A stretch of DNA of 64,000 bases from Thermoplasmata archaeon. Its GTDB lineage: Archaea; Thermoplasmatota; Thermoplasmata; Lutacidiplasmatales; SKW197. The translations under genes and the position numbers were made by a program. Shown here one piece after another: positions 1 to 64,000 of this stretch (within the stretch, counting starts at the first letter, position 1; each line of letters starts with the position of its first letter). The notes beneath the pieces were generated by a model. It did no database searches. It saw only the letters and a list, made by a program, of their open reading frames with translations, and was not told where the DNA came from. Location of the stretch: positions 1 through 64,000 of the forward strand of contig JAVZCK010000011.1 of the NCBI GenBank assembly GCA_038874435.1. The letters run 5' to 3'.

Positions 1-13
1 ATAGGGGTGTAGG

Positions 14-40
14 CCGGGAAAAAATCAGTAGGTTTCCCGG
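14..40. repeat. Perfect 8-bp inverted repeat (hairpin)
   Basis: CCGGGAAA (14-21) and TTTCCCGG (33-40) are perfect reverse complements around an 11-base spacer. No T-run follows, so it is not a clear terminator. It could be an RNA hairpin at the end of an upstream transcript or a protein-binding site. The rest of 41-130 shows no gene that I can recognise. Confidence 0.4.
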
Positions 41-131
41 TAGTATGTCCACATCAATTCCCTTTCTAATGGTTTTTTGGGTAGTAGTGAGTATCTAGCT
101 TTTCCAACTTCTTCGGAGATACTGAAATCAC

Positions 132-146
132 CGAAAGGTTTAAATT
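132..146 (+). promoter_or_regulatory. BRE/TATA promoter of the 73-residue gene
   Basis: CGAAAG (132-137) followed by TTTAAATT (139-146) resembles an archaeal BRE plus TATA box. It predicts transcription starting near 168, about ten bases before the ATG at 178, with a purine-rich AAAAGGGG just before the start. Confidence 0.5.
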
Positions 147-177
147 TGAGTGTCAGTATAAACGAAAAGGGGAAACC

Positions 178-399
178 ATGAGAACATATGTAAAACTCCT
201 GTTCAATAGCGAAGGTAAACCTCCTCTTGAGGTAGTCAAGGACATGCGGAGCCTTGGGTTCAGACCAGAAGTCGGAGAATTTGATTTCTCCATAGGATGG
301 AAACTTCCATCAGAGTATGGCGAAATAGTCACAAATTTACATAAAATGCTTCACGGGAGCAAGGTTCTGTACTCTCTTGTAACTAGAGAAGAGGATTAA
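178..399 (+). CDS. Small uncharacterised protein, 73 residues
   Basis: I do not recognise a family. The protein is soluble, mixed alpha/beta in appearance, with no cysteine, no signal peptide and no membrane segment. It starts at ATG 178, preceded by a purine-rich AAAAGGGG and a plausible BRE/TATA element. It stands alone in front of the glycyl-tRNA synthetase gene, whose start lies 57 bases beyond its stop; T-rich sequence between them (about 400-430) may end its transcript. Its own promoter, clean start and acceptable codon pattern make it likely to be real, but its function is unknown. Confidence 0.6.
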   Translation: MRTYVKLLFNSEGKPPLEVVKDMRSLGFRPEVGEFDFSIGWKLPSEYGEIVTNLHKMLHGSKVLYSLVTREED

Positions 400-455
400 C
401 TTCTTTCTGATGATTTTTATTTTGATTTTTTCATCTCTTGTTTAAGGTGCAAAAT

Positions 456-1931
456 ATGAATGCTGAAGAACTCTATGCAATTTGTAAACGCAGGGGATTT
501 TTGTGGCAATCTGCAGAAATTTACAGCAGTATATCTGGCTTTTACGATTATGGGCATCTCGGTGCAGCATTAAAAAGAAATTGGGAAAATCTCTGGCTTA
601 GATTTTTTCTTTCGCTTAACGAAAACTATCATCTAATAGACACTCCCACCATAATGCCTGAGGCGGCGTTAAAAGCATCTGGCCATGTGGACCTTTTTAC
701 AGACTATCTTGTCACATGTAAGAATTGCAGTCAGCCATACAGAGCTGATGCATTGATTGAGGAAGTAACAGGTATTTATGCAGAAAGCCTGGGTGCATCT
801 GAACTGGATGCCAAAATCAAGGAGCTAAAAATTAAATGTCCCAGATGTGGGCATGAGGAATTTACAGAAGCCAGGCCATTCAACATGATGTTTCCTGTTT
901 CAATTGGAGCAACTGGCAAGGATAAGGGTTTTCTCCGTCCTGAGACCGCCCAGGGAGCTTATCTCAACTTTAACAGAGAGTTTGAAACCTGTAGGAGGAA
1001 ATTACCTTTAGGGCTTGCGATAATAGGCAGAGCTTACAGAAACGAAATTTCGCCAAGACAGGGACTTTATAGATTACGCGAACTAATTCAAGCAGAACTT
1101 CAGATATTTTTTGACCCTGAAAAATTCAACCAGCAATGTGAGTGTAGGAAAGTCTCCGAGAAACTATCAGTTGTGCTGGTTTCCCATCGCCCTGAAACTA
1201 GGTATTACACTGCAAGAGAATTGATGGAGTTTGGCCTGCCAGAATTTTATGTCTTTCATATGCTCCAAATCCAGAAATTTTACACTGAAGTTCTAGGTGT
1301 GCCTTTACAAAAATTCAGATTTTTTGAGAAATCCGAAAAAGAGAGAGCATTTTACAATAGGATTCACTTCGATGTGGAAGTTGAAATGGGAAGTTTGGGT
1401 GGTTTCAAGGAAGTTGCAGGTTTGCACTATCGTGGTGATTATGACCTCACAAGACACCAAACAATGAGTAAGGTGAGCCACGAGGTCAACATTGATGGAA
1501 GAAAATTTGTACCCCATGTGCTTGAGCTAAGCTTCGGTGTAGATCGGAACATTTGGGCTCTCCTCGACCTTTTTATGGAAAGAGAAAAAGACAGAAATGT
1601 GCTCAAGCTTAAGCCTTATCTATCTCCCTATCATTGTGGTATTTTCCCGCTTTTTAAGAAGGATGGACTAGATAAGGTCGCAGTTGAGATTTACGAGAGA
1701 TTGAAGAGAGATTTTAGGGTTTTTTACGATGATTCTGGCTCAATTGGGAGAAGGTATGCGAGAATGGATGAGATTGGCACACCATTCTGTATCACCGTGG
1801 ACTATGAAACAATCCAGGATGGTGAATTGAAGGATACGGTAACGATTAGATTTAGAGATACCACTAACCAGGAAAGAGTGAAAATTTCACAACTCCCAGA
1901 ATATCTGGGTAAATTTTTATTGCCGTCATAG
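456..1931 (+). CDS. glyS: Glycyl-tRNA synthetase, archaeal/eukaryal dimeric type
   Basis: Class II aminoacyl-tRNA synthetase that charges tRNA-Gly with glycine in the cytoplasm. Seen in the 491-residue product: an N-terminal [11 protein letters not shown] / [12 protein letters not shown] block typical of alpha2 GlyRS, an insertion with CKNC and CPRC pairs (probable zinc site), the glycine-recognition stretch [12 protein letters not shown], class II motif 2 ([13 protein letters not shown]), motif 3 ([15 protein letters not shown]) and a C-terminal anticodon-binding domain beginning near [11 protein letters not shown]. An upstream in-frame TTG at 438 is possible, but ATG 456 has AAGGTG (444-449) six bases upstream and gives the usual N-terminus, so I chose 456. 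It appears monocistronic. Identification is secure. Confidence 0.96.
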
Positions 1932-1978
1932 ACATCTTTATTAACAATTTCTGCTTTCTCCTTCACAGGCGAATGTTA

Positions 1979-1985
1979 AAAGGAG
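1979..1985 (+). promoter_or_regulatory. Ribosome binding site deciding the rubredoxin start
   Basis: AAAGGAG eight bases before ATG 1994 shows that the earlier in-frame ATG at 1973 is not the start. A TATA-like CTTTATTAAC near 1935-1945 is a candidate promoter for the oxygen-defence operon. Confidence 0.6.
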
Positions 1986-1993
1986 TTGGGAAA

Positions 1994-2161
1994 ATGGTGG
2001 ATAATACAAAATATGTATGTCAGGTGTGTGGATATATCTATGACCCTGAAAAGGGTGATCCGGATGCGGGAATTCCCCCAGGCACAGCATTTGAGGATTT
2101 GCCTGATACCTGGGTGTGTCCAGTTTGTGGAGCTAGCAAATCATCCTTTGAGAGGATGTGA
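1994..2161 (+). CDS. rub: Rubredoxin
   Basis: Small one-electron carrier with a single Fe bound by four cysteines. The 55-residue product shows the two classical knuckles, CQVCGYIYD near the N-terminus and CPVCGAS near the C-terminus, separated by the conserved [15 protein letters not shown] and LPDTWVCP segments. It is the first gene of a five-gene operon and its stop overlaps the region just before the FprA start (2164). In anaerobes rubredoxin typically reduces flavodiiron proteins, superoxide reductase and rubrerythrin, and all three are encoded immediately downstream, so it is probably their shared electron donor (inference). Confidence 0.97.
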
Positions 2162-2163
2162 GT

Positions 2164-3339
2164 ATGCCAAGAAAACTTGTTGATGGTGTCTACGAGGTTG
2201 GAGTTATTGACTGGGACAGGAAACTCTTCGATGAACTCATTCCGCTTCCTCATGGCACGAGTTATAACGCTTACCTGATTACTGGCTCAGAGAAAACTGC
2301 GTTGATAGATACTGTGGACACTGGTAGAGCAACAGAATTGCTTGAACATATTCACTCGCTTGCGGTAAACTCAATCGATTATGTGATTGCTAATCATGGA
2401 GAGCAGGACCATTCTGGCAGCATACCAGAGGTGCTTGAGGCATTTCCAATGGCAAAGGTTGTGACAAACCAGAAATGTAAGGAGTTGCTGAAGGCACTAC
2501 TTCATGTTCCTGATGAAAAATTCATTGTTGTTGCTGATGGCGAGAAACTCTCGCTCGGAAACAAAACGCTCACATTCATCCTCGCCCCATGGGTTCACTG
2601 GCCTGAAACAATGCTCACCTATCTTGAAGAAGATAAGATTCTTTTTCCCTGCGACTTATTCGGCTCCCATTTAGCAACCAGCAAGTTGTTTGTGGAAAGC
2701 AGATGCGGTATTGAGGAACATGCTAAACGCTACTATGCAGAAATCATGATGCCGTTCAGAAACAACATTGTCTCGCATCTGGAAAAATTGAAAAAGTTTG
2801 ATATAAAGATGATCGCACCAAGCCATGGACCGATGCACGCTAAACCAGAGGTTATTCTGGAGCTTTACAGAGAATGGGTTTCTGAAAAACCAGCAAATAA
2901 AGTACTTGTCCTATATGTTTCTATGCACGGAAGCACAAAAAAAGCGATTAACTACTTCGTTGAAAAACTTGTTTCAACTGGAATGCAGGTGAAACAGATT
3001 GATTTGGCTCATGCAGACATTGGTGAAATTGCAATAGAGCTCGTAGATTCTGCAACTGTAATTCTTGGAACTCCGACAGTGCTCGCAGGTGCCCATCCTG
3101 CTGCCGTTTATGCAACCTACTTACTCAATGCTCTACGCCCAAAGACAAAGTTCGTTGGTTTAATTGTTTCTTATGGCTGGGGTGGGAGAGCGATAGAGCA
3201 GATAAAGGGCATGCTTACAAATATAAAACCAGTTTTGCTTGAGCCAGTTTACATTCACGGGTTGCCTGCAGAAGCGGACTATCGTGCGATTGATAAGCTT
3301 GCAGAGGAGGTAAAGCATCGTCATGAAACTGAACTTTAG
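2164..3339 (+). CDS. fprA: F420H2/rubredoxin-dependent flavodiiron protein (FprA)
   Basis: Reduces O2 to water (or NO to N2O) in the cytoplasm. The 391-residue protein has the usual two domains. The N-terminal metallo-beta-lactamase-like diiron domain carries NHGEQDHSGS (the HxExDH ligand motif), a later His in HWPETM, an Asp in FPCDLFGSH and the His of SHGPMH. The C-terminal flavodoxin domain starts at VLVLYVSMHGSTKKA with the FMN phosphate loop. Length is normal for the family. A GTG at 2158 is in frame, but ATG 2164 after GAGAGG is preferred. It lies between rubredoxin and desulfoferrodoxin, as expected for an oxygen-detoxification operon. Whether F420H2 or rubredoxin is the donor cannot be read from sequence. 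Confidence 0.95.
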   Translation: MPRKLVDGVYEVGVIDWDRKLFDELIPLPHGTSYNAYLITGSEKTALIDTVDTGRATELLEHIHSLAVNSIDYVIANHGEQDHSGSIPEVLEAFPMAKVVTNQKCKELLKALLHVPDEKFIVVADGEKLSLGNKTLTFILAPWVHWPETMLTYLEEDKILFPCDLFGSHLATSKLFVESRCGIEEHAKRYYAEIMMPFRNNIVSHLEKLKKFDIKMIAPSHGPMHAKPEVILELYREWVSEKPANKVLVLYVSMHGSTKKAINYFVEKLVSTGMQVKQIDLAHADIGEIAIELVDSATVILGTPTVLAGAHPAAVYATYLLNALRPKTKFVGLIVSYGWGGRAIEQIKGMLTNIKPVLLEPVYIHGLPAEADYRAIDKLAEEVKHRHETEL

Positions 3340-3348
3340 GGTCAAACA

Positions 3349-3365
3349 CCTCAGTTCCGCTGAGG
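3349..3365 (+). other. Intercistronic hairpin between fprA and dfx
   Basis: CCTCAG (3349-3354) and CTGAGG (3360-3365) can pair around a five-base TTCCG loop. It lies in the only long gap of the oxygen-defence operon and could stabilise or partly terminate the transcript. Confidence 0.4.
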
Positions 3366-3396
3366 TGATGACAGAAAAAGAAGAAGAGGTGAAAAA

Positions 3397-3777
3397 ATGA
3401 CAGAATTGGGACAAATATATAAATGCCAGATATGTGGGAATATAGTGGCTGTGGTCCACGCAGGGGCTGGAAAACTTGTATGCTGCGGCCAGCCAATGAC
3501 CTTGATGGAGCCAAAGAGAGAAGAGCAGGGAAAGGAAAAACATTTGCCAGTGGTGACGAAGACAGCGACGGGAATCCATGTGGCAGTGGGTTCTGTTGCC
3601 CATCCAATGGAGGAGAAACACTACATTGAGTGGATTGAGGCAATAACTGAGAAAGGCACTTACATAAGACATCTAAAGCCAGGGGATAAGCCAGAGGCCG
3701 ACTTTGAGATTTCTGAGAAAGTACTTGCAGTGAGGGAGTACTGCAACATCCATGGACTCTGGGAAACAAGATTGTGA
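3397..3777 (+). CDS. dfx: Desulfoferrodoxin (superoxide reductase)
   Basis: Reduces superoxide to hydrogen peroxide without making oxygen. The 126-residue protein has an N-terminal desulforedoxin-like FeCys4 domain (CQICGNI then the CCGQPM pair) and a C-terminal neelaredoxin domain whose His4Cys centre is visible as [17 protein letters not shown] and the terminal CNIHGLW. AGAGGTG sits before ATG 3397. A 57-base gap separates it from fprA and includes an inverted repeat around CCTCAGTTCCGCTGAGG (3349-3365), a possible intercistronic hairpin. It is followed by peroxiredoxin, which would remove the peroxide it makes. Confidence 0.96.
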
Positions 3778-3787
3778 GGTGGTAGAG

Positions 3788-4444
3788 ATGGAAGGAAAAA
3801 TGCCTTTGCTCGGTGAGAATTTGCCTCCAATGGAGGTGAAAACCACACAGGGAATGATGAAACTACCAGATGCTTTCAAGGGCAAATGGTTCATACTGTT
3901 TAGCCACCCTGCTGACTACACGCCAGTTTGTACAACAGAGTTTGTGGCTTTCCAGAAGAGATACGAGGATTTCAGAAAACTAAATTGTGAGCTTATTGGC
4001 TTGAGCATAGACCAGATTTTCTCTCATCTCAAGTGGCTTGAGTGGATACAGGAAAAACTTGGTGTTGAGATAACCTTCCCGCTTATTGCCGACGATGTGG
4101 GCAGGGTCGCAAACATGCTTGGCCTAATCCATCCAGCTAAAGGGATGAGCACAGTTAGGGCCGTGTTTATTATTGACCCGAATGGAATAATCAGAGCAAT
4201 TCTTTACTATCCACAAGAACTTGGCAGAAATATGGATGAAATTCTGAGAATGGTAAAGGGGTTGCAAACTGTGGACGCAAATAAGGTGGCAATTCCCGCA
4301 AACTGGCCAAACAATGAGTTGATTGGGGACAAGGTGATTGTCCCTCCAGCAAGCACGATTGCAGACAAGAAGAAAAGAGAGGAAAGCAAGGCAAAAGGTG
4401 AAATAGAGTGTTTTGATTGGTGGTTATGCTACAAAAAATTGTGA
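3788..4444 (+). CDS. prx: Peroxiredoxin, archaeal Prx6-like
   Basis: Thiol peroxidase that reduces H2O2 and organic peroxides. The 218-residue product shows the peroxidatic motif [12 protein letters not shown], the conserved Arg in [13 protein letters not shown], and a long C-terminal dimerisation tail ending in [12 protein letters not shown], whose two cysteines match the resolving-cysteine region of archaeal Prx6-type enzymes. An in-frame ATG at 3752 overlaps desulfoferrodoxin; ATG 3788, five bases after GAGGTGG, is the supported start. The stop of desulfoferrodoxin (TGA) is part of that ribosome binding site, so the two genes are translationally linked. Confidence 0.95.
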
Positions 4445-4454
4445 GGTGGTAAAA

Positions 4455-5030
4455 ATGAAGAGTTTGAAAGGCACAAAAACGGAAAAAAACTTGCTAGCTG
4501 CGTTTGCTGGCGAATCTCAAGCCAGAAACCGTTATACCTACTTTGCCTCTCAAGCGAAGAAAGAGGGCTACGAGCAAATATCAGCAATCTTTCTGGAGAC
4601 GGCTGACAACGAAAAGGAGCATGCAAAGCGATTGTTTAAGTTTCTGGAAGGTGGCGAGGTCGAAATCTGCGGTGCTTTTCCAGCTGGGAAAATCGGCACA
4701 ACTGCGGAGAACCTGAAAGCGGCGGCTGCTGGGGAAAACTATGAACACACGCGCATGTACCCGGAGTTTGCAAAAATTGCTGAAGAAGAAGGATTTTCAG
4801 AGATTGCAGCAGTGTTCAGGGCAATTGCAAATGCAGAGAAGCAGCATGAGAAAAGGTATCTGGGCTTGCTAAAGAACATAGAGGAGGGCAAGGTTTTCAA
4901 AAAGGACAAGCCAGTTAAATGGAAATGCAGAAACTGTGGCTATATCCATGAGGGCACTGAAGCACCTGAGATTTGCCCCGCATGTGCACATCCAAGAGCA
5001 TACTACGAACTTTTGGAGGAGAACTGGTAA
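4455..5030 (+). CDS. rbr: Rubrerythrin
   Basis: Diiron peroxidase that reduces H2O2 with electrons from rubredoxin. The 191-residue product has an N-terminal ferritin-like four-helix bundle with two ExxH-type ligand sets ([43 protein letters not shown]) and a C-terminal rubredoxin domain with CRNCGYIH and [17 protein letters not shown] 4455 follows TGAGGTGGT, in which the peroxiredoxin stop is fused to the ribosome binding site; the earlier in-frame ATG at 4413 is therefore rejected. It is the last gene of the operon and is followed by T-runs. Confidence 0.97.
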
Positions 5031-5045
5031 AACAAAAACTATTCA

Positions 5046-5069
5046 AATTTTTTTCTAGCATTTTTTCGT
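5046..5069 (+). terminator. T-rich terminator after rubrerythrin
   Basis: Two T-runs (around 5048-5054 and 5062-5067) sit 15-40 bases after the rubrerythrin stop. Archaeal RNA polymerase terminates at such T-tracts, and the next gene has its own promoter-like AT-rich element. Confidence 0.45.
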
Positions 5070-5136
5070 AGAAATAGTGACTCAAAAACTGCCATCTACC
5101 ACAAACAATTTTAATGGGTAAGGTTTGCTCAAAACC

Positions 5137-6303
5137 ATGGAAATCAGCCAGTGCACTTTCTCAAAAAAAGACAGGAACTGCACTCTCTTCATTTCCACTG
5201 CTGGCTGGATTTTTGACGCTTACGACATCGTGCTCTTCTCAATTCTCAGCATCTACATCCTGCCAGCTCTCAATGTCACATCTCAAACATACTCAATTAT
5301 TTTCGGTGTCCAGCTTGCAACTACTGCAGTTGGAGGTGTGCTCTTCGGCATCCTGGCTGACAAGATTGGGAAGCGAGAAGCCCTTACAATTGATTTTGTG
5401 GTCTACTCCCTCTCAACCATCCTGATATTTTTCTCCTATGACTGGCTATCTCTCTTGTTCGCAAGATTTGTCTCTGGTTTGGCTATCGGTGGGGAATGGG
5501 GTATAAGTTCTTCATTGCTCAATGATGTCTTGGGGAAACAGCACAGGGGACTTGGATTTGGCATCCTTCAATCAGGCTGGAGTGTCGGTGTTGGTGCAGC
5601 AGCCCTTTCAGCAAGGTTCGTGGCTGAAACAATTGGCTGGAGGTATTCCTTCCTCATAGGTGTACTTGCTCTTCTCCTTGCCAGCTATGTTTACTTCAAT
5701 GTGCCCCATATCTCTCCAAAACTTCACAGCTTCAGGAAAGCACTGAAAGGTGTGGCTCTAAAACCGCTGGCTGTTGCGCTGTGCGTTTCAGTTCTCGGCA
5801 TGTATGCATTCTATCTGGTATGGACCTGGCTACCCAGGGAACTGGTGAATTCAGGCATTCTCACCAGTGAGCAGATGTTCATCTTCATTGGACTTTCTGC
5901 CATAACCAATGGTTTAGGCCACATTCTTTTCGGACATCTATCTGATAAGTTTGGAAGAAGGAAAATTTTTGTATTATATACAGCTATTTTTGTGGTCGCT
6001 CTTCTATTAATCCTTTTCATCGTGCGAAAACCGTTGCTTGTGCTTGGTTCCCTGCTTTCTCTTCAGTTTGCATGTGGCTTTTTTGCTGGTTTTGGTCCCG
6101 CCTTTACAGAAATTTTCAGAGAAGACCTGAGAACAACAGGTACTTCTTTTATTTACAACACGGGCAGAGGTATCTCTGGCCTTCTGATAATGATAAATCT
6201 CCTTGGCGCCATCTCAGCAATCTTCAATCTCAGTATCCTCGCAGCCACCGCTGTTGCCTCGATCTCCGTAATTCTTGCAGCAATCCTGTATCAGCGGCTC
6301 TAA
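5137..6303 (+). CDS. MFS transporter
   Basis: Integral membrane carrier of the major facilitator superfamily, 388 residues, with about 12 hydrophobic segments. Motif A is present twice, as GILADKIGKREA in the loop after TM2 and GHLSDKFGRRK in the matching loop of the second half. The FDAYDIVLFS segment in TM1 and GISSSLLNDVLGKQHRG after TM4 resemble the metabolite:proton symporter branch (aromatic acid, sugar acid or sialic acid type). The substrate cannot be read from sequence. A TTG at 5125 is in frame; ATG 5137 is preferred because an AT-rich TATA-like element lies about 27 bases upstream (CAATTTTAAT), suggesting a leaderless transcript. It is convergent with the next gene, one base apart. 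Confidence 0.85.
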   Translation: MEISQCTFSKKDRNCTLFISTAGWIFDAYDIVLFSILSIYILPALNVTSQTYSIIFGVQLATTAVGGVLFGILADKIGKREALTIDFVVYSLSTILIFFSYDWLSLLFARFVSGLAIGGEWGISSSLLNDVLGKQHRGLGFGILQSGWSVGVGAAALSARFVAETIGWRYSFLIGVLALLLASYVYFNVPHISPKLHSFRKALKGVALKPLAVALCVSVLGMYAFYLVWTWLPRELVNSGILTSEQMFIFIGLSAITNGLGHILFGHLSDKFGRRKIFVLYTAIFVVALLLILFIVRKPLLVLGSLLSLQFACGFFAGFGPAFTEIFREDLRTTGTSFIYNTGRGISGLLIMINLLGAISAIFNLSILAATAVASISVILAAILYQRL

Positions 6304-6304
6304 C

Positions 6305-7822
6305 TTATACGATTGGCACAAACTTTATGTTTGGTGTCCCGAGCAATTCATCCGCCACAATTGCATATATTATTGTTCTTGGTTTGATTCCATAAATGCA
6401 GGGTGTCCTGTCTATATCTAGGATCTTGAAATATGTGTCAGCCATGTTTATGATTTCCTGAGTAACCTTCAAACCTGGCTTGAGTAAACCAATCCCAATA
6501 TCCTTTGAGACCTTTATTCTAGCAACTCCACTGAACAAGCTTTTGATGGCTGGTGCATCTCCCTGGATGTATTCTAGGGCATCGAAGCCAGTGTATTCTA
6601 TTATTGGTTTGTTTTCCTTACCTCTGATTGCCATCTCATTTTCCCGCCAAGTCCGTATCATTTCCTCTCTAGTCTTCGCAAGTGGCATTACATATGGATA
6701 AGGACTGGTTGCAGAGAAGTAGTCAGCGATTCTCACATATTTGTTGAAGAGTTCCTCAGAAACATACCTTGTTATCTCTTTCTTGAAACTCTCAGGATGC
6801 TCACCACCAGGCAGCACTGCAATGATGCCTCTTTCCTGCTTAAGGAAGTTTAACATTACTGGAATGAGTACAGCATTGTATTCCTCACTCCCTACATTGT
6901 CTGCAATTTCGAACACATTGTAGGAACCCTTTCTAAACCCACCACTCAGCAATCTATCCATATCAGGAATTCCAGTGCTGTAGTAGTTCTCTTTGTCGTA
7001 CTGGATGTTCCACTCTTTTTGAGAGGGTGGTGGATAATATGGTGTAAAGCTTGTGAACCTTCCATTTCTTAGTGTAAGTAGATAGTACGGCTGCTTAATT
7101 TCAGTAGCTCTCAACTTTTCCAGTGTTACATGTCTCACACGTTTCCTGTCAATCTCTCCTCTGCTCAAAGTAATCAGACCATCAACTAGATATTCAAGTC
7201 CACCTGCCTCTGGCTTTTCTAGAACAAATACCACATTGGTATTGGAGTTCTCTACAAGGTCCTTCTGGATTGTCATAACAAACTCTTCCATTTCAATCCC
7301 GTATTTGTGAGTGATGCCTTCAACGCTATCTATAACGAGCGTGGCTTTGTCTGGTAGCACATGCTCTATTCTCGCATAAATTCTTTCAATTTCTGGCATT
7401 CTATTCTGCTCTAGGAGTACAGTTAACCTCGTCCTATCTACTTTTGTTGGAGGGCCTCTTTCCTGGGAAATTGCTTTAAGAAACTCCTTTGCTGTCTCAA
7501 GCCGTTGTTCCTCCTCTGGTGGCACTTTTACCTCCTCTTCTTCAGAGGGTTTGTATAGAGCTTCAAGCAAAATTCTAGATGAATCAATTATCCTCCCACG
7601 CATTTCTTTTTCTTTAAGCCATGGAAATTGGGTATACAACGCATCATCAGATACCCTTGTAGAGAGGTAAAACGACTTATCTGGTTCTGCAAGTTCTTCA
7701 AGCATCTGAAGTGCAAATGTGGTCTTACCAGTACCTGCACCACCCTTTACCATCAAAGACCTACCGCCAGGCTTCTGAAAGAATTCTACGATTTCTTCAG
7801 GGATTGATATCTGTTTTGCCAT
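6305..7822 (-). CDS. GvpD-like / KaiC-like P-loop ATPase
   Basis: A 505-residue RecA-superfamily protein. Walker A is KGGAGTGKTTFAL near residue 25, and Walker B is ATLVIDSVEG around residue 160. The stretch FVLEKPEAGGLEYLVDGLITL resembles KaiC-type ATPases, which is why I link it to archaeal GvpD-like regulators. The C-terminal half contains a second KaiC-like segment (STGIPDMDRLLSGGFRKGSYNVFEIA) without an intact Walker A. No gas vesicle structural genes are in the window, so a gas vesicle role is not implied; a regulatory or signalling ATPase is more likely. AGGGGTG precedes ATG 7822. It is divergent from the beta-CASP nuclease and the two share a short AT-rich promoter region. Confidence 0.75.
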   Translation of the reverse strand: MAKQISIPEEIVEFFQKPGGRSLMVKGGAGTGKTTFALQMLEELAEPDKSFYLSTRVSDDALYTQFPWLKEKEMRGRIIDSSRILLEALYKPSEEEEVKVPPEEEQRLETAKEFLKAISQERGPPTKVDRTRLTVLLEQNRMPEIERIYARIEHVLPDKATLVIDSVEGITHKYGIEMEEFVMTIQKDLVENSNTNVVFVLEKPEAGGLEYLVDGLITLSRGEIDRKRVRHVTLEKLRATEIKQPYYLLTLRNGRFTSFTPYYPPPSQKEWNIQYDKENYYSTGIPDMDRLLSGGFRKGSYNVFEIADNVGSEEYNAVLIPVMLNFLKQERGIIAVLPGGEHPESFKKEITRYVSEELFNKYVRIADYFSATSPYPYVMPLAKTREEMIRTWRENEMAIRGKENKPIIEYTGFDALEYIQGDAPAIKSLFSGVARIKVSKDIGIGLLKPGLKVTQEIINMADTYFKILDIDRTPCIYGIKPRTIIYAIVADELLGTPNIKFVPIV

Positions 7823-7856
7823 TTGGACACCCCTTGTTTTTCTCCTATATTACAAA

Positions 7857-7867
7857 CTTATTTATAA
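7857..7867 (-). promoter_or_regulatory. TATA box of the GvpD-like gene
   Basis: GATTATAAATAAG on the minus strand is centred about 40 bases before ATG 7822, predicting a short leader that contains the AGGGGTG ribosome binding site. Confidence 0.45.
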
Positions 7868-7956
7868 TCTTTCTCTTGAGTGTGCAAGCGGCACATCTTT
7901 TTTTTTCTTTAAACAACAGATACATTCATAAACTCCTACCTATAAGCCTATTCCCA

Positions 7957-9180
7957 ATGCGTATAAAGTTTCTTGGTGGTGCGGACGAAGTCGGTTCGCT
8001 TGGCATGGTAATGGACACAGGGAGAGAGCGGATGCTCTTCGATTATGGAATCACGCCAGATACACCCCCAGGTCTCCCACTTCCTTCGCCTCATGTTGAC
8101 TGTGTATTTTTATCCCATGCACATATAGACCATTCAGGGATGCTTCCTTGGATATCAAATCGGTATGAGTGTGAGATTTTTGCAACGCCTCCCACGATAG
8201 ACGTAACTACACTCCTTCTGGAGGATTCCCTTAAAATCTCCGAGATGGAGGGCTATAGCTTGGAGTACGGTTTGAGGGACATAAGAAAAACCACTTCTCT
8301 TATGGAACCAGTTACGTTTGGAGAAACCATTGCTATCAACGATACGGAGGTGACTCTACACGATGCTGGCCATATACCTGGAGCCACTATGTTTGAAATA
8401 GTGACCAACAGGGTTTCATTGTTCACAGGAGATCTTAATTTAACCCGGACTAACCTGGTGAATGGCGCGAAGCCAGTTAAATGTGACTATCTCTTCATTG
8501 AGAGCACTTATGCTGGGAGAAATCATCCACCAAGGGAGAAAACAGAGTATGGCTTCCTTTCAAAGATAGAGGATATTGTGGATGCAGGTGGAACAGCGCT
8601 TGTGCCTGCATTTGCTGTGGCACGAACACAAGAACTTTTGCTTACGCTTGCAAATACTGACTACGAAATCTGGTTAGATGGCATGGGTTCAAAAGTTAGT
8701 AAAATTTACCTTGAGCACCCAGAGTATCTAAGAAATGCAAAAAAACTTAGAAATGCATTAAAAAATGTAAATGTGGTTAGGCATGAAGGAGATAGAAAGA
8801 GAGCAATGAAGGGAGAAGTAATTCTTACAACGAGTGGTATGCTAGATGGGGGTCCAGTTCTTGAATATCTTGAGGTAATCAGGAGAAGGGAGAATTGTGG
8901 TGTTCTCCTTACTGGTTATCAGGTTGAAGGGACTAATGGAAGATCTCTCCTTGAAAAAGGGAATGTTAAAATTGCAGGAGCTGAAGTGGAGGTCAAAGCC
9001 CCTGTTTACTTCTTTGATTTTTCAGCACATGCCGGCCACGACGAACTTCTGAAATTTATTGAAATGTGTGACCCAGAAAAGGTTGTTCTAATGCATGGAG
9101 AGTCAAGGGAGGAGCTAGCAAAAGTTATAGAAGGAAGAGAGGTTATCCTGCCTGTTAGAGGTATAGAATTTGAAATTTAG
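7957..9180 (+). CDS. Beta-CASP metallo-beta-lactamase ribonuclease, short form
   Basis: RNA-processing nuclease of the archaeal CPSF/RNase J group, 407 residues and without N-terminal KH domains. Seen: motif 2 SHAHIDHSG, motif 3 HDAGHIPG, motif 4 TGDLNLTRT, beta-CASP motif A IESTYAGR, motif B SAHAGHDEL and motif C MHGES. Together these supply the two zinc sites. The open frame continues upstream to 7711, but that part lies over the divergent gene and has no family similarity. ATG 7957 begins the usual MRIKFLGGADEVG, and a TATA-like TTCATAAAC is centred 28 bases upstream, so the mRNA is probably leaderless. The last four bases overlap the convergent gene. Confidence 0.9.
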   Translation: MRIKFLGGADEVGSLGMVMDTGRERMLFDYGITPDTPPGLPLPSPHVDCVFLSHAHIDHSGMLPWISNRYECEIFATPPTIDVTTLLLEDSLKISEMEGYSLEYGLRDIRKTTSLMEPVTFGETIAINDTEVTLHDAGHIPGATMFEIVTNRVSLFTGDLNLTRTNLVNGAKPVKCDYLFIESTYAGRNHPPREKTEYGFLSKIEDIVDAGGTALVPAFAVARTQELLLTLANTDYEIWLDGMGSKVSKIYLEHPEYLRNAKKLRNALKNVNVVRHEGDRKRAMKGEVILTTSGMLDGGPVLEYLEVIRRRENCGVLLTGYQVEGTNGRSLLEKGNVKIAGAEVEVKAPVYFFDFSAHAGHDELLKFIEMCDPEKVVLMHGESREELAKVIEGREVILPVRGIEFEI

Positions 9181-12044
9181 GGTTTGTATCTTCTTTTACT
9201 TTTGAGATAGAACAATGCAGAAACTCCTATGACGGCTACTACCCACAGCATTGTCTCAAACCCAGGTGTAATTTTTCCAGGTGCATGTGGTGTAACCCCG
9301 ATTTCGTTACTCCAGTCGGAAATACCAAAATCATTTTCAGCGCATATCTTATAGAAATAGGTTTGTCCATTCACCACATTTGTGTCTTCAAATCCTTCAG
9401 CACTCGTGTTTCCTATCAGTGAGTATTCTCCACCTTGCTTGTCACTTCTGTATACATGATACACTTTTGCACCAGTTGATACTTCCCACCGTAAAATAAC
9501 TTTTCCGTTCAGACCTTCCCCTGTTAAGTTCATTGGTTTTTGTGGCAGATTCCCCACTATCATTTCAAATTCCGAAAAACTATCTGAGTACCCTTGCTTC
9601 CGTACATGTGCATAAATTTTTATTTTCGTCTCGAAGTCCAGTGAGGGTATTTTTATAACGCTTATAAACCTGCCGTTGAGGTCGGTAAGTCCTGATGAGG
9701 GCGTAAAGTTGCAGTTCATGTCGGATGTTAGTGAAATATTTACTCCAGTTACAGTGTTGTTTTCAGATTTTACGATAATAGTGAGGTCAGTAGAAGTATT
9801 AGCCAGTGCTTTATCAACACATGAAATATTTACCTCAAGAGTTTTTAATGGGTTAACGGTTATATCACACCAGCCAGATCCATCAGCAAAGCCTGTTTTT
9901 GTCGCATTCACATGCACTCTGAAGACTGTCTGGTTCTCCACAGTTGGAAAGCTGATTACAATTGTTGTGGTTCCATTAACATCAGTGGTCTTTACACTTT
10001 CCGAGAGCATGGCATAGGGTTCCACTGTAAAGAAGAGTATCGCCTCTCCAACAGGTTTCTCACTAGAGTGGACTACAACAACCACAGTGGTGTTTTCTCC
10101 TCCGTAGAGAGCATAAGCTTCAGGGAAAAGATTTATCTGGAGGTGTGGATATTCAAGGATGTTTATTGGAATTCCAATCGTTTTTGTCACGAAGCCTGGG
10201 CGTAGAATTTTTACAGATATATTTTCGATGCCTGGCTCATTCCCACTTGTATAAGTACCAGATAGTGCACCATTCTCATCTGTGTAGCTCAGAGCTGTTA
10301 CATTGCCAAGTGTCGGGAAGAATTCAACGTACGCATTTGGAATACCAATTTCAAAACAGGATACATAAATTGTGAAGGAAACATACTCATTTGTGTAAAT
10401 TTCCTGCGAAGAAATGTACCACGTTACTGAAAGTGTCTGGGGAATAGGGTTTATTGCAAGGGGATAATTGTCATAGGAACCACTTTGCCCGTCAATAGGA
10501 TAAGGAAAATCTACTATCGTGTCATTGTTTGCATCCAGGGACGTCCAGTCGTCCCAGAAGTTCCCACGAGTGCCAATGTACCAATTATTTTTTACACCGT
10601 TATCAGAGCACTGTGTCATACCATAGTGATTGAGCAAAAATGCGTTTTCAGCAATCGTGTTGTTTGTAGAACTTGCATCAAGTGTGATTGCATAGTGAGT
10701 TGTGCCGATAAACAGGTTTCTAGATATAGTAGTGGTTCTAGAATTTACAAATTTGATTGATATATCATTTCTAATAAATTTTGAATCTCTTATCTGTGAG
10801 TTTTCTGTGGCCATGAATGAAACTGCTTGGGTGTTGGATTTAAGGGTTAGGGAATTCAGGCCGATGTTTGTACTCTGGTGTCCTATAATCCCATATGTGC
10901 TGTTTTCAAAAATTGAATTTGAAACAGTAGCAGCAGTTGTGGATACAAACGAAATGCCAGTACTTGCATTTGTAAATCTCGAGTTCTCTACAGATAGACT
11001 TGTCGAATCTAACATAATCACGCCGTTATCCACATCACTGGCGGAGATCTCAATTAAATGTATATTTGTAGAACCAATACAGTAAATTCCGTTTTCTGCT
11101 GACCTTAAAGAAATTGAATTTAAGTTAATCCTTTGGCAATTTGCAACCTCAATTAGCACATCTCCACTACACATGGTGGTGTTAGAAATTGTGGAATCTG
11201 TGGTCGAGGCAAGAATAATTTCTCCGTAAGTGCCAGAAATTGTCTGGCCCGTCTGATTTTTTACATATAGAACTCCCTTTCCGTTCACAGTATTTCCAGT
11301 AATTGTATGAGTGTTGTAGGCCCAGTTTTCTTCTCCAATGAGGAGAAGGCTGCAATTATAGAAAACATTATTCTGGATTGTCACAGCACAGCAGTCCTCT
11401 AATGAAAGGGCATAACCTTCATCCGTTTCAAAATTACATCCTGAAACTTGGGAATTGTTTACGCCGATCAAACGTACACCCGAGTTCAATATTTCTAGAT
11501 TTGAAATTTGCAGATTCTCTGACTGGGCAAGCACACATGCTGCATTTGTGTTGTTTTTGAAATTTGAATTCTTCAAATCTATTTGAGATACACCGAAAAA
11601 GTTCAGTCCAAAGTTGCAATCTGATGCAGAAATAGATGTGATGACCACATTTGATACACCAAAAATTGCAAAACCAGTCATTGTATTTTTTACTGTCACA
11701 TTCTCGATTCTTGCATTAGTCAGATTGGTAAGATAGACACCATAGAAGCTGGAGAGATTTTCTGCCCAGATTGTCACGTGTCTTATTACAAAGTACAAGC
11801 TCGTATTTGCAACCCAGATCCCATGGGCTTCGCTGCAGCTTATTTCCCAATTTTGAATTACATAGGGGTCTGTGGGGGTACCTGAACCTCCTACAACACC
11901 ATTTGCATAGGTAAAGTTAGAATTACCGTCTATATAGATGGGTGTGTGGACAGCTCTAGTATCGTATCCTGTGCTTGAAATCCCATATAGACCCGTGGGG
12001 GTACTCAGCAGAATTCCTATAAATAGTATGATACTCACTTTCAT
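9177..12044 (-). CDS. Secreted beta-helix surface protein with PGF-type C-terminal signal
   Basis: A 955-residue cell-surface protein. Seen in order: a signal peptide (MKVSIILFIGILLSTPTG), a header motif NGVVGGSGTPTDPYVIQNWEI near residue 50, a long NosD/right-handed parallel beta-helix (to about residue 500) ending in a GNFWDDW...YPIDGQ...NYPL footer, three Ig-like domains, a fibronectin type III domain (KPMNLTGEGLNGKVILRWEV) and a tail TPGFETMLWVVAVIGVSALF followed by KSKRR. That tail matches the PGF-CTERM plan (PGF, one membrane helix, basic end) recognised by archaeosortases, and an archaeosortase gene lies at 58.6-59.6 kb. ATG 12044 is preferred over TTG 12062 because a TATA box lies 28 bases upstream. 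Ligand unknown. Confidence 0.85.
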   Translation of the reverse strand: MKVSIILFIGILLSTPTGLYGISSTGYDTRAVHTPIYIDGNSNFTYANGVVGGSGTPTDPYVIQNWEISCSEAHGIWVANTSLYFVIRHVTIWAENLSSFYGVYLTNLTNARIENVTVKNTMTGFAIFGVSNVVITSISASDCNFGLNFFGVSQIDLKNSNFKNNTNAACVLAQSENLQISNLEILNSGVRLIGVNNSQVSGCNFETDEGYALSLEDCCAVTIQNNVFYNCSLLLIGEENWAYNTHTITGNTVNGKGVLYVKNQTGQTISGTYGEIILASTTDSTISNTTMCSGDVLIEVANCQRINLNSISLRSAENGIYCIGSTNIHLIEISASDVDNGVIMLDSTSLSVENSRFTNASTGISFVSTTAATVSNSIFENSTYGIIGHQSTNIGLNSLTLKSNTQAVSFMATENSQIRDSKFIRNDISIKFVNSRTTTISRNLFIGTTHYAITLDASSTNNTIAENAFLLNHYGMTQCSDNGVKNNWYIGTRGNFWDDWTSLDANNDTIVDFPYPIDGQSGSYDNYPLAINPIPQTLSVTWYISSQEIYTNEYVSFTIYVSCFEIGIPNAYVEFFPTLGNVTALSYTDENGALSGTYTSGNEPGIENISVKILRPGFVTKTIGIPINILEYPHLQINLFPEAYALYGGENTTVVVVVHSSEKPVGEAILFFTVEPYAMLSESVKTTDVNGTTTIVISFPTVENQTVFRVHVNATKTGFADGSGWCDITVNPLKTLEVNISCVDKALANTSTDLTIIVKSENNTVTGVNISLTSDMNCNFTPSSGLTDLNGRFISVIKIPSLDFETKIKIYAHVRKQGYSDSFSEFEMIVGNLPQKPMNLTGEGLNGKVILRWEVSTGAKVYHVYRSDKQGGEYSLIGNTSAEGFEDTNVVNGQTYFYKICAENDFGISDWSNEIGVTPHAPGKITPGFETMLWVVAVIGVSALFYLKSKRRYKP

Positions 12045-12067
12045 GGATAAATGTAATATCAAGGAAG

Positions 12068-12076
12068 TTAATAAAT
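12068..12076 (-). promoter_or_regulatory. TATA box, leaderless start at 12044
   Basis: ATTTATTAA on the minus strand is centred 28 bases before ATG 12044, and no ribosome binding site is present. The pattern fits a leaderless transcript. Confidence 0.5.
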
Positions 12077-12165
12077 GTTGGGAGTGGTACCCGAAAAATG
12101 CAGATTTTGGTAGGTTGAATATTTCCAGTCGATGTTATTATTTGATATGAAAAATATAATAATAG

Positions 12166-12173
12166 TTATATAC
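12166..12173 (+). promoter_or_regulatory. TATA box of the giant beta-helix gene
   Basis: TTATATAC predicts transcription starting near 12195, so the mRNA would have a leader of about ten bases holding GGTTGGTG before ATG 12205. The divergent beta-helix gene starts 160 bases away, so 12045-12204 is a shared regulatory region. Confidence 0.5.
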
Positions 12174-12204
12174 TATTAATCCATTCCACCGGTTGGTGAA
12201 CATT

Positions 12205-15200
12205 ATGAAATCAGTAGGTAGAACAACAAAGGGAGTAGTAATAGAAAATGAGAGAAGAATTTATCATGGTTTTACAAATGGAAATGCATGCAGAATGCCT
12301 GGAAAGTTTAGCCAGAAAAGAGAGCATGGTAAATTTACTGTGTTTTTTGTAATGATTTTGTTGGTTTTGAGTGTAGTTGCACTGTTTACTTTTCAGAGTA
12401 ACACTACTAGCGTAGTTAGAATTGATGGCAGCTTTGAAGATTGGCAGAGTGTTGCAAAGACCTCAAAAATAAGGGATGTCAACGTGCCAGAAAATATCGA
12501 TATCTCAGAGTATGCAACTGTAGAAACAGGAAAGAATGTGGCATTTTATGCAAGGGTTTATGGTAGTTTGCTGGCTGGTGATGGTAGATACATTGTTGAA
12601 ACCCCATCTGACAATCCAGTTTACATGGCAACTCAGCGAGAGACGACAATTCCAAATGCAAATGGAAGAGATGTGGCTTATGTGTTTGTGGACACGGATA
12701 ACAATCCGGGAACAGGGTTTAAGCCCTCTGCCAATTTTGCAGTCGGTGCGGACAAAGCGATAGAGATTGTGGGCAAGAACGGAAAGATAGAGGCAAGTCG
12801 AGTGCTTACATTCGTGGGTGTGGTGCAGCAGGAATGGACATGGGTAATTGGCGAGAGTGTGGCTGCAGCAACTAATGGCAAAGATATGGAGACGATGGCT
12901 GGTAAGAATTTACTTGGTGTTGGTGAAAATTATGCGGTTTACTTCTACATGATTGACTGGCAGAACATGGAATGCAAGCTGGAGAATGCGTTGCGGTGTG
13001 AAAATGCGAAAATCTCAGCAATGGATATGTATCTGAAGGCAGTGGATGAAAGAACAGTCCAACTAATTGAGAGCAAACCTTTCACACCTAAGGGGACGCC
13101 TCGAACACCAATTAGAATAAATGGAGATGCGGATTTCACACCAATAAACGGTGTTGTGAGCGGCTCAGGGACACAGGCCGACCCATATATTATTGAAAAC
13201 TGGGACATTGACGCAGCAGGCCAGGGCTGTGGGATTTACATAGGTAACACAACATCCTATTTCGTTGTGAGAAATTGCTATGTAAACAACTCAAGTGGAA
13301 ATGCTGCACAGTACTACTGGAATTCTGGAATTGCGCTTTACAGTGTGGTCCATGGAATACTCGGAAGGAATTTAATTCTAAATTGCACAAGCTATGGAAT
13401 TTACATTGCTGGTAGTTCAAGCCAGAACACAGTGTACCTCAACACGGTTTCAAACAACAACTATGGCATCTACCTTTCTTCCTCCACTCTAAACAGAATT
13501 GATGAAAACAATGTCTCAGGCAACAATTATGGTGTAATTTTGTCATCATCCTCGACGAACAGGGTTACAAACAACACAATTTCTTCAAATACAAATTATG
13601 GCATTTATCTTGCCACTTCAAACACAAATCTGATTCTTTACAATCATCTGAGAAACAATGGTGGCTATGGAGTTTACTTGACTACTGGTTCAAACTCGAA
13701 TGCAATATGGTGGAACAGTTTCTGGCAGAACAATGGTGCTGGCAGGGGCGTTTCTGGTAACTGCCAGGCATACGATGGTGTCGGTGCTAATGATTGGAAT
13801 AACACTACAAGGCAAACAGGCAACTACTGGAGCAACTGGGATGGGAACGATTGGGCTAGTGCAAATGCTTATCCGATTGACGGTGGTGCCGGTGCAAGCG
13901 ACTGGTATCCTCTCAGCAAGCCGGCGAGAGCACCTATAAGAATCAACAGCGATGCAGATTTTACATTGGAGAATGGAGTTGTTGGGGGTTCTGGAACTTC
14001 AACTGACCCATACATTATTGACGGTTGGTTGATTGATGGCGCAGGATATGGCTATTGCATTTACATAGGAAACACAACAAAGGATTTTGTTATTGAAAAC
14101 TGCGAATTACATGATGCTTATGGAAATTCAGATATGTATTACTGGGATGCAGGTTTAGCATTGTATAACGCCACCAATGCCACTATCATCAAGAATCACA
14201 TTTATAGTTGCACATATGGTATTTGGATGTATCACACAAGTTACCTCTCAATGTACAGCACTTTAAAATACAATGGCATCAACCAGAATAAATATGGAGT
14301 GATATGTTGGAATGTAAGGGAAATTACCATATCATACAATAGAATTGATGAAAATGAGTACAATGGTATAGATATTACTTCTGGAATGAATATGATAATC
14401 ACGAACAACAACATTTCCAGAAATAATTACCGTGGCATTTACCTTCTCTCAACAACAAATAGCGAAATAACTTATAACCAGTTTTACAGAAATGCAAAAT
14501 ATGCGATTGGATTCGCATCCGGCTCTCTGAACAACATAATCTGTTATAACAACTTCTGGCAAAATAATCCTACAAAAGGAATTAATGGAAATCCCCAGGC
14601 ATACGATGGTGAAGGAAACACATGGTACAATAGCGCATATCATGAGGGCAACTACTGGGATAATTGGGATGGAATGGACTGGGGCACATCAAAAGCTTAT
14701 CAGATTGATGGTGGTCTCACAAGCGACTATTATCCCCTCTCAAAACCAGCACTGGGTCCCATACAGATTCTGAGCAACGAACAGTTTGCAGAGATGAAGA
14801 ACCTAATGGACTGGGATGGTGATGGGAGCCAGAGCGACCCCTACCTAATAGATGGATACCTCTGCAATGCCCGTGGTGGCAGCTACGGTATTAAAATTGA
14901 AAATACGAATGTAAGTTTTGTAATTAGCAATTGTGATATAATGAATGCTACAGCTACCAATGCAGCAGGAATTTCACTCAGAAATGTCACCGGTGGATTA
15001 ATTCAAGACAACAGAATCATTAACAATTATGTTGGAATTTATACTACCTACTCAATTATAGACATCCTAAAAAATGCAGTGAGCAACAACATTGTGGGTC
15101 TCTACCTATACGAAAATACAAACTACACCAATGTGACAGAGAACGAACTGTCAAACAACAGCAATCATGGAGTATCTATGGTGTACGCCAATAATTGTAC

Positions 15201-18200
15201 AATTGATAATAACACATTCTTTGGTCAGGGATACTACGGACTTGCCACATTTGCCTGTCAGAACATCTCTGTAGCGAGCAACGACTTCTACAACAATTCT
15301 ATTGGGTTATATGTAACGTCGACCATAAACTTTACGGCTGTTGGTAACAAGGTGTTAAATAATACTAATGCAGGAATTTACTTAGACACTATAGATACTA
15401 CAATTTCATATAATAATATCTCAAATAACAAAAATTATGGGCTTATCGCAGATATGTGCTACAGAACAAACATCACCTACAATGATTTCTATTACAACAC
15501 CAACTATTCGGTATATTTCAGGCTAACACCCGCTATGGGAAACTATGTGCATCACAATTACTTCTACGGAAACAACAATGCATCAAAGGGAAACAATGAT
15601 GGGAAATGCCAGGCAAGGGATGATACAGGAGCTACCCAATGGTATGATGCGGTTACACACGAAGGCAACTACTGGAGCAACTGGAATGGAAGCGGTTGGG
15701 GTACACCATTAGCGTATCCGATAGACGGGAGCGCTGGTGCAAGTGATTGGTATCCATTGGGCTATGGCAAGCGTGGGCCAATTCACATAAATGGCAATGC
15801 CGACTTTGCTGCACAGGCAGCTGGTGAGGGCTGGCAGGGGGATGGCACAGAGGGCAATCCCTACATAATTGAGAGATTGGAAATAGACGCAAATGGTGGC
15901 TCATACTGTATCTGGATTGAGAACACGGATGTGCATTTCATTGTAAGAGATTGTGATTTACATAATACTTCAACAGTTGCCCAACCTTATGCAGCACTTG
16001 CTTTCTCGAATGTGAAAAATGGTACATGTGAGAATATAAATATTTATGACGCATTTACTCCAAAGATTTCGAGTTCAAGCTATATCTGGCTGAACAATTT
16101 CACTGCAGATGGGGTTACCATCCAAACATCAGATCACATTGTCGTGAACGCCTCAAACACAGGGATGTGGTTCTGGCAATCATGTAGCTACATCAGGATT
16201 ACAAATAATACTCTAACAGGTGGTAAACGCATTGATGTTTGGGAAACCTCAAACTGTGAAATATTGAACAATACAGTAACTGGGGCTGTCGGTGGAGAGG
16301 CAATTAAAATATTTAAATCTACAAATACCACGATAATCAATAACACGCTTACCAACAACAAGATTGGCATCGGATTATCTAGTTCTTCAACTCACAATTA
16401 CATTGCAAACAACAACATTTCCAGCAACTCTCAGTGCGGAATATATGGCACGGGCTCATATAACGATTACACCACAATTATAAATAACAACATTTCTAAC
16501 AACGGACAGTACAACTTTGAGGATGGAGGGATAATTCTAGTCGGACATTATAATAATATAACTAACAATTATCTCGGAACCAACAAAGGATATGGAATCT
16601 GGGTCTTCAGCAGTGATTATGTAAGTATTACTAACAACACGATAGTTGGTATAGGGAGTACTAGGGGCCTTAATGTTGATGGGGCGTACGGTGTAATAAG
16701 TAACAATACGATTACAGGAAACTCAGATTATGGAGTGGTTCTAGAGACAAATTATGCAATATTCATGAACAACAATTGCTCTGGAAATGGTAATGGAATT
16801 TATATTCATGGTTCCAACAATACAATAGCACGAAATACGCTCCTCAACAATGTAGTTGGGATTGCCCTTTCGTATATTTCAAGCGACAACAATTTCACAG
16901 AAAATTATATAGCATTTACCAGCACCAACGGAATCAAAGCGAGTGATGGAGGTTCACCTGGAGCAAGGCGTAACCTCATAACTTACAACACAATTATTTC
17001 CAGTGGTTCCCACGGAATTTACTTATCATCCTCAACAGCAACGGGGAACATAATCCATCACAACCGCTTTATCGGAAATAACGGGGCAACCAAGGGTGTA
17101 AGTGGCAATTGCCAGGCCTACGATAGTGTCGGTGGCAACTACTGGTTTGATAGCGTTGCAAAGGAAGGCAATTACTGGAGTAACTGGGATAGAAATGGCT
17201 GGGGCACTGCGAGTGCCTACCCGATTGCTGGTGGTGCAGGAGCAAGTGATTGGTATCCATTGAGGACCGCAAGAGGCACAATTCACATAACCAGTAACAG
17301 TGAGTTCACCTCAGAAAATGGTGTGGTAAGTGGTGCAGGGACGCAAGCAAACCCCTACATAATTGCGGGCTGGGAAATAGACGCTGCTGGAAGCACCTAT
17401 GGCATATGGATAGAAAATACGGATGCATACTTCACAATCCACACCTGCCTTGTTTGGAACGCCACTGGTTCTGGTAGTCCTCCATTGGGCGCAGGCATCG
17501 CATTGAACAATGTAAGGAATGGCAAAATAGAGAACAACATCTGCAATGGTTCAAGGTATGGCATTTACCTTTATGGTGGCTCCACTTCAAACACGGTAAT
17601 TAACAACAACGCCTCAAACAACCAATACAGAGGCATATTCCTTGCTTCTTCAAGCACAAACCAAATCTTAAACAATACTGTTTTCAATAACACCATAGGA
17701 ATTTATCTAACCGCATCCAGTTATAACACTTTATCTGGCAACCAGATAAAGAGCAATTCCCAGCACGGATTCTACATCTCCGCAGCAAGCAACAGCAACA
17801 CCATAATAAACAACGATATAAAGAGCAACACGCAATACGGAATATATATCTACAGTTCTTCCCAGTACAACGATATAACGAATAACAATATTACTAAGAA
17901 TGGGGCACAAGGAGTCTACATTTACAGCTCCATTAATAACAACATAACCAATAACTGGATATACAAGAATACAAACTATGGCGTTTACATCACATCTAGC
18001 TCTAGTGGTAATACAGTGGTCGGGAACAGGTTTGTTGGTAACAATGGTGCAGGCAAAGGAGTATCAGGCAACTGCCAGGCGTATGACAATGTCGCAGGGA
18101 ACAACTGGTACAACGGCACCGCCCAACAGGGCAATTACTGGAGCAACTGGGATGGAAATGATTGGGGAACAGCAAGTGCCTATCCAATTGATGGAGGCGT

Positions 18201-19545
18201 TGCGAGCGATTGGTATCCAATTCAGTATCTACATCATGGTCCAATCCACATAACCAGCAACAGTGAGTTCACGCCAGACAACGGAGTTGTTGATGGCACT
18301 GGCACAGCATCTGACCCGTTCATAATAGAGGGTTTGGAGATAGATGCAAATGGTGGTACCTATGCCATCTGGGTAGAGAATACAGACGCATACTTTATTA
18401 TAAGGAAATGTCTCCTCTGGAATGCAACTAACAGTGGCACTCTACCTGGAGGCTCAGGCATTGCCCTTAGGAATGTGCAGAATGGAGTAGTTGAGAACAA
18501 CATCTGTAACAACTCAAGGTTTGGCATATTCCTCTACGATGGTTCAACAAACAACAGTCTCTCAAGCAACAATTGTTGGGATAATTTGGCCTATGGTATA
18601 TATCTGTTTGCTAGCTGGACCGTGTTATCTGACAATGCGATTACAAACAATGTTGTAGGAATCTTCTCTATCGGTGACAACAACACAATCATAAACAACA
18701 CAATTTCATGGAACACGAATCAAGGGATTGCAATGTATTCATCTAACGACAACATAATAGAGAACAATACGGTGATTGGTACCAGTAGCGGTGATGGTAT
18801 TTATCTGGAGGATGTAAGAAACACGAAAGTAACCAGAAATTACATGATGGGAAATGGACGTGGAATTCAGATGTACAGTTCTACAGCAAACATCCTGGAG
18901 TACAACGAAATCTCTACCTCCATCTGGTGCATTTATTTGAATGCATCCGAAGCAAATGCGATAACTCACAACATTCTCTATGGCTCCAGTAGAGGTATCT
19001 ACTTATATTCAACAAACAACACAGCAATTTTAGAAAACAATATCAATAACAACACCCAGTGTGGTATCTATCTCTACTCTTCCAGGAACACAACAATGGC
19101 CAACAACACCATTGCGGACAATGGCAACTATGGTGTTTATCTTACCCAGTATTCAAACGACAACACAATAACATACAATACAATAAGCCGTCATACAAGT
19201 TATGGTGTTTACATCACATTCAGTTCTACCGCTAATTACATACTTAGAAACAATTTCCTCAACAACAGCGGAAACAAGGGATACGCAGGCACTTCTCAAG
19301 CATACGACGATGTCGGTGGCAATTTCTGGTATGACAACATAGCTCAGGAAGGTAACCACTGGAGCAACTGGGATGGACATGGTTGGGGCAGTGCAGATGC
19401 ATACCCGATTGATGGCGGTGTAGATGCAAGCGACAGGTATCCACTTGGTGGCCCTGTCAGCGAGTTCTCGGTTCTACCATGGCTTGCAATTGCTCTGCTC
19501 TGCATTATCAGTTTCATGCATGCCAGTAGAAAGAGAAGAAACTGA
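12205..19545 (+). CDS. Giant modular right-handed beta-helix surface protein
   Basis: About 2446 residues. Order: a short basic cytoplasmic segment, a membrane helix (about residues 45-65), a domain beginning VRIDGSFEDW like the carbohydrate-binding/CBM9-like domains of other archaeal surface proteins, then six tandem NosD-type beta-helix modules and a tail SEFSVLPWLAIALLCIISF plus RKRRN. Each module opens with a header of the form PIxIxxxxxFxxxNGVVxGxGTxxDPYII and closes with a footer GNYWSNWDGxxWGxAxAYPIDGG...DWYPL. Between them run asparagine-rich coils such as NNISNN. The asparagine ladders and Ser/Thr suggest calcium-independent beta-helix stacking and heavy glycosylation (inference). 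ATG 12205 follows GGTG by six bases; TTG 12193 and GTG 12196 are alternatives. Likely adhesion, surface layer or polysaccharide binding; no catalytic motif recognised. Confidence 0.85.
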   Translation: MKSVGRTTKGVVIENERRIYHGFTNGNACRMPGKFSQKREHGKFTVFFVMILLVLSVVALFTFQSNTTSVVRIDGSFEDWQSVAKTSKIRDVNVPENIDISEYATVETGKNVAFYARVYGSLLAGDGRYIVETPSDNPVYMATQRETTIPNANGRDVAYVFVDTDNNPGTGFKPSANFAVGADKAIEIVGKNGKIEASRVLTFVGVVQQEWTWVIGESVAAATNGKDMETMAGKNLLGVGENYAVYFYMIDWQNMECKLENALRCENAKISAMDMYLKAVDERTVQLIESKPFTPKGTPRTPIRINGDADFTPINGVVSGSGTQADPYIIENWDIDAAGQGCGIYIGNTTSYFVVRNCYVNNSSGNAAQYYWNSGIALYSVVHGILGRNLILNCTSYGIYIAGSSSQNTVYLNTVSNNNYGIYLSSSTLNRIDENNVSGNNYGVILSSSSTNRVTNNTISSNTNYGIYLATSNTNLILYNHLRNNGGYGVYLTTGSNSNAIWWNSFWQNNGAGRGVSGNCQAYDGVGANDWNNTTRQTGNYWSNWDGNDWASANAYPIDGGAGASDWYPLSKPARAPIRINSDADFTLENGVVGGSGTSTDPYIIDGWLIDGAGYGYCIYIGNTTKDFVIENCELHDAYGNSDMYYWDAGLALYNATNATIIKNHIYSCTYGIWMYHTSYLSMYSTLKYNGINQNKYGVICWNVREITISYNRIDENEYNGIDITSGMNMIITNNNISRNNYRGIYLLSTTNSEITYNQFYRNAKYAIGFASGSLNNIICYNNFWQNNPTKGINGNPQAYDGEGNTWYNSAYHEGNYWDNWDGMDWGTSKAYQIDGGLTSDYYPLSKPALGPIQILSNEQFAEMKNLMDWDGDGSQSDPYLIDGYLCNARGGSYGIKIENTNVSFVISNCDIMNATATNAAGISLRNVTGGLIQDNRIINNYVGIYTTYSIIDILKNAVSNNIVGLYLYENTNYTNVTENELSNNSNHGVSMVYANNCTIDNNTFFGQGYYGLATFACQNISVASNDFYNNSIGLYVTSTINFTAVGNKVLNNTNAGIYLDTIDTTISYNNISNNKNYGLIADMCYRTNITYNDFYYNTNYSVYFRLTPAMGNYVHHNYFYGNNNASKGNNDGKCQARDDTGATQWYDAVTHEGNYWSNWNGSGWGTPLAYPIDGSAGASDWYPLGYGKRGPIHINGNADFAAQAAGEGWQGDGTEGNPYIIERLEIDANGGSYCIWIENTDVHFIVRDCDLHNTSTVAQPYAALAFSNVKNGTCENINIYDAFTPKISSSSYIWLNNFTADGVTIQTSDHIVVNASNTGMWFWQSCSYIRITNNTLTGGKRIDVWETSNCEILNNTVTGAVGGEAIKIFKSTNTTIINNTLTNNKIGIGLSSSSTHNYIANNNISSNSQCGIYGTGSYNDYTTIINNNISNNGQYNFEDGGIILVGHYNNITNNYLGTNKGYGIWVFSSDYVSITNNTIVGIGSTRGLNVDGAYGVISNNTITGNSDYGVVLETNYAIFMNNNCSGNGNGIYIHGSNNTIARNTLLNNVVGIALSYISSDNNFTENYIAFTSTNGIKASDGGSPGARRNLITYNTIISSGSHGIYLSSSTATGNIIHHNRFIGNNGATKGVSGNCQAYDSVGGNYWFDSVAKEGNYWSNWDRNGWGTASAYPIAGGAGASDWYPLRTARGTIHITSNSEFTSENGVVSGAGTQANPYIIAGWEIDAAGSTYGIWIENTDAYFTIHTCLVWNATGSGSPPLGAGIALNNVRNGKIENNICNGSRYGIYLYGGSTSNTVINNNASNNQYRGIFLASSSTNQILNNTVFNNTIGIYLTASSYNTLSGNQIKSNSQHGFYISAASNSNTIINNDIKSNTQYGIYIYSSSQYNDITNNNITKNGAQGVYIYSSINNNITNNWIYKNTNYGVYITSSSSGNTVVGNRFVGNNGAGKGVSGNCQAYDNVAGNNWYNGTAQQGNYWSNWDGNDWGTASAYPIDGGVASDWYPIQYLHHGPIHITSNSEFTPDNGVVDGTGTASDPFIIEGLEIDANGGTYAIWVENTDAYFIIRKCLLWNATNSGTLPGGSGIALRNVQNGVVENNICNNSRFGIFLYDGSTNNSLSSNNCWDNLAYGIYLFASWTVLSDNAITNNVVGIFSIGDNNTIINNTISWNTNQGIAMYSSNDNIIENNTVIGTSSGDGIYLEDVRNTKVTRNYMMGNGRGIQMYSSTANILEYNEISTSIWCIYLNASEANAITHNILYGSSRGIYLYSTNNTAILENNINNNTQCGIYLYSSRNTTMANNTIADNGNYGVYLTQYSNDNTITYNTISRHTSYGVYITFSSTANYILRNNFLNNSGNKGYAGTSQAYDDVGGNFWYDNIAQEGNHWSNWDGHGWGSADAYPIDGGVDASDRYPLGGPVSEFSVLPWLAIALLCIISFMHASRKRRN
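13103..19445 (+). repeat. Six tandem beta-helix modules
   Basis: Module starts judged from the header motif are near 13103, 13930, 14755, 15775, 17275 and 18238; the last ends near 19445. Lengths run from about 275 to 500 codons. Module ends are the best conserved parts at DNA level (for example the sequence around GGCAACTACTGGAGCAACTGG), whereas the coils inside vary in number. Confidence 0.8.
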
Positions 19546-19548
19546 ATT

Positions 19549-20859
19549 TTATTCCTCTATAACTTTCTTTTTCTTGAACTCTATTTTTGCTGTGAGGATT
19601 TTTTCCGAGGCAAAAAGCTTGCCAGCGATATAAAGCATTGCAACTGTGAAAACCACCTGGTAAATTACCCCGAAATAGAGGATGCCATACTCTTGAGTGT
19701 AGAGGGACTTTGAGGCAAGAATAGGATAGGAAAATGGGATGGCATAGACAATGACCTGGAGCCCTGTGGGGAGTGCCTCCACTGGCAGCATCATCAGAAT
19801 GAAAACCGGGAAAATGATTGGGAGATAGAGGACACCCATTAACGCCTGGGCACTCCGCACATCTTTTGTGTAAGCCCCAAGTAACACTGAAATTGAAAGT
19901 GCAGAGAGAAATGCCAGAAACAGGGAGAGCATCATCAACAGGTAGCCCTGGGCATCTGGCACGAGCCCGAGTGTGGTCAAATTAATCTCTCCGATTGCCT
20001 GGCTGCTCGAGGTGAGCGAGTTCATGTAATAGCTGAAGCCCAGAAGGTAAGAGGCAGTAGCAATGATTGAGAGCACCACAACCCCTGTGATTTTTCCAAA
20101 GAGCAAGTAGATTCTGTTGATGGGAAGTGTGAGCAGCACTTCCAGGGTCTTCTGTTCTTTTTCAATTGCCACTGATGTGGCTGCAAGCTGTCCTGCCATT
20201 ATAAGAAGAATCATTATTACCATTGGCATAGCGAGTCCTGCGGAAAGCACAGTGCCAGAAACAACACTCGGGGGAACATTCTTCACATTCCCCTTTATCA
20301 CAGAATTTTCTTCCACACGGAGTGGATAGAGCAGTTCATCCGGCTTTGCATCAGGGTAAGCTGCACTGAGTCGAGAGGCGACAATAAAATCGTTAAAGGA
20401 GGAGAGGGCAGAAGCCACGACGCTGCTCTCAACCGCCTCGCCAATTCCAAAGCTTTTCAGCATCTGGTAGAGCTTCACATCAGTGCTGCTCCCGTTTACG
20501 ATTCTTTCCGTAAAATTCACAGGAACCACAATGAGCAGATTTGCACCATACTCCTTACATGCCTCAAGCCCCGCACTGACATCTTCCGCAGAAATGTTTA
20601 CAAGCGTTATGTTCTGGACTGTGAGAAATTGATAGAGAATGTTGGACAGTGTGGAGTTTCCGTCTTGTGCATCAAACGATAGATAGCCAGCATAAACACT
20701 CTTTGCTGACTCTTTCGCTACATCCATGGAGAGATTCACCACAGACCCCATAAGTGGGAAGATGAGCAAAGGCACAACAATCATGCCAATCATTAATCTC
20801 GGGTCTCTGAGCATTTCTCTGAGCTCTTTTACTACAATGTTCAGAAATGAGTTATGCAT
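19549..20859 (-). CDS. ABC-2 type exporter permease (NatB-like)
   Basis: Membrane component of an ABC exporter, 436 residues. It has one N-terminal membrane helix after VVKELREMLRDPRLM, a large extracytoplasmic domain of about 150 residues, and five to six C-terminal helices, the arrangement of NatB/YhaP-type ABC-2 permeases. The cytoplasmic coupling segment EKEQKTLEVLLTLPINR is well conserved in this group. Its start overlaps the ATPase gene by 8 bases, so the two proteins are made together. Substrate unknown; sodium, drugs or peptides are possible. Confidence 0.88.
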   Translation of the reverse strand: MHNSFLNIVVKELREMLRDPRLMIGMIVVPLLIFPLMGSVVNLSMDVAKESAKSVYAGYLSFDAQDGNSTLSNILYQFLTVQNITLVNISAEDVSAGLEACKEYGANLLIVVPVNFTERIVNGSSTDVKLYQMLKSFGIGEAVESSVVASALSSFNDFIVASRLSAAYPDAKPDELLYPLRVEENSVIKGNVKNVPPSVVSGTVLSAGLAMPMVIMILLIMAGQLAATSVAIEKEQKTLEVLLTLPINRIYLLFGKITGVVVLSIIATASYLLGFSYYMNSLTSSSQAIGEINLTTLGLVPDAQGYLLMMLSLFLAFLSALSISVLLGAYTKDVRSAQALMGVLYLPIIFPVFILMMLPVEALPTGLQVIVYAIPFSYPILASKSLYTQEYGILYFGVIYQVVFTVAMLYIAGKLFASEKILTAKIEFKKKKVIEE

Positions 20860-21580
20860 TTTTCACCACCGCCAGAAACACATCTTCCAGGTTGTTCCCA
20901 TTGTACCTTTTTTTCAGCTCATTGGGACTTCCCTGCGCCAAAATTTTTCCCTGAGAAATCAGGGCCACTCTTGAGCAGAGAAACTCAACTTCCAGCAAGT
21001 TGTGACTTGAAATTATGGCTGTCGCTCCTGTTTCTCTCAACACTCGCTTGATTTCATTTCGCACATAATGGGCATGCAGCACATCTAAGCCCGATGTTGG
21101 TTCATCCAGAATCGCAAGCTTTGGAGAAACCATGAGAGTTCTAGCAATCTGCAATCTTCGTTTCATTCCCTTGCTGTATTCCTTGATTTTTGAATCTATT
21201 CGCTCTCCAAGAGATGCAATTCTTATGCCTTTTTCGACCATTGAATTTCTTTCTCCCTCGAAAAAACCCGCAATGAAGCGGAGGTATTCTCTCCCAGTAA
21301 GGTTCTCATAAGCGCCTGCATCCTCTGGCAGATAAGAAATTATTTTTCGAATTTGCTTCTGTTCCCTAGTTACATCCAGGCCATATATCGATGCTTTTCC
21401 TGATGTTGGAACCAACAGGGTTGCAAGAATCCTTATTGTTGTGGTTTTTCCAGCCCCGTTTGGACCAATAAGCCCGAAAATTTCACCCTCATCAATCTCC
21501 AGTGAGATGCCATCAAGGGCTCTTATTCTCTTTTCATACATTTTTACTAACTTTTCAATTTTCACTGGTTTTCCAGACAT
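20852..21580 (-). CDS. ABC exporter ATP-binding protein
   Basis: ATPase subunit of the exporter, 242 residues. Walker A GPNGAGKTTTI, Q-loop in SYLPEDAGAYENL, signature YSKGMKRRLQIA, Walker B LAILDEPTSGLD and H-loop IISSHNLLEVE are all present. The frame extends upstream to 21658, but ATG 21580 is preceded by GGAGTG, which contains the stop of alaX, and it gives the normal N-terminus. It is the middle gene of the alaX-ATPase-permease operon. The LxxSHNLLEVEFL region is typical of CcmA/NatA-type exporters. Confidence 0.94.
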   Translation of the reverse strand: MSGKPVKIEKLVKMYEKRIRALDGISLEIDEGEIFGLIGPNGAGKTTTIRILATLLVPTSGKASIYGLDVTREQKQIRKIISYLPEDAGAYENLTGREYLRFIAGFFEGERNSMVEKGIRIASLGERIDSKIKEYSKGMKRRLQIARTLMVSPKLAILDEPTSGLDVLHAHYVRNEIKRVLRETGATAIISSHNLLEVEFLCSRVALISQGKILAQGSPNELKKRYNGNNLEDVFLAVVKNA

Positions 21581-21584
21581 TTTT

Positions 21585-22295
21585 TCACTCCAGGGTATAA
21601 CTGATTCTGTATCTGTCCTTCCCTTTTCGTTCCACCTTGAGTACCTTGATTCTTCCAAGTTCTCCGAGGGAATTTACATGTGTGCCAGCACAGGGACACA
21701 TATCATAGCCCGGGATTTCAACAATTCTCAAGACCTTGATTTCTGGCGGAAGCAAATGGAGATTAGCTCTTTCTCCCTCCTCGCATTTTTCAAAATCTTC
21801 TCTATTCATCATGTAGATTTTTAATTGCACTTTCCTTTCAACTGCAGCATTAAATTCCTCGCAAATTCTTTTGATATCCTCATCTGTAAAATTGACGGGC
21901 ATAAAATCTACTCTTGAGCGGTCTGCATAAATCTGGTTACCAACTGTTCTTGCGCTGAAAAATTTATAGACAATACCTGAGAGCAGGTGCTGGGCAGTGT
22001 GCATCCGCATGTGTGCATACCTTCGGTCCCAATCGATACACACATGGACTGTTTCTCCGATTTCCGGCATAGGACCATCAAGTTCATGAAACACCCCATC
22101 TCCAGCTTTTCTTACAAAGGTGATTTTTGCAACTCCTCTACTGCTCTGCAAAATCCCTGTGTCTGTGGGTTGGCCCCCTCCTTCAGGGTAACATGCAGTT
22201 CTATCCAGTAAAACAGAATTTCCATCAATTTTAATAACCTTTGCATCAAAATCTTTCAGGTAACAGCCCTCAGTCATGTAGAGAATCTCGGTCAT
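21585..22295 (-). CDS. alaX: Alanyl-tRNA editing protein AlaX
   Basis: Stand-alone editing enzyme that hydrolyses mischarged Ser-tRNA(Ala) or Gly-tRNA(Ala). The 236-residue product has the N-terminal AlaX-M/L type domain with the YPEGGGQPTDTG loop and the zinc motifs MRMHTAQHLL (HxxxH) and CPCAGTHV (CxxxH). A TATA-like CATATACT lies 25 bases before ATG 22295, so this is probably the first gene of a leaderless operon with the ABC exporter. The functional link with an exporter is not obvious. Confidence 0.94.
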   Translation of the reverse strand: MTEILYMTEGCYLKDFDAKVIKIDGNSVLLDRTACYPEGGGQPTDTGILQSSRGVAKITFVRKAGDGVFHELDGPMPEIGETVHVCIDWDRRYAHMRMHTAQHLLSGIVYKFFSARTVGNQIYADRSRVDFMPVNFTDEDIKRICEEFNAAVERKVQLKIYMMNREDFEKCEEGERANLHLLPPEIKVLRIVEIPGYDMCPCAGTHVNSLGELGRIKVLKVERKGKDRYRISYTLE

Positions 22296-22315
22296 GTGGT
22301 AGTGGAGGCGAAGGA

Positions 22316-22323
22316 AGTATATG
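22316..22323 (-). promoter_or_regulatory. TATA box of the alaX operon
   Basis: CATATACT on the minus strand is centred about 25 bases before ATG 22295; no ribosome binding site is visible, which fits a leaderless mRNA. Confidence 0.45.
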
Positions 22324-22368
22324 GGATTTGTGATTCACAGCACCGCAATTAAGAATTTTTGGAATAAC

Positions 22369-22376
22369 TTTATTTA
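22369..22376 (+). promoter_or_regulatory. TATA box of the zinc-ribbon/DUF835 gene
   Basis: TTTATTTA is centred about 26 bases before ATG 22398 and no Shine-Dalgarno sequence precedes that start. The transcript is probably leaderless. Confidence 0.5.
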
Positions 22377-22397
22377 TCACTGTGCAATCTCCACACC

Positions 22398-24005
22398 ATG
22401 GAAGAATACATCTATAAACCCACGCATGGGAAGTGCAGCAGATGTGGAGGGACAAAGCTGGTTTTCTATGACGATGGAAACGGAAAATGTGCTACTTGCG
22501 GTTATGAATTTATCTGGAAAAGATGCACGCACTGTGGCAGCAACAATGTGGAATACTTGAGTACTGGTGAGCTTGTTTGTAAAATCTGTGGTGCAAGACA
22601 AATTTTTCTCATCTGCCCAAGATGCCAGAGCCGTGATGTGACTTTTGCAGCCAACGGCTTGGGTGTGTGCAGAGCTTGCGGGCATGAAGTTTACTGGATG
22701 CGGGTAAGAAAGGAGAGTGAGGAAGCTGGTGAAAAGCCAGTTCAGAAACTTGAGATTATCCCTGCCCTTTACATAAAAGATTCAGCTATTCATTTTGCGT
22801 TAAATATCGGTAACAGGACTGCGAAAAAAATTGAGAATTTGAACATAGAGGTCCTTGTGAACAAGGAGAAACTTAAACCAGAAACGGAAACCAAGCAGAT
22901 AAAATACATTGAGCCTGATGAACACGCAAGAATCATGTTTGAGTTTGAGCCACTTAAAGAGTTTAGAAACGAGCCAGTGCGGGCGAAGATTACATATTCA
23001 ATTGGTGATGAGAAAACCACTATCGAAACGGAACCAAAATATCTAAGCATAGAGTTTACAGCTCTTTATCCAAGAGAAGTTATAGAGGAGCACTGGCGTG
23101 TAGCTACCCAAACGATGCGAAAAATTGAGAAGGAGATAAAGAATATACGGTTCAGTGGTGAAACACTGCACCGCATTGTCTGTGATATGATAAGGGACAA
23201 GAACATGTATCAGATTCCATTCCAGAGTGTCAAGGATGGTCGATTTTTCCGTGCTGTAACAAAATTCTTTGCCCATGACCACTGGGACAATCTTTACGCT
23301 GCGTATGTAGAAACAATTGAGGAAAGTGGAGAGGCCAGATTGATTTTAAAATTTTATTGTTCAAAGGAGGAACTGATTCTCCCATTTTATGCAAGTGTAT
23401 ATTCAGACCTGAGCGATAAAGTACTGAAGGCAAGACGGGAGGAAACAAAAGAGACAAAACCCTCTCAGGAAAAGGAGACAAAAGAAGAAAAGGAAACGGT
23501 GGAGACACCACAACTTCCAACCCAGCAACAGATTGAAGTCCCGCTCGAGAAGGGCTACAGTTATCTTATCTTTGAGTCCAAGACAGAGAAGGCATTTGAA
23601 ATTTTTGGAGAGATGATAAAGGACTCGCCAGGGTTGTGTATCACTACAACATACCCTGATAAGGTCCGGGAAAAGTATGGGCTTGGGAGTGCTACAATCT
23701 ACTGGCTTTCAGATACTGAGACCACTGCAGTGCCTGTGGTGAAACCAAGCAGGATGGAATTTGAGATTATGAGGGCAATTACTTCATTCATCAAAAGTAA
23801 CAAGAATGCTGTGATTATGCTTGATGGTTTTGAAAATCTTGTGCTTGGGAACAATTTTCTGGATGCCCTCAAATTCATGAAAAAAGTAAATGATGTGGCT
23901 GCAATGCATCATGCTACAGTGCTTGTTCCGATAAGCCCGAAGGCGTTTGAAGAGAAAGATATGTATACACTGAGAAAGGAATTTGACAAGACAAGGACTG
24001 TTTAG
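22398..24005 (+). CDS. Triple zinc-ribbon protein with C-terminal DUF835 domain
   Basis: A 535-residue soluble protein. The first 100 residues hold six CxxC knuckles (CSRCGG, CATCGY, CTHCGS, CKICGA, CPRCQS, CRACGH), enough for three zinc ribbons. A middle region of about 270 residues contains a beta-rich segment (roughly 120-220) and a mixed domain, then a charged Glu/Lys linker (about 345-375). The last 150 residues, from YSYLIFESKTEKAFEIF to the end, look like DUF835, a KaiC-like degenerate domain common in archaeal signalling proteins, with hydrophobic strands such as NAVIMLDGFENLVLGNNF. No kinase or receiver domain is seen. Role unknown; a regulatory scaffold is a reasonable guess. Its 3' end overlaps the convergent gene by four bases. 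Confidence 0.75.
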   Translation: MEEYIYKPTHGKCSRCGGTKLVFYDDGNGKCATCGYEFIWKRCTHCGSNNVEYLSTGELVCKICGARQIFLICPRCQSRDVTFAANGLGVCRACGHEVYWMRVRKESEEAGEKPVQKLEIIPALYIKDSAIHFALNIGNRTAKKIENLNIEVLVNKEKLKPETETKQIKYIEPDEHARIMFEFEPLKEFRNEPVRAKITYSIGDEKTTIETEPKYLSIEFTALYPREVIEEHWRVATQTMRKIEKEIKNIRFSGETLHRIVCDMIRDKNMYQIPFQSVKDGRFFRAVTKFFAHDHWDNLYAAYVETIEESGEARLILKFYCSKEELILPFYASVYSDLSDKVLKARREETKETKPSQEKETKEEKETVETPQLPTQQQIEVPLEKGYSYLIFESKTEKAFEIFGEMIKDSPGLCITTTYPDKVREKYGLGSATIYWLSDTETTAVPVVKPSRMEFEIMRAITSFIKSNKNAVIMLDGFENLVLGNNFLDALKFMKKVNDVAAMHHATVLVPISPKAFEEKDMYTLRKEFDKTRTV

Positions 24006-24844
24006 ACCCGTTTCTCATCTTCACTTTGCCAGAGTGGTGGCTGAGTGATTCCTTCATTCATGCTTCCTGCTCTATAACCATCAAGGTCTATTGAGACATG
24101 GACAAAACCAAGTTCATGCAATTTTTTACTGATTTTTTCACAGCATTCTTTATTCAATGCCTTCTCTATTTCTTTGCTTCCCAACTCAATTCTGGCATCG
24201 TTTCCATGCACACGAACCCTGACAATTTTGAATCCAAGTTGATGCAAAAATTTCTCTGCCGCTGCCACTTTCTCAAGAAGCTCCCTAGTTATCTTCTGGT
24301 TATATGCAATTCTTGATGCAAGACATGCATTTGCTGGCTTTTCAGCGACCTCGATCTCATGCATCCTTGCATACTCCCTCACATCCTCTTTTGAAATCTG
24401 GAACTCAACAAATGGGTACCAGATTCCTTCTTCATAACCCGCTTTAATGCCAGGTCTGTATTCCTTGAAGTCAGAAGTGGTGACTCCCATTGCTATGCAG
24501 TCAATTCCATTTTTTTCTGCAAACTCTTTCAGCACCTTAATCATTGATTTTTTACAATGATAGCATCTCTGGATTGTGTTCTTGCAAAACTCCTCGTCCA
24601 GTGTGCTGTGCTCAATCACTTTTAATTCCACACCAAGTTTTTCTGCTGTTGTTTTCGCATACTCCATCTCATCCTTACTGACAGTTTCGTCCTGGACAAA
24701 CACACACAATGGCCTTACTGGCTTTGACAGATGTGCAAGCACCACACTGTCCACGCCACCAGAAAATGCAATCAGTATTTTCCCCTTCTCGGCAATTTTT
24801 TCCATCAGTGCTCTGAATTTTTCGTCAATGGAGGGTTCCTGCAT
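24002..24844 (-). CDS. larE: LarE-like ATP-dependent sacrificial sulfur transferase
   Basis: PP-loop ATP pyrophosphatase of 280 residues. Seen: the PP-loop FSGGVDSVVLAH, CYHCKKSMIKVL and the LarE signature NACLASRIAYNQKIT. LarE-type enzymes activate a carboxylate with ATP and insert sulfur, in known cases to make the nickel-pincer cofactor of lactate racemase; LarB and LarC are not in the window, so the archaeal role may be another thiolation. The start is ATG 24844 (MQEPSIDEKF) or GTG 24862; weak TATA-like elements fit both. An upstream conserved Cys is present but catalytic sulfur donation cannot be proven from sequence. Confidence 0.85.
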   Translation of the reverse strand: MQEPSIDEKFRALMEKIAEKGKILIAFSGGVDSVVLAHLSKPVRPLCVFVQDETVSKDEMEYAKTTAEKLGVELKVIEHSTLDEEFCKNTIQRCYHCKKSMIKVLKEFAEKNGIDCIAMGVTTSDFKEYRPGIKAGYEEGIWYPFVEFQISKEDVREYARMHEIEVAEKPANACLASRIAYNQKITRELLEKVAAAEKFLHQLGFKIVRVRVHGNDARIELGSKEIEKALNKECCEKISKKLHELGFVHVSIDLDGYRAGSMNEGITQPPLWQSEDEKRV

Positions 24845-24862
24845 TGAGAATACAGATATCAC

Positions 24863-25126
24863 GAGCCCAAAAATAGTTTGCGATGTAGTAATAAAAGACC
24901 TTTGAGCATAGAGATTTTAAGGAAGGGAAGAAACAGTGTTAAACTCGACATTTTACACCTTTCGTTTTCTTTCAGGTATATCGCCAGGATAGAGAATAGT
25001 TATATGGCAACACAAACTAAAGAATTATATTAACAATGGGTTTACAATTTACTAGAATCCACCGTTGCAATTTTATTAGCAGCATATCTAATGTTTACGT
25101 TTCCTCTGCCAAGAGGCATCTGAATA
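24863..25126. other. Gene-free AT-rich stretch upstream of a decayed gene
   Basis: No convincing ORF, RNA gene or mobile-element end is visible. The stretch holds the promoter of the LarE-like gene (24869-24897) and AT-rich sequence. Because 25127 onward is a dead beta-helix gene, the middle part may be the older, unrecognisable body of that gene or a deletion scar. Confidence 0.4.
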
Positions 25127-25420
25127 TGGTTAAACAATAGTGGGATGGGTTAATCTAGGAATTGCTAGGTATATGGTAGCTTTAGTGGTAACTACTGGTA
25201 TGACAACAGTGTGAACGAGGGCAATTACTAGAGTAACTGGGATGGAAATGATAACGGCAGTGTGAATGCCTATCCAATTGATGGCGGTGCTGGTGCAAGC
25301 GACTGGTATCCACTGGGTGGCCCTGTATGTGAATGCTCAGGTCTCTTCTCTGTAGCACTCTTTGTCATCTCCATCATCGGATGCTGTGGGTTTCGAAGAC
25401 GGATTCTCACAAAACTCTAA
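25127..25420 (+). pseudogene. Decayed 3' end of a beta-helix surface gene
   Basis: Reading from 25127 gives WLNNSGMG, stop (TAA 25151), SRNC, stop (TAG 25166), VYGSFSGNYWYDNSVNEGNY, stop (TAG 25229), SNWDGNDNGSVNAYPIDGG, AGASDWYPLGGPVCECSG, a hydrophobic helix and FRRRILTKL ending at TAA 25418. This matches the footer and C-terminal tail of the 2446-residue protein (NNSG..., YDDVGGNFWYDNIAQEGNHWSNW, YPLGGPVSEFS, helix, RKRRN). Three in-frame stops in an otherwise unshifted frame show a gene remnant accumulating nonsense changes; the upstream body is missing. It probably arose by duplication or recombination between beta-helix genes followed by decay. Confidence 0.9.
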
Positions 25421-25570
25421 CCACATTTTTAACTTTCTTTCACACTACTCTATTTTTTCAGTTCCAGTTCTGCCTTTGACAATCACCAGTTGTTTCTACA
25501 GTAAATATTAATTACTCCATCAGTTTATGGATTTATTGAAGTCAAAGCCAGTATGAAATGGAGGTATCAC

Positions 25571-27061
25571 ATGGCAACAACATATATTATAAAGGACGAT
25601 GAAAAAACCAGGAAGTGGAAGACCCCTCATGGTGAATTATATATAATCAAGGACAGGTGTAAGGGCTGTGGTTTTTGTATTGAGTTTTGCCCGAAGAAGG
25701 TACTCGTGGAATCCAAAGAGTTCAATGCAAAGGGTTACCATCCACCAGAACTGCAGGAAGATGAGACAAAGAAGTGCATAAACTGTGGTTTCTGTGCAAT
25801 GATTTGTCCTGAATTTGCAATTTTCAGTGAGGCAGATGCCCAGTCAAAAGATGTTGGTCAAATTCCAGAAAAGGAAATCCCAATACCCGAAAGCCCTAAG
25901 ATACCCGAAATAAAAAAAGCAAGAGATGTGCTTACAGGCGAGCATTTCTGGAATGGGGATGTAGCTGCAGCAGAAGGCGCTATTGCTGCTGGTTGCAAAT
26001 TCTTTGCTGGGTATCCAATCACGCCCTCCACTGAAGTTGCAGAACACATTGCGGAGCGGATGCCTCAGATTGGTGGCGTCTATGTTCAGATGGAGGATGA
26101 AATTGCAAGTATAGCCGCAGTTCTTGGGGCAGCCTGGGCAGGTGTCAAGGCAATGACTGCTACTTCTGGTCCAGGTTTCAGTTTAATGCAGGAAAACATC
26201 GGGCTTGGTGCAATGACAGAGACGCCTTGCTTGATAATCAATGTGCAGCGAGGCGGGCCTTCAACCGGGCTACCTACGCTCGTAGCTCAGTCCGATGTGA
26301 TGCAGGCAAAGTGGGGCACACATGGCGACCATGAAATTATTGCATTAGCTCCAAACTCTCCCCAGGAATGCTTTGACCTTACCATTGAATGCTTCAATCT
26401 TGCTTACAAGTATCGCACTCCCGTTGTTCTTCTCATGGATGAATCTGTGGGCCACATGACTGAGAGAGTTGTCGTGCCTGAAAAGAGCAAAATCAAACTT
26501 GTTGATAGAAAGAAGCCGAAAGGGGAGCCAGGTAAGGTGAAGATTTATGAAGCAGATGAAGACCTGGTGCCGCCCATGCCCTATGCTGGAGAGGGCTACA
26601 ACATCCACATGACTGGTCTCACCCATGACGAAAGAGGTTATCCAAGCACAATTGCTGAAACGCAAGAAAGAATGATAAAAAGGATTTGTGATAAAATCAG
26701 GGTGCATGCGGATGAAATTGTCAGGTATGAGGAATTCATGACAGAGGATGCTGAGGTCGTAGTCGTAGCTTACGGAATAACATCCAGAGTTGTGAAGAGG
26801 GCAGTTCTGATGGCAAGAGAAAAAGGAATAAAGGCAGGGATGCTTCGCCTGATCACGATCTGGCCTTTCCCAGAGAAAAAGGTAAGAGAACTTGCAAAGA
26901 AGGTGAAGAATTTTTTGGTTGTGGAAATAAACTATGGTCAGATTGTGCTTGAAGTAGAACGCTGCGCCTGTCCAAGCAAGGTTTCGTTCCTTGGGAAGAT
27001 GGGTGGTGCAGTGCACACGCCTGAGGAAGTTCTAAAGAAAATGATGGAGGTGTGCAAATGA
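25571..27061 (+). CDS. korA: 2-oxoacid:ferredoxin oxidoreductase, ferredoxin + alpha subunit fusion
   Basis: A 496-residue fusion. Residues about 20-85 form a two-[4Fe-4S] ferredoxin (CKGCGFCIEFCP and CINCGFCAMICP), equivalent to the separate delta subunit. The rest is the alpha chain, with GYPITPSTEV, ATSGPGFSLMQENIGLG and VQRGGPSTGLPT, typical of 2-oxoglutarate-type (KorA) enzymes. It catalyses the CoA- and ferredoxin-dependent oxidation (or reverse synthesis) of a 2-oxoacid in the cytoplasm. ATG 25553 is in frame, but ATG 25571 has GGAGGT five bases upstream. It is the first gene of a redox operon and overlaps korB by ATGA. The substrate could also be a branched-chain or aryl 2-oxoacid. 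Confidence 0.92.
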   Translation: MATTYIIKDDEKTRKWKTPHGELYIIKDRCKGCGFCIEFCPKKVLVESKEFNAKGYHPPELQEDETKKCINCGFCAMICPEFAIFSEADAQSKDVGQIPEKEIPIPESPKIPEIKKARDVLTGEHFWNGDVAAAEGAIAAGCKFFAGYPITPSTEVAEHIAERMPQIGGVYVQMEDEIASIAAVLGAAWAGVKAMTATSGPGFSLMQENIGLGAMTETPCLIINVQRGGPSTGLPTLVAQSDVMQAKWGTHGDHEIIALAPNSPQECFDLTIECFNLAYKYRTPVVLLMDESVGHMTERVVVPEKSKIKLVDRKKPKGEPGKVKIYEADEDLVPPMPYAGEGYNIHMTGLTHDERGYPSTIAETQERMIKRICDKIRVHADEIVRYEEFMTEDAEVVVVAYGITSRVVKRAVLMAREKGIKAGMLRLITIWPFPEKKVRELAKKVKNFLVVEINYGQIVLEVERCACPSKVSFLGKMGGAVHTPEEVLKKMMEVCK

Positions 27062-27900
27062 CAATGCATGAAGTTGAGGAAAATCCCCTCGATGTTTATC
27101 TCCGTGCAGATAGAATGCCGCATATCTGGTGCTCTGGTTGTGGTTTAGGCATTGTCACTGGTGCATTTATCCGTGCAATTCAAAAGTCAAAAGTTGATCC
27201 AAAGCTCGTGTCTGTCGTTGCAGGAATTGGGTGCACTGGTAGAATTCCTGGCTATCTCAATTTTGACACATTCCACACAACCCATGGAAGAGCAATTCCG
27301 TTTGCAATCGGCTTAAAAATTGCGAAGCCAGAACTCCATGTTTTTGTGATAAGCGGTGATGGGGACCTCTTCGCTATCGGTGGAAACCATATAATTCATG
27401 CAGCCAGAAGGAATGTGAACATCACTGTGATTTGTGTGAACAATTTCAACTACGGAATGACGGGAGGACAGGTTGGTCCAACAACACCTGAGGATGCAAG
27501 AACCACCACCACACCGTACGGAAACATTGAGCCAGCGTTCAATCTGCCATATGTGATGGCTTCCGCTGGTGCGGTGTATGTTGCAAGATGGACCACACTC
27601 CAGCCAAGGAAGATATTGGACAGCATACTTGAAGCGATGCAGAAGGATGGTTTCTCGTTCATAGAAATAATCTCGCCATGTCCAACAGCTTACGGGCGAA
27701 GAAACGCTCAGAGGGATGCAATGGAAACCATGAAATTTTATCAGTACAAGACAAAAGTTAAGAATGGTGCAGACCCGAAGGAAGGAGACATTTCGCTTAC
27801 CGGCGAAATTCTCACAGGCAAATTTGTTGACATCCAGAAAACCACATACATGGATAGAGTTAAGATGTTGATAGATAAGGCGAACAAGAAGGGGGCTTGA
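27058..27900 (+). CDS. korB: 2-oxoacid:ferredoxin oxidoreductase beta subunit (TPP-binding)
   Basis: Thiamine-diphosphate subunit, 280 residues. Visible: the N-terminal IWCSGCGLGIVTGAFIRAI with its cluster/TPP cysteine, GIGCTGRIPGYLN and the TPP/Mg motif GDGDLFAIGGNH...NNFNYGMTGGQ, plus SPCPTAYGRRN. The SPCPTAYGRRN and GMTGGQ forms are those of KorB-type subunits. ATG 27058 overlaps the alpha stop (ATGA) and follows GGAGGT by six bases; GTG 27052 and ATG 27064 are less likely. Confidence 0.93.
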   Translation: MTMHEVEENPLDVYLRADRMPHIWCSGCGLGIVTGAFIRAIQKSKVDPKLVSVVAGIGCTGRIPGYLNFDTFHTTHGRAIPFAIGLKIAKPELHVFVISGDGDLFAIGGNHIIHAARRNVNITVICVNNFNYGMTGGQVGPTTPEDARTTTTPYGNIEPAFNLPYVMASAGAVYVARWTTLQPRKILDSILEAMQKDGFSFIEIISPCPTAYGRRNAQRDAMETMKFYQYKTKVKNGADPKEGDISLTGEILTGKFVDIQKTTYMDRVKMLIDKANKKGA

Positions 27901-27902
27901 AA

Positions 27903-28460
27903 ATGACAAGAACAGAAATAAAATTTGGAGGTTTTGGTGGGCAGGGCATAATCCTTGCTGGCTTTATTGTAGGAAAGGCGGTCTCGCTTTATGATAAAAA
28001 AGAGGCAGTGTTCACCCAGAGCTATGGACCTGAAGCAAGAGGGGGCGCATGTGCAGCATCCCTTGTTATTGATGAAAAGATGATTGACTACCCTTACCCG
28101 GTTTCGCCAGACATAATGGTAATTATGTCTCAAGAGGCATACCATGATTATGTGCCAACGCTCAAAGAAGGCGGCATCCTGATTATTGACGAAGACCTTG
28201 TAGCATTGGATGACACAGCCAAGAGAGCAAGCAAGATTTACAAGATTCCAGCAACACGATTTGCTGAGGAACTCGGAATGAAGATTGCCGCAAACATTGT
28301 GATGCTGGGCTTCTTTGGATATGTGGCAAGAAATGTGCTCTCCACAGAATCTCTGAAGAGGTCGGTGCTTGAAAGCGTTCCTGCAAGGTTTAGAGAACAA
28401 AATGCAAAGGCATTCGAAAAAGGATACAAATACGCACAGGAAACGATAAAGGGTGAGTAA
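27903..28460 (+). CDS. korC: 2-oxoacid:ferredoxin oxidoreductase gamma subunit
   Basis: The 185-residue gamma chain, with the signature FGGFGGQGIILAG and YGPEARGGACAASLVID, completes a KorA(D)BC enzyme. It is separated from korB by two bases and from hdrA by none. An in-frame TTG at 27897 exists, but ATG 27903 follows the G-rich GGGGGC. With ferredoxin reduced by this enzyme, the next genes (Hdr, MvhD, Frd) are candidate acceptors. Confidence 0.93.
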   Translation: MTRTEIKFGGFGGQGIILAGFIVGKAVSLYDKKEAVFTQSYGPEARGGACAASLVIDEKMIDYPYPVSPDIMVIMSQEAYHDYVPTLKEGGILIIDEDLVALDDTAKRASKIYKIPATRFAEELGMKIAANIVMLGFFGYVARNVLSTESLKRSVLESVPARFREQNAKAFEKGYKYAQETIKGE

Positions 28461-30419
28461 ATGGCAAGAATTGGTGTATTTGTCTGCCATTGTGGAATTA
28501 ACATCGCAGGCGTTGTGGATGTTGAGAAGGTAGTGGAGGAGATTTCAAAGTATCCAGATGTGGTGCATGCCGAACATTACAAATACATGTGCTCAGACCC
28601 AGGCCAGAATTTAATTGTGAATGCGATAAAGGAAAAGCGACTAGATGGTGTTGTAGTTGCTGCATGCTCTCCCAACATGCACGAAACTACCTTCAGAAAT
28701 GCCTGCGAGCGAGCAGGATTAAACCGTTATAGATGTGAGATGGCGAACATTAGAGAGCAGAGTTCCTGGGTGCATGCGGATGAGCCAGAAAAAGCAACAG
28801 AGAAGGCAATTCAGATTCTGCAGGTGACTGTGGAAAAGGTAAAATTAAATTCGGAGTTGAAGGAGGCGGCAGTTCCAGTTACCAAGCGTTGCCTTGTGAT
28901 TGGAGGAGGGATTGCTGGCATTCAAGCTGCCTTAGATGTAGCCGATGCTGGTTATGAAGTGATTCTCGTTGAGAAAACTCCTTCAATTGGTGGACACATG
29001 GCTCAACTCTCAGAGACATTTCCAACTCTTGACTGTTCCCAGTGCATTCTCACCCCTAAGATGGTGGCGGTGTCAAGACATCCTAACATAAAATTGATGA
29101 CTTATGCTGAGGTTGTGGATGTAAAAGGTTTTGTAGGTAATTTCAAGGTTAAAATTCATCAGAAGGCAAGGTATGTGACAAGCGATTGCAACATCTGTGG
29201 TAAGTGTGAGGAAGTTTGCCCGGTTATCGCTCCAAATGAATTTGACAGAAATCTGAGTCCACGCAAAGCAATCTATCTTCCATTTCCGCAGGCAGTGCCT
29301 GCAAGATACACAATAGATACAAATCACTGTCTCGGGCTTAACCCGCTTGTGTGTGGCAAGTGCAAAGAAGTTTGCGAGGCAAAGGCAATTGATTACGACA
29401 TGCGGGATGAAGAAATAGAGGTGGATGTAGGGGCAATAATCGTTGCCACTGGCTATGAACTTTTCCCGAAGGAAAAAATTGGTGAGTATGGTTATGGCGT
29501 TTACCCGGATGTGATAGATGGACTTGAGTTCGAACGCTTGCTTTCTGCGTCTGGCCCAACAGGTGGAGAGGTTGTTCGTCCCTCAGATGGTAAAGTTCCC
29601 AAGGTTGTTGCCTTTATCCAGTGTACCGCCTCAAGAGACCCAGATTCTTACATGCCCTACTGCTCTAAAATCTGCTGCATGTACACTGCAAAACATGCAA
29701 TGCTTTACAAGCATCATGTGCATGATGGCAAGGCCTATGTGTTCTACATTGACATAAGAGCTGGTGGGAAGGACTATGAGGAATTCGTGAAACGGGCAAT
29801 GGAGGAGGAAAGAATCACCTACATTAGAGGTAAGGTTTCAAAGGTTTTCAGGAGAGGCGACAAAATGGTTGTCTGGGGCTCAGACACACTCAGCGGCGAG
29901 TTTGTAGAACTTGAGGCAGACCTTGTGGTTCTTGCCTCTGCAATTGTTCCAATACCTGATACGAAGAAGGTCGCAAATCTATTAAAAATCCCAGTGGATG
30001 AAAACTCCTTCCTGAAAGAGGCACATCCAAAGCTAAGGCCTGTTGAAACCCTTGTTCAGGGGGTTTACATCTGCGGTGCAGCACATGGTCCAAAGGATAT
30101 TCCAGAAACGGTTGCTCAGGCAAGTGGGGCTTCAAGCAAGGCAATTGCAATTCTCTCTGGAAAAGAACTGTACCATGAGCCCACAACGGCTGAAGTGAAC
30201 ATGGATGCATGCTCTGGCTGTAGGGTTTGCGTTAATCTCTGTCCTTTCAGTGCTATTACATTCAACGAAACCACGCACACTGTTGAAATCAACGAGATTT
30301 TGTGCGAGGGTTGTGGCACCTGCGTTGCTGCCTGTCCCACTGGCGCTCTGAAACTCAGAAACATGACTGATAAACAAATTTTCAACATGATAAGGGCAGC
30401 TCTCTCTGGAGGTGATTAA
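28461..30419 (+). CDS. hdrA: Heterodisulfide reductase-type subunit HdrA
   Basis: Flavin-containing iron-sulfur protein, 652 residues, the normal HdrA length. In order: the N-terminal VFVCHCGINIAG cluster segment, CSDPGQNLI, CSPNMHETTFRNAC, the FAD-binding RCLVIGGGIAGIQAALDVA, the conserved FPTLDCSQCILTPKM, an inserted CNICGKCEEVCP, CGKCKEVCEAKAIDYD, and two C-terminal [4Fe-4S] motifs CSGCRVCVNLCP and CEGCGTCVAACP. In methanogens and sulfate reducers HdrA is the electron-bifurcating flavoprotein. Stop of korC and ATG 28461 are contiguous; GGGTGAG precedes the start. The acceptor here is not known. Confidence 0.94.
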   Translation: MARIGVFVCHCGINIAGVVDVEKVVEEISKYPDVVHAEHYKYMCSDPGQNLIVNAIKEKRLDGVVVAACSPNMHETTFRNACERAGLNRYRCEMANIREQSSWVHADEPEKATEKAIQILQVTVEKVKLNSELKEAAVPVTKRCLVIGGGIAGIQAALDVADAGYEVILVEKTPSIGGHMAQLSETFPTLDCSQCILTPKMVAVSRHPNIKLMTYAEVVDVKGFVGNFKVKIHQKARYVTSDCNICGKCEEVCPVIAPNEFDRNLSPRKAIYLPFPQAVPARYTIDTNHCLGLNPLVCGKCKEVCEAKAIDYDMRDEEIEVDVGAIIVATGYELFPKEKIGEYGYGVYPDVIDGLEFERLLSASGPTGGEVVRPSDGKVPKVVAFIQCTASRDPDSYMPYCSKICCMYTAKHAMLYKHHVHDGKAYVFYIDIRAGGKDYEEFVKRAMEEERITYIRGKVSKVFRRGDKMVVWGSDTLSGEFVELEADLVVLASAIVPIPDTKKVANLLKIPVDENSFLKEAHPKLRPVETLVQGVYICGAAHGPKDIPETVAQASGASSKAIAILSGKELYHEPTTAEVNMDACSGCRVCVNLCPFSAITFNETTHTVEINEILCEGCGTCVAACPTGALKLRNMTDKQIFNMIRAALSGGD

Positions 30420-30422
30420 TTG
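30408..30422 (+). promoter_or_regulatory. GGAGGT ribosome binding site driving a TTG start
   Basis: GGAGGT (30408-30413) lies inside the last codons of hdrA, six bases before TTG 30420, which directly follows the hdrA stop TAA. No ATG or GTG start is available that would keep the conserved N-terminus. Confidence 0.65.
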
Positions 30423-30842
30423 GGTTTCGAACCAAAGATTGTGGCATTTCTCTGCAACTGGTGTGCATACAGTGGTGCTGATCTAGCTGGTGTATCTCGC
30501 CTTCAGTATCCACCAAACATGATTCCAATCAGGGTTATGTGCTCTGGTAGAGTGGACCCCCAGTTTGTGCTTGAGGCCTTTAAAAATGGGGCTGATGGTG
30601 TGTTTATTGGCGGTTGTCATACCCCTGGAGATTGCCATTATGTTGTTGGTAACTTCAAAGCGTTCAAACGAGTGGTGATGCTTAAAAAAATGCTGGCGCA
30701 GCTTGGCATTGAGCCGGAAAGATTGAGAATTGAGTGGGTCTCTGCAAGTGAAGGCAGGAAGTTTGCAGAAGTGAGCAAGGAATTCGTGGAGCAAGTCAGG
30801 TCTCTGGGTCCATTGAATTACGGAAAAAGGGAAAAAGCATGA
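30420..30842 (+). CDS. mvhD: MvhD-like [2Fe-2S] subunit
   Basis: A 140-residue protein of the methyl-viologen-reducing hydrogenase delta family, which links HdrA to an electron-delivering enzyme. Conserved cysteines are in FLCNWCAYSGAD, MCSGRVDP and GCHTPGDCHY. It begins at TTG 30420, immediately after the hdrA stop. The partner normally feeding MvhD is an MvhAG hydrogenase or formate dehydrogenase, neither of which lies in the window, so another donor such as ferredoxin or NADH-linked modules elsewhere must be considered. It overlaps the next gene by four bases. Confidence 0.92.
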   Translation: MGFEPKIVAFLCNWCAYSGADLAGVSRLQYPPNMIPIRVMCSGRVDPQFVLEAFKNGADGVFIGGCHTPGDCHYVVGNFKAFKRVVMLKKMLAQLGIEPERLRIEWVSASEGRKFAEVSKEFVEQVRSLGPLNYGKREKA

Positions 30843-31312
30843 AGACACTGGTAATAGGTCTTGGGAATCCGTTGCTTGGTGATGACGGAGTAGGTATAGA
30901 AGCAGTTAATATGCTCAGAACCAAACTGCGGAGCAGATTTGGAGATGTAGATGTGGAGGCAATGAACTCCTCTGGTTTTGAAGTGGCAGAGAGGATGCTC
31001 GGGTATGAAAGAGCAATTGTAGTTGATGCGATTGCTGGCAGGATGCCAGGAACTGTACATGCCTTTGGCGTAGAGCAACTGCAACCCACAATCCACTTTA
31101 CCAATCCTCACGACATGAACATTCAGACAGCAATTGAATGGCTTAAGAGCCATGAGAACTTTCCTAGGATTGTGAAATTTGTTGCGGTTGAGATTTTGCC
31201 AGAGAATGAATTCAGGGAAGGATTAAGCGAAAAGGTGAGGCAGGCATTACCAGTAGTTGAGAAAATAATTATGAAAGAACTGGAAGGAGGTAAAAGAAAT
31301 GCAGATAAATGA
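30839..31312 (+). CDS. Hydrogenase maturation protease (HyaD/HycI family)
   Basis: Endopeptidase that removes the C-terminal peptide of a [NiFe]-hydrogenase large subunit after nickel insertion. The 157-residue product has the family start LVIGLGNPLLGDDGVG, with the metal-binding Asp in GDDGVG, a second acidic ligand in VVDAIAGRMPGTV and the His in FTNPHDMNI. It overlaps mvhD by ATGA and hdrC by 14 bases. No hydrogenase gene is visible here, so the target must be encoded elsewhere. The overlap with hdrC is long for a functional junction, yet both frames are well conserved. Confidence 0.88.
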   Translation: MKTLVIGLGNPLLGDDGVGIEAVNMLRTKLRSRFGDVDVEAMNSSGFEVAERMLGYERAIVVDAIAGRMPGTVHAFGVEQLQPTIHFTNPHDMNIQTAIEWLKSHENFPRIVKFVAVEILPENEFREGLSEKVRQALPVVEKIIMKELEGGKRNADK

Positions 31313-31697
31313 AGCTGAAATTGGAAAGCGAGAGAGTTTCATAAAACTTGTTGAGGAACTGTCAGGCCAGAATTTGTTTGCATGCTATCAGTGTGGCAGG
31401 TGCTCAGCTGGCTGTCCTATGGTGAAGAAGATGGAGCTAATTCCCAGCATGGTGATGAGGTTAGTGCAACTCGGTGATGAAAAGGTGCTCGATAAAAACA
31501 CATACTGGATTTGTGCATCCTGCTATACATGTGATGTTCGCTGCCCGAAGGGAATTGACATAGCAAAGGTGATGGAGGCATTGCGACAGATAAAGCTGAG
31601 AAAGAACATGAACTATGTGGACATAAGAAAGATTGAAGGGATTGAAGAACTGCCGCAGATTGCACTGATTTCAAATTTCCGTAAGTACACTGGTTGA
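31299..31697 (+). CDS. hdrC: Heterodisulfide reductase-type subunit HdrC
   Basis: A 132-residue ferredoxin-like protein with two [4Fe-4S] motifs, CYQCGRCSAGCPM and CASCYTCDVRCPKG, that passes electrons between HdrA and HdrB. GGAGGT precedes ATG 31299 within the end of the protease gene. It is soluble and lacks membrane helices, so it belongs to the cytoplasmic HdrABC type rather than the membrane HdrDE type. TGA 31695 is fused to the ribosome binding site of hdrB. Confidence 0.93.
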   Translation: MQINEAEIGKRESFIKLVEELSGQNLFACYQCGRCSAGCPMVKKMELIPSMVMRLVQLGDEKVLDKNTYWICASCYTCDVRCPKGIDIAKVMEALRQIKLRKNMNYVDIRKIEGIEELPQIALISNFRKYTG

Positions 31698-31706
31698 GGT
31701 GGTTAA

Positions 31707-32582
31707 ATGAAAATTCCATATTTTCCTGGTTGTAGTTTAAAATCCGATGCAGCCCACTTCGAGCAATCAGCAATAGAGTTTTGCAAAGCGATAGGTGTGG
31801 AACTTGTTGAACTTCCGAACTGGAATTGCTGTGGCACTGTGCATTCTCTTACAACAGATGACATCATGCACCATCTTGCCTGCTTTAGAAACTTGATCCA
31901 TGCTCAGGAACTGGGAAAAGAATTGGGTACGAATAAACTGATCACACTTTGCGCAATGTGTTATAACACTCTGGCTCAAGTAAATGAACTTGCAAAAAGA
32001 AAGCCGGATGACTTGAAGACGGCAAATGAGTTCATAGACGATCTGCCAGATTATGAGGCAAAGGTGGAGGTGCTCCATCTTCTCACATTCCTCAACAACT
32101 ATGTGAGTTTTGAGAAAATTGCGAAGGTTGTCAAAGGAAGGTTGAATGGTCTTAAGGTTGCACCCTACTATGGTTGCCTGCTTGTCCGTCCAGAGCATGT
32201 GAAAATTGATGATAGAGAAAGGCCTGTTTTGCTTTCGAAACTGCTAAATTTGATGGGTGCCAAAACCGTAGAGTTCCCTTACGCTGTTGAGTGCTGCGGT
32301 TCCTATCACACAGTAAATCTGAAGGAAGCAGTTGTGGAAAAAACCTACACAATCATAAACAACGCAAGAGAAAATGGGGCTGAGGCGATTGTGCTCTCCT
32401 GTCCATTGTGCGAATTTAATCTGGATAAAAGGCAGAGAGATGTGAAGGCAGCTTATCCTACATTTGAGCCGATGCCTGTGTTCTATTTCACAGAGTTGCT
32501 AGCACTTGCTGGAGGCAAAAAAATCAATGTCAATGCACATTATGTCTCGCCTGAAAATGTGCTTGCAAAATACAAGTTATGA
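31707..32582 (+). CDS. hdrB: Heterodisulfide reductase-type subunit HdrB (CCG domain protein)
   Basis: A 291-residue catalytic-type subunit with two cysteine-rich CCG domains. The motifs seen are NWNCCGTVH with CAMCYN, and AVECCGSYH with CPLCEFNL. In HdrB these bind the noncubane [4Fe-4S] clusters that cleave heterodisulfides. Next to fumarate reductase genes it recalls the CCG part of methanogen TfrB (thiol:fumarate reductase), but is a separate gene here. TGAGGTGGT at 31695-31703 provides its ribosome binding site. The natural thiol substrate in this organism is unknown. Confidence 0.93.
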   Translation: MKIPYFPGCSLKSDAAHFEQSAIEFCKAIGVELVELPNWNCCGTVHSLTTDDIMHHLACFRNLIHAQELGKELGTNKLITLCAMCYNTLAQVNELAKRKPDDLKTANEFIDDLPDYEAKVEVLHLLTFLNNYVSFEKIAKVVKGRLNGLKVAPYYGCLLVRPEHVKIDDRERPVLLSKLLNLMGAKTVEFPYAVECCGSYHTVNLKEAVVEKTYTIINNARENGAEAIVLSCPLCEFNLDKRQRDVKAAYPTFEPMPVFYFTELLALAGGKKINVNAHYVSPENVLAKYKL

Positions 32583-32591
32583 GGTGGTTGA

Positions 32592-33284
32592 ATGGAAGAA
32601 GCAAAAACAATAAAAGTGTACATAATGGGAAAGGAGCATGAAGTGCCAGAGGGCCTGACGATAATGAAAGCAATTGAGTATGCTGGCTACAAGATAGTTC
32701 GTGGAGCGGGCTGTAGAGCAGGGTTCTGTGGTGCCTGTGCGACGGTTTACAGGAAGGCGAATGAATACAAGCTCAGAGTTGCCCTTGCCTGCCAGACGCT
32801 TGCCGAAGATGGTATGTATCTCACAGAGATTCCATTTGTGCCAGCAAACAAGTCGATTTATGAAATTGAAAAACTCACTCCCAAAGCAAACCTGATTCTC
32901 CAGTATTACCCCGAAGTTGCGAGATGTGTTGCCTGCAACACCTGCACAAAGTCCTGCCCACAGGATTTGAAGGTGATGGACTATATCCAGGCAATGAAGA
33001 GAGGAGACATTGCGAAGGCCGCTGAGCTCTCCTTTGACTGCGTGCAGTGTGGTTTGTGTGCTGCTCGCTGTCCTGCAGAAATTGTGCATTATCATGCCGC
33101 CCAGCTTGCAAGAAGGGTCTATGGCAAATACCTTGCAAAACCCTCTCCAAATCTTGAGAAGAGAATCAAGGAAATTGAGGAGGGAAAATATGCGGAGGAG
33201 ATTAAGAAATTGAAGAGCATGCCACTTGAGGAAATGAAGAAGAAGTATATGGAACAGCAGAAGAATGCTGAGAAGGAGGAATGA
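32592..33284 (+). CDS. Fumarate reductase/succinate dehydrogenase iron-sulfur subunit (TfrB-like)
   Basis: A 230-residue protein. The N-terminal domain has a plant-type [2Fe-2S] motif GCRAGFCGACATV with the fourth Cys in ALACQTL. The C-terminal domain has CVACNTCTKSCP and CVQCGLCAARCP for two further clusters. Unlike methanogen TfrB it lacks the CCG domains, which are encoded separately by hdrB just upstream. The end is a charged, likely coiled-coil tail. TGAGGTGGT (32580-32588) fuses the hdrB stop to its ribosome binding site. Its stop overlaps an in-frame ATG (33281) of the flavoprotein gene. Confidence 0.9.
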   Translation: MEEAKTIKVYIMGKEHEVPEGLTIMKAIEYAGYKIVRGAGCRAGFCGACATVYRKANEYKLRVALACQTLAEDGMYLTEIPFVPANKSIYEIEKLTPKANLILQYYPEVARCVACNTCTKSCPQDLKVMDYIQAMKRGDIAKAAELSFDCVQCGLCAARCPAEIVHYHAAQLARRVYGKYLAKPSPNLEKRIKEIEEGKYAEEIKKLKSMPLEEMKKKYMEQQKNAEKEE

Positions 33285-33289
33285 TAAAT

Positions 33290-34945
33290 ATGGAGTTAAT
33301 AAGGGGTTATCCAGAATACATGAGAGAATCAATAGAAATGGTTGCGAAGACAAGAGAGGCAAGGGCAAAGGAAGTGATGCGCAGGTTGACACTTGAAGAA
33401 AGGGAAGCGGTGCTCAAGGGTTTCCATCCTGATTACAAACCAGATGCAAAGGTGGAAATTAAGATTGGACCAAGCAAAGGGGAGAAGGCACCGAAGGAAG
33501 TCGTGCGATTGCTTGAGGCTGAGCCATTGATTGATGAAAGCGATGTGGATTTAAAAAATGTGGACTTTGATGTGGACATTCTCATAATCGGTGGTGGTGG
33601 AGCGGGCACGGTTGCTGCCCTCTGGGCATATTACTCTGGTGTGCCAAAGGAAAACATTCTGATGTGTACAAAGCTTCGCCATGGCGATGCAAACACAATG
33701 ATGGCACAGGGTGGAATTCAAGCTGCAGATAGACCTGAGGACTCGCCCGCAATCCATTACCTTGATGTGCTTGGTGGAGGCCACTTCACAAACAATCCTG
33801 ACCTGGTGGAAAAGCTCGTGCTGGAGGCACCGAACATAATAAAATGGCATGAAAGCCTTGGAGTTATGTATGATAAGGATGCAAACGGCAACTTCATAGA
33901 GATTTCTGGAGGTGGAACATCCCGCTTCAGAATGCATTCTGCAAAGGACTATACAGGCATGGAGATAATGAGGGTTTTGCGGGATGAGTTTAGAAACCTA
34001 GGTATGAAGGTGCTGGAGTTTACAAGTGCAGTAGAATTGCTCACTGGTGAGGACGGAGAAGTCACTGGTGCGGTGCTTTTCAACATGGAGACAAAGCAGT
34101 ATTATGTAGTGAGAGCCAAAGCAGTGATTCTTGCGACAGGCGGTTTTGGGAGATTACACATCATGAACTTTCCCACAACAAACCATTATGGGGCTACTGG
34201 CGATGGCTTGATTCTCGCCTACAGGGCAGGGGCAAAACTTGTGGACATGGACTCTGTGCAATACCATCCAACAGGTGCGGCTTATCCTGAGCCAATTGTA
34301 GGTCTGCTGATTACTGAAAAAGTTCGTGGGCTCGGTGCACAAGTGGTAAACAAGATTGGAAAACAGTTTGTGTTTCCGCTTGAGCCGAGAGATGTAGAGG
34401 CCGCTAGCATAATCAAGGAATGCTATTCTACTGAGAATTATGTGGTCACACCCACGGGACTCAGAGGTGTCTGGCTTGATTCACCGCTTATTGAGTTGTT
34501 GCGTGGCGAAGGCACTGTGGTAAAGAGTTTGGGGGCAATGCACAGAATGTTTGCACGCTTTGGAATTGATATGAGCCAGGACCCGATTCTCACATTCCCA
34601 ACACTTCACTACCAGAACGGTGGCGTTGCCATAAATGTGAATGCAGAGACGGATGTGAAGGGCTTGTTTGCATGTGGTGAGGTGGCAGGTGGCATTCACG
34701 GAAAGAACAGGTTGATGGGTAACTCGTTGCTTGATGTAAATGTCTTCGGAAAGATTGCAGGCATTTCCGCTGCAAAGTATGTGAAGCACAAGCGGAGCAA
34801 GGGCAAGCTGACGCTGAGCCATGTGAAGAAATACAGGAAGGAATTGAAGGAAGCAGGAATAAAATCAGAGCTGAAGTCTCCAATGCTTCTGCCGGATTAT
34901 AGGGGCAAGGCAGTGCTGAGCAGGCAGCTGGACATAATTGTGTGA
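33290..34945 (+). CDS. Fumarate reductase/succinate dehydrogenase flavoprotein subunit
   Basis: FAD-containing catalytic subunit, 551 residues, soluble. After an unusual 80-residue helical N-terminal extension it shows the FAD motif ILIIGGGGAGTVAALWA, the covalent-FAD region RHGDANTMMAQGGIQAA, the active-site HYGATGDG and HPTGAAYPEP, and the capping residues in FPLEPRDVEAASI and HYQNGGVAINVNAET. The C-terminal helical domain is short. ATG 33290, ten bases after GGAGG, is preferred to ATG 33281, which would leave almost no spacing. Direction (fumarate reduction or succinate oxidation) cannot be told; lack of membrane anchors and linkage to Hdr suggest a thiol- or Hdr-coupled fumarate reductase. 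Confidence 0.9.
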   Translation: MELIRGYPEYMRESIEMVAKTREARAKEVMRRLTLEEREAVLKGFHPDYKPDAKVEIKIGPSKGEKAPKEVVRLLEAEPLIDESDVDLKNVDFDVDILIIGGGGAGTVAALWAYYSGVPKENILMCTKLRHGDANTMMAQGGIQAADRPEDSPAIHYLDVLGGGHFTNNPDLVEKLVLEAPNIIKWHESLGVMYDKDANGNFIEISGGGTSRFRMHSAKDYTGMEIMRVLRDEFRNLGMKVLEFTSAVELLTGEDGEVTGAVLFNMETKQYYVVRAKAVILATGGFGRLHIMNFPTTNHYGATGDGLILAYRAGAKLVDMDSVQYHPTGAAYPEPIVGLLITEKVRGLGAQVVNKIGKQFVFPLEPRDVEAASIIKECYSTENYVVTPTGLRGVWLDSPLIELLRGEGTVVKSLGAMHRMFARFGIDMSQDPILTFPTLHYQNGGVAINVNAETDVKGLFACGEVAGGIHGKNRLMGNSLLDVNVFGKIAGISAAKYVKHKRSKGKLTLSHVKKYRKELKEAGIKSELKSPMLLPDYRGKAVLSRQLDIIV

Positions 34946-34946
34946 A

Positions 34947-35423
34947 ATGAAGAAGTATGTGCTGGATGCCTCTGCGGTGCTCTGTGGTAAGGATATTGTA
35001 GCTGGTGCTGAAATCTATGTGCCTCCATCAGTGGCAGAGGAGTTGGGTAGAGGGAAATACAGGAGAAAACTGGAGAATTTAGTTGGAATCTTGATTACTG
35101 TCGTCGGGCCAGATAAAGAGAGCAGGGAGATTATCAAAGAGGAGGCAAACAAAACAGGAGATTTGCTTCGACTCTCCAATGCTGACATAGATGTGCTGGC
35201 TTTGGCTCTGGATTTAAAAGCCACAATTCTCACAGACGATTACTCCATTCAGAATGTGGCGAAACACATGGGAATTGAGTATCAACCCATCGCAGAAGCG
35301 GGTATAAAGGAGGAGTTCCAGTGGGAGTATGTTTGCATGGGATGTAGAAGAAGGTTCGAGGAGCCACTGAAAGAATGCCCGATATGCGGTGCTGAAGTAA
35401 AAACAAAAAGGAGAAAAAAATGA
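34947..35423 (+). CDS. nob1: Endoribonuclease Nob1 (PIN domain + zinc ribbon)
   Basis: Ribosome biogenesis nuclease that cleaves the 3' end of 16S rRNA. The 158-residue product has a PIN domain (YVLDASAVLCG, NADIDVLALALDL, ILTDDYSIQNVAKHMG, with the acidic residues for metals) and a C-terminal zinc ribbon CMGCRR...CPICGAE, ending in a basic tail. An in-frame TTG 34938 overlaps the flavoprotein stop; ATG 34947 is preferred by family length. It is read directly behind the redox operon. Confidence 0.95.
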   Translation: MKKYVLDASAVLCGKDIVAGAEIYVPPSVAEELGRGKYRRKLENLVGILITVVGPDKESREIIKEEANKTGDLLRLSNADIDVLALALDLKATILTDDYSIQNVAKHMGIEYQPIAEAGIKEEFQWEYVCMGCRRRFEEPLKECPICGAEVKTKRRKK

Positions 35424-35761
35424 GAAAAGTGAGGAGTGATTAAGATATCTGGGTAGACAGCACGATGCTGACTACTTTAGCTACTCCTAGAACTAGACAA
35501 TGTTCATGCGACCACGCATCCTCTACTGTGCGTAAAAAAAATTCTAAGGGCTAGCAATTTTAGAGAAAAAATGGATAGAAGAGAGGTTTTCAAAGGATTC
35601 AACTGAGACAGTTGCAACTTCGCAACTGAAATCAAGCCAAGCAAAAAGTGGATTTTCAATCGCTTACAACATTTTTTGATGCAGTTTCATGAACAATCAG
35701 ATTGAGACAAGCCATGCAAACTCATTAAGAGATACAAAAAATGCCAAACTCAAGCGAAAAC
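35424..35761. other. Long gene-free region before the surface-protein island
   Basis: About 340 bases without a credible gene. Short AT-rich stretches, a T/A-rich segment near 35530-35570 and an inverted motif GTTGCAACTTCGCAAC (35620-35635; GTTGC and GCAAC pair around AACTTC) are seen. No tRNA, CRISPR unit or box C/D motif set is recognised. Confidence 0.4.
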
Positions 35762-35769
35762 TTTATATA
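35762..35769 (+). promoter_or_regulatory. Strong TATA box of the Kelch/caspase-like gene
   Basis: TTTATATA with a following A-run is centred 30 bases before ATG 35795. It predicts a leader of only a few bases and no Shine-Dalgarno site is present. Confidence 0.65.
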
Positions 35770-35794
35770 AAAAAAAAAAACATTACTTATAATT

Positions 35795-38700
35795 ATGAAG
35801 AAACTGTTACCAATATTAATCGTTTTGGTGCTGTGTATTCATCTTCCTCAGGGAGAGAATGCAGAGGGTGCAAAGGCAGGAAATGGGAACATTGAGAATA
35901 CAACTGGTGCGAACTCCATAGAGCCAGCAGTCGCATGGTCATTGCCATTCCAACTTTCTGGCAATGTTACAGCTGGGCCAGTCATCAAAACTGATGGTAG
36001 CAAATACCATGCGGTCTGGGTTGAGAATAACACCACATTGTGCTATGCAAATTTCACAAGTGCAACGAATTTGAACAAAATAGTTTTAGTTAACTCTCCT
36101 TTACCAGTAATTGCGCTGGATTATGGATTAAGCAATTGCTGGCATCTCATTGCCTACACACTTGCCAATTACTCCGCCTATGTTTATTACAGCAAAACCT
36201 CCACCTACTCCTGGCAAACAGCATACATTGGCTATGGGATTAATCCAAGTGTGTATGTGAACTGCACAGGGATTGAGAGTGAAGAAACTGCTTATGCAAC
36301 TGCAAGGATTGGTTTACAGAATCTTACAGAGCTTTCTGTGTATCCAAATCAGAATCAGTTCTTGCTGGAGAACGCTGAGGTAAGTGGTGATGGAATTATG
36401 CTGGCGAAACATCCACTTGCATTACTCTCTGGACTTTACTATATCCAAACAGTTGCTTATTGCAACTCCATTTACATTTTTGGTGGCACAGAGGATGGCA
36501 TCCATGGTAAAAGAGAAATCTACAGATTTGATACATCAACAATGAAAATTGAGGTTGTTGGCTTTCTCCCGTACCCTGTTTTTGGTCATGTGGCTTTTGC
36601 ATACGGAGATGCGGTTTACATTGCAGGTGGTTGCACCGAACTCGGGAATTGTACAGATGGAATTGTTCGTTTCTGGCTTCAAAACTACACAATAGAAATG
36701 CTCCCACTCAAGCTCCCCCAACCGATGGCATTTGGTGCTGCAGCAGTCCATCAGGGCTCTGCAATAATTCCATTTGATGCGGTCTGGATTTTGCCTGGTG
36801 GCATAGACCAATTCTGGCGATTCAGATTTGATACAATGAGCATTGAGGTAAAACCAAGAATCTGGGAAATTCCAACCAATTATTCGCACATGGGTGCTGT
36901 GATGAACGGCGATTGCCTCTTCATTTTTGGAGGGCTTTCAGGTGAGCAATTTGTAAACAAAACTTACAAAATCTGGATGCATGATGGGATGAGTTACATA
37001 GAAAGCAAAGCGTTGCCATTTGGTGTTGCCGATATGGGTTATTACATGGCTGGAAACACGCTCTACATATTTGGTGGGAGGACTCCACATGGAATAACAG
37101 ATAAAATCATAGAATGCTATTTCCAACCCTGGAGCTATCCATGGGAAGAACCAAAGATTGTGGGAGTGCTTGAGGAGCCAGTTTTTGGCTTGAATGCCTG
37201 TAGAATTCGCGAGGGAGTGGATGTGTATTTGTTTGGTGGTGTAGATGAATTTGGTGCAAAGGATGCAGTGTATTACTACAAAATTGTTGATTACAGGCGA
37301 GGAAATATGCTTTATTCCACTGGATTTGAGAGTGTTGATGGCTGGTATTTGAATGTCTCTGAAGCAAATGTTGTAGAAATCACCAGAGGCAAATTGCACA
37401 TAGACACAAGGGCAAATCGCTCTGGCTATGGCTACGCAGAATCACCCAGCTTCTTGCCACCAGTTGGAATTGCAGAATTTGAATTCTCAATTGATTTCAT
37501 GTTGCCTTATTATGATAACCAGATGTTCTGGTTGTTGAAAGGTGCGGACTGGGGAATTGGTGTGGAGAGGAATTATTCGAGGAGTGATGAGTACGGGAGC
37601 ATGATGTATGCGGATAGTTCAGGCAACTATTCATTTATCACATACATCTGGCGGAATCAATGGCATAACCTCAGGGTTGTGTATTCTGTGCCTTACTTCT
37701 ATGTATTTCTTGATAATGTGTATTGCGGGATGTATTACAGGCCAGAGGTGCTTACAGCCAAAATAAGGATTGGAGACATTGAAGGCAATCCAGCAGATGC
37801 CTACGGTGCTGGCTATTTTGATAATTTTACAGTTTATTCTGTGAGTGCGGTGAAATGGAGCGTGCTGGAAAGAATTTATGTGTACTATGAGGAAGGGAGT
37901 TGCGAATATCATTTTGCAGGGCAGGTGTTTCCAATCACATTTACACCACACTGGTATGGCACTGGCACAATTTCTACAACAGTGAGTTATGAAAACGAGT
38001 TTGCGAGAATAGAAAAAGGGCAGGTGTACAATTTCACAACAGAAACCACAGAATTCAGCGTGAGATTTGTTTTGCGTTCGGAAAGCCCTGTTTCCAGCCC
38101 TGTGCTCCAGAATTTCCATTTCTTCCTGACAGCATTTGATAGTTTTGCAGTTTATGAATGGAATGAGGTGTGGCATTATGACTTTCGTCTGAAAAAGTGG
38201 GTATGGGAGCTGGATGGAAGCCCGACATGGGTGAACTTAGGTTACGGTGATGAGAAAATAGTAGGAACGGCAAAATTTGTGGATGGAAATCTATATTGCA
38301 GTGTGAAAACGATGCTTATGAAGGCCTCCAGGATTCTGTGTTATGAGAAAACTGAGAGCTGGATGCTGAGCAAGGAGATTGCCACACTTTCTGGCAGTCC
38401 TTACTATGGTTTTGATGTGGCTACCTTCGGGAAACAAATCTGGGTTGTTTATGCAGACAATGAAACTGGATTTTATCAGCTCTATATGAAATACAGCAGG
38501 GATGCTGGCGAGAATTGGGACACGAAACGAATCACATTTGGATGTGGGAATGCGAAAGAGCCAAAGATTGGATTGGACACAAGAAAGAATGTGCATGTGA
38601 TTTATTTGAGCAATGAGAATTATTACTGGAATGTAAACTATTTGAAGTATGATAGCTTTGGAAGAAATGTGGCATTATGGCAAAAAGTGACAGATGTGCA

Positions 38701-41317
38701 TGAAGGCGAGATTTATGGGTATTACAGTGATGGCACACCATACGCTGGCTACACTTCCATTGGTCTCTGCACGGATTTGAGCGGAAATCCAAGGTTGCTT
38801 ATGAAAAGCGCAGAGGGAATTGTGAGGTATGCAGATAGGGTTCCTGAGGCAACAGAGCAAGTGGAAACTGCTCAGACGACACTTCTGGCATTGCCAGATA
38901 CTGCATTCAGCGGAAATGCAACACAGCAAAAGAATACACTGGATAATAAGTATGAAGCAGTTGCGAACATGCTGGAAGCAGGGAACACAAGAGGAGCAGT
39001 CAAGAAGATGAAAGAAGATATAAGGCCGAAGACGGAGGGCATCTGGGTCAGTGAGGTCACAGCAATTGGCATAATGAAGGAAACAAATATGGATATTATG
39101 GCGAGCATGGAAGGACCGCAGGTAACGATTTACCAGGTGAAAATCACTTCAATAAGCACTGCAACGGTGGAATTCTATATTAACTGGGGTGCTCATGCAT
39201 ACCAGGATATCCATGCCTGGCTATACACATCTACAGATTGTGAGTACGAAACAAAGTTACTGTTTGAGGATACTGAACTTTCCCTCTCTGGACTTTCCCA
39301 GAATGTGGAGTACACAATTATAATTAAAGCCACAGCAGAAGATGGCACTTCTGGCACAGCTTCCAAAACCTTTATTATTTCTCTCTCCATAACCAATGTG
39401 GTGGTAGACATTCTGCAAGACGGAGTGAGATTTGAGTGGGACACGACGGTGCCAACAGCGGAAAACACAGTGAGGGTGTGGAATGGTGGTTACGACAGGA
39501 CATTTGCGGAAGTAGATCCGGCCATTGAAAAAACCCATCACATCTCGCCAATATTCTCTGGACTGCAGAAAAACATGGTCTACAACTACAGAATCACAGC
39601 AAACACTGTGACTTTCTATAGCACTTTCCCGTTACCAGACCTGTATATTTATGATGTGGTTGTGAGTGCAACAGAGAACAGTGCAACCATTACCTGGAAA
39701 ACGAACATAAATACAGACACAATGCTCTGGTGGAAGGTTTACAAGCCAGATTGGGATGGCTATGGGTGGAGTCTCTCCAGCAAGGCAGAGAGCACGAAGA
39801 ACCACACCGTCGTCTTGCAGCATCTAAATCCAGCAGAGGACTACGATTACTACATCGTAGCAACAACAGTGGTAGATGGTCAGACATACACAGCCAGTTA
39901 TGGTAGCAGAGAACAGCCACACAGTTTCACAACGGAAACAGCAATCACGGTGTTGCAAGTAGAGGACTACTACGAGCCAGCAAGAGATGAGAATGGGGTA
40001 AGGGTGTGGTGGGAGATGCCTGGAGTTGTCGGAAAGACACAATATGCAATCCGAGTTATTGAAGGGAGTAATGTAATCTACCAGACGGAGGTGGAATTGG
40101 CAGGAGAGATACAAAGTTATGAAATCCCAGAAAATGTTGGGTTAGCAAGAAATGTAGAGTATAAGTTTTCTGTGTCTGCAACAATAAACGGAAAGACAGT
40201 GGTAAAAGAAAGCATAGGGGCAATATCAGATTATGATGGAGACGGCTTAACAGATGGAGAAGAGTTACATGGGTGGGACATTACTATTTACAGTTGGAAT
40301 GGCATCTCTCGCACACCAGAGCGATGGGCAACAGGACATGTTCATTCACGACCAGATAATCCTAATTCAGACAATGATGGGTGGAATGATAAAGAAGAGA
40401 AAGAACATCAAACGAAGCCACTAATTGCAGCAACGGGTGGCGGTGGTGGAGGAGGGAGACCACCATTAATTTGCAGTGTCTCGAATATTGAATATCCCTA
40501 CGACCCGTCGTCTATACTCTGGATTGATGGTACCGATACGGATTGTGATGGCATTAGGGATAACGAAGATTGGAAGATGAACAGTAAAGGATTTATTGTG
40601 AAAAGCCCGCTTATAACAGAACCTAACAGAAGAGCAGTAATAGTCTGTGGTGGAACAACCGTTGATGAAGTAAATGTACTTGAAAACGATGGAGTGAGTT
40701 GGAAAGTGTATTTAGAGGATATTGGATGGGATGTAGATATTTTTGGTGTTGGACATGACAAAACCATAATAACAAACAGAATATCTACATATGCACACCA
40801 TCTCTTTCAAACAGACATGTTTTTGCTGATGTTCATATGTCATGGAGGATATAACTACGAAGAGAAGAAATACATCGTGGAATGCGGTAATAGTTATATT
40901 ACAAATGAGAACCTTAGAGGCTTGGTAGCTGATTTCGAAGGAAAGCTCGTAACATTCATGATCACATGCCACAGCGACGGAATAAATGATGTATGGGAGA
41001 CTCATCCAGATAATAGGGTATTTATCGGGGCATCACAAACTTCCCAAGAGGCGTACTATTCCTGGTACTATCATATGACAGTGTTTTCGTGGTGGTTTCT
41101 AGAAAAAGGAATGAAAGGGGGTGGAATCTCTAACCAATATCATCCAGATAATAACCAGAATACAAGACATTCTTTATATTATTACTACGATTATATTAAC
41201 AAGGTGGGAAGATATATCAATGATCCACACAATATAAACGAGCATGGCCAGCAAGTGTGTGTTAATCCTGTTTGTTACCCTTCTTTTTTCAATCTCTATC
41301 TTTGGTGGGAGTGGTAA
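35795..41317 (+). CDS. Secreted multidomain Kelch protein with C-terminal clan CD (caspase-like) peptidase
   Basis: An 1840-residue extracellular protein. Order seen: signal peptide (MKKLLPILIVLVLCIHLPQG); Kelch-type beta-propeller (about 200-500, blades with VYIFGG-like strands); a LamG-like segment (about 505-690); further beta-propeller/sialidase-like strands; a helical patch near 1050-1095; three or four fibronectin type III-like domains; a calcium-binding thrombospondin-3-like motif at 1479 (DYDGDGLTDGEE); and a C-terminal domain from about 1611. There RAVIVCGG, FICHGG (His1683) and TFMITCHSDG (Cys1725) match the His-Gly and Cys positions of clan CD peptidases. No membrane anchor is seen after the peptidase. 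It is probably a released or surface-bound protease with glycan or protein-binding arms; activity is inferred. Confidence 0.78.
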   Translation: MKKLLPILIVLVLCIHLPQGENAEGAKAGNGNIENTTGANSIEPAVAWSLPFQLSGNVTAGPVIKTDGSKYHAVWVENNTTLCYANFTSATNLNKIVLVNSPLPVIALDYGLSNCWHLIAYTLANYSAYVYYSKTSTYSWQTAYIGYGINPSVYVNCTGIESEETAYATARIGLQNLTELSVYPNQNQFLLENAEVSGDGIMLAKHPLALLSGLYYIQTVAYCNSIYIFGGTEDGIHGKREIYRFDTSTMKIEVVGFLPYPVFGHVAFAYGDAVYIAGGCTELGNCTDGIVRFWLQNYTIEMLPLKLPQPMAFGAAAVHQGSAIIPFDAVWILPGGIDQFWRFRFDTMSIEVKPRIWEIPTNYSHMGAVMNGDCLFIFGGLSGEQFVNKTYKIWMHDGMSYIESKALPFGVADMGYYMAGNTLYIFGGRTPHGITDKIIECYFQPWSYPWEEPKIVGVLEEPVFGLNACRIREGVDVYLFGGVDEFGAKDAVYYYKIVDYRRGNMLYSTGFESVDGWYLNVSEANVVEITRGKLHIDTRANRSGYGYAESPSFLPPVGIAEFEFSIDFMLPYYDNQMFWLLKGADWGIGVERNYSRSDEYGSMMYADSSGNYSFITYIWRNQWHNLRVVYSVPYFYVFLDNVYCGMYYRPEVLTAKIRIGDIEGNPADAYGAGYFDNFTVYSVSAVKWSVLERIYVYYEEGSCEYHFAGQVFPITFTPHWYGTGTISTTVSYENEFARIEKGQVYNFTTETTEFSVRFVLRSESPVSSPVLQNFHFFLTAFDSFAVYEWNEVWHYDFRLKKWVWELDGSPTWVNLGYGDEKIVGTAKFVDGNLYCSVKTMLMKASRILCYEKTESWMLSKEIATLSGSPYYGFDVATFGKQIWVVYADNETGFYQLYMKYSRDAGENWDTKRITFGCGNAKEPKIGLDTRKNVHVIYLSNENYYWNVNYLKYDSFGRNVALWQKVTDVHEGEIYGYYSDGTPYAGYTSIGLCTDLSGNPRLLMKSAEGIVRYADRVPEATEQVETAQTTLLALPDTAFSGNATQQKNTLDNKYEAVANMLEAGNTRGAVKKMKEDIRPKTEGIWVSEVTAIGIMKETNMDIMASMEGPQVTIYQVKITSISTATVEFYINWGAHAYQDIHAWLYTSTDCEYETKLLFEDTELSLSGLSQNVEYTIIIKATAEDGTSGTASKTFIISLSITNVVVDILQDGVRFEWDTTVPTAENTVRVWNGGYDRTFAEVDPAIEKTHHISPIFSGLQKNMVYNYRITANTVTFYSTFPLPDLYIYDVVVSATENSATITWKTNINTDTMLWWKVYKPDWDGYGWSLSSKAESTKNHTVVLQHLNPAEDYDYYIVATTVVDGQTYTASYGSREQPHSFTTETAITVLQVEDYYEPARDENGVRVWWEMPGVVGKTQYAIRVIEGSNVIYQTEVELAGEIQSYEIPENVGLARNVEYKFSVSATINGKTVVKESIGAISDYDGDGLTDGEELHGWDITIYSWNGISRTPERWATGHVHSRPDNPNSDNDGWNDKEEKEHQTKPLIAATGGGGGGGRPPLICSVSNIEYPYDPSSILWIDGTDTDCDGIRDNEDWKMNSKGFIVKSPLITEPNRRAVIVCGGTTVDEVNVLENDGVSWKVYLEDIGWDVDIFGVGHDKTIITNRISTYAHHLFQTDMFLLMFICHGGYNYEEKKYIVECGNSYITNENLRGLVADFEGKLVTFMITCHSDGINDVWETHPDNRVFIGASQTSQEAYYSWYYHMTVFSWWFLEKGMKGGGISNQYHPDNNQNTRHSLYYYYDYINKVGRYINDPHNINEHGQQVCVNPVCYPSFFNLYLWWEW

Positions 41318-43015
41318 ATGACACGGATGGTAATTTTATTTTCTGTATTTTTTTTCCTCATTCTTCCCATTTTTCTAAATGCTGAAGTTCCAATCTCTGC
41401 GGAAGAAAGTGTTTCGTCACCAAATCTCAAATACCAAGACCATTCATCAATATACATAAAAGGAGACGGGTACTTTACGAAATATAATGGTGTTGTAAAT
41501 GGGTCAGGAACCCACTCAGATCCCTATATAATAGAGGGTTGGAATATCTCAGGTGGCAGTTCTCCTGCTCTTGAAAAGTACTGGTGTATAAGAATAGAGA
41601 ACACTAGTGCACATTTTATAGTGAGGAATTGCATTATTGGGAATTATCTTCCTTCAAGTCAGCAATCAACACCGATTTGGCTTACAAATGTCACTAATGG
41701 AACTTTTGAGAATCTTTATTGCATGCCTTTCTCTAAGAAGTTATCTGGGTCCGTTTATATAGGAATGAGAGCATGCTCAAACATAATAATAAAAAATATT
41801 ACTTTTGCTAAAGGCACTGTGGTAACCACGATTTTTAGTATAGGTGAGAATTGCAGAAGAATAACTATAGAGAATGTTATAGATGAGAGTGTAAGTATTG
41901 GAAATTTTGCTTGGTTCGGGACTTGTAGCGAAATAACACTTCGCAATAACATAATGAGTAAGGGTGTAGAGTTGGATCCAGAACATGCGGATTCATGGTC
42001 AACGCACTCCATAGATTCTTCAAATACAATTAATGATAAACCAATTCTGTATTTAAAGAATTTATCACACTATTACATATGTGAGAATAATATGTCGCAG
42101 TTAATTATTGCAAATTGCACAAATATTATCATTACTGGCTTAAAATCTGATTGGAGTTTACAATACCCGATTAATATTGGATGTTCCTCACACGTGCGAA
42201 TCGTCAATAATAAATTTGAAAAATATGGTTCGATCTTTAATTTGGCGGATGTGCATAATGTGGACATTTCCTATAATGTGTTCGGTGGTTCCGAAATCCT
42301 ATATAATATCCATCTCGGAATAATATTGCATTCTACAAATGTTAGAATTCATCATAATAATATCCTAATTAACTCCATTTACTATGATATTCACTCATTT
42401 TTGTCTTCAGGAATAAATTCTATTTATTTCAATGATTCTTGCGAAGGTAACTACTGGCCACCTCAGTTACTAGAAATCTGTGATGTCTATGACAATGATG
42501 GAAACGGGATTGGTGATAAACCTCTTCCAGTAGACCCGATAGCTAATCTTACTCCTCTTGATTATTATCCATTGATGAGACCTGCAAGCTACTTTGATTT
42601 TTTCCCAATTGCCACCTATCACCGAGATGAGAGTTTCTTGAGCATTGTTGCACGAGTGGCGTCCCTGCGAAACATCACTCGCCTTGTTCTGTGTTATAAA
42701 TATGCTGATGAACATGAGTGGTACCAGCGAATTGCCTATCCATCAACAACCACAACAGAATATGAGTTTGGGGTTTTAATTTCTCCATACAAAGCAGGTA
42801 TCATCCATTACTATTTTTCAGCAACCGACGAGACAAATACAACATTGAGTTCTATTCCATTCTATGTAAAGATTTTGGAAGTGCGCAGTGAATCACAATT
42901 TTCCTATTTTGATCTGGCAATTTGCTCTGTTGGAGCAATTGTGACACTTTTTGTTGGGATTTATCTGCTCCGAAAAGTGAGAGGGAATAGGAAAAGTGGG
43001 GTAAAAAGATACTGA
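41318..43015 (+). CDS. Membrane-anchored beta-helix surface protein
   Basis: A 565-residue protein beginning directly after the stop of the caspase-like gene, with GGTGGGAGTGG as ribosome binding site. It has a signal peptide (MTRMVILFSVFFFLILPIF), the header NGVVNGSGTHSDPYIIEGWNI, a shorter beta-helix with a footer EGNYWPPQL...DYYPL, an Ig-like domain and a tail SESQFSYFDLAICSVGAIV ending in basic RKVRGNRK. It looks more AT-rich than its neighbours. The tail resembles those of other surface proteins in the window, so it is a candidate archaeosortase substrate. The operon link suggests that it is secreted together with the peptidase. Confidence 0.78.
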   Translation: MTRMVILFSVFFFLILPIFLNAEVPISAEESVSSPNLKYQDHSSIYIKGDGYFTKYNGVVNGSGTHSDPYIIEGWNISGGSSPALEKYWCIRIENTSAHFIVRNCIIGNYLPSSQQSTPIWLTNVTNGTFENLYCMPFSKKLSGSVYIGMRACSNIIIKNITFAKGTVVTTIFSIGENCRRITIENVIDESVSIGNFAWFGTCSEITLRNNIMSKGVELDPEHADSWSTHSIDSSNTINDKPILYLKNLSHYYICENNMSQLIIANCTNIIITGLKSDWSLQYPINIGCSSHVRIVNNKFEKYGSIFNLADVHNVDISYNVFGGSEILYNIHLGIILHSTNVRIHHNNILINSIYYDIHSFLSSGINSIYFNDSCEGNYWPPQLLEICDVYDNDGNGIGDKPLPVDPIANLTPLDYYPLMRPASYFDFFPIATYHRDESFLSIVARVASLRNITRLVLCYKYADEHEWYQRIAYPSTTTTEYEFGVLISPYKAGIIHYYFSATDETNTTLSSIPFYVKILEVRSESQFSYFDLAICSVGAIVTLFVGIYLLRKVRGNRKSGVKRY

Positions 43016-43317
43016 AAATAGTGATATTTGAACCAAATTTGTACGAGCCAATTACACAATCAACGCAATCTCCTCACGGGTCATAAAGAATAGCCATTAC
43101 AAATCTTTATTTGGGAGTGGCATATAAAATCCTTCGGTAGGAGATGAGAAGCAATCGCAGTGTGTCCGTTGCCGTATCATGGGACACATCTCCTTCCTAT
43201 GTGACCTCACCATTCGCCAGCCCTCATTTTCACACATTCGTCTGTACGCTTCTATTATAATCTTGCATTGCAATGCACAAAACAAGAGTAAAAACGCACC
43301 TTTGGTGCTAATCTTTA
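43016..43317. other. Gene-free region with hairpin and palindrome
   Basis: It separates two convergent transcription units. A TATA-like CATATAAAAT (43121-43130) is followed by a foldable segment: GGAGA (43140-43144) with TCTCC (43189-43193), and inside it TGTGTCC (43161-43167) with GGACACA (43182-43188). A perfect 14-base palindrome lies at 43264-43277. A small RNA read rightward from about 43148 is possible. Confidence 0.4.
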
Positions 43318-46194
43318 TTACTCCTCCAATTTACTTTCTTCAGTTTCAGGTTCTTCTTGGATTTTTTCAGATCCCATCTCTTTTTTCTTCTCATCTTTTT
43401 TTGGCTGCTGTGGCTTTTTCGTTCTCTTCCAAGCAAAGCCGACAATCAATGCACCTGAAATAATGGAAATGAGTAGCAAGAGGATGTAGAAGTATGGCAG
43501 TTTCTCGTCTGCAACAGGGTTAGGACTTGGTGGCTGGCTAGTGGTTTTGTATACATAGACCATGCAAGAATTCTGTGGGGCTTGGGAGGGAGCATGGGCC
43601 ATATTTGAAAGGGAATCAATTGCCTCAATAAAATACATTATTCCTTCTTCTGGGACCGCATCTCCGGGAATAACTGCAGAATAATTCCCATTTGCATCAA
43701 GGGACATGAGTATTACTGACCAGTTCGTCTGGGTTTGGCTTTTATAATATAGTTTGGCGGTTAGAATACCACTCTCATCAGTTATGTAAGCAGTAATCTT
43801 TATGTCATCTCCGTATTTGCTATGAGTTACTGGAATATGCCTGATGCACGGCGGTGTGATGTCCACTGAGGAAGATGTAGTAAAATTCCATGAAAAATCT
43901 GTTGTGAGATAATTCCCATCCTGGCTTTTGAGCGTCCATGCTTTTACGCTCACAGTGTAATTTGTAAGTGGTGCGAAATTCGCAAGAGCGTCAAGAGTTA
44001 GTAGCGTACCGTTTTCATCCCAGAACACATTGTAGGGAATGGACGGAGAGACCTCTATGCTGTCAGGTATTGAGCTTGTGTTCATTCTTTGAGAAAAGTG
44101 AATGGTTATGTTTGAATTTAATGGGACACTCGAGCCAGTGGGCGAGCAACTCAGGACATAAACTGGATTTGTTGTGTTCACAAGTGTACGGAATTTCCAG
44201 GTATAATTGGACTGAATATGAAGCCCAGGAACTGAAGTATCCCTTGCAATTGTGGAGACAGTTACATGACACCATGTGTCCTCCTTGATCTGCGCATCTG
44301 GCCTGAATATGAAGCTGGAGGTTGAATAACTCACCAAGCTGCATGGCACTTTGTTTCCATCAGCTATAAGTGAGAATGCATCTATCACTGAAGAGGTATT
44401 CATCGGTTCCGAAAAACCTAAATTAATGTCTGGCAGGAGGGAAACACCCATTTCCTTGTCTCCTGGTGAAACAAAAAGTAATTCTGGTGAGATGGAATCA
44501 ATGAGAAATCTCGGACTCTGGTAGTATGTTATTTTACCTGTGAGCGTATTCTGGACTGATGCCCTGAAGTATGCGTTATGATGCTGAAGTGAGGGGACAT
44601 ACCAGTAGTATGATGTGACATTGGAAGGAAGGTCATTGAAAAGAACATAGGGGAGCTCTTCTATGAATACACTCAAGCTTGTCACTGTGGCGCTAGGCGT
44701 TTCGTTTTCTATTTCCCATACAATCTGGCATGTGGTATTTCCATTTATTCTGTCACTTGAAGGTGAAACAATTCTTATGGTGGGAATCTTTGGATTTGGA
44801 GCGAGATTAAGAGTCGGGTCACCCAGAAGAACATGCTCAACAAGAACAGCATACACAGAAGGATTGGGTGGAAAGTATGTATCATTAGATGGAAAATTTC
44901 TGTAGTAGAAGAGGTCAGAGAGATTTGCAATAGCTTCTCTAAAGCAATCGCCGAGCAAGCCAGTTTCGTTTGCGCACTGCTCATAAAAACGACTGTCCAC
45001 GAGGTTTGCATCTGACAATACCCAGGTTACCCTGGTTGAACCAATTGTTGCTATTGCACCCCCGTTTTCCCATAACAAAAACCGCTCTGCGATGCAATCC
45101 TCTCCAGAGTAGTTAACTCCACAGTCAAAACCCGCAGAATCGCAAGAAAAGAAGGTAATTACAGGCAATTTCTCTTTATTGGTCAGATTTGCAATATCTT
45201 CAGAGTTGTAAACAGGTAGAATCCCGCCCTCCTGTGTGCCAAGATAACTGTAATTTCCATGACATGCAAATGCTACAAATTTGCTCCCATTGTTTATGGC
45301 GGCAGTAACATTTTCTGGATTAAGAAAATATGGAGAATCTGATGTGCCACTCCCCTCATAAACTGTGATTTTTCGGTAACCATTCATGAAGCTTCTGTAG
45401 ATGTAATCACAATGTTCTTCACCCTCATAACCGTTTCCTGAAAAAGTGTTTCCACCAATGAGAGTGATGTTGTTGAACCATGGTTCTAGCGTGTGGTTTA
45501 CTGCTTCGTAATTTATGATCTTGTTTACAATCAAAGCCATTTCCGTAACATTGCCGGCAGGCAATCTACCAAGTGCTACATCAGGAACACCGTCAATTTG
45601 ATCGCTATCTGACCAGAATTGGGTCCAGGAGGTGGCATTAGCAAATTCTCCAAACACATTGTTTCCATTTGCATCCCAGGAGCAGAAAGAACCGTTCTGG
45701 GTGTACAGGTCTGCATAATACAGGTCACAGGGAGTGTAGTTGTTTTCATTGGGATAGACAGGAGACCAGACCTCTGGCAAATAACAGTATCTGGGTGGAA
45801 GCACATCTGCATCTCCGCCTAAAATTACATACTTTATTCCCAGGTTTTCCTTCCCATACTTTATGAAGAGCTTCATGTCTTCCTGGAGGTCTCTGCCTTC
45901 TGGATAATCTGGGATGTCCTCTAAATTAACTAGAATTGTGTTTATGCCGAGAGAGTTTTTATGGACCACAAGTCCTGCAAGTGTTGAATTGAACATAGAA
46001 GGAGCGATAATGAGCAGGTCATACTGTGGTGCCAGTGCATTCTGGGAGTGTTCGTTGTAATCCGTGTCTGAAACCCCTATGTAGGTGGTTAATTGTGCAT
46101 TTGTGTCCAGCCTATTCAAGGGTGCATTGAGTGTCATCACAGGCATTATGAACAACAGGGTAATTACCGTGGCAAAAATCTGGTATCTACTCAT
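43318..46194 (-). CDS. Family C25 (gingipain-like) cysteine peptidase, membrane anchored
   Basis: A 958-residue secreted peptidase. After a signal peptide (MSRYQIFATVITLLFIMPV) comes a C25 domain (about 55-430) with YDLLIIAPSMFNSTL, KYVILGGDADVLPPR, DVALGRLPAGNVTE, the catalytic His in VAFACHGNYS (His312) and the catalytic Cys in TFFSCDSAGFD (Cys351). Ig-like domains and two SbsA/Big5-like domains (DKEMGVSLLPDINLGFSEPMNTS) follow, then a membrane helix (YFYILLLLISIISGALIVGF) and a 40-residue Lys/Glu-rich cytoplasmic tail. The frame extends upstream to 46242, but ATG 46194 follows a GGGAGGG site. It overlaps the HExxH gene by 8 bases. The domain is known from gingipains, which cleave after Arg or Lys; specificity here is unknown. 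Confidence 0.88.
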   Translation of the reverse strand: MSRYQIFATVITLLFIMPVMTLNAPLNRLDTNAQLTTYIGVSDTDYNEHSQNALAPQYDLLIIAPSMFNSTLAGLVVHKNSLGINTILVNLEDIPDYPEGRDLQEDMKLFIKYGKENLGIKYVILGGDADVLPPRYCYLPEVWSPVYPNENNYTPCDLYYADLYTQNGSFCSWDANGNNVFGEFANATSWTQFWSDSDQIDGVPDVALGRLPAGNVTEMALIVNKIINYEAVNHTLEPWFNNITLIGGNTFSGNGYEGEEHCDYIYRSFMNGYRKITVYEGSGTSDSPYFLNPENVTAAINNGSKFVAFACHGNYSYLGTQEGGILPVYNSEDIANLTNKEKLPVITFFSCDSAGFDCGVNYSGEDCIAERFLLWENGGAIATIGSTRVTWVLSDANLVDSRFYEQCANETGLLGDCFREAIANLSDLFYYRNFPSNDTYFPPNPSVYAVLVEHVLLGDPTLNLAPNPKIPTIRIVSPSSDRINGNTTCQIVWEIENETPSATVTSLSVFIEELPYVLFNDLPSNVTSYYWYVPSLQHHNAYFRASVQNTLTGKITYYQSPRFLIDSISPELLFVSPGDKEMGVSLLPDINLGFSEPMNTSSVIDAFSLIADGNKVPCSLVSYSTSSFIFRPDAQIKEDTWCHVTVSTIARDTSVPGLHIQSNYTWKFRTLVNTTNPVYVLSCSPTGSSVPLNSNITIHFSQRMNTSSIPDSIEVSPSIPYNVFWDENGTLLTLDALANFAPLTNYTVSVKAWTLKSQDGNYLTTDFSWNFTTSSSVDITPPCIRHIPVTHSKYGDDIKITAYITDESGILTAKLYYKSQTQTNWSVILMSLDANGNYSAVIPGDAVPEEGIMYFIEAIDSLSNMAHAPSQAPQNSCMVYVYKTTSQPPSPNPVADEKLPYFYILLLLISIISGALIVGFAWKRTKKPQQPKKDEKKKEMGSEKIQEEPETEESKLEE

Positions 46195-49100
46195 CTTTTT
46201 TCCCTCCCTTTGCCCTTTGCGTAATCCAGACAGCATAACCAACAGAGCTAATCAACACGCACACAGAAATAACCAGGAACCAGAACGCGAACTGCGATTC
46301 TCCAGGTGAAGGAATAATCTGAGATTCTGGTTCCTCCGGTATCTGGGCAGAGATTGTTTCCACTTCTAAACACTCAACTCCATTTGTATCAGCGACGGTA
46401 ACTGCAAAATAGTATGTTTTGCCTTTCTGCAAACCCTTCAAATCGCAGGAAGTGGCATTTCTCTCAGAAATTACAGTAAATGGAGCCATACCAGAAACAT
46501 TGGTGAACTGACTCTGAGAAATGTATATTCTGTATTCAAGAAAATTTGGAATTGAACTCAAAAGCCAGGAAATTGAGACAGAATCTGCCTTCACCTCGTT
46601 GATTTTGAATCCCTTGATTTTTTCTACATGACTTTGTGTTATCTGAATGTTTATTTCGCACTGGTCAGTCAGACCGCCACCATCACGTGCTAGAACGCGT
46701 AGTGTGTGCATACCTTCAGAGAGAGCGGAAGTATTGAATTCACTTCCATAACCTATTATTCCATCTATGCTTGAAAACCACACTATGGAAACATTACCAA
46801 GATGACCATCTTCCACATCAGTGGCGGTTGCCTCAAACCTTATTGTTTCACCCAATGCGAAACGCTGCCCCTCTTGTGGGCTGATGAGTGAGACGGCAGG
46901 TGCATGGTTTGGCACAATGTCCAATCTTTTTATGATTGAGGCAGAGAGACCCGCAGCATCTACAACAGTGAAGTTGACATAATAGGTGCCGGGAGCAAGC
47001 TGGTATTTTGTTTTTCCCTCATAAAAACCAGAGGTGGTGTTGAATTCCAGAGTAAACTTGTAGGTGTCTAACTCAACCGTAATTCCGTTATCAGGAATAC
47101 GCACATTATCAGTTGCATTTACCCTAAATTGAATTTCATGGCCAGAATATGTTGTTTCCGGATTTATTTCTGCATCGGTAATCACAGGTGGTTGCGTATC
47201 GTTCAACACATAAATTGTAATTGTCTGGCTTGCTTTATTTCCATCAGTATCATTGACAGTTAGAGTAATTGTATGAGTGCCTCCACTGAAATTCGAAATT
47301 GTGAGCACATTTCCTGCACCCAAAAAGCCCTCTTCTTTTGATGTCCAGTTGAAAAATTGAGAGTTGATGTTCTCATCTTCTGCATCAGTTGCATAACCTC
47401 TGAGTTCAATTTGAGTGCCTGCTGGAAAACATGCTTTATCTATCGGTGTGGTGATTTTAACGATTGGTGGTTTTTTGGAAACTGAGAACTGCTGTGAATT
47501 TGAATTGCCTGCGTTAAAGCCATCTGTGGCTATCACCCTGAAAACACAGTTATCTCCACCAGCATAATCAGAATGATTGAAAATGTAGCTTGTTTCTTCA
47601 AGTTCCTCTGCAACTGGCTCCCAGTTATTTCCGCCATTGCTTGAGTAAAGCAGTGAATACTTTATCTTGTCGCCGTCTGCATCGCTGGCACTCCATTTGA
47701 TTTCAAATGAACCGTTGGTGAGTTGACGAACCGAATTGATGTTGACCACCGGGCTATTGGCACTTGGAACAATCTCTTTCAGGGTTATGTTTCTGTATCT
47801 GAATACGAGTTTCTCAGAGCCCTTTGGGAATGGAAGCACAACCAGAAAAGAATACCATTTTTTGCCCTGAAAATAGGCCTTGAAGCTTGTATTTGCAAGA
47901 ACAGTTCCGTTGGAAGCACAGGCCTCAACAATGTAGTCGCCTGGGTCCTCTGGATTGCTGACCTCATCAGGATTTCCAGTTGTTTTGTAGAATGGGTCAA
48001 GATACAGTGTTCCATTCTTGTGGACTGCACCACTCAGGATTAGCATCTCTGTTTGAGCAAAGAGCTTAGGTTCTGCCTTTTCGTTGGTAGTAAGAAGGGC
48101 ATTAAAGAGCTTCTTGTAGCAATCAAGGTCAACCCAGTTATTATAACGAACATTTGAATTAGCAGCACCCATAAAGCAGTATGTTTCCGGGCCTGGTGTG
48201 TAGGTCCCTGCAGGAAATACATATTCAAGTTTATTTTTTGAAGCTGAGAATATTGTGGTGTTTCCCAGTTTGTTGCCAAGCGGTGGGTTTACATCATACT
48301 CTTCTCCACTGAAAAATATATAACTGTTTAAACAGAGACCATAATAATGTGCAGTTTCATGGGGGAGAGCAGAAGGTACAGCATCATTCACAAGTGGTGC
48401 ACATCTCCTTCCTGCGAAACTTGCACCTGATATGCTACCGAGATACTCTTTTGAAAGCACTGCAACATAAAAGTCATAGTTGGGGTCATTCTGTAAATTG
48501 TAGATTATCAACTTTTTCATATACTGGGTTGCTATGTAATTTGTGTCGAAAATATCTGCATCAAATGGGACAGGTATCGTCCACCAACTCTCTGCAGGGA
48601 TAAGCTTGGTGCGATAATTGCTGGGAGTAATTGGATATGTATCTTTAAGTAAGCTGACGGCTTCATCCATGAATGGATAGATGTCTACAGGGTACGGAGT
48701 AAGTGGGAAGTAAACTGGTTTGAAAAGGGCCCTTATCATTCTTGTGGGTTTGGTTTCCACTGTAATCTCCATTTCGTTGTTCTTCTCCTCCAGTTCCGGA
48801 ATCTTCTTATTTGGGTCGACCACGGCCTTTATCTTGTGGGTGCCTGCAGCAAGTCCATCCAACAAGAAATTAAACGTGTCCTTGCATAGCCAGAGTTCGA
48901 CATTCTTGTAATCCTTTCTGCTCGCTTTTATACTGTTTTTTACAATACCTGCTGACACTCCATCTACGAAAAGTTCAACTTCTACTTCTGGTAGGGCACT
49001 TCCAGCTGAATCCAATTGCACCCTGACCGCAGTGGGTTTGTCTGCAACCAGAGGGGCATTTTCAATCACCTGAAGGACCTGGATATTTGTTATGGTAAGA

Positions 49101-50236
49101 TCTGGGTAATTCCACCAGGGTGAGACAATCACATTCCCAGTTACATTGTCTCCAGTGCCGTTCGGGTTCAGGACAAAATGTCTAGGTCCTGTGTTGTTTC
49201 CCCACCAATTATCTGTGGCATTTATTACTGCACCGCTCAGTGGTCCAGTCAAACCTGCGACTTTGTTGGAATAAATTAGATTTTTCTTTATGCGCGGGGT
49301 AACTGTGGATTCATTACAGTTTATGCCAATGGTATTGTTGCAGATGATGTTGTTCTCAATCACAGGAGCTGCATCTGGCAGACACATAATTCCGTAAGTG
49401 CAATTTTCAATTCTGCAGTTAGAGATAACTGGAGAGTTTTTGTAGGCCTCTATGCAATGAATTCCACTAAAATTACAGTAATCAAGCACACATTTACTCG
49501 GGGATATTGACGGGTCATCAACGAATCTGTGGCTTATTAGGATTGTACCCTTTCTGGTTTCGCTGCAGTTTATAGCCCCGTAAAAATTGATTGGTGATTT
49601 TTCTGTTCCAACAGCGCGTAATGTTCCGTTTTTCCCATCTATAGATTCATATACAAAAATCCCAAAGACCTTTGGGGACTGTTTTTTTGACTCAAAATAA
49701 ATGTCAACACCTGGCTCTATTACGAGATTGCCAAAAATATACAGTCCAGCATCATCGTATTCATCTGTGATAACATAGGGGCTCAATGCCTTGGTCCATA
49801 CATCGTTGCATCTCATATAAAATCCGCCAACTCTTCCAATCAGTACGCTTATTGGATTGCTAACCACAGTTGCTGTCCCGTTTGTTTTTGAAATTTGGTA
49901 GGTATAGTTGTTTCCTTTAGAGACAGCGGAATCCTGATACTCTCGTATGTATGTTGAAGAAGTAAAGGTTAGAATGGTAACATTGTTTTTTGTGAGAGTA
50001 TAGGTACAGTTGCCGGCCATGTAAAAACCATCCTGCCAGCCCAGATCTACAATGTTGCTACCTGCATAATAGAGGTATAACTCAATTCCACCAGCATCTG
50101 CAATAGATGCAGTATTTGCATTCTTATGTTCATTTTCTAAGTTCAATGTGGATTGAAGCCCAGCAGCAGGTATATTCGCAAGAAAACATATACACACAAA
50201 GCATGCAACAATCTCACGAATGCCTTTCTTAGACAT
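46187..50236 (-). CDS. Surface protein with beta-helix, CARDB, HExxH metallopeptidase-like and PKD/Ig domains
   Basis: A 1349-residue secreted protein, first gene of an operon with the C25 peptidase. Seen: signal peptide (residues 1-26), beta-helix (about 170-350), CARDB domain (about 380-495, ending VDPNKKIPELEEKNNE), a domain of about 220 residues with ALPHETAHYYGL (His626-Glu627, His630) and a later CFMGAAN (Met-turn-like), then PKD/Ig-like domains (SWSASDADGDKIKYSLLYSS style), a fibronectin III domain and a tail ESQFAFWFLVISVCVLIS followed by a basic end. HExxH suggests a zinc metallopeptidase; the third zinc ligand is not obvious because the metzincin position carries Leu. A TATA-like AAATATTAA lies about 23 bases before ATG 50236. 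Confidence 0.75.
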   Translation of the reverse strand: MSKKGIREIVACFVCICFLANIPAAGLQSTLNLENEHKNANTASIADAGGIELYLYYAGSNIVDLGWQDGFYMAGNCTYTLTKNNVTILTFTSSTYIREYQDSAVSKGNNYTYQISKTNGTATVVSNPISVLIGRVGGFYMRCNDVWTKALSPYVITDEYDDAGLYIFGNLVIEPGVDIYFESKKQSPKVFGIFVYESIDGKNGTLRAVGTEKSPINFYGAINCSETRKGTILISHRFVDDPSISPSKCVLDYCNFSGIHCIEAYKNSPVISNCRIENCTYGIMCLPDAAPVIENNIICNNTIGINCNESTVTPRIKKNLIYSNKVAGLTGPLSGAVINATDNWWGNNTGPRHFVLNPNGTGDNVTGNVIVSPWWNYPDLTITNIQVLQVIENAPLVADKPTAVRVQLDSAGSALPEVEVELFVDGVSAGIVKNSIKASRKDYKNVELWLCKDTFNFLLDGLAAGTHKIKAVVDPNKKIPELEEKNNEMEITVETKPTRMIRALFKPVYFPLTPYPVDIYPFMDEAVSLLKDTYPITPSNYRTKLIPAESWWTIPVPFDADIFDTNYIATQYMKKLIIYNLQNDPNYDFYVAVLSKEYLGSISGASFAGRRCAPLVNDAVPSALPHETAHYYGLCLNSYIFFSGEEYDVNPPLGNKLGNTTIFSASKNKLEYVFPAGTYTPGPETYCFMGAANSNVRYNNWVDLDCYKKLFNALLTTNEKAEPKLFAQTEMLILSGAVHKNGTLYLDPFYKTTGNPDEVSNPEDPGDYIVEACASNGTVLANTSFKAYFQGKKWYSFLVVLPFPKGSEKLVFRYRNITLKEIVPSANSPVVNINSVRQLTNGSFEIKWSASDADGDKIKYSLLYSSNGGNNWEPVAEELEETSYIFNHSDYAGGDNCVFRVIATDGFNAGNSNSQQFSVSKKPPIVKITTPIDKACFPAGTQIELRGYATDAEDENINSQFFNWTSKEEGFLGAGNVLTISNFSGGTHTITLTVNDTDGNKASQTITIYVLNDTQPPVITDAEINPETTYSGHEIQFRVNATDNVRIPDNGITVELDTYKFTLEFNTTSGFYEGKTKYQLAPGTYYVNFTVVDAAGLSASIIKRLDIVPNHAPAVSLISPQEGQRFALGETIRFEATATDVEDGHLGNVSIVWFSSIDGIIGYGSEFNTSALSEGMHTLRVLARDGGGLTDQCEINIQITQSHVEKIKGFKINEVKADSVSISWLLSSIPNFLEYRIYISQSQFTNVSGMAPFTVISERNATSCDLKGLQKGKTYYFAVTVADTNGVECLEVETISAQIPEEPESQIIPSPGESQFAFWFLVISVCVLISSVGYAVWITQRAKGGKKDE

Positions 50237-50253
50237 AACAAGATATAGGTTTC

Positions 50254-50264
50254 TAAATATTAAT
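50254..50264 (-). promoter_or_regulatory. Candidate TATA box of the HExxH/C25 operon
   Basis: TAAATATTAAT, read on the minus strand as ATTAATATTTA, is centred about 23 bases before ATG 50236. The spacing is slightly short for a leaderless transcript, and no ribosome binding site is seen. Confidence 0.4.
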
Positions 50265-50305
50265 AATTTTGTATAAAATTTTTACAATAAAACTATTCAT
50301 CAACG

Positions 50306-50332
50306 AAGCCCATCGGCATTTGCGCTGGGCTT
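50306..50332. terminator. Terminator-like hairpin with T-run between divergent genes
   Basis: AAGCCCA (50306-50312) pairs with TGGGCTT (50326-50332) around 13 bases, followed by TTTTT (50331-50335). It lies between two divergent genes, so it could terminate an unseen transcript or form part of a control region. Confidence 0.35.
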
Positions 50333-50388
50333 TTTCAGTTCACTGGACTGATAAAGAATCTATACAACATCTTCTGTTGGGAAGTTTA

Positions 50389-50404
50389 ATATATCTGGAT
50401 ATAT
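50389..50404. promoter_or_regulatory. Palindromic AT-rich box (possible operator/TATA)
   Basis: ATATATC-TG-GATATAT is a perfect 7+2+7 palindrome about 90-105 bases before ATG 50495. It contains TATA-like sequence, so a symmetric regulator could block or stimulate the promoter. The rest of 50265-50494 holds no supported gene. Confidence 0.45.
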
Positions 50405-50494
50405 TGTGTTATATGAGGTCACCTAAAATGTGTCTTTACGGTGTGGCAAAGGTGCTAAGTACTTTACTACCAGATCTGGTGGAGGGACATATGC

Positions 50495-52543
50495 ATGAAG
50501 GGAACAAGGTTGAAATCAGAATTGCTTGTTGCGGTCTGGATGATAAGTTTCCTTATCTGTGCAATATCCTTTGTGGTAAATAGCGAGAGCATCAACAACG
50601 AGCATGAAAACACAATTTCTGCCTCCTATCAGAACCCTACACTAAAAGTTAGTGTCTCTGTTGATAAAATAAAGGAGGGAAGACCAGTAGATGTTACAGT
50701 GGTCGTGAAAGATGCATATGGAAAACCAGTGCCCAACGCTACGGTTGGTGTATACATACTGAAGGATTCACATCTGCAACCTACAGACATTCCAAACGGG
50801 ACTACGAACTCTGAGGGAATTGTAGAATTTGAAGGGATTGTAATAAGGGATGTCCCAGAAGGCACTCAGGTTTATTTTGTTGCGGTATATTACTGGGACT
50901 ATGGATACTGGGCGGTAACTGTTGAAAAAGCGACATCTCTTGAACAGAATATATGTATTATTGTAGCAGTGCCAGTAATAATACTTGGAATTGCACTTAT
51001 TGTTTATAGCATATTTAATCTCGTAAGGAAAAAAGTTAGTAAGCCTCGTGGTGCGGTTTTTGGTACATCCTTGTTAGTTATTACTGGTTTCTACTTATTT
51101 TTTTATTTCACAGGTTCGTTTGAATGGGATAAATTTCTGGCAGTTGATGTTTTCGTTAAATCCATAGTATTATCAATTATTGCACCGATAGTGTTAGAGA
51201 TTACTGCAAACTCATGGTATGTTTCTACAGTTATTCCACAGAAACGGTTTAAAGCGGAAAAAATAGAGAAGATTTTTGCAAAACATGAAGACCCTTCCTC
51301 AGAGGCCAAAGCTCTTCAGCATGTCGATCGTAATCTTGTGTTTAAAAAATGGAATGAAATGTTTGAAAAATGGATAAAAAATCTAGAGTCGGAAAAAAAT
51401 GCCCAGTACTTCCTCGAGGGCAGTAAAAACATGCTCCAATCATTTAGATGCATCAAAGAGAACAAAAATTATGGCGGAGCATCTATTGGGCGGAAGGAGG
51501 TTGAAAGTTTCTATGATGATAAAATAATACAGACGCTAAAGGAGCCATATACACTTTATAAGGAAAATGAAATCAAAAAACCAGAATCACCACCAAAAGG
51601 GTTGTTCATAAATGACAGGAAAATTTTTCCCTATTCTCAGAGAGAAATTGGATGTCCAGAATGCAATGGTAAGGGTAAAGTTAAATGCTATAGATGCTCT
51701 GGGACAGGTGTAATAAAGTGTCCAAAGTGTGATGGAAGAGGATATTTCCTAGAAAAATTTGTAGTAGAGAAAGAAATAGGGCCGAGTTCCAGTAGTAGTG
51801 GCGTAACGCATGGGCCTGTAGGTGGGTGGTGGACTGAGGAGAGGAAAATAAAGCATCCTTCAGGGGTGGAGACAAAAGTAAATATATCACACTATGCATC
51901 CTCTGGGACACCAGGGTACCTAAAATACGAAATACAACCGCTTAAAATAAAGCGCACAGAGTATGTAACACGTACCTGCGGTTTATGTGGGGGTAAGGGA
52001 AATATTGGAGTGTGCGAAACATGTAATGGAAGTGGCATGCTCGGTTGCGGGCGTTGCGACAGACAGGGAAAGTTGAGAGAGCTCCGCGTAAAGATATGGG
52101 ATTGTACTGATATCATGAATTTCAACACGCATCTGCCCAGCGATAAAATAGAAATCCGCTGGGATAATTTTAATGATATTTCCTCAGTTCAGATGGAGGA
52201 AGGTAAAAAAAGCCAGGAGATCAATAGAATTCTGAGAGACCTTCAAGAGAGACATGAGAAGTGGATAAAAGGAAGTTCTGGAAGTGTGCTTTCTACGGAG
52301 TACAAAGCGTATGTATTCCCTGTAACAAAATGTATTGTTGAGTATAATACCGATACGGGCAAAAAGACATTTTCTTTATGGGCGATAGGTACTCCAAAAA
52401 AATGGATACTTATTGCACCAGAAGTCCCACTTCCACTAAAACCAAGCAAGAAATTTTCAAGGAGACACATATTGTTTGCGTTGACTATCCTTTCAGAAAT
52501 TATCATCTTTGCGTTCCTCTACAAACTGCTGATATTTACATAA
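50495..52543 (+). CDS. Membrane protein with external Ig-like domain and cytoplasmic DnaJ-type zinc fingers
   Basis: A 682-residue protein that I cannot assign to a named family. Seen: an N-terminal signal or membrane helix, an Ig-like extracellular domain (about 45-150, with VDVTVVVKDAYGKPVPNATV), two or three membrane helices (about 150-240), a charged helical region, then six CxxCxGxG-type motifs (CPECNGKG, CYRCSGTG, CPKCDGRG from residue 387; CGLCGGKG, CETCNGSG, CGRCDRQG from 495) and a C-terminal membrane helix. DnaJ uses four such motifs with a J domain; no J domain is present here. A quality-control or zinc-dependent assembly role for secreted proteins is a guess. GGAGGG lies eight bases before ATG 50495. 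AT-rich compared with its neighbours. Confidence 0.75.
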   Translation: MKGTRLKSELLVAVWMISFLICAISFVVNSESINNEHENTISASYQNPTLKVSVSVDKIKEGRPVDVTVVVKDAYGKPVPNATVGVYILKDSHLQPTDIPNGTTNSEGIVEFEGIVIRDVPEGTQVYFVAVYYWDYGYWAVTVEKATSLEQNICIIVAVPVIILGIALIVYSIFNLVRKKVSKPRGAVFGTSLLVITGFYLFFYFTGSFEWDKFLAVDVFVKSIVLSIIAPIVLEITANSWYVSTVIPQKRFKAEKIEKIFAKHEDPSSEAKALQHVDRNLVFKKWNEMFEKWIKNLESEKNAQYFLEGSKNMLQSFRCIKENKNYGGASIGRKEVESFYDDKIIQTLKEPYTLYKENEIKKPESPPKGLFINDRKIFPYSQREIGCPECNGKGKVKCYRCSGTGVIKCPKCDGRGYFLEKFVVEKEIGPSSSSSGVTHGPVGGWWTEERKIKHPSGVETKVNISHYASSGTPGYLKYEIQPLKIKRTEYVTRTCGLCGGKGNIGVCETCNGSGMLGCGRCDRQGKLRELRVKIWDCTDIMNFNTHLPSDKIEIRWDNFNDISSVQMEEGKKSQEINRILRDLQERHEKWIKGSSGSVLSTEYKAYVFPVTKCIVEYNTDTGKKTFSLWAIGTPKKWILIAPEVPLPLKPSKKFSRRHILFALTILSEIIIFAFLYKLLIFT

Positions 52544-52632
52544 CCAAAAACAATATCTCCCACAAAGGAAAGAGGAGAATCCGGTCTTGGCATTGACCGA
52601 AGTTGTTATGATAAACGAGACAGGGAAAGTGA

Positions 52633-52640
52633 TTTATATT
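52633..52640 (+). promoter_or_regulatory. TATA box and ribosome binding site of the 1737-residue surface gene
   Basis: TTTATATT predicts transcription starting near 52664. The short leader contains AAGGAGTGG (52672-52680), seven bases before ATG 52688. Confidence 0.5.
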
Positions 52641-52687
52641 GCTCAACATTCACTTTAGCATCCGAGTATTAAAGGAGTGGTATAGGT

Positions 52688-55600
52688 ATGTGGAAAAATA
52701 TGAGCAGAATCTTCGGGATGGGTGTAGCGATTGCCTGTGTTCTCAGCCTTTTCCCATTGCCAGCAGCAACTGCGGCACCAGCGCTGACGGTCTTGCCAGA
52801 TGCAGAAATTGTGGGCTCTGTTGTGATTGTAAGCGGCACTGGCTTCGGCTCGAATGTGGCGGTGAACATATACTGGGATAGCTTGGGAAACCTCCGTAAT
52901 AGTACAACTACATCAAGCACAGGAACTTTCTCAATTCCAGTCGTGATTCCTCCAGCAGTGGCAGGGAAGCACACAGTAATAGCGAGAGATACCAGCAGCA
53001 ACCAGGCAACAGCACAGTTCACAGTAGTCCCTTTTCTGACAATCTCACAGGCCAGTGGACATGTAGGTGACGATGTGACAATCTCACTCACTGGTTTCGG
53101 TGCAAATCTCGAAGTTGATTTCTACTGGGATGGAAATTTCTGGGGTTCTGAGTACACAAATAATGTTGGAAGCAAAACCTTCACATGGCAACTACCAGAG
53201 CTTTCTGGAGGTTATCGCGTCCTTTCTGCAGTGGATGAAGGGGGAAATACAGCCAGCACTCAGTTTCTGGTTTTCTCCACATTCACTCTCAACCCTTTGC
53301 AAGGGAGATATGGAGACACTGTGAATTTTGCAGGGAGTGGCTTTGGAGCCAGCACAGAGGTAAAACTCTATATGGATAACCAGACAAACTATCTTACCTC
53401 TGCATACACAAACAGTGGAGGAAATTTCTCAGGCACTTTCACAGTTCCGCAGTTACCTGGTGGAGCCCACACTGTATTTGCAGTGGATTCCTATGGAAAC
53501 AGTGGAAGTGCTGGCTTTGAGATTCTACCACTTCTTCGCCTCTCAAAGTACTCGGGTTTCGTGGGAGATGTAGTTTCAGTTTTTGGATTTGGTTACACCG
53601 CAAACAACAACATCTCAATCTCTTGGGATACACCCCAAATACCTACCATCCCTGGCATTGTCATAGTCCAGTCAAGTGGCACCTTCACCTGCGAGATTGC
53701 AGTGCCTTTCACGCCTTACGGAACCCATGTTGTAACAGCAGCAGATGAATCCAGCTTGAGCCACTCTGTTTCCTTTTCTGTTTATCCAAGCATTACTGTG
53801 GAGCCAGACCATGGTCTCCCTGGAATCTTTGTCTCTGTAAACGGTACTGGCTTTTCTGCAGGTGTTTCCGTTTCCTTGATATGGGATTTCGGACTACCAG
53901 GATACCAGGCACTTGGGGCAACAAATACGAACACCACAGGAAGTTTCAACCATCTAGTCCAGATTCCCTCTGACCAGAATGGCGTGCACACAATCACTGC
54001 AAAGGATGAGAACTGGCACTTAGCTGTCGCCACATTCTATCTGGGACCTTCGCTCTCCATTGCGAATTCCACAGGTGTCGTTGGCTCGTATAACACAATT
54101 TCTGGCTATGTGTTTTCCCCTGATGCAAATGTGACAATCTACTGGGATGGAGAACCTCTTGGAAATACAAGAACCGACGCTACCGGTGACTTCACATTCT
54201 CGTTTTTGATTCCAGCATCTCAGTACGGATTCCACACCCTTTCTGCAGTGGATGAATACAATGTTTACGCAGAAACTACATTTTTTGTAGTGCCTGAAGT
54301 TACTGTCCTTCCTGTTTCTGGCACTGTGGAAAGCACTACAACAATTACAGGGACTGGTTTCTCAGGAAATTCGATTGTCTACATATACTGGGATGGTACG
54401 AACACCTACAGGAGTGAGAGAACAGACCAACAAGGGAGTTTCATTCTTACATTTACAGTGCCTGAGGCAGCATATGGTAGCCACATCATTGAGGCAAGAG
54501 ACATCACAGGGGTTTCTGCAACAACAGAGTACTCCATTATTTCAAGCATTCAGTTGAGTAAGAGTAGAGGGTATGTTGGCGAAGCGTTTACTGTGTTCTG
54601 TCATGGCTTTGCTCCAAACTCTCCAGTTACTCTGGTGTGGGATAATGTTTCTACCAGTTATTATAACATGACCACAGATTCTGGCTTTGCTGAAATCCAT
54701 GCAAATGTTCCCGCTGCATTAGCGGGTGTTCATGAGTTGTATGTTTACGATTCCTTGCTCCACATTGTGCAACCCCTCCTTTTCACAGTGCTTGCGCTCG
54801 ATGCACCTCAACCGATTTCCCCATCTGGCTTCGTGAACACAACCACAGTTTTGCTTTCATGGACTGCTGTTCAGAATGCGAGTTTTTACATTGGGCAGTT
54901 TTCTTCAGACCCACAGTTTGGCACTGGCGTTATTCAGTTCTCCACCAGCTCTACAACTTACCAGATAACTGGCCTCATCCATGGAAACAGATACTACTGG
55001 CGGGTTAAAACTGTTGATAGTGCTGGAAACGAGGGCAGTTTCTCAGCAGCACTGGATTTCACTGTAGACACCCTGGCACCTTCCTCTTTGCTTACTGGTC
55101 CCAGTTACATAAACACAGTCACATTTACTCTTGGTTACGCTGCTGTTGATGGCACGAGTGGAATTGCCTCAGTTGCGCTATACTACGCCTTTAACTCCTC
55201 GGATTTTGAGTTCTACGCAGCATCCACACTTTCCACAGGCACCTTCAGTTTTACTGCAAAATATGGAGACGGCATCTATAATTTCTACACTGTGGCAAGG
55301 GACGGAGCAGGAAATGTTGAACCAGTGAATGGGACGAAACTCACAGTTGTTCTTGACACTACCAGGCCTTCAGCATTTGTTTCTCCGTTGCCATCCGTCG
55401 TGAACACCAGCATTATAGAATTGGATGTGAGTTATGCAGATACTGGAAGTGGTGTAAGCTACTTTATGCTCTTCTATTCCACAGATGATGGAATTACTTG
55501 GGAGTTTTGCGGGAATTATACCACAACGCGTGTACAATTCGCGGCTCCGACAGAGGGAAAATATGTGTTCCAGGCAATTGCAGTGGATTATGCAGGCAAT

Positions 55601-57901
55601 GTGGAGGCAATGGGTGGAGGAGAGGCATGGACATTTGTTGACCTCACAGAGCCAGTTCTGTCGGTGAGTGTGGAGGGCACAATTGGCGGTAATGGCTGGT
55701 ATCTTTCAACAGTAAGAGTTGTGTTGCAAGCAGAGGATGCAAGCAGTGTGAGCATCTACTATTCTCTCGATGGTGGGAATTTCTGTTTTTACACCTCAAC
55801 AATCAGTATTTCTGATGATGGACTCCATAACCTTGTCTGTTATGCAGTGGATGCAGCAGGAAATGCAAATTCTTCTGTGAGCATCCAGATAAAGATAGAT
55901 AGAACCGCACCAGTCACCCAGCACTCCCAGATTCTTGAGTGGTACAATGCCACATATGCCACAATAAACTTTTCAGCGAGCGATGGAGCAAGTGGTGTGA
56001 AATCCACAAAAGTGAGAATAGACGATGGAGAATGGATTACGCTAAACACTGGTTCTGGCACTTCTCCACTGACGGTTATAGGAAATGGTATCCATAGAGT
56101 GCAGTATTACTCTATGGATGTTGCCGGGAATCAAGAGCCACTACAGGAATTTTATGTGAAAGTAGATGGAGTTGCACCCACTACAGAACAAACGATTTCT
56201 GGCAACACTGGCAGGAATGGTTGGTTTGTTTCTGGGATAAAGATCTGGTTAACTTCAACAGATGCTGTAAGCGGAGTTTCGGCTGTATATTATTCAGTGG
56301 ACAATTCCACATTCAGGCAATACGCAGAGCCCATTGAGATTACCACAGATGGCATTCATCTCGTAGAGTATTATGCACTAGATGTTGCAGGGAATGTAGA
56401 GGCAAAGAAGACGATTACAGTGAAAATTGATACAATGGCTCCCTCTTCCTCAGTTAATGCAGGTGCAGAATGGTATAAAACATTGCCAGTGAATCTCACG
56501 ATAGATGTTGCTGATACTGGGAGCGGGGTGGCTGGAGTGTATTACTCAATCAACGACCTGCTGTGGATAAAATCCAGCACAATTTCTCTCAATGCAAATG
56601 GAGTTTACACGATAAGGTATTATGCAGTTGACAACGCTGGGAATATGGAAGAGATAAATTATGTGGTGGTGCGAATAGATGCTGAAGCCCCTAGAACAGA
56701 ATACACTGTGAGTGGTAACCTTTCCCTCAACGGATGGTATGCAGGAACGGTGCAGGTCTTCCTGAGTGCAGAGGATGATGTAAGCGGTATCTCTACAATC
56801 TGTTTCTCAGTTGATGGCTCTCCATTCTTTAATTACACTGGCCCTGTCTGGTTGACTGGTGATGGAGTCCACATCCTGAGATTTTATGCAGAGGATAAAG
56901 CAGGCAATGAGGGAGTAGAGCAGTTCCTTACGATAGGAATCGACGCAACTCCTCCAGAAACCACTGCAAATGCCTCCTCTACATGGTATTCTCAAACCCC
57001 AGTGGTTCTGGAACTGGCTGCAGTGGACGAAACTTCCGGTGTGGCAGTAACTTTCTACAGAGTGGATGGTACCTCATGGAGAACTGGCACAGAAGTAAAT
57101 CTCACGATGGACGGAATTTATACGATTGAATTTTACTCTGTTGACATTGCTGGGAATCCAGGGAGGGTCCAGCGTCTCACCGTGCGAATAGATACCACAG
57201 CACCAGTTGTGGATTTGAAAGAGATGCCAAAGGAAGAGAAGCCAGTTTCTGGCATGCTTCGAGTGATATTCGAGGCGAGTGACCTCTCTGGAGTTGCTAG
57301 AGCCACATACTCAATAGACGGCACTACAAGAACACTTTTGGCTGCAGGCAATCTCTACACCATTGAGATTGACACTTCTTCTATTGAAGATGGCGCGCAT
57401 GTAATTGCAATTGAGGTTACAGATAACGCAAACCACACCACACGGCTTACTAAAACAATCAGAGTGGATAACAGCCCACCAGCAATCAGTTCTCTTACGC
57501 CCTCAGGAGGAGATGTGGTTGCAGGAGAAGTCAGTATCGTTCTCATTCTCGCTGACGACTCAGAAATCTTAGAAATTACACTCTACCTTGACAACAGCCC
57601 AGTAACATTTGAGAGAGAAGGTAACACTGTGAAATACAACTGGAAAACCACACTGGCGGATAATGGAAAGCATGTCCTCAGAGTTTATTTGAGAGATGCG
57701 GCGGGAAACATGAAAGTTTATGAGCAAACATTTTCAGTGAACAATCCAGACATGGCTCCAACCATAATCACTATCGCTTTAATTGTGGCTCTTGCTGCAG
57801 CAGGTGCAGGACTGATTACAATCAGGAAACCTGTAAGAACCGTGAAAGTGGCAAAACTAGAGAAAAAAGAAAAATTTGAAGATAAGGAGGTGAAAAAATG
57901 A
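52688..57901 (+). CDS. Large surface protein of Ig-like repeats (TIG-like and DxAGNxE repeats)
   Basis: A 1737-residue secreted protein. The signal peptide ends near AAATAAPAL. The first 680 residues carry eight similar repeats of about 90 residues, each with a GTGFGxNxxVxIYWDG core, like IPT/TIG-type Ig folds. A fibronectin III domain follows (TVLLSWTAVQNASFYIGQF), then about eight repeats ending DxAGNxE with a YYSVDGxxF core, as in bacterial Ig/OmpL47-like domains. The end has a membrane helix (TIITIALIVALAAAGAGLI) and a cytoplasmic basic tail. No enzyme motif. Most likely a stalk, adhesin or surface-layer component. ATGA overlap joins it to the next gene. Confidence 0.8.
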   Translation: MWKNMSRIFGMGVAIACVLSLFPLPAATAAPALTVLPDAEIVGSVVIVSGTGFGSNVAVNIYWDSLGNLRNSTTTSSTGTFSIPVVIPPAVAGKHTVIARDTSSNQATAQFTVVPFLTISQASGHVGDDVTISLTGFGANLEVDFYWDGNFWGSEYTNNVGSKTFTWQLPELSGGYRVLSAVDEGGNTASTQFLVFSTFTLNPLQGRYGDTVNFAGSGFGASTEVKLYMDNQTNYLTSAYTNSGGNFSGTFTVPQLPGGAHTVFAVDSYGNSGSAGFEILPLLRLSKYSGFVGDVVSVFGFGYTANNNISISWDTPQIPTIPGIVIVQSSGTFTCEIAVPFTPYGTHVVTAADESSLSHSVSFSVYPSITVEPDHGLPGIFVSVNGTGFSAGVSVSLIWDFGLPGYQALGATNTNTTGSFNHLVQIPSDQNGVHTITAKDENWHLAVATFYLGPSLSIANSTGVVGSYNTISGYVFSPDANVTIYWDGEPLGNTRTDATGDFTFSFLIPASQYGFHTLSAVDEYNVYAETTFFVVPEVTVLPVSGTVESTTTITGTGFSGNSIVYIYWDGTNTYRSERTDQQGSFILTFTVPEAAYGSHIIEARDITGVSATTEYSIISSIQLSKSRGYVGEAFTVFCHGFAPNSPVTLVWDNVSTSYYNMTTDSGFAEIHANVPAALAGVHELYVYDSLLHIVQPLLFTVLALDAPQPISPSGFVNTTTVLLSWTAVQNASFYIGQFSSDPQFGTGVIQFSTSSTTYQITGLIHGNRYYWRVKTVDSAGNEGSFSAALDFTVDTLAPSSLLTGPSYINTVTFTLGYAAVDGTSGIASVALYYAFNSSDFEFYAASTLSTGTFSFTAKYGDGIYNFYTVARDGAGNVEPVNGTKLTVVLDTTRPSAFVSPLPSVVNTSIIELDVSYADTGSGVSYFMLFYSTDDGITWEFCGNYTTTRVQFAAPTEGKYVFQAIAVDYAGNVEAMGGGEAWTFVDLTEPVLSVSVEGTIGGNGWYLSTVRVVLQAEDASSVSIYYSLDGGNFCFYTSTISISDDGLHNLVCYAVDAAGNANSSVSIQIKIDRTAPVTQHSQILEWYNATYATINFSASDGASGVKSTKVRIDDGEWITLNTGSGTSPLTVIGNGIHRVQYYSMDVAGNQEPLQEFYVKVDGVAPTTEQTISGNTGRNGWFVSGIKIWLTSTDAVSGVSAVYYSVDNSTFRQYAEPIEITTDGIHLVEYYALDVAGNVEAKKTITVKIDTMAPSSSVNAGAEWYKTLPVNLTIDVADTGSGVAGVYYSINDLLWIKSSTISLNANGVYTIRYYAVDNAGNMEEINYVVVRIDAEAPRTEYTVSGNLSLNGWYAGTVQVFLSAEDDVSGISTICFSVDGSPFFNYTGPVWLTGDGVHILRFYAEDKAGNEGVEQFLTIGIDATPPETTANASSTWYSQTPVVLELAAVDETSGVAVTFYRVDGTSWRTGTEVNLTMDGIYTIEFYSVDIAGNPGRVQRLTVRIDTTAPVVDLKEMPKEEKPVSGMLRVIFEASDLSGVARATYSIDGTTRTLLAAGNLYTIEIDTSSIEDGAHVIAIEVTDNANHTTRLTKTIRVDNSPPAISSLTPSGGDVVAGEVSIVLILADDSEILEITLYLDNSPVTFEREGNTVKYNWKTTLADNGKHVLRVYLRDAAGNMKVYEQTFSVNNPDMAPTIITIALIVALAAAGAGLITIRKPVRTVKVAKLEKKEKFEDKEVKK

Positions 57902-58377
57902 AGGATGTGTTTGATTCACCTTTAATCATTGGGCTGACTGCCAGAAATTTAATTGCGATTCTATCTGGTCTTCTTCTCCTTCTCTCTCCTTTCCTTCTCT
58001 GGACCGTATTCTGGGACAATGGAGTCCAGCAGAAACTTGACGGGTTTGAGTTGCAGCGAGAAGTAGGTGCTTTTGCTCTGCTCCTCTTACCCCTCTGCGG
58101 GCTTGCAGCGATGCTTTCTGGCTTTATTCACTCAAGGTTCCAGGAACTGCGGGGCAACAGGGTTGTGCTGGCATTTGGATTCTCAATAGTTTTCCTGGCT
58201 TTCGTGGCTCTTCTTGCTACGACAGTGCAGGCAGAACTCTGGATGAGCAATGTTGCTGGTACATCCTTCCTTAACAATCTGATGCTTGGATGGTATGCTG
58301 CTCTCACAGGCACTCTCCTCCTTCTCTTTGCACTCATAGTGCCAAGGCAGAAAAAGTTATTCCCAGAGCGTGAATAG
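57898..58377 (+). CDS. Uncharacterised four-helix membrane protein
   Basis: A 159-residue protein with four hydrophobic segments (about 18-40, 60-80, 92-115 and 130-148), a short periplasm-facing loop and a basic C-terminus. I do not recognise a family. It is translationally coupled to the large Ig-repeat gene (ATGA, with AAGGAGGTG seven bases upstream), so it may help export or anchor that protein. Its last 21 bases overlap the convergent DUF357 gene. Confidence 0.7.
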   Translation: MKDVFDSPLIIGLTARNLIAILSGLLLLLSPFLLWTVFWDNGVQQKLDGFELQREVGAFALLLLPLCGLAAMLSGFIHSRFQELRGNRVVLAFGFSIVFLAFVALLATTVQAELWMSNVAGTSFLNNLMLGWYAALTGTLLLLFALIVPRQKKLFPERE

Positions 58378-58650
58378 CTTATCGTCTCTGTCCACATCAA
58401 AGAGCCCGATTCTTGCTCCCGCATCAAGCCAGCCATGGGCATAGTTCACACAGGCAAATGCATTCACAAAATCTCCCTGCTGGTAAAAATGAAGGGCATC
58501 GTTGTAGTAAGCCCTTGCCATGCCTAGAAAGTCCTCTGCAAGGCGGTGAAGGTAGGAACGCTCAGGAACTGCGATTTTCACAACTTCAAGCCCTTTTCTT
58601 GTCTTTTCCAGATAGTCCTTCAGCTTTTCTTCGTTTATTTCCCTTTTCAT
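58357..58650 (-). CDS. DUF357 family protein
   Basis: A 97-residue, mainly helical archaeal protein of the DUF357 family, recognised from YLHRLAEDFLGMARAYYND and the following AFACVNYAHGWLDAGARIGL. Function unknown. Its start lies inside the end of the archaeosortase gene (65 bases overlap), so the two are probably co-transcribed. ATG 58650 follows GGTG by six bases; GTG 58659 is in frame but less likely. Confidence 0.82.
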   Translation of the reverse strand: MKREINEEKLKDYLEKTRKGLEVVKIAVPERSYLHRLAEDFLGMARAYYNDALHFYQQGDFVNAFACVNYAHGWLDAGARIGLFDVDRDDKLFTLWE

Positions 58651-59605
58651 CTTTTTCACCAGGAATCATGTATTTGAAAGCGAGGAGCCAGAAACAGCAC
58701 ATGTAAATCATCTGATAAAGGTCTCCAAGTGCAAAATACTCGTTTTTGTGCCACCAGAGCATTGTGGGCATATCATAGTAGTAAAGCAAGAGAGCAAGGG
58801 TGAGCAGACGGAGCATGTTCACGAAAAAAGCACCGATAGTACCTATCACAACAATCAGGGGTTTGAGCCACCACTTGGTTCTGAAATTGAGCACAAGCGC
58901 AGAGGAAAGGGCTGCGAAAGTGCCCATGCCCATCACTCCTGTGCACCCACCTGCAATCCACATCTGGCTCACGCCTTTATGGGTCTGGATGTAGAGGAGG
59001 GCACCCTGTCCACTTCCAGCTAGGCCTGACCACGACTCAATTCCAATGCTGGAAAGAAAGCCAGCCAGGGCATCTGCTTCTGGCTTTGCCAGGATATTGG
59101 CGGCTGCTGCGTAAAGCCCTGTGTTCTCGCTGTAGAAGAGAATGTTGAGAATTGAAAGGGAAACTAGCAGGGCAAGGACTGGGTAGGTGTACTTTATCTT
59201 GCGGTAGCCATAGAAGAGGAAGAGAACTCCTGCGAGAAAAATTGCGTAATTTGTGACACCGAAGCCAGTGTTTTCACCACCAGAAACCAGGGTTTTGAGG
59301 GGGACTGAAATAAAACTGAAGGCAAGGACTGCAAGTGCAAAGATAAACTCGTTAAAGTCAGGTAGCTCATGGTCATCCCTGTAAAACTCAAATTTTATGT
59401 AGACAACCATCAGCATTACCACTGCAAAAACAAAGAAGACACTCAGAGCACCTTCATAGCCAGCAAGGTTTGAGAGTAGAACAGAGCCCAGAATTGTGAG
59501 CACGAAGAGGGTGAACTTGTTGTTTCGGATGGTCTCCTGGATGCTAGACGAAGAGCCTGAGACAGGAGCCAATAATTTTTCCTTTTTATCAACTTTCTCT
59601 GTCAT
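58586..59605 (-). CDS. Archaeosortase/exosortase family transpeptidase
   Basis: A 339-residue integral membrane protein with about eight helices. The conserved triad of exosortase/archaeosortase enzymes is visible: Cys221 in IAGGCTGVMGMG, Arg266 in VNMLRLLTL and His286 in MLWWHKNEY. These enzymes cut C-terminal sorting signals (short motif, membrane helix, basic end) and attach surface proteins to lipid. Several proteins in this window end that way. The frame extends upstream to 59728, but that segment lies over a promoter region; ATG 59605 follows AAGGTG by three bases. The exact subfamily (ArtA, ArtC or other) cannot be decided. Confidence 0.88.
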   Translation of the reverse strand: MTEKVDKKEKLLAPVSGSSSSIQETIRNNKFTLFVLTILGSVLLSNLAGYEGALSVFFVFAVVMLMVVYIKFEFYRDDHELPDFNEFIFALAVLAFSFISVPLKTLVSGGENTGFGVTNYAIFLAGVLFLFYGYRKIKYTYPVLALLVSLSILNILFYSENTGLYAAAANILAKPEADALAGFLSSIGIESWSGLAGSGQGALLYIQTHKGVSQMWIAGGCTGVMGMGTFAALSSALVLNFRTKWWLKPLIVVIGTIGAFFVNMLRLLTLALLLYYYDMPTMLWWHKNEYFALGDLYQMIYMCCFWLLAFKYMIPGEKDEKGNKRRKAEGLSGKDKKRA

Positions 59606-59742
59606 TGCACCTTTACAGATACGTTCGCGAATAATAACTTTTTGGAACCGTTGATGGCATTTAATTTCCAATGAAGGGTGTGATATGCACATGGTGGGGC
59701 CTACACAGAAAAATATAAATTGTTTCATTCCATGTGGGGAGT

Positions 59743-61026
59743 GTGGCTGAACCTAACATAATTCGGGATTTGATTGTGGACACGCTGAGAAAAATTGTGG
59801 GTGACACAGGACAGACGCTCTATGAAAGTGTGTGTGAAACCTATTCAATTGCCCCCGAGAACCCGAAATCCGGTGACATACCTAAGCTGGGCAAGGGACT
59901 TGTTGAAGTTTTGAAACCCTACGGAGAAGACAGGATAAAGATATTTTTGAAAACTATGAGACAGATCCAGATGATTTTAGACGAAGAGAAGGTGAAGCCA
60001 GAAATTGTAGAAGAAATTTTGCTTTACATAGGCGACATGTTTCTGGTAATTGGTGACTTTAATGAGGCCCTTGCAAACTATTTCGAGGCCGCAAACATCG
60101 CTACGAACACAGGAAACAAGGTAATTCTTGCAAGGGCAGTGAGGAGGGTAGGTGATGTATATGGAGCAAGAGGGGACTATCTTGCTGCGATAGCAAAGTA
60201 TGAGGAAGCAAAGGGCTTATCTGAGGCCATAGGAGATACTGATGGAGTTGTCGAGGCCATTCGAGAAATTGCTGAAATTGAATGGAAGCAGAGCAAGTTT
60301 AAACAGGCAAAGGAGAGGATAAAGAGTGCCGTGGAACTTGCTGAAAAGACAAAGAATCCGGCTATTAAGTCCAAGATTTTCCTCACATTTTCTAGAATTT
60401 ATCTCTATCAGGGCGAAATTAATGTGTCGCTTCAGTATCTGCAAAACGCCTTAAAACTCTCAAAGGAACTCAGAGACCCATTTGAAATTTGCAGAATCTA
60501 CAACACATTTGGGGTCTTTTATTACACATTAGAGGATTATGCAAAGGCCGCAGAGTATTTCCGGGAAACTGTAAACCTTGGGAAGAGTATGGGGGACATT
60601 TTGATTTACACGTACGGATTGATAAATCTGGGAAGTTGCTACATCAATCTCTCGAAAGTGGACGAAGCGCAGAAAATGTTGGATGAGGCTATGAAGCTCG
60701 TGTCGAAACTTGACAATAAATACGCACTCGGGATTCTTTACTCCATTTTTGGTAAGCTCCATGCTGCAAAGCGCAACTGGGAACTTGCAAAGCAAAATTT
60801 TTCCAATGCAATAACTGTCCTCCAGGAACTCGGGCTTGAATTCAATCTAGGATGGACATATGTTTACATAGCCGAGATGCACAACGCAAAAGGAGAGTTG
60901 GGAATTGCAGTTACCTATCTAGAGAAGGCAAGAGGTATTTTTGAGCGATTGAACAATACATATCTCGCAGAAAGGTTTGGAAACAAAGCAAAGAATATTG
61001 CAAAATCACAGTCCGAGAAGATATAA
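59743..61026 (+). CDS. TPR-repeat protein
   Basis: A 427-residue soluble protein. After an N-terminal domain of about 80 residues, at least seven tetratricopeptide repeats follow (for example GDFNEALANYFEAANIA, GDYLAAIAKYEEAKGL, SKVDEAQKMLDEAMKL), the last ending near residue 410. It is a protein-protein interaction scaffold with no enzyme domain. GTG 59743 is chosen because a TATA box (AAATATAAA, about 59711-59719) lies 27 bases upstream, so the mRNA would be leaderless; GTG 59734 is in frame too. Its last 21 bases overlap the convergent phosphatase gene. Partner unknown. Confidence 0.85.
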   Translation: MAEPNIIRDLIVDTLRKIVGDTGQTLYESVCETYSIAPENPKSGDIPKLGKGLVEVLKPYGEDRIKIFLKTMRQIQMILDEEKVKPEIVEEILLYIGDMFLVIGDFNEALANYFEAANIATNTGNKVILARAVRRVGDVYGARGDYLAAIAKYEEAKGLSEAIGDTDGVVEAIREIAEIEWKQSKFKQAKERIKSAVELAEKTKNPAIKSKIFLTFSRIYLYQGEINVSLQYLQNALKLSKELRDPFEICRIYNTFGVFYYTLEDYAKAAEYFRETVNLGKSMGDILIYTYGLINLGSCYINLSKVDEAQKMLDEAMKLVSKLDNKYALGILYSIFGKLHAAKRNWELAKQNFSNAITVLQELGLEFNLGWTYVYIAEMHNAKGELGIAVTYLEKARGIFERLNNTYLAERFGNKAKNIAKSQSEKI

Positions 61027-61839
61027 CGCCAGCACGAACCCTGCAAATCCAAAAGAGTAGAGGGAGAATAGGTAGAATTTTTTTCCTTTGAGAATCCACA
61101 TCAGAAGTTTGAGGGAAAGGAGCCCAACAACAAACGCGGTTAGTCCACCAATTAGCATCACATTGATATCAATATTACCACTCACACCAGTAATTTCTCG
61201 GAGTTCTAGCAGTGTAGCGCCGAGGAAAGCAGGCAAACTCGCAATAAAGCTAAACCTCGCTGCATCCTCCCTCTTTATGCCCCTTGCCACTCCCATTGCG
61301 ATAGTGGAGCCGGACCTTGAAAGGCCAGAGAAGGAAGCTAACCCTTGCATAGCGCCAATAGCTATTGCATCCTTAATGTTCATCTCTACTTTGTCTCTCT
61401 TCTCCTTTCCAAATCTAGTTGAAAAATTTAGAAGTCCCTGGATGATGAATGCAATTCCTACAGGCAAGAGGGTTTTGATGTACAAGTCGATTATGTAGAG
61501 GTCAACAATGACACCAATGATGCCTGTTGGTATTATTGAAATAAGAATCAGAATTGCATATTTCCTTTCTGGGGTGCTTGTAGCTGCCTTTTTGAGCCCT
61601 ACACCATGCAAAACATCTGAGAAAATTCTCAAAATGGTTTTTAAAATTGCCAAAATTTCCCTGCGAAAAAAGAGAGTTATTACGAGCATGGTAGCAAAAT
61701 GCAAGCCTATATTGAAGCTAAATGGTACTTCCACTCCTAGCAGATGCTGAACTACGATGAAGTGTCCAGAACTACTTATCGGAAGCCATTCTGTAATTCC
61801 CTGGATGATTCCGAGTATCACGGCGGTCAGCCAATCCAT
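61006..61839 (-). CDS. uppP: Undecaprenyl/polyprenyl-diphosphate phosphatase (UppP/BacA)
   Basis: A 277-residue membrane enzyme that recycles polyprenyl diphosphate carriers. Signatures present: EWLPISSSGHFIV near the N-terminus and FSGLSRSGSTIAMG in the second half. About eight membrane helices. In archaea the product would serve dolichol-type carriers for surface glycosylation, which fits the many predicted surface proteins. TATA-like ATTATTATAAC lies about 25 bases before ATG 61839, suggesting a leaderless transcript. Confidence 0.95.
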   Translation of the reverse strand: MDWLTAVILGIIQGITEWLPISSSGHFIVVQHLLGVEVPFSFNIGLHFATMLVITLFFRREILAILKTILRIFSDVLHGVGLKKAATSTPERKYAILILISIIPTGIIGVIVDLYIIDLYIKTLLPVGIAFIIQGLLNFSTRFGKEKRDKVEMNIKDAIAIGAMQGLASFSGLSRSGSTIAMGVARGIKREDAARFSFIASLPAFLGATLLELREITGVSGNIDINVMLIGGLTAFVVGLLSLKLLMWILKGKKFYLFSLYSFGFAGFVLALYLLGL

Positions 61840-61858
61840 GGGAGTTGAAAGGTATGAG

Positions 61859-61868
61859 TTATAATAAT
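61859..61868 (-). promoter_or_regulatory. TATA box of uppP
   Basis: ATTATTATAAC on the minus strand is centred about 25 bases before ATG 61839; no ribosome binding site follows. Confidence 0.45.
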
Positions 61869-61874
61869 GTTTGT

Positions 61875-62540
61875 TTATTTCCTCACTACAAGGGCACAGT
61901 GCTCTGCATCAAAGGGCTCGAGAAGGATGTTTTCACAAATAGTCAACCCACTATCATCTATCTTTGCCATACAAGATTTCAGTACCTCACCCACTTTTTT
62001 CGTTGAATCAATTGCTGGTGCCTTTATTATAAGATAACCAGTGCCTTTGTCTCGCAAGAACTCTTTTGTTGCATTCAAAAAGATTTCCACCTGATGCTTC
62101 TGGGCAATATCCTGATAAATCACATCAACCTTCTGGACGACTGGTGAGTAGGTATAGGTTTTAGCTGCGTCTGCAAGCAATGGAATTATGTTCTTTCGTG
62201 CCTCTGCAAGGCGGAGTAAGTTTATAAACGGCGTTTTTGAAATTTCTACAGCATAGATTTTCCCTTTTGAAGAGATATCAGATATGTGGCTCACAGTGGT
62301 ACCAGAAGCAGCACCAAGGTAGAGCACATATGTTTTTTCTCTGAAAGCAAAGTTCTTTAATTTTTTATGAAGCATTGCTGAAAGTTTGCTTCTCATCGGA
62401 TTCCAGCGTCTAAATTCTCTCTCTTTCTCTTTCACAAGCACTTCGCCATACACAGAAACACCAGGCACAGCATTCAATGTGTAAAAATTCTCGCCGTCAG
62501 AATAGACACCAAAATACTCAGTTTCCTTAATTTTTGGCAT
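61875..62540 (-). CDS. flpA: Fibrillarin-like rRNA/tRNA 2'-O-methyltransferase
   Basis: Methyltransferase of box C/D RNPs that methylates ribose 2'-OH in rRNA and tRNA. The 221-residue product has the fibrillarin start with PGVSVYGE, RRWNPMRSKLSAML, the SAM motif YLGAASGTTVSHISDI, AVEISKTPF, VDVIYQDIAQ and IIKAPAIDSTK. It usually pairs with Nop5, which is not in the window. It starts three bases after the glycosyltransferase stop, which forms part of AAGGTATGAG. Confidence 0.95.
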   Translation of the reverse strand: MPKIKETEYFGVYSDGENFYTLNAVPGVSVYGEVLVKEKEREFRRWNPMRSKLSAMLHKKLKNFAFREKTYVLYLGAASGTTVSHISDISSKGKIYAVEISKTPFINLLRLAEARKNIIPLLADAAKTYTYSPVVQKVDVIYQDIAQKHQVEIFLNATKEFLRDKGTGYLIIKAPAIDSTKKVGEVLKSCMAKIDDSGLTICENILLEPFDAEHCALVVRK

Positions 62541-62543
62541 CTC

Positions 62544-63326
62544 TCATACCTTCCTTGGTTTTCCAAAGAACTTGCAAGCAATATAACCTAGAAATGCAAA
62601 AGCCAATCTTGATAGATACCAGAAATTGATACTTGCCTTCAACATTTCAGTGGGCTTGTAGTTCTGCCAGAGTTTGCCATGTTTCAGCGTCAATTGTTTT
62701 CTTCCGTATCCATTCCAGAACGCCTGCTTGAAAAATTTGTAAAAACTTTCCCTTGCCCTGTGATAAATTATTGCTTTTGGATTGTAGACAATCTTTGCAC
62801 CGCTGTCAACTGCTCTGAGGTTCAGGTCTATGTCTTCAGCAGTCACAAACCAGGGGTCAAAGCCCCCAATCTTTTCAAACAATTTTTTCTCGTAAGCAAT
62901 GTTGGCAGTAGGATAGGTTACATCCATCCCTTTATACATCAATTCTACTCTTTCAAGTTTTTCAAACGCATGGTATCCAATTTGAATTGTTTTTCCAGCT
63001 ACAATCTGGGCATCCTTCAACCCCTTCCTCAACTCAGAGAGCCAGAAAGGATTTGTAATGCAATCGCCATCCGTGAAGGCAACATATTCCCCCTTAGCAT
63101 GCATTACACCATAATTTCTGCTTTCTCCTCTTGTGCCACCATGCTCTAGCAATCTGATGTTGTTGTATTTTTTCATGTATTCTTTTACGATCTCTCGTGT
63201 TCTGTCCTCACTGGATGAATCCACAATCAAAACCTCAAACGGTGGTTCCTGGACCACTAAACTGTCGAGTAAATCTGCGATGTGTTTTTCTTCATTTCTC
63301 ACAGTAATTACTACACTAATAAACAT
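62544..63326 (-). CDS. Family 2 glycosyltransferase
   Basis: A 260-residue GT-A fold enzyme: start SVVITVRNEEKHIADLLDSL, LIVDSSSEDRTREIV, GGTRGESRNYGVMHA, the DxD-type FTDGDCITNPFW and the acid-rich VTAEDIDLNLRA. The C-terminal 70 residues contain aromatic-rich and hydrophobic segments (ARESFYKFFKQAFWNGYGRKQ; then SINFWYLSRLAFAFLGYIA) suggesting membrane association. It probably transfers a sugar for cell-surface glycans. TTG 63347 is an alternative start. It is flanked by an Lrp-type domain gene and flpA in one transcript. Confidence 0.88.
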   Translation of the reverse strand: MFISVVITVRNEEKHIADLLDSLVVQEPPFEVLIVDSSSEDRTREIVKEYMKKYNNIRLLEHGGTRGESRNYGVMHAKGEYVAFTDGDCITNPFWLSELRKGLKDAQIVAGKTIQIGYHAFEKLERVELMYKGMDVTYPTANIAYEKKLFEKIGGFDPWFVTAEDIDLNLRAVDSGAKIVYNPKAIIYHRARESFYKFFKQAFWNGYGRKQLTLKHGKLWQNYKPTEMLKASINFWYLSRLAFAFLGYIACKFFGKPRKV

Positions 63327-63339
63327 AGTTTCACTTTTC

Positions 63340-63597
63340 TCAAACAATTTCTATAGTGCCCTCTTTTTCGTCCCAGCACTGTAAAACTGCTACTGCGTTT
63401 ACACTAGGGTTTGATTTTATTTTTGTATTCACTATATCGATCAGGTCGTCATTCGTTCTATTCTTTATTTTTACCACAATATCGTACGCACCAAAAACCA
63501 TGTGCCTGTGTCTGGTCTTCAAAACTTTTGAGAGGCCTTCAAACACCTCTTTGTTTTTTCCAGTTTTTGTTTTAATAAGGACAAATACACTTACCAT
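63340..63597 (-). CDS. Stand-alone Lrp/AsnC effector-binding (RAM) domain
   Basis: An 85-residue protein consisting only of the alpha/beta RAM domain of Lrp/AsnC regulators (MVSVFVLIKTKTGKNKEVFE, GAYDIVVKIKNRTNDDLIDI). There is no helix-turn-helix. Such proteins bind small ligands such as amino acids, form octamers and can modulate full-length regulators. GGTGAG precedes ATG 63597 by three bases. It lies 22 bases after tRNA-Val and may share its transcript. Confidence 0.88.
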   Translation of the reverse strand: MVSVFVLIKTKTGKNKEVFEGLSKVLKTRHRHMVFGAYDIVVKIKNRTNDDLIDIVNTKIKSNPSVNAVAVLQCWDEKEGTIEIV

Positions 63598-63619
63598 CTA
63601 CTCACCATTTCTAGATTAG

Positions 63620-63691
63620 TGGGCTCAGCCGGATTCGAACCGGCGGCCTTCGCTGTGTGAGAGCGATGTCATACCACTAGACCATGAGCCC
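63620..63691 (-). tRNA. tRNA-Val (anticodon CAC)
   Basis: The reverse strand folds into a standard cloverleaf: acceptor GGGCTCA/TGAGCCC (7 bp), D arm GTC...GAC, anticodon stem TCGCT/AGCGA with loop CTCACAC (anticodon CAC, read GUG), and T arm GCCGG-TTCGAAT-CCGGC. The discriminator base is A and no CCA is encoded. No intron is apparent. Confidence 0.95.
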
Positions 63692-63826
63692 ATTAGCATG
63701 CCCTAATACAAAAAGAGGATAAAAAAGGTTTTGTTTATCAAGTTTTATTGTGAAGAGCCAAGACACCTTGCTTGCAGTTGTGGTTAAATTTTTATATTGC
63801 CTGAGGATACCACATCTGGTGGAAAA

Positions 63827-64000
63827 ATGTTTGAATCAGAATTGGAAACAATCGAGACACTGTTGAAACTTCCAACAAGAACTGCAGGTGTGAAATTTCT
63901 GAAAAAAGGTGATGCCATACCAAAATCTCCAATGCCTCAACTCCACAACTTCTGTCAGTTAATCTCAATAGCAAGATACCAGGAAATGGGCAATGTCTGG
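63827..64000 (+). CDS. DUF169 family protein, 5' part only
   Basis: The first 58 codons are in the window and the gene runs off the end. The start MFESELETIETLLKLPTRT and GVKFLKKGDAIPKSPMPQLH match the DUF169 (ArCR-type) family found in archaea and anaerobic bacteria, whose function is unknown. GGTGG lies four bases before ATG 63827, and a TATA-like TTTTTATATTG is near 63788-63798. Confidence 0.75.
   Translation, partial: MFESELETIETLLKLPTRTAGVKFLKKGDAIPKSPMPQLHNFCQLISIARYQEMGNVW

Follow-up and report, generated by a model that had tools for sequence, protein, structure and literature searches.

A divergent archaeosortase, probably of the ArtC branch, and a family of P-V-x-E sorting-type tails in a Thermoplasmata genome

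The exosortase/PEP-CTERM system of bacteria uses a V-P-E-P motif. For archaea, the part of PMC5244752 available to us states that archaeosortase A (ArtA) recognises PGF-CTERM and archaeosortase C (ArtC) recognises PEF-CTERM, and the same pairing is named in the accessible text of PMC9723798. Substrates of ArtA are described in the accessible part of PMC7157517 as undergoing C-terminal processing and lipid anchoring. Here we compare with these systems an enzyme and a set of protein tails from a Thermoplasmata archaeon, starting from a stretch of 64,000 nucleotides (contig JAVZCK010000011.1, positions 1 to 64,000), hereafter the window. The reading frame at 58586-59605 of the window encodes a genuine archaeosortase, i.e. 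a member of the exosortase/archaeosortase superfamily with an intact triad. Its features are:

58586..59605, (-) strand: archaeosortase, probably ArtC branch, diverged (TIGR04178, PF09721, sister ortholog)
58943..58945, (-) strand: catalytic-type Cys codon, C262 in the numbering of the 380-residue frame, in GGCTG (position computed from the frame)
58808..58810, (-) strand: catalytic-type Arg codon, R307, in VNMLR (alignment of eight relatives)
58748..58750, (-) strand: catalytic-type His codon, H327, in WWHKN (alignment of eight relatives)

The frame is open to 59728, and 59605 is the likely start, being the one matched by the sister ortholog. The product is a multi-helix membrane protein which passed the cut-offs of two models, TIGR04178 for archaeosortases (37.4 bits, cut-off 23) and Pfam PF09721 (45.6 bits, cut-off 25.7). 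Residues C262, R307 and H327 are invariant in the alignment of eight relatives, so the archaeosortase with a full Cys-Arg-His triad proposed in the original prediction stands, as far as enzyme and triad can be read from sequence. The same alignment shows a 4-residue insertion directly after the His that occurs only in this genus. Around the catalytic Cys, the window enzyme reads CTGVM where the f15 relatives have CSG[IV]E, and the Glu found after C-S-G in the nearest relatives is absent in this genus. A scan of genome contigs gave one locus, that of the sister genome, whose ortholog is 84 % identical. The AlphaFold single-sequence model (pLDDT 46) was too poor for the geometry of the triad.

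The best subfamily model was that of ArtC, TIGR03762. The window enzyme resembles ArtC in being an exosortase-type membrane protein with Cys-Arg-His, and the tails described below share with PEF-CTERM (TIGR03024) the V, the E, the helix and the basic end. However, the window enzyme scored only 28.9 bits and its sister ortholog 30.6 bits, under the curated cut-off of 100.

To look for tails we read part of the genome in stretches, which came to 952,611 bases (44 %) with 721 filtered ORFs. Profile A2 was built from 21 tails, all from outside the window and chosen by eye for a glutamate, so the glutamate is present in its alignment by construction. The original prediction had proposed a genome-wide profile search, with more than ten matches confined to secreted proteins as support for a sorting signal. 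This test succeeded: with A2 the whole genome gave 44 places at E ≤ 10, and the tails found were in exported or membrane-anchored proteins only. Seventeen of these places lay in DNA that had not been read, and 15 of the 16 inspected (C39, E 3.1, was left aside) were C-terminal tails of long frames with the E core. In the sister genome, every one of the 17 matches at E ≤ 0.1 had the E core where its frame ends. Profile A3 has 35 rows, 26 of them taken from the held-out and the sister matches. It scored above 9 bits in 13 of 3,224 sampled six-frame ORFs and in 15 of 501 from the follow-up stretches; 27 of these 28 matches ended within 14 residues of the stop and the remaining one 30 residues away. 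Such a tail, consisting of P-V-x-E, a few residues, a transmembrane helix and a basic (K/R) end, is carried by some 40 large proteins of this genome that are exported or held in the membrane. These PVxE tails are a real, genome-wide family of the sorting type. The earlier suggestion of a PEF-like but not identical signal is thereby borne out, with P-V-x-E as its core.

The models available to us covered the family poorly. In an NCBIfam scan of 35 tails, PEF-CTERM matched two at E ≤ 1 (best 2.7e-5) and Heimdall-CTERM gave a weak match to eight; an earlier scan of 21 tails listed PEF-CTERM for none, and beyond this a few named relatives gave no more than isolated weak matches. PVxE tails share the conserved E before the helix, the basic end and the many substrates per genome with the bacterial PEP-CTERM system, but that system is bacterial and the general PEP-CTERM model was listed for none of the 21 or 35 tails. 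We found no name for the PVxE tail in the NCBIfam scans or in the literature searched, in which no paper mentioned archaeosortase together with Aciduliprofundum and those naming PEF-CTERM were, as listed, not on Thermoplasmata. Because the NCBIfam models that we used miss most of the set, they would leave many surface proteins unrecognised in genomes of this sort.

The motif was characterised on 40 curated tails of this genome, excluding the window proteins P0004 and P0005 and keeping one 69-residue frame. The residue before E is S in 17, P in 10, N in 4 and another in 9 tails; V stands two positions before E in 29 and P three positions before E in 24. After E we counted L in 8, F in 6, S in 5 and I in 4 tails, besides others. 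In ten ortholog pairs between this genome and the sister, read by eye, E was kept in all ten and the flanking residues differed in about half. Given that F follows E in so few tails and that E is kept in the ten pairs, the F of the original prediction is not the constant residue, and the fixed residue of the tail is the glutamate. A proline directly before E occurs in 10 of 40 tails here and in 0 of 16 sister tails (one of 17 matches, PITE at L155, was excluded), versus all 34 tails from family f15, families f5 and f6 and other families (3 of 37 loci, with no tail visible, were excluded; Fisher 1.8e-12 for this genome against these families). In the profile with which these distant tails were searched, S is commoner than P before E, so their uniform proline was not made by the profile. 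F follows E in 28 of the 34. Unlike PEF-CTERM, the tails of this genome as a set do not follow P-E-F at the motif. Compared with the [VI]-P-E-F of relatives, V and E seem to have been kept in this genus while proline and phenylalanine became free to vary. This would be a sorting code caught in the act of drifting, an enzyme and dozens of tails in one archaeal genus having left the P-E-F rule, and it makes directly testable which residues of the enzyme read the proline.

Within the order, the window enzyme was found in two of 106 genomes, both of this genus. These two gave 31 and 17 tail matches at E ≤ 0.1, and the other 104 gave four at most (best 0.0035). The family with its C-terminal place and constant glutamate, and its restriction to the genus within the order, are likewise shown by the sequence. 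ArtA is also present in both genomes, so the distribution at the level of the order cannot by itself say which enzyme uses the PVxE tails. At the level of the class, where at most 19 candidates were scored per genome, 29 of 400 genomes had two or more tails (A3, E ≤ 0.01), and a TIGR04178 match was present in 22 of these 29 versus 57 of the other 371 (Fisher 1.2e-11, a p value that is too small because the genomes are related). We also built a tree of 72 archaeosortases, those retrieved out of all that matched. In it the window enzyme falls with those of f15 (97/84) and with two from f5 (94/91), apart from ArtA, at a place where the tool warns of long branches meeting. One of the f15 enzymes is a bona fide ArtC (TIGR03762, 361 bits, cut-off 100), and in each of the six f15 genomes where the family was matched there is a single archaeosortase, of the ArtC branch. 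The tails of f15 are mostly [VI]-P-E-[FLI], and in one related genome (L226) the direct neighbour of the ArtC-branch gene ends with IPEF, a helix and basic residues. Tree position, co-occurrence and this one gene neighbour support a link between the window enzyme and the PVxE tails.

The co-occurrence has exceptions. Six f15 genomes (G277, G297, G311, G363, G391 and G403) have PEF-type tails and no archaeosortase by TIGR04178 or by the ArtC-branch alignment, among them G297, which is 93 % complete and has 23 tail matches at E ≤ 0.5. In a further f15 genome with tails (G253) we found only a fragment of an archaeosortase, and in G269 of family f25 none was detected. Incomplete assemblies may explain some of these cases, not obviously all. 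Since tails occur in genomes with no detectable enzyme, they may outlive the ArtC-branch enzyme or do without it in some lineages.

In the tree the window enzyme groups with ArtC and its relatives, whose genomes carry [VI]-P-E-F, and this suggests that enzyme and tails are a diverged ArtC/PEF-CTERM-like pair whose proline has become optional. Our preferred reading, to which we give a probability of roughly 0.72, is that this diverged ArtC-branch archaeosortase recognises the PVxE tails, as a lineage-specific loosening of the archaeosortase C/PEF-CTERM pair. The enzyme would recognise P-V-[S/P/N/T/V..]-E, a few residues, the hydrophobic helix and the K/R cluster. By analogy with ArtA of Haloferax, cleavage would take place close to the glutamate after insertion of the helix into the membrane, and the new C-terminus would then be joined to a membrane lipid. 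That the window enzyme rather than ArtA uses these tails, as well as the cut site and the lipid product, is what we infer for this genus.

ArtA and its own signal are represented in the window by one protein:

9177..12062, (-) strand: beta-helix surface protein of 961 residues, carrying a PGF tail (the genome also has ArtA)
9180..9278, (-) strand: PGF tail GKITPGFETMLW..KRRYKP of the 961-residue protein

The second archaeosortase of the genome is ArtA (TIGR04125, 112 bits, cut-off 75). A PGF profile made of three tails of this genome and one of the sister recovered those three and two new ones, and all five consist of TPGF, a helix and basic residues. One of the five proteins (C17) lies about 2 kb from ArtA. 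The TIGR04126 model at E ≤ 10 gave two matches, one of them real, listing one of the five PGF tails and not that of the window protein at 9177-12062. The 961-residue protein, with its TPGFETMLW, evidently belongs to the ordinary ArtA/PGF-CTERM system, apart from PVxE. That system (TIGR04125/TIGR04126) has the same tripartite tail plan as PVxE and is found in the same genome, but it differs in enzyme clade and in motif.

It could be argued that ArtA processes both PGF and PVxE tails and that the window enzyme does something else, as ArtA is present in both genomes with PVxE tails and five PGF tails are few for a dedicated enzyme. We consider this unlikely. No second archaeosortase is present in the six f15 genomes that gave a family match, although tails of the [VI]PEF type occur in f15. 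In addition, ArtA-type and ArtC-type enzymes occupy separate parts of the tree, PGF and PVxE tails have no motif in common, and the pairing given in the accessible part of PMC5244752 is ArtA with PGF and ArtC with PEF. A BLAST comparison of the window archaeosortase with the ArtA of this genome gave no match at E ≤ 0.01.

Another explanation, which we regard as improbable, takes the PVxE tails for ordinary, uncut membrane anchors multiplied by duplication of beta-helix genes, the glutamate being merely common before a helix. In its favour, 17 of 43 polytopic control proteins also have a glutamate near the last helix. Duplication has contributed as well: 24 of 41 tail proteins are related in sequence over the 100-200 residues that precede the tail, and the number of tails owes something to it. 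The upstream contexts nevertheless form 15 clusters, which argues against one spreading anchor. The abundance of glutamate was assessed on 40 proteins chosen by topology only (one C-terminal helix and a short basic end), including the window proteins and three PGF proteins. A glutamate stood near the start of the helix in 35 of them, compared with 17 of 43 polytopic controls (Fisher 9.6e-6), and aspartate near the helix in only 14 of the 40, though the two residues do not differ in frequency in the protein bodies. The conservation of E in the ten ortholog pairs while adjoining residues change, and the near absence of the tails from the 104 other genomes of the order, also speak against plain anchors. 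A clustering of the tail proteins by whole bodies was discarded; it placed 36 of 39 in one cluster, chained together by modular domains.

Besides the PGF protein, three proteins of the window had been quoted in the original prediction:

12193..19545, (+) strand: 2450-residue beta-helix (NosD-type) surface protein, clear PVxE member (A2 profile 2.4e-5; sister ortholog)
19444..19542, (+) strand: PVxE tail LGGPVSEFSVLPW..RKRRN of the 2450-residue protein
46187..50236, (-) strand: 1349-residue surface protein, possible tail member (PGESQFAFWF; weak profile score)
46190..46309, (-) strand: possible PVxE-type tail of the 1349-residue protein (E kept in the sister, Q-F not)
41318..43015, (+) strand: 565-residue surface protein with a signal-type N-terminus, uncertain tail member (RSESQFSYFD; below-threshold scores)
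42884..43012, (+) strand: uncertain tail of the 565-residue protein (below-threshold profile scores)

All four quoted tails are present in the sequence, each at the C-terminus of a long protein of the exported type. Their joint status as related substrates survives only in part. The VSEFSVLPW tail of the 2450-residue protein is a clear member of the family, reaching 2.4e-5 with A2, which was built without any window sequence, and its sister ortholog keeps PVSE, reading PVSEG where the window has PVSEF. TPGFETMLW is a PGF signal instead. Membership of the two ESQF tails is uncertain, the 1349-residue protein (P0005; 4.7 bits with A2, negative with A3) being possible and the 565-residue protein (P0004; -2.6 bits with A2, also negative with A3) more doubtful. 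The sister ortholog of the 1349-residue protein reads SAESSLAFWF, so that ESQF became ESSL, with E-S kept and Q-F not. Profile A1, made of the four quoted tails, found those four and one chance match, and the mixed tails are therefore no usable family. A single [SP]-[EQG]-F signal common to all four proteins has in its favour that F precedes the helix in each, but the scarcity of F after E (6 of 40), the replacements in the sister (ESSL, PVSEG) and the match of the PGF protein to a separate PGF set in a genome with ArtA make it very improbable.

Of the 41 tail proteins, 13 have their first membrane helix only at residue 110-540, behind stretches of cytosolic type. This is unlike a plain secreted substrate and counts against our preferred reading. 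We scanned the domains of nine such proteins of this genome and of two sister orthologs. Helix-hairpin-helix was found in two proteins and one sister ortholog, KaiC together with DUF835 in one protein, DUF835 with a zinc ribbon in one and zinc ribbons in one; TPR, under its cut-off, appeared in one protein and its sister ortholog, and the rest of those scanned had no named domain. The first helix is followed by a long exported part (NosD beta-helix, FG-GAP, DUF11 or DUF2341) and then by the PVxE tail. In many other tail proteins the first helix is preceded by 45-70 hydrophilic residues containing G-F-T-N-G repeats, and an N-terminal tag of the kind MKLESKTTKSLGLRNGRDNTRGFTNGLTNGFTNGNG was seen ahead of it in many of the NosD type.

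L042:9891-14873, L025:7851-12053, L051:11547-18008, L136:2669-6169, L056:4023-8909 and L049:2946-8624: tail proteins with a cytosolic-type start (helix-hairpin-helix, KaiC/DUF835, zinc ribbon, TPR)
L130:1984-6060, L129:4289-7201, L134:3406-7353, L146:6047-8455 and, weakly, window 12193-19545: tag of the MKLESKTTKSLGLRNGRDNTRGFTNGLTNGFTNGNG type

About a third of the tail proteins have this mixed cytosolic-plus-exported build, which one would not expect of sorting substrates. If the tail were cut, the cytosol-first proteins would stay held by their first helix, and anchoring cannot then be the tail's only role. It is conceivable, though less likely than not, that the genus uses the relaxed P-V-x-E code on membrane-spanning proteins with a cytosolic domain of regulatory type, where the enzyme could set a two-point tether or a sensor. 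If so, cutting such a tail would change how the outer end is held and would not release the protein. On this reading, the combination of cytosolic domain, single helix, very long extracellular part and sorting tail would be a class of substrates; we have not seen one of this kind described.

The immediate neighbours of the archaeosortase gene are:

57898..58377, (+) strand: membrane protein of 159 residues, gene convergent with that of the archaeosortase (order kept in the sister, 80 % identity)
52688..57901, (+) strand: Ig-like (Big) surface protein of 1737 residues whose tail is long and charged and is not PVxE (order kept in the sister)

No clear PVxE gene adjoins the archaeosortase within the window, which also counts against our preferred reading. 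Elsewhere in the window, a C25-type peptidase frame (43318-46242, (-) strand) with a long charged C-terminal tail and no PVxE overlaps the end of the gene of the 1349-residue surface protein (46187-50236, (-) strand), and the pair is kept in the sister with 64 % and 70 % identity, respectively. The region 25553-34945 holds a compact run of frames which, named by eye, resemble ferredoxin/2-oxoacid oxidoreductase, heterodisulfide reductase and fumarate reductase.
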